Source: a virus
IMG/VR virus record: IMGVR_UViG_3300021957_004984
Location: 1-22,896 of that record
Length of the DNA: 22,896 bases
Reading direction: 5' to 3' (one strand)
Made by a program: the position numbers and the translations under genes
Notes under the pieces: model-generated
What the model was told of the DNA's origin: nothing
The model's input: the letters and a program-made list of their open reading frames with translations, nothing else
Database searches by the model: none
Shown here: positions 1 to 22,896 of the stretch, piece by piece
How the letters are laid out: every line of letters begins with the position of its first letter
Numbering within the stretch: position 1 is the stretch's first letter

Positions 1-372
1 CGTGCGGAATGTAAACTTGTAGGAAATGTTGAAAAAAGTGCGGCGGCAATGCCAGGTATTGTTGAACATCGTTTTAATCAACTACAAGAGATTGAGGCTA
101 TACTCAACTATTTAAATATTGAGCTACGTAGATTGCGTAGCTCATTTTTTAAAAAATATCTCGAAAACTATCAACGAGCTCTGTCAAGCCGGGACGTTGA
201 AAAATACGTAGACGGTGAGGCAGACGTTGTTGACTATGAAAAGATTATCAACGAGTTTGCACTAATGCGTAACAAGTGGCTAGGTGTACTCAAAGCTCTT
301 GATCAAAAGCAATGGCAAATTACAAACGTAGTTAAGCTCAGAGTAGCGGGCATGGAAGATGCATCAGTTTAA
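1..372 (+). CDS. uvsY: UvsY-like recombination mediator, C-terminal part
   Basis: This frame is open from the first base, so the gene begins upstream of the window; 123 residues are visible and a first internal Met lies at 49. The protein is small, charged and mostly helical, with Arg/Lys-rich stretches (LRRLRSSFFKKYL) and the tail WQITNVVKLRVAGMED. That tail resembles the end of T4 UvsY, where a large aliphatic helix precedes I-x-x-x-x-D-x-R-x-F-x-A-G. UvsY (137 aa in T4) loads UvsX recombinase onto gp32-coated single-stranded DNA. Its length, charge and the presence of uvsW in the same window fit. The similarity is by eye and weak, so a different small T4-like phage protein is possible. The stop overlaps the next gene's start by 14 nt. 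Confidence 0.5.
   Translation, partial: RAECKLVGNVEKSAAAMPGIVEHRFNQLQEIEAILNYLNIELRRLRSSFFKKYLENYQRALSSRDVEKYVDGEADVVDYEKIINEFALMRNKWLGVLKALDQKQWQITNVVKLRVAGMEDASV
120..150 (+). terminator. Terminator-shaped hairpin inside the uvsY-like gene
   Basis: A perfect 9-bp stem, TGAGCTACG (120-128) with CGTAGCTCA (136-144), closes a 7-nt loop and is followed directly by six T (145-150). This is the layout of an intrinsic terminator on the plus strand. It lies wholly inside an open reading frame, encoding the ELRRLRSSFF segment, so it may be chance, may attenuate transcription into the glycan island, or may only work when the gene is not being translated. Confidence 0.45.
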
Positions 373-1072
373 AACATGGATCATAAGACTATCAACTAAC
401 GAGCATTCATGTAACATGGCTGAGCAATGTAAGCAACAGGCTGCAAAGTTTGGCATTGCGGCAGAATATTTTGAAGGCATCAACGGCTTAGACGTAGACA
501 AACATTACGATCTTACTGATGTTCCGAGACCTAAAAAAAATCTTAAAAAAGGTCGAATAGGTGTTTTAGGATGCTTCTTTAGTCATTACTATCTATGGCA
601 AAATTGTTGGCTACAACAAGAACCTTACCTTATACTAGAACACGACGGTTATATAATTAGAGACATACCTACAAACATTTGTAATCAATTTACAGATGTT
701 TTAAAGTTAGACAGAAACGATCCCTTTAGTAGTGAATATAATCAAATTATAGAAAAAGAATCAACATTAGATTTTAAAATTGAAAAATATATAAACAAGT
801 CTCCAAAAGCAATCCATAAAATCGGAACTGGAAATTATTTCAAGGGAGCATATTCGTATATTTTACAACCTTCGGGTGCAAAAAAATTACTTGATTTTAT
901 TCATAAAAACGAAAACAAAAAAGGACACAGGCCTGCTGATCAGCAAATAGGTGACGAAGTATTAGATACTTGGACTACTATTCCTACAGTAGCAAGACTA
1001 CATCCTTTTTATTCAGAAGGCACAAATATAAAAACAACTAGTTTAACAGGAAATCCTGAGTTATTGGAGTAA
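359..1072 (+). CDS. Glycosyltransferase family 25-like protein
   Basis: A 237-aa protein with the layout of family 25 (LPS-type) glycosyltransferases. It has an N-terminal strand with K-T-W-I-I-R-L, then GVLGCFFSHYYLW at residues 68-80, matching the family's G-x-x-G-C-x-x-S-H-x-x-x-W motif, and LILEHDG at 91-97 in place of the usual L-I-L-E-D-D. The first acidic residue and the final Asp of that motif are kept, with His in the middle. A conserved Tyr-rich middle region (GNYFKGAYSYIL) and a later G-A-K-K-L-L also fit. Such enzymes transfer a sugar from a nucleotide sugar to LPS or a related acceptor. The ATG lies inside the end of the uvsY-like gene, and the next gene begins 6 nt after the stop. 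Donor and acceptor cannot be told. Confidence 0.75.
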   Translation: MHQFKTWIIRLSTNEHSCNMAEQCKQQAAKFGIAAEYFEGINGLDVDKHYDLTDVPRPKKNLKKGRIGVLGCFFSHYYLWQNCWLQQEPYLILEHDGYIIRDIPTNICNQFTDVLKLDRNDPFSSEYNQIIEKESTLDFKIEKYINKSPKAIHKIGTGNYFKGAYSYILQPSGAKKLLDFIHKNENKKGHRPADQQIGDEVLDTWTTIPTVARLHPFYSEGTNIKTTSLTGNPELLE

Positions 1073-1078
1073 GCAGAT

Positions 1079-1699
1079 ATGAAAGAATTAACAGAAAATA
1101 GGAAAGGGTGGATTTGGCCTATTAGTGACACAAACTGTTGGTCATATATGCAATCTCATCCAGACTTGCCGCAACTTATATCTAAACATGCAAATCAAAA
1201 ACGTGTATGTGTTCAAGCAGGCGGCAATATGGGCTATTATGTAAAACAATACGCAGAGCTTTTTGATACAGTATATACTTTCGAACCCGAGCCTGTAAAC
1301 TTTTATTGTTTAAATTTAAATGTAACTTCGCCTAATGTATTTAAATACCAGTCATGTTTAGGTAACAGTCGAGACTTAGTTGCATTAAAAATTAAAGCAA
1401 AGAATCGAGGTAAAAATTTTGTTAACGGCTCTGGCGTTATACCTACACTTTTAATTGACGATTTAAATTTAGAAGTATGTGATCTTATACATTTAGATAT
1501 AGAAGGTTACGAATTATTTGCATTACAAGGTGCAATTAAAACAATTAAAAAATGTAGACCTACTGTCTGTATAGAATTTTTTGAAAAATGTTCAACACGT
1601 TTCAATTATACATTAGATGACATTGAACAACTAATGCAGTCTTGTAACTATAAACTTAAAGTAACTTACGAGGAAGAGCGAGTGTATATTCCTGCTTAA
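1079..1699 (+). CDS. FkbM-family SAM-dependent methyltransferase
   Basis: A 206-aa Rossmann-type methyltransferase. Motif I is CVQAGGNMGYY at residues 44-54, where the first Asp/Glu usually seen is Gln. The acidic end of the second strand is TFEPEP (67-72). The FkbM signature D-L-I-H-L-D-I-E-G-Y-E at about 135-145 is followed by ALQGA and a P-T-V-C-I-E-F strand. FkbM-type enzymes O-methylate sugars or polyketides, and in glycan clusters they usually methylate a sugar hydroxyl. It sits between a GT25-like enzyme and a sulfotransferase. Its last 4 nt (TTAA) are shared with the end of the convergent sulfotransferase gene. Confidence 0.8.
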   Translation: MKELTENRKGWIWPISDTNCWSYMQSHPDLPQLISKHANQKRVCVQAGGNMGYYVKQYAELFDTVYTFEPEPVNFYCLNLNVTSPNVFKYQSCLGNSRDLVALKIKAKNRGKNFVNGSGVIPTLLIDDLNLEVCDLIHLDIEGYELFALQGAIKTIKKCRPTVCIEFFEKCSTRFNYTLDDIEQLMQSCNYKLKVTYEEERVYIPA

Positions 1700-2352
1700 A
1701 AGGTATATTTAAAGTTATCTATATCTTCTTGATATCTTTTCTCTACAAACTTTTTGCTTTTGTCTGAATATAGATTTTGGTATGGTATAGTTGAGCTTTT
1801 ACTTCTATTTGTTACATTTAGTTTCTGACCAGTAAAAATAGGAATACTTTGAAATCCGTCAGCTAGTTCCTCATATTTAATAATCTTATCTATCTGTAAT
1901 TTATTACTTTGCAACCAATGCGATTGATTAATTGCCAAACTAAACCATGTGTAATCCCAAGGTTGATCTAGATAATTATATAGCCAATCATCAAAATTAG
2001 TTTCCATTAGAGAATATTCTTGTTGTATTTCACTATGAGTACGTGCTACTTTTTTTGCCTGTTTAATAGGATTTTTTAGAGCCTTAGCAAGAATACTTTT
2101 CCTAAAAAAATACCAACTCGATATTCTTGACCAAGGATTTCTAACAACAGTAAATGAATAAAAATTGTCTGTGTTTTGGACATAACTTTCGGCATCTTGT
2201 AAAGTACTATGAAAATTTGTATTTTTTGTTCTATTATTCTTTATTATAGTTGTACCGTATAACTCATTAGCAAGCGTCATAATAGCATTACCTGCTGTTT
2301 TTGGAATATGTATAAACAAAACTTTACTTGGTGAATTTATAATGTAGCTCAT
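1696..2352 (-). CDS. PAPS-dependent carbohydrate sulfotransferase
   Basis: A 218-aa protein of the Sulfotransfer_2 type. The N-terminal 5'-phosphosulfate loop is FIHIPKTAGNA (residues 13-23) and the 3'-phosphate-binding segment is FTVVRNPWSRISS (67-79), both in the expected order and spacing. Such enzymes move sulfate from PAPS to a sugar hydroxyl. The start cannot be later because the PAPS loop is almost N-terminal. It is the only minus-strand gene in the glycan island. An exact T4 late motif, TATAAATA, ends 5 nt before its ATG, so its transcript may be leaderless and late. No Shine-Dalgarno is visible. Confidence 0.85.
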   Translation of the reverse strand: MSYIINSPSKVLFIHIPKTAGNAIMTLANELYGTTIIKNNRTKNTNFHSTLQDAESYVQNTDNFYSFTVVRNPWSRISSWYFFRKSILAKALKNPIKQAKKVARTHSEIQQEYSLMETNFDDWLYNYLDQPWDYTWFSLAINQSHWLQSNKLQIDKIIKYEELADGFQSIPIFTGQKLNVTNRSKSSTIPYQNLYSDKSKKFVEKRYQEDIDNFKYTF

Positions 2353-2357
2353 AAAAG

Positions 2358-2365
2358 TATTTATA
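2358..2365 (-). promoter_or_regulatory. Candidate T4-type late promoter for the sulfotransferase
   Basis: Read on the minus strand this is TATAAATA, the exact T4 late -10 consensus, followed by CTTTT and the sulfotransferase ATG at 2352. T4 late transcripts start a few nucleotides after this motif, which would place the 5' end at or next to the ATG. Recognition by a gp55-like sigma factor is inferred, and no such gene is in the window. Confidence 0.55.
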
Positions 2366-2378
2366 TGTTAACTGCGTA

Positions 2379-2386
2379 CATAAATA
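2379..2386 (+). promoter_or_regulatory. Candidate late promoter before the nucleotidyltransferase gene
   Basis: CATAAATA fits the degenerate late motif NATAAATA reported for marine T4-like phages. It is followed by TCAGT and ATG at 2392. It lies back to back with the minus-strand TATAAATA at 2358-2365, separated by only 13 nt. If functional, its transcript would begin at about 2392, which favours 2392 over 2365 as the start of the downstream gene. Confidence 0.45.
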
Positions 2387-2391
2387 TCAGT

Positions 2392-3168
2392 ATGAGCAAT
2401 GTTGTATTAGTTAGTGGCGGCTTTGATCCCTTACACTCAGGGCACATAGCCTATTTTAAAGAAGCAAAAAAATTAGGTTCAAAGCTAGTAGTAGCGTTGA
2501 ATTCAGATGAATGGCTAACACGTAAAAAAGGTAGACCGTTTATGCCTTTTGAAGAACGTGCAGCAATTGTAAAAGAGTTAAAAGTAGTAGACGAAGTTAT
2601 TGGTTTTGACGACAGCGATGATAGCGCATGCCAAGCAATTTTTCAAACACTAAGTACACACGGATCAGGCAGTAAAGTAATATTTGCTAACGGTGGCGAT
2701 AGGACTAATACTACAACACCAGAATATAAAACATATGGTAGTATGCCCTATGTAGATTTTGCGTTTGGTATTGGCGGCGAGAATAAAGCTAATAGTAGTA
2801 GTTGGATATTAGACGAGTGGAAAACACAAAAAACAGAACGTGACTGGGGTTATTGGCGTGTACTAGATCACAAACCCGAACAAGGATACAAAGTAAAAGA
2901 GCTTGTAATATATCCTGGCAAAAGTTTAAGTGATCAAAAGCACTTTAAACGTTCAGAACAGTGGATTGTACTTGAAGGCAAAGTTGATATGGTATCTGAA
3001 TGGAAGTCAAATGTTAACAGGGTTTTGTTAACTCCAGACCGATCACCTTATGAAATCGGAATTGAAGTTTGGCACAAGCCAAGCAATCCCGGAACAGAAA
3101 ACGCACACATCCTTGAGATACAATGGGGCAGTGAGTGCATAGAAGAAGACATTGAAAGAAGAGATTAA
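2392..3168 (+). CDS. Cytidylyltransferase-like enzyme fused to a cupin domain
   Basis: A 258-aa fusion. Residues 1 to about 130 are a nucleotidyltransferase of the RfaE-C/TagD superfamily: VLVSGGFDPLHSGHIAYF carries the H-x-G-H motif at 15-18, followed by ALNSDEWL and a K-K-G-R-P-F segment. These enzymes usually attach CMP or AMP to a sugar phosphate, glycerol phosphate or similar. From about 160 on, the sequence resembles the cupin of type II mannose-6-phosphate isomerase/GMP enzymes (W-G-Y-W-R-V-L, then HFKRSEQWIVLEGKVDM, and a late E-I-Q-W-G). An upstream in-frame ATG at 2365 would add nine residues. ATG 2392 is chosen because the conserved strand follows at once and the late motif lies just before it. 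It overlaps the next ATG (TAATG). Confidence 0.8.
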   Translation: MSNVVLVSGGFDPLHSGHIAYFKEAKKLGSKLVVALNSDEWLTRKKGRPFMPFEERAAIVKELKVVDEVIGFDDSDDSACQAIFQTLSTHGSGSKVIFANGGDRTNTTTPEYKTYGSMPYVDFAFGIGGENKANSSSWILDEWKTQKTERDWGYWRVLDHKPEQGYKVKELVIYPGKSLSDQKHFKRSEQWIVLEGKVDMVSEWKSNVNRVLLTPDRSPYEIGIEVWHKPSNPGTENAHILEIQWGSECIEEDIERRD

Positions 3169-4850
3169 TGCAGCCGTTAAAAATTTTTGTAGGTTATGAT
3201 CCTAGAGAGGATATTGCATTTCAAGTATGTAAACAAAGCATTCTTGATACTGCTAGTGTGCCTGTAGAAATTATTCCACTTAAACAACGGAATTTAAGAA
3301 AACAACGGCTATATACTCGTCCAGTAGATCCTTTAGCAAGTACTGAATTTACATTTACACGTTTCTTAGTCCCCCATTTAACTGATTACAGTGGTTGGGC
3401 ATTATTCATTGATTGTGATTTTGTAGCTCTTACCGATATTAAAAAACTATTTGATCAGACAGACAACAAGTATGCAGTAATGTGTGCGCATCACGATTAT
3501 ACTCCTAAAGAAGGTCTTAAAATGGACGGACAAACACAGACAGTCTACCCACGTAAGAATTGGAGTTCGTGTGTATTATTCAATTGTTCACATATAGCTA
3601 ATACTAAATTAAACTTAGGATTAATTAATAATAAGCACACTACAGGAGCATACTTACACAGGTTTAGTTGGTTAGAAGATAATCAAATTGGACAAATATC
3701 ACACGAATGGAATTGGTTAGTCGGGTGGTATGAAGAGCCAAAAGACGGCAAACCTAAAATGTTACATTACACAGAAGGCGGTCCGTGGTTTGAACAATAC
3801 CAAGACTGCGAATATGCAAATGAGTATTATAAAATTGAACGTAAATATCACCAGCAACTTATAGAAAAGTATACTAGTAAAGTAATATATCCAACACAGC
3901 TAACGCTTAACCATTCAAAAAAAAAATTAGTTGATGATTTATTAAAAGTTTTAGTAGATCCTGTTGGTCAATTTTATAATCTAGATGCAGACAATGTAAT
4001 TAGAGAGATAGACGATATGATGAAAAATAAAAAAGGTTACAAGGTAGTAGCAATACATCCAGGAGACTCATTCGACTTAGACAAAAAGCAGTTATCATAT
4101 GATCGTTTATTAGAAGGATTTTGTAGTGGAGCCCACGGACGTCTTGGTGATTTTGATCAAGAATTAGATACTTCAATACCATTAGTTATTAGAGGTCTTG
4201 GAGGTAATAGTCAAAAAGCAATTAATCATTGTTGGGATACAGGAAGACATTTTTATGCAATAGACACTGGATACTTTGGCAATGAAAGAAGTAAAGCAAA
4301 AATATGGCATAGAATAACTAAAAATAATTTACAGCAACTTGAAATTATTGAACGTCCTACAGATAGATTACGTAGACATTCATGGAAGTATAAAAAGTTT
4401 ACGCCAGGTAATAAAATTCTTATTTGTCCTCCTAGTGATAAAGTAATGAAAATATTTGGACAACCAACAGCAGCAGAGTGGACAGAGCATGTATTAGCTG
4501 AGTTAAAAAAATATACAGATAGACCAATTGAAATAAGAATGAAGCCTATTAGATCAGAACGCATATCAACAGACACTATTGAAGGTGCATTATCGAATGA
4601 TGTACACTGTTTAATAACCTACAACAGTATTGCTGCAGTAGAAGCATTAGTAAATGGCAAGCCGGCTATTACACTAGGTCCTAATGCTGCATCAAGTTTA
4701 GCTGGCAATGATCTATCACAAGTTGAAAATCTTCCTGGACATGATAAAGATACTATGACTGCATTTATGGCGCATTTGTCATACTGCCAATTTACACATC
4801 AAGAGATGCTAGACGGAACAGCATGGCGTATGCTAAATGGTGATGATTAA
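3168..4850 (+). CDS. Two-domain glycosyltransferase: GT-A-like plus island-specific C-terminal domain
   Basis: A 560-aa protein. Residues 1 to about 240 form a GT-A-like domain of the glycosyltransferase 8-like kind: KIFVGYDPRED at the N-terminus, TEFTFTRFLVP at 59-69, and the metal-binding D-x-D in FIDCDF (80-85). From about 290 on there is a second domain with HPGDSF, a C-P-P-S-D segment, DRPIEIRM, then YNSIAAVEALVNGKPA, and a final DGTAWRML. This second part is homologous to the proteins at 4850-5779 and 6651-7529. The domain resembles the donor-binding half of capsule or lipid A type transferases, but I assign no donor. The start overlaps the preceding stop (TAATG) and the stop overlaps the next ATG, so translation is probably coupled. 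The fusion suggests two sequential sugar transfers by one protein (inference). Confidence 0.75.
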   Translation: MQPLKIFVGYDPREDIAFQVCKQSILDTASVPVEIIPLKQRNLRKQRLYTRPVDPLASTEFTFTRFLVPHLTDYSGWALFIDCDFVALTDIKKLFDQTDNKYAVMCAHHDYTPKEGLKMDGQTQTVYPRKNWSSCVLFNCSHIANTKLNLGLINNKHTTGAYLHRFSWLEDNQIGQISHEWNWLVGWYEEPKDGKPKMLHYTEGGPWFEQYQDCEYANEYYKIERKYHQQLIEKYTSKVIYPTQLTLNHSKKKLVDDLLKVLVDPVGQFYNLDADNVIREIDDMMKNKKGYKVVAIHPGDSFDLDKKQLSYDRLLEGFCSGAHGRLGDFDQELDTSIPLVIRGLGGNSQKAINHCWDTGRHFYAIDTGYFGNERSKAKIWHRITKNNLQQLEIIERPTDRLRRHSWKYKKFTPGNKILICPPSDKVMKIFGQPTAAEWTEHVLAELKKYTDRPIEIRMKPIRSERISTDTIEGALSNDVHCLITYNSIAAVEALVNGKPAITLGPNAASSLAGNDLSQVENLPGHDKDTMTAFMAHLSYCQFTHQEMLDGTAWRMLNGDD

Positions 4851-5779
4851 TGTTAACTGTTACTTCTTATCTAAAAGGTATTCCGCCCAGAAATAGAAAC
4901 CCAGAAAAACCCGAAGTGTTAATAAACTTTATTAAGGGTGTAAATGCTGTAGGTGATATTGGTAAAGTTGTAGATGGGTGGAAAGTAATTGACAGTGATG
5001 TTGCTGTTGTTCAAGGCTTTGTGCATCCTGGAAGTAAAAATGTAACACACTTAAATTTAAGAAAAAATGTGTTTGATACACAACAAAAAAATAATAAACG
5101 TAGTATTATAATTGATTCTAATTTGTTTTTATATGCTGATCCAGGAAATACTAAAAAATATTTAAGATACAGTTATGACGGTATCTTTCCTACTACTGGC
5201 GAATATTGTAATTCACAACCCACTCTTAATCGCTGGGATCAAATTAGTAAAGATCTTAATTTGTCTTTAAAGCCATGGAGTACTAATAAAGAAACTATTT
5301 TAATTTGTTGTCAACGAGACGGCGGCTGGAGTATGGACGGACAACAACTTATGCCATGGCTTGTAAAAACAATAATGGAAATTAAAAAACATTCAGATAG
5401 AAAAATAGTAGTTAGATTTCATCCAGGTGATCGTAATTCATCTAAGCATAAATCTGCGCTAATTAGATATAATTTACAAAATGTTTTTGTTACATCCAAC
5501 GAGTCAATTCTTACTGATTTTAAAACAGCACATGTAGTAGTAAACTATAATTCAAGTCCGGCAGTTGCAGCAGCAATTGAAGGCATACCAGTATTTGTAT
5601 TAGATTTAGAAAGAAGCCAAGCCAAAGATATTGCTAACACAGATATTAGTAAAATAGAAAATCCAGTACTATACGATAGAAGCGTATGGATACAGAAACT
5701 TGCTCAAATGCACTGGACATCAAATGAGCTTGCAGACGGAACAGCATGGAGGCACCTAAGACAATGGGCGACAAAGTAG
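4850..5779 (+). CDS. Glycan-biosynthesis protein, GT-B-like, paralogue 2
   Basis: A 309-aa protein. Its C-terminal half matches the second domain of the preceding gene product: ILICCQRDGGWSM, then DRKIVVRFHPGD, then VVNYNSSPAVAAAIEGIPVF, then IENP, and the closing DGTAWRHL. The R-F-H-P and N-S-S-P segments look like those of GT-B transferases of the capsule synthesis type, where the H-P and S-S-P loops bind the nucleotide sugar. The N-terminal half (VVQGFVHPG, then IIIDSNLFLYAD) has no motif I recognise. ATG 4850 overlaps the previous TAA (TAATG), and the end overlaps the next gene by 16 nt. Confidence 0.6.
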   Translation: MLTVTSYLKGIPPRNRNPEKPEVLINFIKGVNAVGDIGKVVDGWKVIDSDVAVVQGFVHPGSKNVTHLNLRKNVFDTQQKNNKRSIIIDSNLFLYADPGNTKKYLRYSYDGIFPTTGEYCNSQPTLNRWDQISKDLNLSLKPWSTNKETILICCQRDGGWSMDGQQLMPWLVKTIMEIKKHSDRKIVVRFHPGDRNSSKHKSALIRYNLQNVFVTSNESILTDFKTAHVVVNYNSSPAVAAAIEGIPVFVLDLERSQAKDIANTDISKIENPVLYDRSVWIQKLAQMHWTSNELADGTAWRHLRQWATK

Positions 5780-6654
5780 TAGTATTAACAACGTTTCATA
5801 AAGAAGGTATGGAAGTTTATGGACAAAGATTTTTAGATAGTTTTGCAAATAATGTTGCTAAAGCAATAAAACTAGTAGTATATGCAGAAGACTGTACACC
5901 TGTAAATCCTGATCCTAATCAGATTACTATACTAGACGCAAAAGAATCACTTCCTAAATTAAATAAATTTAAAGAACGCTGGAAAGACGATCCAAAAGCA
6001 AATGGCAAATGTCCATGGCCCGAACGTCGTCCACGAGATTGGCACAAAGAGTTTAAATGGCATGCTATTAGATTTGCAAACAAAACTTATGCTGTATTTG
6101 ACCAATGTCATAAAAGTTACGGAACAGGTAAATGGGTAGTTTGGATGGATGCAGATACCTTTGTACATAGTCCTTGGGCGTATAAAGACTTTATGGATCT
6201 ATTACCAGAAGATCACTGGGCTACATATGTTGGCAGAGGAAAGGGAGTTAATCCGGGTCCAGAAGGAAAAATGGTAGTTAAGAACTGGCCAGAATGTGGA
6301 TTCTATGGTATTAATATGAATCATCCTGTAGGGTGCAGCTTTGTTGAAGAATTTGAACGCATGTATGAAGATGCTGACAACGGTATATTTACATTAGAGG
6401 AATGGCACGATAGTTATGTTTTTGGCAGCATATTATTTGAACTTAAATTAAAATTTCCAAAGGCATTAGATTACACTGCTGAGATTGCAGTAAACAATTT
6501 AGCAAAGTCTGGAGGCGGCGGACATCCTTTAATTAATAGTAAATTAGGAAAATGGATGGACCATATGAAGGGCGATAGAAAGTTTGCTGGATCATCAAAA
6601 AAGAAAGATGTAATGACACACAGAACAGAATCTTATTGGCAAACAGTAAAATGA
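5764..6654 (+). CDS. GT-A-like glycosyltransferase with a D-x-D motif
   Basis: A 296-aa protein. KVVVLTTFHKEG opens a Rossmann-like strand, and WVVWMDADTFVHSP (residues 124-137) supplies the D-A-D metal site typical of GT-A transferases. A later ECGFYGINMNHP and a region with EEWHDSYVF fit the acceptor side of such folds. The start is placed at ATG 5764, before the conserved strand, with GGAGG at 5748-5752 eleven bases upstream inside the previous gene. An in-frame ATG at 5746 is less likely because it would put that site inside the coding region. It overlaps the next gene as ATGA. Sugar specificity is unknown. Confidence 0.7.
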   Translation: MGDKVVVLTTFHKEGMEVYGQRFLDSFANNVAKAIKLVVYAEDCTPVNPDPNQITILDAKESLPKLNKFKERWKDDPKANGKCPWPERRPRDWHKEFKWHAIRFANKTYAVFDQCHKSYGTGKWVVWMDADTFVHSPWAYKDFMDLLPEDHWATYVGRGKGVNPGPEGKMVVKNWPECGFYGINMNHPVGCSFVEEFERMYEDADNGIFTLEEWHDSYVFGSILFELKLKFPKALDYTAEIAVNNLAKSGGGGHPLINSKLGKWMDHMKGDRKFAGSSKKKDVMTHRTESYWQTVK

Positions 6655-7529
6655 TTTTTTGTTTATATACAGACTACGGAGCATTAAATTCTAAGCCTGT
6701 ATTTGAAGCGTTTGCGCAAAGTGTAACTGATGCTGGCCATACTGTAATATATAACGAACCATATAGAGTAATGGATCATTATAGTAATTATGATGTTGCA
6801 GTCATATGGAGTGTTTTGTGGAACGGACGTATGATACATAATAAACAAGTATGGGAGCAAAACCGTAAACTGAATCGACCAGTTATTGTTTTAGAAGTAG
6901 GTGGCATTGAACGCGGAACAACATGGAAGGTAGGATTAAATGGAATCAACAGAGATGCTTACTTTGGTGACAAAGACAATGATAGGACTAGGGCTGATAG
7001 CTTGGGACTGGTTTGTAAGCCTTGGAGATCCAACGGCGATTTTATTCTAGTATGCGGACAGCATGATAAGAGTTTACAGTGGCAAAACATGCCACGTATG
7101 AGTAATTGGTTCTTAAATACATACGATGAAATACGTAAATACACTGAACGCCCAATTGTATTTCGGCCACATCCTCGTTGTAGACTAGAACATATAGAAC
7201 GTGGGCTTAAAAATGTATATAGACAGGAACCACAACATGTTAACGGCACCTATGACGATTTTGATATGGGGTTTAGTAATGTGTGGGCTACTGTCAGTTA
7301 TAGCTCAAATCCAGGGACACACTCTTGTATCAATGGTGTTCCAGCTTTTGTTAGTACCCATAGTCTTGCTTATAGTGTTGGTAATGACATAGACTTTCTT
7401 TACGATATAGAAAATCCGTTAATGCCAGATAGACAACAATGGCTTAATGACTACGCACATACTGAATACACAATTGAAGAAATATCACAAGGTACCCCAC
7501 TTAAACACTTGACAAACCAGTTATTTTAA
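6651..7529 (+). CDS. Glycan-biosynthesis protein, GT-B-like, paralogue 3
   Basis: A 292-aa protein homologous over its C-terminal half to the products at 3168-4850 and 4850-5779. Shared landmarks are FILVCGQHD, then ERPIVFRPHPRC, then VSYSSNPGTHSCINGVPAF, then IENPL, and a closing QGTPLKHL. The N-terminal half (MIFCLYTDYG, then VIVLEVGG) is Rossmann-like. The ATG overlaps the preceding stop (ATGA); a TTG in frame at 6636 was not used. The -35 box of the next promoter is encoded inside its last codons, so that promoter is intragenic. It may be a nucleotide-sugar-dependent transferase. Confidence 0.6.
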   Translation: MIFCLYTDYGALNSKPVFEAFAQSVTDAGHTVIYNEPYRVMDHYSNYDVAVIWSVLWNGRMIHNKQVWEQNRKLNRPVIVLEVGGIERGTTWKVGLNGINRDAYFGDKDNDRTRADSLGLVCKPWRSNGDFILVCGQHDKSLQWQNMPRMSNWFLNTYDEIRKYTERPIVFRPHPRCRLEHIERGLKNVYRQEPQHVNGTYDDFDMGFSNVWATVSYSSNPGTHSCINGVPAFVSTHSLAYSVGNDIDFLYDIENPLMPDRQQWLNDYAHTEYTIEEISQGTPLKHLTNQLF

Positions 7530-7537
7530 GTTATAAT
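7509..7537 (+). promoter_or_regulatory. Near-perfect sigma-70 promoter, predicted leaderless
   Basis: TTGACA at 7509-7514 and TATAAT at 7532-7537 are separated by exactly 17 bp, and both hexamers match consensus fully. The next ATG is at 7544, six bases after the -10. The expected start point is therefore the A of the ATG itself. It would drive the 390-aa gene, uvsW and the genes after them using the unmodified host polymerase early in infection (inference). Confidence 0.85.
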
Positions 7538-7543
7538 AGTTTT

Positions 7544-8716
7544 ATGATTAACGTAACTACCATTGAAGATTTACTCGAATGTTCTGCTAACCTGCGGAAA
7601 GCACCTGCTATAAAACTTGATGCTTCTGACATGACTATTATGCATAGTATTGCTAGACAAGTATTTAAAGGTACAGCACTTACAGATAGACAGTTTGCTT
7701 TGATGCAAGAAAAATTAAAGTCATATAAAGATCAGTTTATAAATTTAGAAATTAATTTTGACTATGCAATTAGTGAATTACGGCAACCGTTGCGTGAGAT
7801 TGACCGTAGTAAATTTATTAAAATTATAGATAAAAAAATTGTAGTTAGATTTCCATTTAGAAAAACTGATATTATATCAATTAATAGATGTGCAGCAATT
7901 AATAATGACGAATCTAATTATCATCATAAAAAAGGATCGCATCAACACGAATTTGGCTATACTGAACTAAATGTTTTTAATTTACTTACTGAATTTAAAG
8001 ATAGAGATTTTGTAATTGACTGTGAACTATTAGAAGTATACCAAGACATTAAGAATATAAAGTTATCTCCCCAAGAGCATGTGCCTGGCATTTTTAATGA
8101 ATCGGCTACTAGTATCAATGTTAGCAATAAATTAAAAACTATCATTGATGAAGAAATTAATAACGATCCTATAAAATTAATTGACAGGAAATTTAGATAC
8201 GGACTAACTGACTTTGTTAAACGTGATGCTAAAACGTTAACACAAGAAATTGCATACAGACAAGATATCTACGTACACTGCCGTCCAGACGATGTAAGGC
8301 TAAATGATTTGTTAACTAGTTTATTTGAACTTGATAGATTTCCAATGCTAGTAATATTAGATAAAGAACAAGCAGAAGACCAATTACATTCTATGATTAC
8401 GTATTATAGAGATATTATCGACCCACACGAACAGAGTGTTTTATTTAGACTGGAAGATAAAAATGCAGGATTTAATCAATTAATTAAAGATAGAAAATTA
8501 AACAATTGGGTTGACAAGTCAACAAAAATAGTGTATATTAGTAAAGATAAGTTACCCAAATTACTAATTAATCATTGGAAACCGCAAACTGCGTTTTCTT
8601 TTAGTAGTAGTTTAGATCGTATAGTTAATACGTATATACGTTTTAACTGTGATTTAGTTGTTTGGAGAGAAGACACTATATCACCGTTTAGGAGGCATTC
8701 AGTACTGTATGACTAG
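7544..8716 (+). CDS. Unrecognised 390-aa protein upstream of uvsW
   Basis: A 390-aa soluble protein with no motif I recognise. It is Lys/Asp/Ile-rich with alternating strands and helices, including KKIVVRFPFRKTDIISI at about 92-108, a His-rich loop (HHKKGSHQHEFGY) near 127-139, and a later IYVHCRPDDVRL. It has no signal peptide or membrane segment and lacks Walker motifs. It is first in the operon that includes UvsW and overlaps it by 8 nt, which suggests a replication or recombination role, but this is context only. It has a strong promoter 6 nt before its ATG and no Shine-Dalgarno. Confidence 0.75.
   Translation: MINVTTIEDLLECSANLRKAPAIKLDASDMTIMHSIARQVFKGTALTDRQFALMQEKLKSYKDQFINLEINFDYAISELRQPLREIDRSKFIKIIDKKIVVRFPFRKTDIISINRCAAINNDESNYHHKKGSHQHEFGYTELNVFNLLTEFKDRDFVIDCELLEVYQDIKNIKLSPQEHVPGIFNESATSINVSNKLKTIIDEEINNDPIKLIDRKFRYGLTDFVKRDAKTLTQEIAYRQDIYVHCRPDDVRLNDLLTSLFELDRFPMLVILDKEQAEDQLHSMITYYRDIIDPHEQSVLFRLEDKNAGFNQLIKDRKLNNWVDKSTKIVYISKDKLPKLLINHWKPQTAFSFSSSLDRIVNTYIRFNCDLVVWREDTISPFRRHSVLYD
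8511..8539 (+). promoter_or_regulatory. Possible internal sigma-70-like promoter before uvsW
   Basis: TTGACA (8511-8516), a 17-bp spacer, then TATATT (8534-8539), one mismatch from the consensus -10, inside the 390-aa gene and about 170 bp before the uvsW start. It could boost uvsW, but an AT-rich coding sequence can produce such a match by chance. Confidence 0.3.
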
Positions 8717-10172
8717 TTGTAAATTAATAATTGAAGATGAAGTAAATATCAAACTAGAAGGACTTGATGTTGATGTTCGCCGTAAACTTGCAAATGCTCT
8801 TAAGTTTGAAGTGCCATATGCAAAGTATATGCCACAGTACAAACTAGGACGCTGGGATGGTAAAGTTGCATTTTTTGGTATCGGCGGCACTGGCTACGTT
8901 AATCACCTTGATGTTGTTAGCCAAGTACTTGAAAAAAACAATGTACAAATAGTAGATATTGAAGATCGACGTCATCCAATTAAATTAGAATTTCAACCAG
9001 TGACAGAAAGATATTGGGCCGACCAAGGGGTTGTATGGCCAAAAGGTCATCCAGCAGAAGGCGAAGATATTATTCTGCGAGATTACCAAGTTGAAGCAAT
9101 CAACAACTTTATTGCTAATCCACAGAGTCTCCAGCAAATTGCTACAGGCGCAGGTAAGACAATCACAACGGCTACGTTATCACATCTCAGTGAACCTTAC
9201 GGGCGTAGCTTAGTTATTGTGCCTAATAAAAGTCTAGTAGAGCAAACTGAAGAAGACTATATTAACTGTGGGTTGGATGTAGGGGTGTACTTCGGAGACA
9301 GAAAGAACTTGGGTAAGACTCACACTATTTGCACTTGGCAGAGTTTAAACATTCTGGACAAGAAGCACAAGGATGGATCAGCAGTGTTATCACTTGCTGA
9401 GTTCCTAGAAGGTGTGAGCACGATCATTGTTGACGAAGTACACCAAGCCAAAGCAGAGGTTCTTAAGAACTTGCTTACTCGCAACCTACGCAACGCTCCG
9501 ATCCGATGGGGTCTAACTGGCACTGTGCCTAAAGAGAAGTTTGAATTCGAAAGTATACATGCTAGTCTAGGTCCTGTTATTGGTCAAATCAGTGCTAAGG
9601 AACTACAGGATAAAGGTGTATTATCACAGTGTCACGTCAACGTAGTACAATTAATTGATACAGTAGGACATGCAGGTTATCAAGAAGAATTAAAATATCT
9701 TGTTACAAATAAGGATAGGATTGAATACATAGGCAAATTATTAAACACAATAAAAGACACAGGCAATACCCTAATACTAGTAGACAGAATCTCCGCAGGA
9801 GAAATGTTAGCAGAACTAATACCCAATAGTACTTTCATTAGTGGAAGTGTTAAAGTAAAAGACCGTAAGGAAACATATGATACAATTAGAGAAGGTACCA
9901 ATGAAGTCATTATCGCAACATATGGAGTTGCGGCAGTAGGACTTAATATACCTAGAATTTTTAATCTTGTACTTATTGAACCTGGAAAGTCTTTTGTTCG
10001 GGTAATCCAATCTATTGGTAGAGGCGTAAGAAAGGCAAAAGACAAAGACTTCGTACAAATATGGGATCTTACATCAACATGTAAGTTCGCGAAGCGACAT
10101 CTGACCCAACGTAAGAAATTTTACAAAGAAGCAGAGTACCCATTTACAATAGAAAAAGTGGAATGGAATTAA
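8709..10172 (+). CDS. uvsW: UvsW-type superfamily 2 DNA/RNA helicase
   Basis: A 487-aa helicase close to the 503 aa of T4 UvsW. The N-terminal domain contains PQYKLGRWDGKV (42-53), the region equivalent to the T4 R-Y-G-N-W-D-G-R segment. Walker A is ATGAGKT (145-151), motif II is DEVH (242-245), motif III is LTGT (269-272), and motif VI is QSIGRGVRKA (434-443). UvsW unwinds branched structures and R-loops and helps the switch from origin to recombination-dependent replication. ATG 8709 is chosen because the conserved N-terminus starts there, and AGGAGG lies at 8690-8695, although the 13-nt gap is long. A TTG at 8658 is possible but unneeded. Its end overlaps the next ATG (TAATG). Confidence 0.95.
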   Translation: MTSCKLIIEDEVNIKLEGLDVDVRRKLANALKFEVPYAKYMPQYKLGRWDGKVAFFGIGGTGYVNHLDVVSQVLEKNNVQIVDIEDRRHPIKLEFQPVTERYWADQGVVWPKGHPAEGEDIILRDYQVEAINNFIANPQSLQQIATGAGKTITTATLSHLSEPYGRSLVIVPNKSLVEQTEEDYINCGLDVGVYFGDRKNLGKTHTICTWQSLNILDKKHKDGSAVLSLAEFLEGVSTIIVDEVHQAKAEVLKNLLTRNLRNAPIRWGLTGTVPKEKFEFESIHASLGPVIGQISAKELQDKGVLSQCHVNVVQLIDTVGHAGYQEELKYLVTNKDRIEYIGKLLNTIKDTGNTLILVDRISAGEMLAELIPNSTFISGSVKVKDRKETYDTIREGTNEVIIATYGVAAVGLNIPRIFNLVLIEPGKSFVRVIQSIGRGVRKAKDKDFVQIWDLTSTCKFAKRHLTQRKKFYKEAEYPFTIEKVEWN

Positions 10173-10678
10173 TGAGAATATTAACCTTAGAAAATCAATG
10201 CTTCAATTTAGACGAACTACCAGATACAATAGAAGACGATGTACGCTTTAGTGTACTTGATAACAGTGATCCAAAAAACCCTGATTTCTTTTTTGTGCCT
10301 TTGATCTTTTTAGAATCATTTAGTTCTCCAGCAATGGTATTAGAAATTGGCGGCAAAGAAATTACAATGCCAGTTGATTGGAGTATTGCTGTAGGCTGTT
10401 CAGAAAGCGGCAATGATCTAGAAATACTACCCTTAACAAGTATTAATGATAGAGGATTTGAAGCATTCATATTTAATCCGTTATCGAGTTTTAAACCTAA
10501 CTTTGCAGATATTAATATTGTAAATTTTTATACAGATGTAAAATGGTATTTTCCAAAACTAAAAAACGGACAATTATTAAGTGTACCAATAGGCGACGGA
10601 CATAAGCCTGATTGTGCGTTTTTTGTAAAAGATATTAGCAGACAATGCGAAGTTATAGAATACAGTCTATTGATGTAA
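10172..10678 (+). CDS. Conserved hypothetical protein of marine T4-like phages
   Basis: A 168-aa protein with no enzyme motif. Landmarks are ENQCFNLDELP near the start, DFFFVPLIFLESF, MPVDWSIAVG, DRGFEAFIFNPLSSF and the end segment CAFFVKDISRQCEV. I recall similar unnamed proteins next to uvsW in marine T4-like phages. The sequence is acidic and strand-rich with no signal peptide. ATG 10172 overlaps the uvsW stop (TAATG) and is preferred over an in-frame ATG at 10163. Confidence 0.8.
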   Translation: MRILTLENQCFNLDELPDTIEDDVRFSVLDNSDPKNPDFFFVPLIFLESFSSPAMVLEIGGKEITMPVDWSIAVGCSESGNDLEILPLTSINDRGFEAFIFNPLSSFKPNFADINIVNFYTDVKWYFPKLKNGQLLSVPIGDGHKPDCAFFVKDISRQCEVIEYSLLM

Positions 10679-10926
10679 TGATACCAGGCGAGACACTAAT
10701 ATACGAGCGAGTAGACGGAGTTGTCTATGCTCGCTATCGAGATATGCCTGATATTGATCGTTGGATTGTTGGAGGAGATCCGGGAGGAATGGCTAGAGCA
10801 CAAGGTGATTTATTTGACTACAGTGAATGGCAAAACTTGTGTAAATTGGCAAAAACAAATACTACTCTTAAAAAATTAATGGATAAGTTAGTAACAACTT
10901 ATTACATTGTAAAGGAAGAAAAATGA
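10678..10926 (+). CDS. Small conserved phage protein, 82 aa
   Basis: An 82-aa protein, MIPGETLIYERVDGVVYARY at the N-terminus and LVTTYYIVKEEK at the C-terminus. It looks like a compact alpha/beta protein with a C-terminal helix plus strand, and I recall near-identical openings in unnamed cyanophage proteins. The ATG overlaps the previous TAA (TAATG). An in-frame ATG at 10645 inside the previous gene was rejected. The function is unknown; it sits between two other conserved small genes and kdsA. Confidence 0.75.
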   Translation: MIPGETLIYERVDGVVYARYRDMPDIDRWIVGGDPGGMARAQGDLFDYSEWQNLCKLAKTNTTLKKLMDKLVTTYYIVKEEK

Positions 10927-11699
10927 GAATTATAGCAGGACCCTGCCAACATGAATCACTACAGCAAAGTTTAGAGATTGCAAAAGAATGCAAACGTGTA
11001 TGCGACAAGTATGATATTGATTATTACTTTAAAGCAAGTTATGACAAAGCTAATCGAAGTAGTTTACAGGGAGTGCGCGGCCTCGGAATAAATGCAACAC
11101 TTAACCACTTCCTAGAACTAAAAGTAGAACTAGGTGTAAAAACACTTACTGATGTTCATGATCATGTACAAGTTGCACGTATTGAAAGAGAATTTAAATA
11201 TGCAGTTGATGTCTATCAGATTCCTGCATTCTTGTGTAGACAAACTGATCTACTAAAAGCAGTATGTGCTACAGATAAAATTGTTAATATTAAAAAAGGA
11301 CAGTTTCTAGCACCCTGGGACATGAAAGGCATTTTGTCTAAAACCGATGGTGCTAAGGAAGTTTGGATCACTGAGCGAGGAACTAGTTTTGGATACAACA
11401 ACTTGGTTGTTGATTTTACCGGCATTGATTATATGCTTTCTACTTTTGATTGCCCTGTGGTTTTTGATGCCACACACAGCGTACAGAAGCCGGGTGGCCT
11501 TGGAGGTAGTAGCGGCGGCAATAGGGATTACGTTCCTGGTTTACTTCGCGCGGCAAGTGCTTTGGGTGTTAGAGACTTCTTTATAGAGACACACCCTGAC
11601 CCAGATAACGCACCCAGCGACGGACCAAATATGTTACGCTTAGACGACTTTGAAAAGGTTGTTAAAGATATTATTGCAATTAGAAAGGCAGTAGAATGA
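10923..11699 (+). CDS. kdsA: 3-deoxy-8-phosphooctulonate (Kdo-8-P) synthase, metal-dependent type
   Basis: A 258-aa KdsA, slightly shorter than bacterial enzymes (about 270-285). It condenses phosphoenolpyruvate with arabinose 5-phosphate to give Kdo 8-phosphate. Visible signatures are IAGPCQHES, FKASYDKANRSS (37-47), LCRQTDLL, VNIKKGQFLAPWDMK (121-135), ERGTSFGYNNLVVD (151-164), FDATHSV (181-187), ETHPDPD and SDGPN. The metal ligands of the Aquifex-type enzyme are all present: Cys8, His185, Glu222 and Asp233. Escherichia coli, which uses the metal-free type, has Asn at the Cys position. It overlaps its neighbours at both ends, and kdsB follows 160 nt later after a 53-aa gene. No kdsD or kdsC is in the window, so arabinose 5-phosphate and dephosphorylation must come from the host or other phage genes. 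Confidence 0.95.
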   Translation: MRIIAGPCQHESLQQSLEIAKECKRVCDKYDIDYYFKASYDKANRSSLQGVRGLGINATLNHFLELKVELGVKTLTDVHDHVQVARIEREFKYAVDVYQIPAFLCRQTDLLKAVCATDKIVNIKKGQFLAPWDMKGILSKTDGAKEVWITERGTSFGYNNLVVDFTGIDYMLSTFDCPVVFDATHSVQKPGGLGGSSGGNRDYVPGLLRAASALGVRDFFIETHPDPDNAPSDGPNMLRLDDFEKVVKDIIAIRKAVE

Positions 11700-11857
11700 A
11701 AAAAGAGAAGTCTCCGTATATGGAAATTATTAATCGCGAATGTAAAAAAGATGGCAAAGGCCGTTTTAAGACATTAGATGTATTACGTGTATCTAGACGA
11801 TTATATGATGAGCAGCAAGAACTTATCAATTTGATTGCAACACGGACACGTAAGTAG
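11696..11857 (+). CDS. Small basic protein, 53 aa, between kdsA and kdsB
   Basis: This short frame was found by eye. It encodes MKKEKSPYMEIINRECKKDG followed by KGRFKTLDVLRVSRRLYDEQ and a tail ending in TRTRK. It is rich in Lys and Arg, helical and has no membrane segment. Its ATG overlaps the kdsA stop as ATGA, and the kdsB ATG follows its stop by 1 nt, so it fits exactly into the operon. The tight fit argues for a real gene; the function is unknown, possibly nucleic-acid binding by charge. Confidence 0.7.
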   Translation: MKKEKSPYMEIINRECKKDGKGRFKTLDVLRVSRRLYDEQQELINLIATRTRK

Positions 11858-11858
11858 A

Positions 11859-12542
11859 ATGAAGAAAACAGCAATACTAATTCCAGCACGTTACGCAAGC
11901 ACACGCCTGCCTGGAAAGCCTTTAATACAGTTAGATGGCGTTCCTATGATAAAACGTGTGTATGACGCTTGTGTTGCGTCTAAGATACCAACATACGTGC
12001 TTACTGATGACGATCGTATTGCTGATAAATTTGATCCAGAACATGTATTGTTAGATTCGGCAAAATACGAAAACGGTACAGAAAGATGCGCAGGCGCAAT
12101 TAAGAATGCAAGGTTTGACAAGTACGATCAGTTTATAAACGTACAAGGCGACATGCCAGATGTAACATCTGATATAATTGAAAAATGCCAGTGGCACTTA
12201 CTAAACTATTCTGTAACAACAGTGTTTACAGACATGCCTAAAGATAAACAAAATGATCCTAATTCAGTCAAGATGGTACGTGGAGCCGATCAAGCATTAT
12301 GGTTTGGCAGAGGCATGACTGGATATGGAGAATGGCACTTGGGTGTTTACGGGTACAAGCGTAATGCATTAGAAATGTATAGTAACTTAGAAGTAACACA
12401 AGAAGAACAAGTAGAGAAACTAGAACAACTCCGATGGTTAAAAAACGGTTGGCAAATTGGTTGTTTGAGTGTATACTATAATGGAGTAGAAATAAATTCT
12501 CCAGAGGATGTAGAAGAATGGCACAGCAAGCATTTCCAGTAA
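11859..12542 (+). CDS. kdsB: CMP-Kdo synthetase (3-deoxy-manno-octulosonate cytidylyltransferase)
   Basis: A 227-aa protein, somewhat shorter than E. coli KdsB (248). It forms CMP-Kdo from CTP and Kdo. The N-terminal nucleotide loop is IPARYASTRLPGKPL (8-22). NGTERCAG (72-79) matches the S-G-T-E-R-x-A segment, and INVQGDMPDV (93-102) carries the catalytic Asp of V-Q-G-D-E-P. The usual Glu there is Met. HLGVYGYKRNALE, LEQLRWLKNG and INSPEDVEEW follow, the last keeping the C-terminal metal-binding Asp (217). The shortened middle loop accounts for the length. The ATG follows the previous stop by 1 nt; an upstream in-frame start at 11835 was not used. Confidence 0.93.
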   Translation: MKKTAILIPARYASTRLPGKPLIQLDGVPMIKRVYDACVASKIPTYVLTDDDRIADKFDPEHVLLDSAKYENGTERCAGAIKNARFDKYDQFINVQGDMPDVTSDIIEKCQWHLLNYSVTTVFTDMPKDKQNDPNSVKMVRGADQALWFGRGMTGYGEWHLGVYGYKRNALEMYSNLEVTQEEQVEKLEQLRWLKNGWQIGCLSVYYNGVEINSPEDVEEWHSKHFQ

Positions 12543-12976
12543 AAGATGTACTAGCATGTTTAGACAGCAATGCTAAAGGTGTTTGGGACGAACTTACAGA
12601 CGAACAGAAAAAAGGTGTAAACTTTTGGCTGTTAAATAGATATGCAAGTTCGGTTGCAGGTAGCAGAGAAGCACAAGAACTTGCTGTTGTTATGACTAAT
12701 CAAATCTATAATAAAAACTGGAATGAGCTAGGAGCACGACATCCTAAACTACAATGGCAGTTGCTATGTTCTTTACATAACGCAAATAGTGACATAAGAC
12801 GACATGTATGGATTGGCTTTAAGAAAAAGTCAGGCGATAATAGCAAAGGTGTAAAACTGCTAGAAAAAATATATCCTAATATGAAACAAGACGAGGTAGA
12901 ATTACTTGCTAGATTATCTACAAAAAAAGAACTCAAAGAGTTGGCTAAAGAATATGACATCGATGTCAAACTCTGA
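12518..12976 (+). CDS. Conserved phage protein, possible gp62-type clamp-loader subunit
   Basis: A 152-aa helical protein starting MAQQAFPVKDVLACLD. Landmarks are FWLLNRYASS, HPKLQWQLLCSL, a middle W-I-G-F-K-K-K, YPNMKQDEVELLARL and a C-terminal KELKELAKEYDI. I recall close relatives in marine T4-like phages. The order of an N-x-x-L/I-S segment, a central L-L, a K-x-x-x-W-I-G-like part and a C-terminal LSxxELxxL helix is loosely reminiscent of gp62, the small clamp-loader subunit, but the match is weak. gp44 and gp45 are not in the window. It overlaps kdsB by 25 nt. Confidence 0.7.
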   Translation: MAQQAFPVKDVLACLDSNAKGVWDELTDEQKKGVNFWLLNRYASSVAGSREAQELAVVMTNQIYNKNWNELGARHPKLQWQLLCSLHNANSDIRRHVWIGFKKKSGDNSKGVKLLEKIYPNMKQDEVELLARLSTKKELKELAKEYDIDVKL

Positions 12977-13652
12977 AAAGCCATATAAGTGTGAATACTG
13001 CGGCAATGGGTATATGAGAGAGAAAACATTAGCCGCGCATATGTGTGAGCCAAAAAGACGATGGCTCCAAAAAGATGAAAAAAGAGTGAGGTACGGTTTA
13101 TATGCATTCCAAAGATTCTACACCCTCTCAGCAGGGAACAAAAAAGAAAAAACGTATGAAGATTTTGTCGGGTCACCCTATTATAATGCTTTTGTTAAGT
13201 TTGGCTCCTTTATTAGCAATGTGCGTCCTTTATATCCTGAAAAATATATTGACTACGTTGTAACTAGTGGAGTTAAATTAGATCACTGGGCCAGAGACGA
13301 ATTATATGAAAAGTATGTATTAGAGTTCATACTTAAAGAAGATGTGACTACAGCATTAGAAAGAAGTGTTAAAACAATGATGGAATGGGCAGAAGACAAA
13401 AGTGCTCCGTGGAATCATTATTTCCATCATGTAAGTCTTAACAAAGCAGTATGGGATATTAAAGACGGAAAAATATCTCCGTGGTTGATGCTTAATTGTA
13501 AGAGCGGTAAAGAGATGCTAAGTAAGTTTACTGACGAGCAGCTCGGACTTGTATATCATGTTATTAATCCACAACATTGGGCTATGCGCTTTAAAAGACT
13601 TCCAAATGATATGCAGTTAGTTAAAGATATAGCAAAGGAATCAAAGTTATGA
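12954..13652 (+). CDS. Zinc-finger phage protein of unknown function
   Basis: A 232-aa protein with an N-terminal C2HC-type finger: YKCEYCGNGY with Cys13 and Cys16, then EKTLAAHMCEPKRRW with His29 and Cys31. The rest is helical, with SPYYNAFVKFGSF, LDHWARDELYEKYVLEF and INPQHWAMRFKRL. I recall long relatives of this architecture in cyanophages, unnamed. The finger suggests nucleic-acid binding, for example a regulator or endonuclease partner (inference). The start is uncertain: ATG 12954 or 12963, both just before the finger and both inside the previous gene. The stop overlaps the next ATG. Confidence 0.8.
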   Translation: MTSMSNSEKPYKCEYCGNGYMREKTLAAHMCEPKRRWLQKDEKRVRYGLYAFQRFYTLSAGNKKEKTYEDFVGSPYYNAFVKFGSFISNVRPLYPEKYIDYVVTSGVKLDHWARDELYEKYVLEFILKEDVTTALERSVKTMMEWAEDKSAPWNHYFHHVSLNKAVWDIKDGKISPWLMLNCKSGKEMLSKFTDEQLGLVYHVINPQHWAMRFKRLPNDMQLVKDIAKESKL

Positions 13653-14002
13653 AAGCAGGAAAAATTTGGGGTCAGACAGAACTGATTCACGCAAACGGTG
13701 TGTTAGAATTTCATCGTATTGAATACAAAGCAGGATACAAGTGTTCAGAACACGAGCATCAGTTTAAATGGAATGGATTTTATGTAGAGTCAGGAAAAAT
13801 GATTGTGCGTGTTTGGCAAGATGATCAGGGACTAGTTGATGAAACTATTCTCGAAGCTGGAGACTTTACACAAGTAAAGCCTGGCAAGGTACATCAGTTT
13901 GAAGGTTTAGAGGATGGTGTTGCTTTTGAACTGTACTGGGCAGAATTTAATCACGACGACATTGTTCGCCGCACTAGCGGCACATCTACAAAGAGGAAAT
14001 AA
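13649..14002 (+). CDS. Single-domain cupin
   Basis: A 117-aa beta-barrel cupin. Motif 1 is CSEHEHQFKWNGFYVESGKM (32-51), giving His35 and His37 with Glu47 as metal ligands. Motif 2 is PGKVHQFEGL (78-87), giving His82. Small cupins of this kind bind divalent metal and act as sugar isomerases, epimerases or sensors. The nearby Kdo genes suggest a sugar role, but the sequence does not decide it. It overlaps the previous stop (ATGA) and is followed after 3 nt by the deformylase gene, which has GAGGAAA in front. Confidence 0.85.
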   Translation: MKAGKIWGQTELIHANGVLEFHRIEYKAGYKCSEHEHQFKWNGFYVESGKMIVRVWQDDQGLVDETILEAGDFTQVKPGKVHQFEGLEDGVAFELYWAEFNHDDIVRRTSGTSTKRK

Positions 14003-14005
14003 ATT

Positions 14006-14503
14006 ATGGAGTTAGTATATTATCCAGATCCTATTCTAAGTAAAGAATTACAAGATGTAAATATTGAAGAACCACAGTTTGATCCTTTGCGTCTAAAAAA
14101 AGACATGGCTGTAGCTATGTTGTTAAATAACGGCATAGGACTTACAGCATCACAAGTTGGTTTAGACTATAAAGTGTTTACCATGGGCGACAAAGCCGAA
14201 AATGTTACTTTACATATTAACCCAACTGTGTTACAATATACTGAAGAAGTTAATACAGAGCTTGAAGGTTGTTTAAGTTTTCCAGGAATGTTTGTAAAAG
14301 TAAAACGTCCGGCTGAAATACTTGCAGAATATTATGACGAGTTTCTTAAAAAACAAACAGTTAAAATTACAGGATATAGTGCTAGAGTTTATCTACACGA
14401 ATTAGATCATTGTTTGGGTATTACTATGAAAGATAGATGTAGTAAAATAAAATGGGATATGGCAAAGAAAAAAGCACGTAAGATGGAGAAGAGAGTTGCC
14501 TGA
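14006..14503 (+). CDS. def: Peptide deformylase
   Basis: A 165-aa phage-type deformylase with all three catalytic motifs. GIGLTASQVG (43-52) matches G-x-G-L-A-A-x-Q, EGCLSF (87-92) carries the metal Cys89, and HELDH (131-135) gives His131, Glu132 and His135. It removes the formyl group from nascent proteins. Deformylases are known from marine phages, where they are thought to support host organelle or bacterial translation during infection. A GAGGAAA ribosome site lies about 9 nt before the ATG. The last 8 nt overlap the next gene. All catalytic residues are present. Confidence 0.95.
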   Translation: MELVYYPDPILSKELQDVNIEEPQFDPLRLKKDMAVAMLLNNGIGLTASQVGLDYKVFTMGDKAENVTLHINPTVLQYTEEVNTELEGCLSFPGMFVKVKRPAEILAEYYDEFLKKQTVKITGYSARVYLHELDHCLGITMKDRCSKIKWDMAKKKARKMEKRVA

Positions 14504-15056
14504 TATTGATATAGATTTTGCTGATCGAGATGTAATACTATCTAAACTTACACATCGTGTGGCAAAATTAAACACAGGCAAAAAACATAATACTGGAGTA
14601 TATGCTACTGAGATTCCACACAACCCAGTAGATAATCTAAGTACTATCGAACACAAGACAGCTGACGAACGTGGCTATTTTAAATTAGATTTTTTAAATG
14701 TAAGTATATACAAAGATGTTACAAATGAAGAACATCTTCAACGACTAATGACTAAGGAACCACAATGGGCACTCCTCGAACACGACGATTTCAGCAGTCT
14801 AGTATTTCACGTCGCAGGACATGGAACTATATTAAAGACAATGCGTCCGAGAACAATAGAACAATTAGCAGCAGTACTAGCAATGATACGTCCAGCCAAG
14901 CGACACTTAGTTGGAGAAACTTGGGAAACAGTGATGAAGGAAGTTTGGATAAAACCAACGGACAATAGTTATTACTTTAAGAAAGCCCATGCAGTGAGCT
15001 ATGCAATGGCTGTTGTAGTGCATATGAACTTAATATGCGATAAAATTAGTTCTTAG
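14496..15056 (+). CDS. Miniature DnaE-like (DNA polymerase III alpha) protein
   Basis: A 186-aa protein that keeps the landmark motifs of C-family polymerases in the right order but compressed. PDIDIDFADRD (2-12) matches the catalytic D-x-D segment. KHNTGVY (30-36) matches H-A-A-G-V-V-I. KLDFLNV (63-69) matches K-F-D-F-L-G-L with the third catalytic Asp at 65. TIEQLAAVLAMIRPAKR (120-136) matches the L-A-A-x-x-A-L-x-R-P-G-P segment. FKKAHAVSYAMA (161-172) matches F-K-S-H-A-A-A-Y-A. The PHP, thumb and beta-binding parts of the usual 1,100-1,200 aa enzyme are absent. The start is TTG 14496 with GGAG at 14485-14488. Recalled relatives occur in T4-like cyanophages. Whether it synthesises DNA is unknown. 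The end overlaps a convergent gene by 11 nt. Confidence 0.8.
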   Translation: MPDIDIDFADRDVILSKLTHRVAKLNTGKKHNTGVYATEIPHNPVDNLSTIEHKTADERGYFKLDFLNVSIYKDVTNEEHLQRLMTKEPQWALLEHDDFSSLVFHVAGHGTILKTMRPRTIEQLAAVLAMIRPAKRHLVGETWETVMKEVWIKPTDNSYYFKKAHAVSYAMAVVVHMNLICDKISS

Positions 15057-15417
15057 GTTTACGTACTAGTTGTACACTACGCCTTTTTATTCGTTTGACT
15101 GTTAGATTATTTAAATTTACACAAGGCCCTAGTGTTACTCTAACATCTTTACTATTCATAGTAATAATAGAATATTTAAAAATGTCCATTTCCTTCTTTA
15201 GAAAGATGTTGATAGGTATCAAACGATTTGATTCCCACCACCATACATCACCTAACTCTAAAAACTTTAGTTCGTCTTCTTTAGTTTTTAAATCAGTATA
15301 CACGTACATACTTGTAACAGTGGCGTCTTGATTTATAATAATCCCGATATATTCGTTGCCGCCATAAGTTACAACGCTTAGAAAGGGAAAATTTTCTTGT
15401 ATGTCTTGTGTTAACAT
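15046..15417 (-). CDS. Conserved phage protein of unknown function, 123 aa
   Basis: A 123-aa strand-rich protein with SVVTYGGNEYIGIIINQDAT, TSMYVYTDL, ELGDVWWWESNRLIPINIFL and a C-terminal KRIKRRSVQLVRKP. I recall similar proteins, including the W-W-W-E-x-N-R-x-I-P-I-N-I run, in marine T4-like phages. The basic C-terminus would suit nucleic-acid or host-protein contact. It is convergent with the DnaE-like gene and divergent from the virion-type gene at 15438, which starts 20 nt away on the other strand. No clear sigma-70 or late motif was seen before its ATG. Confidence 0.85.
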   Translation of the reverse strand: MLTQDIQENFPFLSVVTYGGNEYIGIIINQDATVTSMYVYTDLKTKEDELKFLELGDVWWWESNRLIPINIFLKKEMDIFKYSIITMNSKDVRVTLGPCVNLNNLTVKRIKRRSVQLVRKPKN

Positions 15418-15425
15418 GTTTTTCC

Positions 15426-15433
15426 GATAAATA
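15426..15433 (+). promoter_or_regulatory. Candidate late promoter, predicted leaderless
   Basis: GATAAATA fits the T4-type late motif NATAAATA. It ends 4 nt before the ATG at 15438 of a virion-type gene, which is where T4 late transcripts would start. It lies in the 20-nt space between divergent start codons. Confidence 0.55.
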
Positions 15434-15437
15434 TAAT

Positions 15438-16223
15438 ATGCAATTAGTACCTAGATATTTAGTAAAAAATATAACCACCATAGTAGCAGATGTGGCTGGA
15501 TTCGTAACGGAGTATAGACCAGTGTATAGCAAACAACTTCAAGTATATAAAGGCATCGATAATGTATTAGAATTTAGAACATATAATGCAGATCAAAGAC
15601 CTATAAACATATCAACTTACACACCAAAATTTGTCGCATTTGACGAAGCTGATAATATGGTATTAGAAAAAGATGCAACTATTTTAGACGACGGCAGCGT
15701 TGCAAAACGCGGCAAGTTTAGTGTAACTGTTACTGAAAATGATCTACTTAATATTAAACAACAATATCTAAGTTACAACATATACTTACAAGAAGCAGAT
15801 GGTGATAAGGTTCTTACTTACTCGCACAGTAACTTTGACAATGACGCAACTATCTATGTCAACGCAAAAACATTCCCTGGTCCTCTTGCTACGCGATCAA
15901 TAGCATCATTCCAACAAGAAGGTGTTGGAGTTAACACATGGTATAGCAGTACAATTGACGCACAACCAGGTATCAACGGTAACGAAGCTCTGCATACAGC
16001 GGCAGCGTACACAGCGTCATACAGCGGCGATCTCGTAGTACAAGCTACTTTGGACAATCAAGTATCAGATACTACTAGTTGGGCAGATATAGCAACTATA
16101 ACATTTACTGGTGATGAAACTATGCCAACACCTGTGAACTTTAACGGTGTGTTTAGTCACTTACGGTTCAAAGCAACAGCAAATCCTGCAGATAAAATAA
16201 CACAAATTCTAGTTAGAAACTAG
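15438..16223 (+). CDS. Virion-type structural protein, probably tail or fibre associated
   Basis: A 261-aa strand-rich protein. The first part (VYKGIDNVLEFRTYNAD, then GKFSVTVTENDLLNIKQQYL) resembles phage beta-sandwich decoration or fibre modules. The second part has DAQPGINGNEALHTAAAY, LVVQATLDNQV, PTPVNFNGVFSHLRFKA and ends in ITQILVRN. I recall both parts in unnamed structural proteins of marine T4-like phages. ATG 15438 is preferred over the in-frame ATG at 15408 because the late motif GATAAATA sits directly before it. The next promoter begins on the base after its stop. Confidence 0.8.
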   Translation: MQLVPRYLVKNITTIVADVAGFVTEYRPVYSKQLQVYKGIDNVLEFRTYNADQRPINISTYTPKFVAFDEADNMVLEKDATILDDGSVAKRGKFSVTVTENDLLNIKQQYLSYNIYLQEADGDKVLTYSHSNFDNDATIYVNAKTFPGPLATRSIASFQQEGVGVNTWYSSTIDAQPGINGNEALHTAAAYTASYSGDLVVQATLDNQVSDTTSWADIATITFTGDETMPTPVNFNGVFSHLRFKATANPADKITQILVRN

Positions 16224-16252
16224 TTGACAAACTAACACATCTACGCTATAAT
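16224..16252 (+). promoter_or_regulatory. Perfect sigma-70 promoter for primase, predicted leaderless
   Basis: TTGACA at 16224-16229 starts on the base after the previous gene's TAG. TATAAT at 16247-16252 follows a 17-bp spacer. Both hexamers are consensus. The primase ATG at 16259 is six bases past the -10, so the predicted start point is the A of the ATG. Confidence 0.87.
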
Positions 16253-16258
16253 AATAGT

Positions 16259-17248
16259 ATGAGTGTAGTAAGCGAAACAGTTCTGACATACTTACCTTCT
16301 AAGAGAAAAACAACTCCTAGTGGCTGGCTATCATTCAATGCGCCCTGCTGTCATCATAACGGACATGCTACTGATAATAGAGGCAGAGGAGGACTTATAG
16401 ATAACGCAGACGGAGGCATGAGCTATCACTGTTTTAACTGCGGATTTAAAGCTTCTTGGCAACCAGGGCGCAACTTCTCATATAAACTGCGAAGGCTCCT
16501 GCAATGGATGGGAGCGCCTGACGATATAATCAATAAGGTGGCACTTGAAGTAATGAGAGAGAACGAAGGTGTGCAAGCAAAAGAACGCATTGCTGAACTA
16601 CCTTCGTTCAATACAGTTCCGTTACCAGACGATGCAATTAAAGTTGCTGATATTACAGATTTCAACAAATATAGTTTGGCTATATTAGAGTATATGGCAC
16701 AACGTAGACTAAATCTAGATGACACAGATTATTACTGGTCGCCGAGTCTAGGATATCGTGATAGATTAATTATACCATTTTATTATGAAGGTAACATAGT
16801 AGGATGGACTGGTCGTAGTATACTTGAAGATAAAAAGCCTAAGTACTTAACAGAAGTACAGCCTGGGTTTGTGTACGGCTTAGATGATCAAACATATAAT
16901 AAAGTATTTGCTATTGTATGCGAAGGCCAGATTGATGCTATACATATAGAAGGATGTGCGTTAGGAGGTAGTGAAATAAGTGATCAGCAATCTATGCTAC
17001 TAAATAGATTACAGAAAGATATTATTGTAGTGCCTGATAGAGATAAAGCAGGAAGCAAACTAGTTGAACGTGCTATTGAATTAGGCTGGCACGTTAGTTT
17101 ACCAACTTGGCCTGATGACATTAATGACATCGGCGATGCCGTCGATAAGTATGGTAGGCTGTATACGCTACACAGTATAGCAAGTGAAGCTACAGATAGC
17201 GCACTTAAAATTAGATTAAAAGCAAAAAAATGGTTTGGGAGTAACTAA
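16259..17248 (+). CDS. 61: gp61-type DNA primase
   Basis: A 329-aa T4-like primase that lays RNA primers for the lagging strand with the gp41 helicase. An N-terminal zinc-binding region has Cys30, Cys31 and His residues up to 36, then YHCFNCGFKASW with Cys58 and Cys61. A central LIIPFYYEGNIVGWTGRS segment follows. A Toprim-like fold has IVCEGQIDAI (Glu222) and VVPDRDKAG (Asp260, Asp262). T4 gp61 is 342 aa, so the length fits. It starts with no Shine-Dalgarno, 6 nt after a consensus -10. Its stop overlaps the next ATG (TAATG). Confidence 0.93.
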   Translation: MSVVSETVLTYLPSKRKTTPSGWLSFNAPCCHHNGHATDNRGRGGLIDNADGGMSYHCFNCGFKASWQPGRNFSYKLRRLLQWMGAPDDIINKVALEVMRENEGVQAKERIAELPSFNTVPLPDDAIKVADITDFNKYSLAILEYMAQRRLNLDDTDYYWSPSLGYRDRLIIPFYYEGNIVGWTGRSILEDKKPKYLTEVQPGFVYGLDDQTYNKVFAIVCEGQIDAIHIEGCALGGSEISDQQSMLLNRLQKDIIVVPDRDKAGSKLVERAIELGWHVSLPTWPDDINDIGDAVDKYGRLYTLHSIASEATDSALKIRLKAKKWFGSN

Positions 17249-17382
17249 TGAAAACAATTAAAAAGGTATTAAAGTTTGTGTGGTCTATTATTACATGGCC
17301 GTATAGAAAGATTAAAGAAGAAATTAAATTCCGCAAACGTATGAAAGAATTACGGGAAAAGGACCCGTTCATTTACAAATGA
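17248..17382 (+). CDS. Small basic phage protein, 44 aa
   Basis: This short frame was found by eye between primase and carbamoyltransferase. It reads MKTIKKVLKFVWSIITWPYR, then KIKEEIKFRKRMKELREKDP and FIYK. An amphipathic, possibly membrane-associated N-terminal helix is followed by a charged helix. I recall marine T4-like phage proteins with the same W-P-Y-R and D-P-F-I-Y-K ends. Its ATG overlaps the primase stop (TAATG) and its stop overlaps the next ATG (ATGA), which strongly supports translation. The function is unknown. Confidence 0.78.
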   Translation: MKTIKKVLKFVWSIITWPYRKIKEEIKFRKRMKELREKDPFIYK

Positions 17383-18338
17383 TTATCTGGGGATTAGTTG
17401 GCAACAGCCACGATGCTAGTTTAGCAGTATTTAATAATGAAGAATTGTTATGGGCAGCACTTGCTAAAGATTTTAGCGGAGTGCCCAACGATCCTCACCT
17501 AAATAAAAAACTAATTAAAAAAGCACTTAAATTTGGGGCACCAAAAGAAATTATTTGGTACGAACGTCCTTTCTTAAAAACTATTAGACAATGGCGAGCT
17601 GGGCAAGGCTGGCTAGGCAAAGAAAACAATATAGCTTCATATCTTTATGAACACAATATTGTTCGTCCAATACAGTACACCCAACATCATCATTCACATG
17701 CAGCTTATGCGTACTACACACAGCCACATGATAATTGTGCAGTTATTTGCTTAGATAGCATTGGTGAATTTGAAACACTAACCATATGGCATGGGAAGAA
17801 CAATAAACTAAAAAAGATATACAGTCAAGGCTATCCACATAGCCCAGGTTTATTTTACTCTGCAATGACACAACGTGTTGGTGGCGTTGCACAAAGAGAC
17901 GAGTACATGATTGCAGGCATGGGTAAAGACCATAACCCTGAGTACTATAGAAGTGCAATGATGGACGAGCTTATACTAAAAATGCCTACAGCCAGTAACC
18001 CGTCCTGGAAGTTTAAGACTAATTTACATCGAGGGTGCAATTGGTTTTTGCCTGAAGCTACGGATAATGAAGCCATGGGTAAACTTGCAGCAACTACCCA
18101 ACAGGTTTTTGAAGAAGCTGTCCAAGGCCTTAGTACATGGGCTCTATGGAAAACTAAAAGCCCTAACTTAGCACTAGCAGGCGGCGGCGCACTTAATCGC
18201 CAGGCTGTAGATAAAATACGGTCACATTGGAATAATATACACGTACCCCGAAACCCTGGAGACCCTGGTAGCTGTATTGGCGCTGTTTTAGCAAAAACAA
18301 AAACAAAAGTAGACCTAGAAGGAAAGTGGGTTGAATAA
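17379..18338 (+). CDS. Carbamoyltransferase, Kae1-like domain only
   Basis: A 319-aa member of the NodU/CmcH/TobZ carbamoyltransferase family. It has GLVGNSHDASLAVF near the start, the metal/substrate motif HHHSHAAYAYY (103-113), AVICLDSIGE, PGLFYSAMTQ and LALAGGGALNRQA. These belong to the N-terminal Kae1-like (ASKHA) domain. Family members are usually about 550-600 aa and have a second, YrdC-like domain that makes carbamoyl-adenylate. That part is absent here, and the frame closes cleanly 44 nt before the next ATG. The protein may use a host-made carbamoyl-AMP, or act in another way. The substrate may be a sugar in the nearby glycan pathway (inference). Confidence 0.85.
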   Translation: MIIWGLVGNSHDASLAVFNNEELLWAALAKDFSGVPNDPHLNKKLIKKALKFGAPKEIIWYERPFLKTIRQWRAGQGWLGKENNIASYLYEHNIVRPIQYTQHHHSHAAYAYYTQPHDNCAVICLDSIGEFETLTIWHGKNNKLKKIYSQGYPHSPGLFYSAMTQRVGGVAQRDEYMIAGMGKDHNPEYYRSAMMDELILKMPTASNPSWKFKTNLHRGCNWFLPEATDNEAMGKLAATTQQVFEEAVQGLSTWALWKTKSPNLALAGGGALNRQAVDKIRSHWNNIHVPRNPGDPGSCIGAVLAKTKTKVDLEGKWVE

Positions 18339-18348
18339 TAATAAAAAC

Positions 18349-18377
18349 TTGACAGTAACGCATAAAGGTAATATACT
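18349..18377 (+). promoter_or_regulatory. Sigma-70 promoter for the helicase, predicted leaderless
   Basis: TTGACA (18349-18354), a 17-bp spacer and TATACT (18372-18377), one mismatch in the -10. ATAGT and then ATG 18383 follow, a five-base gap. The same ATAGTATG string follows the primase -10 region. The predicted start is at the ATG or one base inside it. Confidence 0.85.
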
Positions 18378-18382
18378 ATAGT

Positions 18383-19804
18383 ATGACTAGACAAAATACA
18401 GATTACGGATATGATATACAAAAAGTATATCTAGAAATGTTTATGACAGACGCAGAAAGTTTTGTGCGCTGTCAAGCAGTGTTTGATCCTGAAGCGTTTG
18501 ATAGACGCTTACAGGAGGGTGCTAAGTTCTTAACTGATTACGTTAGCGAACACAATGCACTTCCAACAATGGACATGTTAAACGCCGCTACTAAAGCAGA
18601 TCTAAAAGATCCAGGGCAACTACAAGAAAATCATTATGATTGGTTGTTACAAGAGTTTGAAACGTTCAGTAAGCACAAAGCATTAGAGGCAGCAATTCTT
18701 AAAAGTGCAGACTTGCTAGAGTCTGGCGACTATGGACAGTGTGAAGACTTAGTTAAGAAGGCTGTACAGATAGGCTTACAAAAAGACTTAGGTACAGACT
18801 ATTATGCTGATCCAAGAGCTAGACTAGAAGGCATTAAAAGTACAAACGGACAGGTAAGCACAGGCTGGCCAGCTATGGATAAGAAATTGTTTGGCGGCTT
18901 TAACAGAGGCGAGCTTAACATCTTTGCAGGTGGTTCGGGTGCAGGTAAGAGTTTGTTTCTTGCCAACATTGGTGTTAACATGGCCGAGAAAGGCTTGAAC
19001 GTAGTTTACTTGACACTAGAGCTTGCAGAGAGTTTAGTTAGTATGAGACTTGATAGTATGACTACAGGTATTCCAAGTCGTGATGTGTTTAAGAGCATTG
19101 ACGATGTTGAAATGAAAGTTAAGATTATTGGCAAGAAGAACGGTGCATTCCAAGTCAAGTATATGCCTAGTGGCAAGACAGCAAATGATGTACGCAGTTA
19201 CATTAAAGAATATGAGATTAAAACAGGCAAGAAGGTAGACGTACTACTGATTGACTACTTGGATCTGTTGATGCCAGCAAGCACAAAGGTAAGCGCAGAG
19301 AACTTGTTTATCAAAGACAAGTACGTATCGGAAGAGCTACGTAACCTAGCAATGGAATTGAACACAGTATTTGTTACAGCGGCACAGTTGAATCGTGGTG
19401 CTGTGGAAGAGATTGAATTTGATCACTCGCACATCAGTGGTGGCTTGAGTAAGATTCAAACAGCAGATAACGTGTTTGGTATCTTTACAAGTAGAGCTAT
19501 GCGTGAACGCGGACGCTATCAGCTACAGCTAATGAAGACACGTAACTCAAGTGGAGTAGGACAAAAGATTGATCTAGGCTTTGATTTAGATACTCTTCGA
19601 ATTATTGATATTGGTGATGAAGATGAGCAATCAACAGCACCACAAGGAGGTGCTAGTGCTATTGCTGCTGCGCTCAAACGTACAAATGTTGTATCAACAG
19701 TTTCAGATGTTCCTAGTGAAGGAACTACAGCACCTAAAGTTAAAGAACAAACAGACTCTACTAAACTACGACAATTCTTAAATAATTTACCCGGTGACGA
19801 ATAA
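18383..19804 (+). CDS. 41: gp41-type replicative DNA helicase
   Basis: A 473-aa DnaB-like helicase, equal in length to T4 gp41 (475). The N-terminal helical domain (1 to about 140) precedes a RecA-like domain. Walker A is GSGAGKS (184-190), the strand after it NVVYLTLE, Walker B VDVLLIDYLDLL (285-296), then VFVTAAQLNRG and a C-terminal QLQLMKTRNSS with the Arg finger region. It unwinds duplex ahead of the fork and recruits gp61 primase. The C-terminus is a Ser/Thr/Pro-rich linker ending RQFLNNLPG, a likely partner-binding tail. It is transcribed from its own promoter, 5 nt before the ATG. Confidence 0.95.
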   Translation: MTRQNTDYGYDIQKVYLEMFMTDAESFVRCQAVFDPEAFDRRLQEGAKFLTDYVSEHNALPTMDMLNAATKADLKDPGQLQENHYDWLLQEFETFSKHKALEAAILKSADLLESGDYGQCEDLVKKAVQIGLQKDLGTDYYADPRARLEGIKSTNGQVSTGWPAMDKKLFGGFNRGELNIFAGGSGAGKSLFLANIGVNMAEKGLNVVYLTLELAESLVSMRLDSMTTGIPSRDVFKSIDDVEMKVKIIGKKNGAFQVKYMPSGKTANDVRSYIKEYEIKTGKKVDVLLIDYLDLLMPASTKVSAENLFIKDKYVSEELRNLAMELNTVFVTAAQLNRGAVEEIEFDHSHISGGLSKIQTADNVFGIFTSRAMRERGRYQLQLMKTRNSSGVGQKIDLGFDLDTLRIIDIGDEDEQSTAPQGGASAIAAALKRTNVVSTVSDVPSEGTTAPKVKEQTDSTKLRQFLNNLPGDE

Positions 19805-19810
19805 GGAGGT
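19803..19810 (+). promoter_or_regulatory. Strong Shine-Dalgarno that fixes the next start
   Basis: AAGGAGGT, a near-perfect anti-16S complement, overlaps the helicase stop and lies 4 nt before ATG 19815. It shows that ordinary SD initiation is used here, in contrast to the leaderless-type starts. A GTG at 19794 in the same frame would place this site inside the gene and is rejected. Confidence 0.85.
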
Positions 19811-19814
19811 ACAT

Positions 19815-20504
19815 ATGATTAGACAACTTACACTAGAAGAAATAAATCATCACATCAAAGATGATACAGTACGACCTCATTTATCAGCAGAGTTTAGAGT
19901 CAACCATAATAGACAAGTGTGGGGATTGTTTGACGAATCGTCAGATAGTCTGTTGGCTGTATGCTGTGTTGCATACTGTACTAGCGTACCAGAGACTGAG
20001 TTTGAACTAGCACAGCAAAGTAGATCGCCCACTGTTAGTGAGCATGAACTAGATCCAACACCACTTGATCCAGCTGCATTTAATCCTAGTGCTCATTCGT
20101 CAGTTGAGCAAGCACTAGAGCAAGCACAACAAAGTCAAGGAAATCTCAAAGTGTGGCCTTGTGGTACCATTACTAATCGATTTGGTGAAACAATGATTTA
20201 CGATACTTCTGGAAATATAGCGCCATGTATTCGAGGAAGTTTTATACAAGAACATTATAATACTGCTGTATTTTATACTGTGTGGAGTTATAACCCTGGC
20301 GCAGGCGCACAAATGGTAAATCAACTTGCTGAACATATCCGTAATACTAATACCGAAATTTTACGGTGGGTAACACTAAGTCCTCTTACAAAAATGGCAG
20401 AAAGATTCCACATCAAAAACGGCGCCGAGTTTGTAGCAAGTTATGACGTTAATCAAACATTTGAATATACACACCTTATGACAGCAACCAAACATTCCGA
20501 ATAA
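19815..20504 (+). CDS. GNAT-like acetyltransferase-fold protein
   Basis: A 229-aa protein. The first 70 residues (RQLTLEEINHHIKDD, VWGLFDESSDSLLAVCCVAY) look like GNAT strands 1-3. An insert of about 50 residues rich in Gln, Pro, Ser and Ala (near 70-115) is probably disordered. FYTVWSYNPGAGAQMVNQLAEHI then resembles GNAT motif A (Q/R-x-x-G-x-G/A). RWVTLSPLTKMAERFHIKNGAEFV matches motif B with its x-x-F-Y/H-x-K-x-G-A end. Acetyl-CoA-dependent N-acetylation is the family reaction; the target is unknown. It sits with helicase and before a virion gene. The assignment is moderate. Confidence 0.7.
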   Translation: MIRQLTLEEINHHIKDDTVRPHLSAEFRVNHNRQVWGLFDESSDSLLAVCCVAYCTSVPETEFELAQQSRSPTVSEHELDPTPLDPAAFNPSAHSSVEQALEQAQQSQGNLKVWPCGTITNRFGETMIYDTSGNIAPCIRGSFIQEHYNTAVFYTVWSYNPGAGAQMVNQLAEHIRNTNTEILRWVTLSPLTKMAERFHIKNGAEFVASYDVNQTFEYTHLMTATKHSE

Positions 20505-20507
20505 ATA
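20500..20507 (+). promoter_or_regulatory. Candidate late promoter before the FG-GAP gene
   Basis: AATAAATA (NATAAATA type) overlaps the stop of the GNAT-like gene. The FG-GAP gene starts 35 nt later with an AAAAGGAT ribosome site, so this late transcript would carry a normal leader of about 30 nt. Confidence 0.5.
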
Positions 20508-20542
20508 AAAGTAACGCACTTAATTTATAAAAGGATTATCTA

Positions 20543-22096
20543 ATGATCGGAAGACTAGCTGCAGTTGACTTGGATGCTGTATCTACAGCAACTAGTATAT
20601 ACAGATGTAGAACTACAGGATATGCAGCGGTTAGCTTAACTGTATGTAACAGAGGCACATCGTCTGCTAACATTACAATAAGCATAAGCGACACAGTTAA
20701 TGCAACAGACTTAGCTGGAACAATAGAATTCCAATATTCAATACCTGCCAAGGACGTTCTAGAACGCACGGGCATAGTGGTTGGTTCTACACAATACCTT
20801 ACAATTACATCATCATCAACAGACATTAGTATTATAGCAATGGGTGCCGAAACAGGCGAGTTTGATTCAGATATTGCAGATATCCCACTTCCGGTTTTTG
20901 AATGGAGTCAAACATATGGCTTTGACAATCCTAATGATTATTCTGGCGCCAGCGACGATGAATTCGGTAAAAGTATTGCTATAGGAAACAACTATATGGT
21001 AGCTGGTGCAGACTTTGAAGACGATGCAGGCGGTAGTGCTTCAGGTAAAGCCTATGTGTACAGCACATCAACTGGCGCACTCACATACACATTGGACAAT
21101 CCAAATGGCCATGATACTACAGCAGGTGACAGATATGGTTTTGCCGTTGCTGTTAGTGACAACCATATTGTAGTTAGCGCACCATACGAAGACGATTCAA
21201 ACGGTACTTCACAGGGTAAGGTATATGTGTATAATCCAAGCACGGGCGGATTAACCCGCACTATCGACAATCCAAGCAGCAGTTACCTGCGTGGTGATCA
21301 ATTTGGTTGGGCTCTTGCTATAGACAGTGACACGCTACTGGTTGGTGCGCATTGGTACGCAGATTATGATGGCCGGGCTTATCTTATCAATGCCAGTACA
21401 GGCAGTGTACTACACACACTGGAAAATCCCAATAGTTATGACGAACTTGGCACCGACAATGATACCTTTGGAGAAAGCGTGGCCATACACGGCAACTTGT
21501 GTATTGTTGGTGCACCTCATGAAGACAAAGCAGGCAGCGGTACATCAGGCAGTCGCGTGGGAGCAGCCTACATTTTTAATGTAAGCACAGGCGCAACTGA
21601 ACACACACTACTAAATCCAGATCCAGACAATGATGCAGAAAATGATCAATTTGGCGAAAGTGTAGCTATACACGGCAGCTATGCAGCAGTTGGAGCTCCG
21701 GGCGAAGGATCCACTCCCGAGGGAGGATATGTATACATATACAACACTTCAACAGGAGCACTTGTACAATCAATAGCTGCACCTTCAGGTGCAGACAGCT
21801 GGTCAATTGGACGCCTAAGATCGTTAGCCATGAACGCAGACTACGTATTCATGGGCGATTATGGAGCAACAATCGACGGTGAATTCGGCCAAGGCAAAGT
21901 GTATGTGTACCGTATTTCAACAGGCGCACTTGTACACACTATAGTAAATCCTCAAACAGCAAGTGGAGTCAACAACAGTCAATACTTTGGCAGTGCTGTT
22001 GCAGCTGTGGGCAACAGAATTGCTGTAGCTGAAGAACGACATAGAGTAGGCGGCGCGAACTTCGCAGGCAAAGCACACATCTACGACCTCGACTAG
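20543..22096 (+). CDS. FG-GAP beta-propeller protein with a virion-type N-terminal domain
   Basis: A 517-aa protein. Residues 1 to about 115 (GRLAAVDLDAVSTATSIYR, then EFQYSIPAKDVLERTGIVV) resemble small tail-associated domains of marine phages. From about 125 there are seven FG-GAP-like repeats of about 50-58 residues, each with D-x-F-G-x-x-x-A, then V-G-A, G-K-x-Y-V-Y, S-T-G-x-x-x-x-T and N-P. The seventh ends in G-K-A-H-I-Y-D, with the first strand supplied by the segment before repeat 1, as in a closed seven-blade propeller. Repeats 1, 2 and 4 have D/E-rich calcium-type loops. Integrin-like propellers bind ligands, so this is a candidate receptor-binding or virion adhesin. The DNA here looks richer in G and C and in repeated codons than its neighbours. 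A late promoter and AAAAGGAT precede it. Confidence 0.88.
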   Translation: MIGRLAAVDLDAVSTATSIYRCRTTGYAAVSLTVCNRGTSSANITISISDTVNATDLAGTIEFQYSIPAKDVLERTGIVVGSTQYLTITSSSTDISIIAMGAETGEFDSDIADIPLPVFEWSQTYGFDNPNDYSGASDDEFGKSIAIGNNYMVAGADFEDDAGGSASGKAYVYSTSTGALTYTLDNPNGHDTTAGDRYGFAVAVSDNHIVVSAPYEDDSNGTSQGKVYVYNPSTGGLTRTIDNPSSSYLRGDQFGWALAIDSDTLLVGAHWYADYDGRAYLINASTGSVLHTLENPNSYDELGTDNDTFGESVAIHGNLCIVGAPHEDKAGSGTSGSRVGAAYIFNVSTGATEHTLLNPDPDNDAENDQFGESVAIHGSYAAVGAPGEGSTPEGGYVYIYNTSTGALVQSIAAPSGADSWSIGRLRSLAMNADYVFMGDYGATIDGEFGQGKVYVYRISTGALVHTIVNPQTASGVNNSQYFGSAVAAVGNRIAVAEERHRVGGANFAGKAHIYDLD

Positions 22097-22106
22097 ATCC
22101 GAACGA

Positions 22107-22146
22107 GCGCGAAGCGCCTGCGCTAGATTCCAAAGCCGCGAAGCGG
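22107..22146. repeat. Paired GCGAAGC mini-hairpins
   Basis: GCGC-GAA-GCGC (22107-22117) and CCGC-GAA-GCGG (22136-22146) are perfect 4-bp stems on GAA triloops. Both contain GCGAAGC, a sequence known to form an unusually stable DNA mini-hairpin. A reverse-complement copy lies at 22658-22664, and a further CGCGAAGCG at 10088-10096 lies in uvsW. Confidence 0.65.
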
Positions 22147-22178
22147 TAAACGCTTTTTACAAAAAATTAGCGTTTACC
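22145..22178. repeat. Inverted repeat, 10-bp stem
   Basis: GGTAAACGCT (22145-22154) pairs with AGCGTTTACC (22169-22178) around a 14-nt loop that itself holds T and A runs. It could be a transcription terminator for the FG-GAP gene, but no T run follows the stem on the plus strand, so a structural or protein-binding role is equally possible. Confidence 0.5.
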
Positions 22179-22311
22179 TACAGCAAAAATTTACACAACG
22201 TATAACTATCGCAGCAGCGCATATAAAAAAAGAAACTTCACAACCATGCGTTAACACCATTTGCAACACTGTGCAATACCCCGTAACAACCGATACTTAA
22301 TTAGATGAGTC

Positions 22312-22545
22312 TTAATCTACAATCCTAGGAGTGTATGCAGTGCTATTACTGAGCTTTATAAACGCAAACATACAGTCACGCTCACTTTCAAATTGAATAG
22401 TTGACGCATCAGTTTGCACAGTGTGTATGTTATGGTTTACCAACAGTAGTGTACATGCTGTTTCAGTCATGACGTTTCTGTAGTTGAGTCTGTCCGGTAT
22501 ACCCTTGTGTGCGGTTGATGTAAACTGTAAGCGTATGGTGTGCAT
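22312..22545 (-). CDS. Doubtful small protein, 77 aa
   Basis: A minus-strand frame of 77 aa with a composition like a real small protein: TLLLVNHNIHTVQTD, then TIQFESERDCMFAFIKLS. The C-terminal strand-helix pattern is seen in small phage proteins, but no homologue is recognised, no ribosome site is visible and no promoter was found. It is the best candidate gene in the 800-bp gap and may still be chance. Confidence 0.35.
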   Translation of the reverse strand: MHTIRLQFTSTAHKGIPDRLNYRNVMTETACTLLLVNHNIHTVQTDASTIQFESERDCMFAFIKLSNSTAYTPRIVD

Positions 22546-22607
22546 ATGTGTAGTTATGCTAGACTCACTGTAAGCGTACAGCTAAGAGGTTCTGTTTTTA
22601 CACACTA

Positions 22608-22625
22608 GTATGAGCAAGCTCATAC
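22608..22625. repeat. 18-bp palindrome
   Basis: GTATGAGC (22608-22615), AA, GCTCATAC (22618-22625): perfect 8-bp half-sites with a 2-bp centre, too tight for a full hairpin and therefore more like a dimeric protein-binding site. No neighbouring gene clearly depends on it. Confidence 0.5.
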
Positions 22626-22896
22626 ACGCTATCGCTTGTTTCGCTCTAGCGTTGCTTGCTTCGCATACTATAGAGGATCTGTCCCAAAAGGGTAGTACAA
22701 CTATTAAAAAATTGTGCGCAAAAAAATTTAGAACCGAATTCTATTTTTGCAAATGGGTTTTTGGAGATAGAAAAAATGGTGTTGCGGTTTCATTAAGCAT
22801 AGTACTTACAGTTTCGCCCTGGTGATTTCTATACCCCCCACCCCTCGAGAATGAAAATTTTTTTTTTTGAAAATATTTTTTTTCTAAAGTCAAAAA

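Follow-up and report, generated by a model that had tools for sequence, protein, structure and literature searches.

A kdsA/kdsB gene pair and candidate Kdo-type transferases in a marine T4-like phage lineage

We found that kdsA and kdsB, which encode a Kdo-8-phosphate synthase and a divergent CMP-Kdo synthetase, are a fixed part of one lineage of marine, T4-like large phages. The lineage is represented here by an entire viral contig from IMG/VR, 22,896 bases long (the whole stretch of DNA analyzed, hereafter the window). Candidate transferases with a predicted Kdo transferase fold are encoded in the same locus, which suggests a concrete downstream step for CMP-Kdo. The explanation that we favor, and consider probable if well short of assured, is that the phage raises CMP-Kdo, which Kdo-type transferases of its own would then use for a glycan that the phage specifies, either on the virion or on the host.

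The window carries T4-type replication genes (UvsY, UvsW, primase and a DnaB-type helicase); its nearest DnaB proteins are from the large phages PA5oct (54%) and Atu_ph07 (51%). Of 16 larger contigs from this lineage, 8 carry the T4-type capsid gene gp23, which identifies the source as a tailed phage rather than host DNA. The kdsA and kdsB genes sit in the replication block, outside the variable sugar cluster of the window. Records named 'Acinetobacter phage MD-2021a' were rejected as phage relatives: their kdsA and kdsB lie in the chromosomal orders pyrG-kdsA-eno and lpxK-kdsB, and these records therefore look bacterial.

The kdsA gene (10923-11699, + strand) encodes a predicted metal-dependent Kdo-8-phosphate synthase of 258 amino acids that scores above the cut-offs of both TIGR01362 KDO8P_synth (339.3 bits, cut-off 314) and PRK05198 (348.4 bits, cut-off 242). 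Its ATG overlaps the stop codon of the upstream 93-amino-acid gene (ATGA), so that the two genes share four bases. According to the available part of PMC3052366, the ligands of metal-class KdsA are Cys, His, Glu and Asp, while non-metal enzymes have Asn in place of the Cys. The sequence-only reading had taken Cys8, His185, Glu222 and Asp233 as the mark of a metal-using enzyme; we confirmed these exact positions, and all four residues are invariant in an alignment of 35 phage KdsA sequences. By its ligand set, phage KdsA thus belongs to the metal class.

Family and ligand set are common to the phage enzyme and to bacterial metal-dependent KdsA (PDB 3fs2, 1fwn), but the phage sequences form one separate clade on a long stem (SH-aLRT 98, in a tree built with 18 of the 35 phage rows in the alignment). 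The phylogeny against candidate hosts that the same reading had proposed does not resolve the KdsA donor, as the phage clade stands apart, and host assignment from this tree was dropped. Matches in Listeria, Enterococcus and Staphylococcus, at 26-28% identity, were taken on that low identity as probable DAHP synthases related to KdsA. Between the window and its nearest relative, kdsA shows seven synonymous changes and no amino-acid change. Measured against two more distant relatives, dN/dS is 0.08-0.09 for kdsA and 0.16-0.25 for kdsB; both genes are under purifying selection.

The kdsB gene (11859-12542, + strand; 227 amino acids) belongs to the family of Pfam CTP_transf_3 (PF02348, 3.8e-27), and its best 13 PDB profile matches are all KdsB or KpsU (PDB KdsB, 5.9e-41). 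The best NCBIfam match is the CMP-Kdo synthetase subfamily PRK05450.1-5, at 171.5 bits against a cut-off of 193, and TIGR00466 gives 119.3 bits against 155.2. Because neither cut-off is reached, we call this KdsB divergent and assign it through its nearest relatives and its gene context. The NVQGD motif, which holds a Gln and the first Mg-ligand Asp, is kept in all 138 phage KdsB open reading frames of at least 215 amino acids, a set in which some come from loci repeating a contig. At the second Mg-ligand position the same set has Asn in 137 cases and Thr in one; in the window this residue is Asn213, with Glu211 two residues before it.

In KpsU the Mg ligands are Asp98 and Asp225. The available text of PMC2901514 gives Asp225 in KpsU and Asp235 in E. 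coli KdsB as the second ligand, and reports that the corresponding D211A mutation in CMP-Neu5Ac synthetase lowers kcat 15,000-fold. The near-uniform replacement of this Asp, the effect of the matching mutation and the scores below the NCBIfam cut-offs would all fit an enzyme that lost CMP-Kdo synthesis together with its second Mg ligand, and that now either activates another sugar acid or is inactive. We regard such a loss as quite improbable, given the intact NVQGD motif, the purifying selection on kdsB and a bacterial parallel. The Glu-x-Asn-Asn-Pro pattern also occurs in 12 of 25 comparison KdsB sequences, all 12 from Rhodobacterales genomes, so that Asn at the Mg site does not exclude activity. 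In the KdsB tree these 12 sequences and the phage group are joined with support of 94/88, a grouping that carries a long-branch warning and was computed with the trait columns kept in.

The pairing of the two genes was followed through two IMG/VR scans, which gave 203 KdsA-like and 164 KdsB-like stretches; 80 loci of each were retained, and dropping 17 contig-repeating loci and the window's own locus left 131 distinct contigs. Both genes are present on 123 of these, with kdsA alone on four and kdsB alone on four. In 93 of the 123, kdsB overlaps kdsA or lies no more than 12 bases from it (starts are those of the longest open frames, so overlaps are upper bounds), and in the remaining 30 the two are separated by 106-1271 bases. 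The common gene order is uvsW, a 171-amino-acid gene, a cupin, a 93-amino-acid gene, kdsA, kdsB, a 152-amino-acid gene and a 229-amino-acid gene. In the window the cupin is located further downstream, and the 93-amino-acid gene (10645-10926, + strand), which is conserved in 97 of the 131 contigs, has no Pfam or PHROG match. It had been noted from the sequence that KdsA and KdsB lie together with a tiny gene between them. The pair is real but the tiny gene is incidental: blastp finds the 53-amino-acid open frame (11696-11857, + strand) in only 3 of the 131 distinct contigs, and we therefore rejected it as a conserved part of the system.

Some 3-6 kb upstream of kdsA and kdsB lie the genes of two paralogues, which we call class A and class B. 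The class A gene (6651-7529, + strand) encodes 292 amino acids from an inner ATG, in an open reading frame that opens at 6636 with TTG; the class B gene (4850-5779, + strand) encodes 309 amino acids. A third, degenerate copy of the family forms the C-terminal part (amino acids about 366-557) of the product of 3168-4850 (+ strand). This copy matches an HMM of the combined class A and class B alignments (A1 and A2) at 2.3e-24 and is without the HP motif; its N-terminal domain is GT8-like (PF01501 at 2.2e-4, under the cut-off; phrog_28018). All three regions are paralogous, with an hhalign probability of 100% between classes A and B.

Other sugar genes lie near these paralogues. Between the two lies a probable glycosyltransferase of 302 amino acids (5746-6654, + strand; weak PF13704 and PF00535 matches, E 0.012 and 0.1), with relatives in 65 of the 131 contigs. 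Further upstream are a nucleotidyltransferase fused to a cupin of the mannose-6-phosphate-isomerase type, related to sugar nucleotides (2365-3168, + strand; PF01467 3.5e-15, PF01050 8.4e-18), and a variable flank with a GT25-family glycosyltransferase (359-1072, + strand; PF01755 2.5e-14), an FkbM-type methyltransferase (1079-1699, + strand; PF05050 3.6e-16) and a sulfotransferase (1696-2352, - strand; PF03567 1.6e-14).

Sequence comparison alone gives weak evidence for a link to Kdo transferases: the three regions of the window have no Pfam match over the cut-off (the best PF05159 score for the family is 17.9 bits, cut-off 20), their sequence profiles find nothing above chance in the PDB, and hhalign with bacterial KpsC and KpsS gives at most 28% probability. 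AlphaFold (AF2) models have a pLDDT of 92.6 for class A (6651-7526) and 94.7 for class B (4850-5776). In Foldseek searches of the PDB, ranks 1-19 for class A and ranks 1-26 for class B are all chains of KpsC, WbbB or KrkA, with KpsC the best match in both cases (2e-7 and 6e-8, respectively). VIA-align gives class A Z scores of 11.2-14.3 over 233-247 residues, with 9.9 for the best non-Kdo structure, and class B scores of 12.5-14.4 with a best non-Kdo score of 11.0, a modest margin. In these confident models, classes A and B show the beta-Kdo transferase fold of KpsC, WbbB and KrkA.

The catalytic residues are only partly those of the known enzymes, which, in the accessible text of PMC10148158, PMC9587256 and PMC12887879, have an Asp nucleophile in a QxxxD motif, bind CMP through (K/R)xHP and use Glu as the base. 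Class A has RPHP at 172-175, QHDKS at 137-141 with Gln137 kept, and Glu82 kept. Its RxHP motif is found in all 63 full-length proteins, from distinct contigs, and in the same 63 the nucleophile position is occupied by Ser (Ser141) in place of Asp. Class B has RFHP at 189-192 (R189, H191 and P192 are invariant in its alignment), QRDGG at 155-159 with Gln155 kept and, at position 89, an acidic residue that hardly varies (Asp89 in the window). Its Gly159 is aligned under the nucleophile Asp in an hhalign alignment with KpsC-N; this position is Gly in 40 of the 44 open reading frames filed nearest class B, and the other four have Asp and are of the type of a further class, D, described below. Glu82 in class A and Asp89 in class B would, going by their place in the sequence, be the catalytic base.

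Classes A and B thus share with KpsC (GT107), WbbB (GT99) and KrkA (GT140) the fold, the RxHP motif and the Gln that is invariant in QxxxD, but differ in having Ser or Gly for the nucleophile Asp, in being single-module phage proteins and in a sequence similarity below significance. As the QxxxD nucleophile is missing, we did not file them as members of GT99, GT107 or GT140. Without this Asp they cannot run the known double displacement, and the most economical mechanism would be an inverting one, in which the acidic base that they keep drives a single displacement. The main rivals to this reading are that A and B are dead partners of class D, described below, or use another donor. A bolder proposal follows these lines: the phage would combine CMP-Kdo supply with an expanded Kdo transferase family in which two paralogues are inverting, and would place alpha- rather than beta-Kdo on virion or host glycans. 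In this full form we consider it unlikely.

Class D, unlike classes A and B, keeps the nucleophile Asp of the KpsC/WbbB/KrkA QxxxD motif. In an alignment of four divergent class D sequences (A5), Glu70, Gln138, Asp142, Arg177, His179 and Pro180 are invariant; at the level of motifs, class D carries the full catalytic signature of the retaining beta-Kdo transferases. QxxxD and RxHP are both present in 14 of 14 class D loci on kdsA/kdsB contigs. A similarity search yielded 80 further class D loci, of which 76 show both motifs, three lack the Pro after RxH and one is truncated. The window itself has no class D gene. In the nearest relatives (L002 and L003) it lies in the sugar cluster, where the window has the GT25, FkbM and sulfotransferase genes instead.

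Among the 40 of the 131 kdsA/kdsB contigs that were searched whole, 35 carry members of this transferase family and 14 carry class D. In the opposite direction, 22 class D contigs, many of them fragments, were searched whole and 8 of them carry KdsA; the 22 were chosen by length from 80 and include two (G035 and G038) known beforehand to carry kdsA, and in two of the eight the gene is truncated by the end of the contig. Within 10-kb flanks of class D, kdsA appears at 4 of 80 loci, but such flanks are too short: on contigs with both, about 9-11 kb separate kdsA and class D. Long class D contigs without KdsA do exist (213 kb and 92 kb). Transferases of this kind also occur in the pelagiphage Mosig and in CcrColossus, for which the phage collection gave no KdsA or KdsB match.

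These occurrences of class D and of Mosig-type relatives without kdsA, the lost nucleophile Asp, and the sharing of RxHP between Kdo transferases and sialyltransferases (stated in the available part of PMC12887879) are what would be expected had classes A and B moved away from Kdo, to a sialyltransferase-like or other donor, or turned into inactive partners for class D. That they lie close to kdsA and kdsB would then reflect the inherited synteny of one phage lineage. We consider this rather unlikely, because Kdo transferases fill all the top places in the structural searches and conservation is strong, with the Gln and RxHP invariant and the supposed base position acidic; moreover, the dN/dS of classes A and B (0.09-0.13) argues against dead proteins.

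The sequence-only reading spoke of a phage-encoded CMP-Kdo pathway, and both genes are indeed real, phage-borne and under purifying selection, but it is not a whole pathway as far as the searches go: KdsC (TIGR01670) and KdsD/KpsF (TIGR00393) were found in none of the 16 larger relative contigs, nor was the lipid A Kdo transferase WaaA (PF04413, N-terminal domain), although some parts of the genomes may be lacking from these contigs. The supply of arabinose-5-phosphate and the removal of the phosphate would therefore fall to the host or to an unrecognized enzyme. We infer that the phage supplies the committed condensation and the activation, and the host the remaining steps. KdsA would join arabinose-5-phosphate and PEP into Kdo-8-phosphate, the host would presumably remove the phosphate, and KdsB would couple Kdo to CMP in the infected cell. 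The resulting CMP-Kdo would be the donor for classes A and B in the window, and for class D in its nearest relatives, and the GT25- and GT8-type transferases, the FkbM methyltransferase and the sulfotransferase may help to build the Kdo-containing glycan, on the virion or the infected cell.

The pair could also act as a generic boost, in which the phage raises a precursor of LPS or capsule that keeps the envelope intact during a long infection, host Kdo transferases use the CMP-Kdo, and the neighboring genes serve other sugars. The presence of KdsA and KdsB without KdsC and KdsD is in keeping with this, as are the position of the pair in the replication block and two genuine-looking phages, S-SCSM2R and LR756500, that have kdsA and kdsB and no member of this transferase family, so that the pair does not depend on the transferases. 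We nevertheless think a boost of this kind rather unlikely, as Kdo-fold or same-family transferases accompany the pair on most of the contigs searched whole and WaaA was found on none of the 16 larger contigs.

Phage kdsA and kdsB have already been listed as auxiliary metabolic genes, including a KdsA in an aceBA phage (available text of PMC10653327 and PMC5332604, the latter for the aceBA phage), and the pair alone is therefore not new. The phages of those two papers and the cyanophage S-SCSM2R (PQ898602) resemble the window, as far as the accessible text goes, in being marine and in carrying KdsA and/or KdsB among other sugar genes. In S-SCSM2R, however, kdsA and kdsB are on opposite strands and form long separate tree branches. 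The available portions of the two papers contain no link to Kdo transferases that we could find, and our search of the open-licence literature turned up no Kdo transferase described from a phage. A polar Mesomimiviridae genome has a near-complete CMP-Kdo module, for which virion decoration has been proposed (cited in the accessible part of PMC13335480); that is a eukaryotic giant virus, in contrast to the tailed phage and two-gene version described here.

Sugar-nucleotide genes of phages are mostly catalogued one by one as 'auxiliary', and their role at the surface is left vague. Here the donor-making pair can be tied to candidate transferases, with a fold so far known from few bacterial enzymes, and the product can therefore be sought directly. 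Kdo on virions would mean a bacterial LPS sugar on a phage, and Kdo on the host would be a phage-made change to the surface of marine bacteria. The paralogues without a nucleophile would, in addition, be natural tests of how the double-displacement mechanism evolved. Tetraselmis virus 1 also has proteins of the class B fold: its 'capsule polysaccharide biosynthesis protein' is the best match to the class B model among viral structures (2e-18).

In the KdsB (CMP-Kdo synthetase) proteins of Rhodobacterales, the aspartate that serves as the second Mg ligand is replaced by asparagine within the pattern WE-L/V-NNP (comparison sequences L293, L295, L296, L300, L301 and L303-L309), and this Asn-bearing form is apparently a natural variant of the bacterial enzyme. 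Two records from the phage collection named Acinetobacter phage MD-2021a (CAKLQF020000008 and CAKLQH020000011) carry kdsA and kdsB. In the two regions inspected, the surroundings of both genes follow typical bacterial chromosome order, and we therefore rejected the records, which seem to be host DNA under a wrong label, as phage relatives.

Among related viral loci, kdsA and kdsB can be separated by further genes. In L067, a full-length uroporphyrinogen decarboxylase, HemE (10764-11738; PF01208, 2.4e-65 for this copy), lies between the two, and a HemE-type ORF occupies the same position in L061, L029, L148 and L064, giving five of the 17 insert-bearing loci listed. The ORF between kdsA and kdsB in L004 (10749-11378) has a CxxxCxxC-like stretch in the start of its sequence, the part inspected, and by this motif resembles a radical-SAM protein.

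The left flank of the window (359-2352) differs in gene content from its nearest relatives, L002 and L003: GT25, FkbM and an opposite-strand sulfotransferase are encoded here, in the place that a different FkbM gene and a class D (beta-Kdo-transferase-type) transferase take up in the relatives. A 186-aa protein (14496-15056) matches phrog_11778 (2.3e-60), a phage family that bears the name DNA polymerase, and has relatives in 86 of the 131 related contigs; it looks like a mere fragment of a bacterial-type DNA polymerase III alpha. Adjoining the helicase gene is a carbamoyltransferase with the N-terminal domain only (17379-18338), 319 aa long versus a median of 409 aa among relatives. An FG-GAP repeat protein of 517 aa with six matched repeats (20543-22096), a candidate surface or adhesin-like protein, has relatives in only 4 of the 131 contigs.

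Follow-up and report, generated by a model that had tools for sequence, protein, structure and literature searches.

We identified, in a 22,896-nucleotide stretch of DNA from an uncultured and probably marine virus (hereafter the window), a 186-amino-acid protein that is probably one of two subunits, the C-terminal half, of a much pared-down DnaE-type Pol III α; this enzyme would most likely act as an accessory polymerase beside a family-B replicase. The open reading frame is a real gene, and its product (half B) is a heavily reduced but true relative of DnaE that retains the active-site residues. Its putative partner (half A), encoded by a distant gene in related phages, ends at a conserved junction; the two halves co-occur in large genomes and both are under purifying selection.

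Half B is a reduced relative of Pol III α

The half-B gene is open throughout from a TTG start, and its product is a full-length match to the family PHROG 11778 (E = 2.3e-60; residues 3–184 of 186 on profile positions 8–195 of 197). Its KAHA region also gives a match to PHROG 405, a family of full-length phage DnaE proteins (E = 9.2e-6). A phmmer search of the PDB with the single half-B protein gave no match, and the sole Pfam match to half B alone was a sub-threshold hit to DNA_pol3_finger. The relation to PDB sequences became visible only with a 99-sequence profile, for which Pol III α ranked first (5lew, E = 1.3e-4), with matching segments collinear at the DxD, KMDFL, fingers and KSHA sites. 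A profile search against DnaE had been suggested in an earlier note on this DNA, made from the sequence alone, and it did recover a family relation: the half-B family profile (178 rows) scored 81.7 (E = 2.8e-10) against a profile of 11 aligned DnaE proteins, whereas column-shuffled controls (n = 40) reached at most 24.3, so the half-B landmarks exceed chance. The fold might have proved unrelated, an outcome that the same note had allowed for; instead, when an AlphaFold2 model built from the 99-sequence alignment (pLDDT 93, pTM 0.82) was compared with the PDB using Foldseek, the top 16 matches were all Pol III α (best, 4iqj, probability 1.00, TMq 0.47). These are partial superpositions (TMq 0.30–0.47, rmsd 5–10 Å), and the next match had a probability of 0.02. 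Among predicted viral structures, the named top matches were DnaE-type polymerases. Taken together, the profiles, the invariant catalytic set and the predicted fold indicate that half B is related to Pol III α and to nothing else. A frame error or a truncated dnaE as its origin is ruled out by the family-wide conservation of its ends.

All five DnaE landmarks noticed earlier are present and follow the order of DnaE: PDIDIDF (residues 2–8), KKHNTGVY (29–36), FKLDFLNV (62–69), AMIRPAKR (129–136) and FKKAHAVSYA (161–170). The three catalytic aspartates are likewise in place, but the pair had been misnumbered as Asp5 and Asp7. Residues D401 and D403 of E. coli DnaE, the first two aspartates of P-D-F-D-V-D-F, correspond to Asp3 and Asp5, and Asp7 corresponds to D405; the third, Asp65, had been correctly assigned and is equivalent to D555. 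The remaining equivalences are H511 with His31, K553 with Lys63, R639 with Arg132, K758 with Lys163, H760 with His165 and Y764 with Tyr169. Across 104 diverse representatives of the half-B family, Asp3, Asp5, Asp7, His31, Lys63, Asp65, Arg132 and His165 are invariant, and these include all three catalytic aspartates of the C-family (Asp3, Asp5 and Asp65). Because the D405 position is Asp in all DnaE groups and Asn in PolC (PMC3919608), the retained Asp7 places half B with DnaE and not with PolC. H760 is a proposed steric gate against ribonucleotides (PMC8485763), and the invariance of its equivalent, His165, argues at the sequence level for a deoxynucleotide substrate.

A second gene encodes the other half of the palm

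Half B is devoid of the GS motif (R362, G363 and S364 in E. coli DnaE), that is, of the nucleotide-binding half of the Pol-β-like palm. When related complete phages were scanned with the Pfam profile DNA_pol3_alpha, each proved to carry a second small gene that matches the profile from about position 20 to 95 and then stops. This half A (PHROG 11127, E from 6e-37 to 3.5e-87) is about 170–185 amino acids long, carries a GxGRGS motif and matches PF07733 positions 16–95 (E from 1e-8 to 5e-12). Its profile scored 84.1 against DnaE (shuffled controls, at most 21.2), and the match ends at E. coli residue 393, where half A finishes with x-E-F-L-x; half B begins at 399. In every half-A ORF examined (86/86), 35–36 amino acids separate the start of GxGRGS from the end of the protein, so that A and B meet at a single DnaE position. 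The earlier suggestion of a minimal C-family polymerase or nucleotidyltransferase thus holds for the kind of protein, as judged from profiles, invariant residues and fold; it fails for a complete enzyme, because the palm half with the GS motif is a separate protein. Two other phage families, PHROGs 13169 (463 amino acids) and 7513 (461 amino acids), match half A in their C-terminal part; they possibly end near the same DnaE site and may be further DnaE splits that have kept the PHP domain.

We searched 30 related records. All 12 of those of at least 180 kb encode both halves, far apart, together with a family-B polymerase (PF00136); records shorter than 180 kb are fragments with one half each. 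The phage polymerase that the earlier note proposed as a possible partner of half B may be this family-B enzyme. The 22.9-kb window is itself a genome fragment in which half A is absent, so we infer that its phage encodes half A elsewhere in the genome. No half-A relatives of the Rhizobium-phage type were found in IMG/VR. In 121Q, half A lies near genes for the clamp loader and a GroES-like protein; in Phosso, its neighbourhood includes GroES and AAA-ATPase genes. A DnaQ-like proofreader was rejected as an obligatory partner, because a DnaQ-type exonuclease (PF00929) is encoded in only 5 of the 12 large genomes.

Purifying selection acts on both proteins (median dN/dS of 0.115 for half B and 0.15 for half A), and the window's half B differs from its nearest relative by a dN of 0.018 and a dS of 0.171. 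Across the 12 genomes, divergence in A tracks divergence in B (Mantel r = 0.77, p = 2e-4), which indicates co-inheritance, is not by itself proof of contact and may only reflect shared phage ancestry. Modelled alone from a shallow alignment, half A reached an overall pLDDT of 55, falling below 50 exactly over the GS segment; this is in line with folding only in the presence of half B, and the shallow alignment would explain it equally well. Cyanobacterial DnaE is also encoded by two separate genes and involves a split intein. By contrast, the phage A and B ORFs stop and start at the junction and contain no intein sequence, so covalent rejoining is not expected and we rejected split-intein joining.

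The two halves correspond to a palm with part of the fingers

Together, A and B (about 370 amino acids) correspond to the palm of Pol III plus a portion of its fingers, covering E. coli DnaE from about 281–393, 399–406, 511–560, 605–643 and 755–780, as judged from alignments and landmark positions. They share with bacterial DnaE (E. coli; T. aquaticus, 4iqj/2hpi) the palm and fingers landmarks, the three catalytic aspartates and the equivalents of D405, K553, H511, R639 and H760, but the bacterial enzyme is a single chain of 1160 amino acids, undivided at the point between E. coli 393 and 399 where the phage version is split. Absent are the PHP domain, the thumb, the central fingers (about 644–754) and everything beyond about 780, which comprises the HhH/clamp-binding, OB and tau-binding regions; the thumb (about 430–510) is replaced by about 22 residues. 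PHP and (HhH)2 domains are near universal in C-family polymerases (PMC3919608), yet neither half matches them, and the two chains are too fully taken up by matched DnaE segments to accommodate either.

Fourteen residues are invariant in all 11 DnaE proteins compared (R362, G363, S364, R390, D401, D403, D405, H511, K553, D555, R639, P640, R709 and H760). The phage pair loses two of them: R390 is replaced by an invariant Glu, and R709 is deleted. Both arginines presumably contact the triphosphate in the T. aquaticus ternary complex, so triphosphate binding by A and B would have to differ from that of DnaE. We speculate that their place may be taken by Lys135 and Lys162, both invariant in half B.

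Half B lies in a conserved replication block

The window's half B sits in a T4-like block of replication genes, in the order UvsW, several small genes, half B, a convergent small gene, a structural gene, primase and DnaB (Table 1), as in 121Q and RaK2. This synteny is kept from marine contigs to 121Q, RaK2, Paride and Atu_ph07. Relatives of half B start at the same position with ATG, GTG or TTG, and the overlap with the peptide deformylase gene makes translational coupling possible. A small gene lies in the same place and orientation as the convergent one in all five phages examined (121Q, RaK2, Paride, Phosso and Atu_ph07). Inside the replication block, a DAHP/KDO-8-phosphate-synthase-type gene is followed by a KdsB-like cytidylyltransferase gene, suggesting phage-encoded CMP-sugar synthesis. 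Other genes of the window, including a block of surface-sugar genes and four genes whose annotation gives no function (PHROGs 11058, 11758, 11279 and 11637), are placed in Table 1.

Table 1. Features of the window (+, strand shown; −, complementary strand)
Feature	Position	Strand	Basis or remark
Surface-sugar gene block: family 25 glycosyltransferase, FkbM methyltransferase, sulfotransferase, further glycosyltransferase-like genes, cytidylyltransferase fused to mannose-phosphate isomerase cupin	359-7529
UvsW-type helicase	8658-10172	+	PHROG 16; upstream in conserved block; same order in 121Q and RaK2
No annotated function	10163-10678		PHROG 11279
DAHP/KDO-8-phosphate-synthase-type gene	10923-11699
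KdsB-like cytidylyltransferase	11835-12542
No annotated function	12518-12976		PHROG 11758
No annotated function	12906-13652		PHROG 11058
Peptide deformylase, overlapping half-B start	14006-14503	+	PF01327, E = 6.8e-35
GGAG, Shine-Dalgarno-like, 7 nt 5' of TTG	14485-14488	+	sequence; relatives share start position
Half B, probable C-terminal half of split minimal Pol III α	14496-15056	+	PHROG 11778; profiles, AlphaFold2 fold, invariant residues
Codons Asp3 (D401), Ile4, Asp5 (D403), catalytic pair	14502-14510	+	Asp invariant, 104 representatives
Codon Asp7 (D405)	14514-14516	+	invariant, 104 representatives
Codons Lys63 (K553), Leu64, Asp65 (D555, third catalytic Asp)	14682-14690	+	DnaE alignment
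R132-P133-A-K135, matching DnaE fingers segment R639-P640	14889-14900	+	R, P and K invariant
FKKAHAVSYA, matching DnaE FNKSHSAAYA; His165 (H760, proposed steric gate) invariant	14976-15005	+	alignment
Small convergent gene, overlapping half-B 3' end; no annotated function	15046-15417	−	PHROG 11637; conserved
DNA primase, conserved replication block	16259-17248	+	PHROG 47
Carbamoyltransferase N-terminal domain, between primase and helicase genes	17379-18338		PF02543
DnaB-like replicative helicase, conserved replication block	18383-19804	+	PF03796 / PHROG 19
FG-GAP repeat protein, 517 aa; possibly surface or fibre protein	20543-22096

Alternative readings and a proposed mechanism

DnaE resemblance in phages that own a family-B replicase could point to a decoy or inhibitor that mimics the active site of host Pol III without catalysis, as the earlier note had also envisaged. 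We regard this as highly improbable: the catalytic Asp, Lys and His are invariant in 104 diverse members although a decoy could do without them, catalytic residues are under purifying selection in both halves, the PHP, clamp-binding and tau-binding regions of DnaE are absent, and the catalytic site is split between two genes that lie far apart. That the halves are decaying, functionless fragments of a captured host dnaE, as their short length and the division of the gene might suggest, is scarcely credible, given that they exist in hundreds of copies, that their low dN/dS values contradict decay, and that both the junction and the synteny from marine contigs to cultured-phage genomes such as 121Q are conserved.

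A nucleotidyltransferase that is not a template-directed DNA polymerase, working by untemplated addition, by tagging an end or a protein, or with some other polynucleotide, would fit the deletion of the thumb, the loss of two arginines that DnaE keeps without exception among the 11 compared, and a lineage that already has a family-B replicase. We nevertheless think it unlikely, because the invariance of the steric-gate His implies that deoxy sugars are selected, the template/fingers segment (VFxx...RP) has been retained, and both genes lie in replication neighbourhoods. We also give a low, though not negligible, probability to a bolder proposal, in which A and B are a Pol III core, lacking the thumb and depleted of arginines, that no longer serves template-directed replication and has become a two-component dNTP transferase requiring expression of both distant genes, or else represent an early stage of the bacterial replicase that preceded the PHP and clamp-binding domains.

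Under the reading that we favour, a two-subunit accessory polymerase, half A would supply the first half of the Pol-β-like palm with the GxGRGS nucleotide-binding motif, and half B would supply the Asp3/Asp5 strand, the Lys63/Asp65 strand and shortened fingers with Arg132 and the steric-gate His165. Non-covalent docking of the two proteins would create a single active site in which a primer is extended with dNTPs through two-metal catalysis: A's GS motif would position the triphosphate, B's aspartate triad would bind the two metals, and His165 would exclude ribose. Since neither a thumb nor a clamp-binding region is present, the enzyme should be distributive and suited to short patches, and its simplest role would be gap filling, primer extension or repair next to the family-B replicase.

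Relation to known phage polymerases

A split minimal Pol III catalytic subunit has already been described in group 2.2 jumbo phages (Iyer et al. 2021, Viruses 13:63, PMC7824862). In the part of that paper devoted to it, the enzyme consists of two proteins from distant genes, an N-terminal NTP-binding part and a C-terminal metal- and template-binding part, with no other Pol III domains, and the phage also encodes a family-B polymerase; half B matches the C-terminal part, the only one in the window fragment. Relative to that part of the account, our analysis adds an uncultured, probably marine member, the loss of the thumb, the retained steric gate and the two lost DnaE-invariant arginines. The window's half B is about 50% identical to its nearest counterparts among isolates and 67–97% identical to IMG/VR matches. 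PHROG 11778 and PHROG 11127 hold the same families over their full length (for example 121Q gp16 / gp56 and RaK2 ORF124), annotated separately as 'DNA polymerase' or hypothetical, with no statement that they are complementary halves. In the openly licensed literature, we found no later biochemistry (activity or binding) on split phage Pol III.

With the map of kept and lost residues, the 2021 split-polymerase prediction can be put to a direct test using just two small proteins. Should A and B assemble and be active, they would form a very small C-family polymerase, of about 370 amino acids compared with about 1,100, in which two gene products each contribute part of the active site and which coexists with a family-B replicase encoded by the same phages. 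Such an enzyme would show which parts of Pol III chemistry alone needs, and would be relevant to the published idea that these phage versions resemble the ancestral bacterial replicase.

Follow-up and report, generated by a model that had tools for sequence, protein, structure and literature searches.

What would a marine phage do with a protein that ends in an integrin-like propeller and is encoded beside its replication genes, apart from its tail cluster? The window, meaning the whole stretch of DNA analysed, is the complete viral record IMGVR_UViG_3300021957_004984 (22,896 bases), itself a genome fragment, and its DnaB shows 54% identity to the DnaB of jumbo phage PA5oct and 51% to that of Atu_ph07. 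The protein has two parts, an all-beta domain at residues 1-107 and an FG-GAP propeller at residues 117-517. The preliminary description placed its gene at the end of a cluster; this is correct only insofar as no other substantial gene follows it on what is a contig fragment. Megablast comparison of the window's right half with phages gave no match, and viral contigs scanned with a single-protein query, either the complete protein or its N-terminal domain, returned zero relatives. Relatives of the DnaB are encoded by at least 600 viral stretches, and 80 loci were retained for comparison.

20543-22096, plus strand: gene for the FG-GAP propeller protein, an intact open reading frame from ATG to stop, 517 aa

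Several other genes of the window were characterized alongside. A set for glycans or surface sugars occupies 359-7529 and 10923-12542 and includes glycosyltransferase 25 and 8-like genes, an FkbM methyltransferase, a sulfotransferase, a cytidylyltransferase with a mannose-6-P isomerase-like domain, a DAHP-synthetase-family gene that resembles KdsA, and a cytidylyltransferase that resembles KdsB. A phage-encoded peptide deformylase lies at 14006-14503 (Pfam 6.8e-35), followed at 14496-15056 by a short DNA polymerase piece of 186 aa (phrog_11778, 2e-60); as a 551-aa frame after DnaB in locus L088 (1295-2950) reads like a piece of bacterial Pol III alpha, the polymerase of this clade may span several genes. 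At 17379-18338 the carbamoyltransferase is limited to its N-terminal half (319 aa, matching phrog_1601 over positions 1-321 of 528), a half-length form common to many relatives, and full-length copies exist too (L268, 588 aa). Between DnaB and the propeller gene lies a gene (19794-20504) for a protein of 236 aa, compared with 156 aa in L031; an internal segment of this protein, roughly residues 80-150, is missing from the homologues of relatives, and its C-terminal part shows a weak MCD-like Pfam match.

A predicted seven-bladed FG-GAP propeller

The repeats of the 517-aa protein score well above the curated cut-off of Pfam FG-GAP_2 (PF14312; 7.1e-48, 161 bits vs a cut-off of 23, six stretches), which places it in that family. 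Blade 6 was missed by Pfam, and all seven blades were recovered with a blade profile built from viral relatives, at i-Evalues of 1e-25 to 8.5e-9; a five-blade alignment from the window was dropped as a scanning query for being too divergent.

20900-20944, plus strand: lone outer strand that would complete blade 7 ('velcro' closure), residues 120-134 (partial blade-profile match, columns 40-54)
20954-21109, plus strand: blade 1, residues 138-189 (blade profile, i-Evalue 1.1e-25)
21125-21277, plus strand: blade 2, residues 195-245 (blade profile, i-Evalue 4e-24)
21293-21442, plus strand: blade 3, residues 251-300 (blade profile, i-Evalue 2e-18)
21458-21625, plus strand: blade 4, residues 306-361 (blade profile, i-Evalue 9e-24)
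21641-21787, plus strand: blade 5, residues 367-415 (blade profile, i-Evalue 2e-20)
21821-21958, plus strand: blade 6, with a degenerate FG motif, residues 427-472 (blade profile, i-Evalue 2e-14)
21980-22093, plus strand: blade 7, without an outer strand of its own, residues 480-517 (blade profile, i-Evalue 8.5e-9)

In the alignment, residues 120-134 correspond to strand four of the remaining blades, the strand that blade 7 lacks, and the ring would thus be closed by a 'velcro' arrangement; in the AlphaFold2 model a strand is present at residues 121-128. This model, calculated with 28 relatives as input, reaches a pLDDT of 87 and a pTM of 0.92 for the propeller, and its nearest solved folds are the heads of integrin alpha subunits (Foldseek E 3e-17), with which it aligns at Z 39.4 and 2.8 A over 353 residues. 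Across viral relatives, the number of blades per open reading frame peaks at seven, with some frames at 14 and 21, supporting seven as the closed unit. A PDB sequence search with the protein at E 0.1 gave no match; viral fold matches include a 'hemagglutinin' of Atu_ph07 and proteins of several giant viruses. Residues 117-517 are therefore modeled as a closed seven-bladed FG-GAP propeller, in agreement with the seven repeats that had been read from the sequence, and the structure prediction that had been proposed as a check came out in favor of the fold. The propeller fold alone does not reveal function.

An anchor domain from tail-fibre clusters

20543-20863, plus strand: N-terminal anchor domain, all-beta, residues 1-107 (profile matches, phrog_11338, model)

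The N-terminal domain, modeled as eight strands at a pLDDT of 90, matches phrog_11338, annotated 'tail fiber protein', and has as its paralogue a ~105-aa protein, standalone in relatives and located 3′ of a tail-fibre gene. The phage virion-type N-terminal domain of the preliminary description is thereby corroborated, by homology both to a tail-fibre family and to these standalone proteins. Profile searches detected homologues in 13 of 50 records, and a wider scan confirmed 519 stretches, 80 loci being retained, some of which overlap; in the retained loci, 117 of the 130 homologous frames are standalone (at most 130 aa). The tail loci examined show a constant order, in which a gene of ~1,657 aa is followed by the ~105-aa protein, a gene starting with MGR or MAR and often a glycine-rich adhesin-like gene. 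The one ~1,657-aa gene that was scanned is a tail fibre (phrog_9851, 2e-152, plus CBM5/12). The fold of the anchor domain resembles jelly-roll proteins of phage heads, namely the KHP40 cement (Z 8.5) and HFTV1 turret (Z 7.9) proteins, at Z values that are common for beta sandwiches. Naming a family from this fold was rejected, as the matches were mixed and even the best Z, 9, is common among such sandwiches.

Exchange of C-terminal parts

Fused copies of the anchor domain occur only in the DnaB clade of the window phage, and each carries a different C-terminal part. In the window this partner is the FG-GAP propeller; in L031 it is a He_PIG Ig domain, with a Gly_rich_2 gene adjoining; in L088 and L098 the fusion is 475 aa long with no significant Pfam match and is lectin-like by eye only; L123 has a fusion of 436 aa, and L014 and L121 have one of 557 aa with a divergent domain. 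G017 has both forms, a standalone anchor in the tail cluster and a fused anchor downstream of DnaB. The comparison among close relatives that had been suggested thus bears out the proposed module gain or exchange, as the anchor is retained and the parts behind it (the propeller, He_PIG, and those of L088, L123 and L014) are swapped. The exact anchor-propeller pair was found at no other locus among those searched, none of the relatives examined has an FG-GAP protein directly downstream of DnaB, and in the 50 relative records FG-GAP_2 is otherwise confined to long frames of 1,626 to 5,136 aa. In L014-L043 nearly every relative has a different gene after DnaB, be it tail-fibre-like, a polymerase piece or unknown, which makes the position resemble an insertion hot spot.

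A probable late promoter

18349-18377, plus strand: sigma-70-type promoter TTGACA-17-TATACT before the DnaB gene (consensus match; regional match count near chance)
20500-20507, plus strand: probable late-promoter element AATAAATA, ~36 nt before the start codon (NATAAATA is enriched before open reading frames of relatives)
20531-20535, plus strand: Shine-Dalgarno-like AAGGA (direct reading of the sequence)

T4-type late promoters carry the element TATAAATA. Matches to it with one mismatch occur at chance level across the window, and the evidence for the element comes from its placement in relatives. In their tail loci, all 24 copies of the late element lie at most 60 nt upstream of open reading frames, where 0.9 would be expected, and AATAAATA lies upstream of such frames in 17 of 18 cases in tail loci (0.7 expected) and in 33 of 60 in DnaB loci (3.5 expected). 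The anchor-domain genes of L031, L088 and L099 are preceded by GATAAATA, and those of L123 and L121 by TATAAATA, each a few tens of bases 5′ of the ATG. The late promoter that had been proposed is borne out by this enrichment, and the propeller gene is probably transcribed late, judging from its NATAAATA element. A scan for a terminator 3′ of the gene found none.

Base composition and origin of the propeller

The preliminary description took the base use of this gene, different from that of its neighbors, as a sign of module gain. The propeller part indeed has the highest GC in the window (0.470, compared with 0.405 in the anchor and 0.285-0.408 in other genes), but the excess lies mainly at codon positions 1 and 2, and Gly and Ala make up 24% of the residues; GC3 is 0.354 vs 0.19-0.33 in other genes (next highest 0.333). 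Since the raised GC stems largely from Gly/Ala content, it is poor evidence of transfer, and we rejected base composition as proof of it.

The best propeller matches are viral, with 40-45% identity over ~400 aa and up to 279 bits, and the best bacterial match reaches 142 bits at ~35% identity; both sets come from one query alignment and are a sample, not a census. Regarding such propellers as eukaryote and bacterial modules, as was done at first, is too narrow, as phages and other viruses commonly encode them and that of the window is closer to the viral propellers than to the bacterial ones recovered. Annotated phages with FG-GAP proteins include S-TIM5/66, S-MbCM6/25, S-H9-2, nt-1 and Phosso. 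In locus L135 the propeller belongs to a baseplate-wedge protein (phrog_13163, 1.8e-107), and the surrounding cluster includes an anchor-domain-like gene of 112 aa.

A hypervariable face in related propellers

Integrins bind their ligands through the face of the propeller formed by the 4-1 and 2-3 loops. We compared blades within the same viral protein, restricted to pairs with at least 70% identity (815 pairs from 34 proteins), and observed that at blade positions 1, 3, 6, 20, 21, 28 and 29 the amino acid differs in 67-85% of pairs, nearly always non-synonymously, whereas variation at the remaining positions is mainly synonymous. Ranked by variability, the top eight positions are all located in loops 4-1 and 2-3 (hypergeometric P 5e-4; we defined the loop limits ourselves). 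Pairs whose four-fold divergence is only 6% still differ in 63% at the seven positions, compared with 15% in the framework, and each of 27 non-redundant proteins changes more at the seven than in the framework or at four-fold sites. When positions were picked on one half of the proteins, the seven differed in 68% in the held-out half, vs a neutral maximum of 33% calculated from free change of all three codon bases, so relaxed constraint is insufficient, and the simplest account is diversifying selection combined with a framework that is homogenized. The same positions are hypervariable in a bacterial FG-GAP_2 sample (L214-L267) as in the viral set (L134-L213). The blades of the window itself, too divergent for codon analysis, show the pattern at the amino-acid level (0.92 at the seven positions vs 0.59 at the rest, permutation P 0.0003), and the residues at its variable positions include F, Y, W, H and R.

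A diversity-generating retroelement was considered as the source of the variable sites and is thought unlikely, because the sites are spread across all blades, because Gln and Trp (about 9%) cannot be reached by adenine-only mutation of AAY codons, and because third-base use at the sites differs little from that of the framework. We give roughly even chances to a broader reading, in which phage FG-GAP_2 propellers, and perhaps bacterial ones, would be a repeat-built recognition scaffold with about seven diversifying positions in each of seven blades, ringing an integrin-type ligand face on a uniform framework, and in which the window gene would be an older, more diverged member mounted on a tail anchor. 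If this is true, host range could shift through changes in single blades in addition to the swapping of whole modules.

Function of the propeller protein

The best explanation, and in our judgment the probable one, is that the gene encodes a virion protein, expressed late, whose role is that of an exchangeable tip for receptor binding or adhesion. We infer that the protein is incorporated into the virion, which virion part it attaches to, and that it binds a ligand. Its N-terminal ~107 residues, derived from a small protein of the tail-fibre cluster, would plug it into the tail or fibre assembly, and the C-terminal ~400 residues would form the closed seven-bladed propeller with loops 4-1 and 2-3 facing the host surface; the ligand of the face so presented would probably be a glycan or a protein. 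In relatives the retained anchor bears different C-terminal parts. Variability restricted to one face in related propellers is as expected of a recognition surface. Also in favor of this explanation are the viral propellers of the family, one of them within the baseplate-wedge protein of L135, and the homologues of S-TIM5 and S-TIM66 annotated as virion structural proteins; against it count the location of the gene, beside replication genes and outside the tail cluster, and the recovery of the anchor-propeller pair at no second locus.

A structural or decorative role, with the propeller as a stiffening or decorating element of the tail, baseplate or head that has no specific receptor role, or only one of general sticking to mucus, particles or biofilm, appears unlikely. 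It draws on the jelly-roll likeness of the anchor to head cement and turret proteins, at those Z values common for beta sandwiches, and on one relative, L135, whose propeller sits inside a baseplate-wedge protein; the face-restricted hypervariability of related propellers and the exchange of C-terminal parts fit recognition better. We hold it distinctly improbable that this is a late protein acting outside the virion, for instance set free at lysis or displayed on the surface of the host, where it would bind or block receptors or competing phages: the gene does lie apart from the tail cluster and adjoin replication genes, but the anchor is a paralogue of a tail-fibre-cluster protein, the homologous propellers of S-TIM5 and S-TIM66 are annotated as virion structural proteins, and inspection of the N-terminus by eye revealed no evident signal peptide. 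A passenger recently gained from a bacterial host gene and not yet integrated into the virion, which the GC above that of the neighbors and the missing FG-GAP at the DnaB-downstream position of the relatives examined might suggest, is very improbable given that the GC shift is largely amino-acid driven, that the closest relatives are viral by bit score, and that the propeller forms an in-frame fusion with a phage domain behind a late-promoter element.

The reading as a receptor-binding or adhesion tip identifies a small, widespread domain of tail-fibre clusters that is able to carry interchangeable tips, one of them a propeller of integrin fold. As the variation of phage FG-GAP propellers is almost confined to the face equivalent to that which binds integrin ligands, it also yields a testable prediction of the contact surface.

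Comparison with known systems

Propeller receptor-binding proteins and FG-GAP phage proteins are both known already. The searchable papers, which exclude most subscription journals, held no description of the anchor-propeller combination or of face-restricted variability, and no paper on FG-GAP tail proteins. The closest annotated counterparts are the FG-GAP proteins of cyanophages S-TIM5 and S-TIM66 (H6WG31; UYE96926, 'virion structural protein'), which share a ~407-aa propeller with 31-32% identity over 68% of the query and a fold match in BFVD; unlike the window, these phages belong to another lineage, the gene lies near ThyX, and the anchor domain was not found at the locus. Proteins of L136, L139, L142, L167 and L135 belong to the same propeller family (40-45% over ~400 aa, seven blades per unit), but the blades within each are far more alike than those of the window, and the first four have different heads, beginning MAIKV or MAIIKPKRS.

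The metazoan integrin alpha propeller shares the seven-bladed FG-GAP fold (Z 39), and its 4-1/2-3 loop face corresponds to the variable face described here. It differs in its DxDxDG calcium loops, of which a search for the pattern D.[DN].DG found no match in the 517-aa protein, in sequence (15-19% identity), and in having integrin legs and a beta subunit; given the low identity and the absence of DxDxDG, the window protein is integrin-like by fold and is not an integrin.

Other receptor-binding proteins contain propellers, and that of Gp45 from phage phi11 is five-bladed. Gp45 (PMC4901313) is likened to our reading by description, as a propeller forms the binding part of a receptor-binding protein. 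The WD40 repeats of Podospora HET-D and HET-E build a seven-bladed propeller in which the framework is conserved and a small number of sites on the interaction face are hypervariable (PMC12222747); they belong to an unrelated family in fungal NOD-like receptors, and the likeness is one of analogy only. The predicted contact surface would concern a common, little-studied class of marine phage proteins, in parallel to the recognition propellers that fungi build from WD40 repeats.
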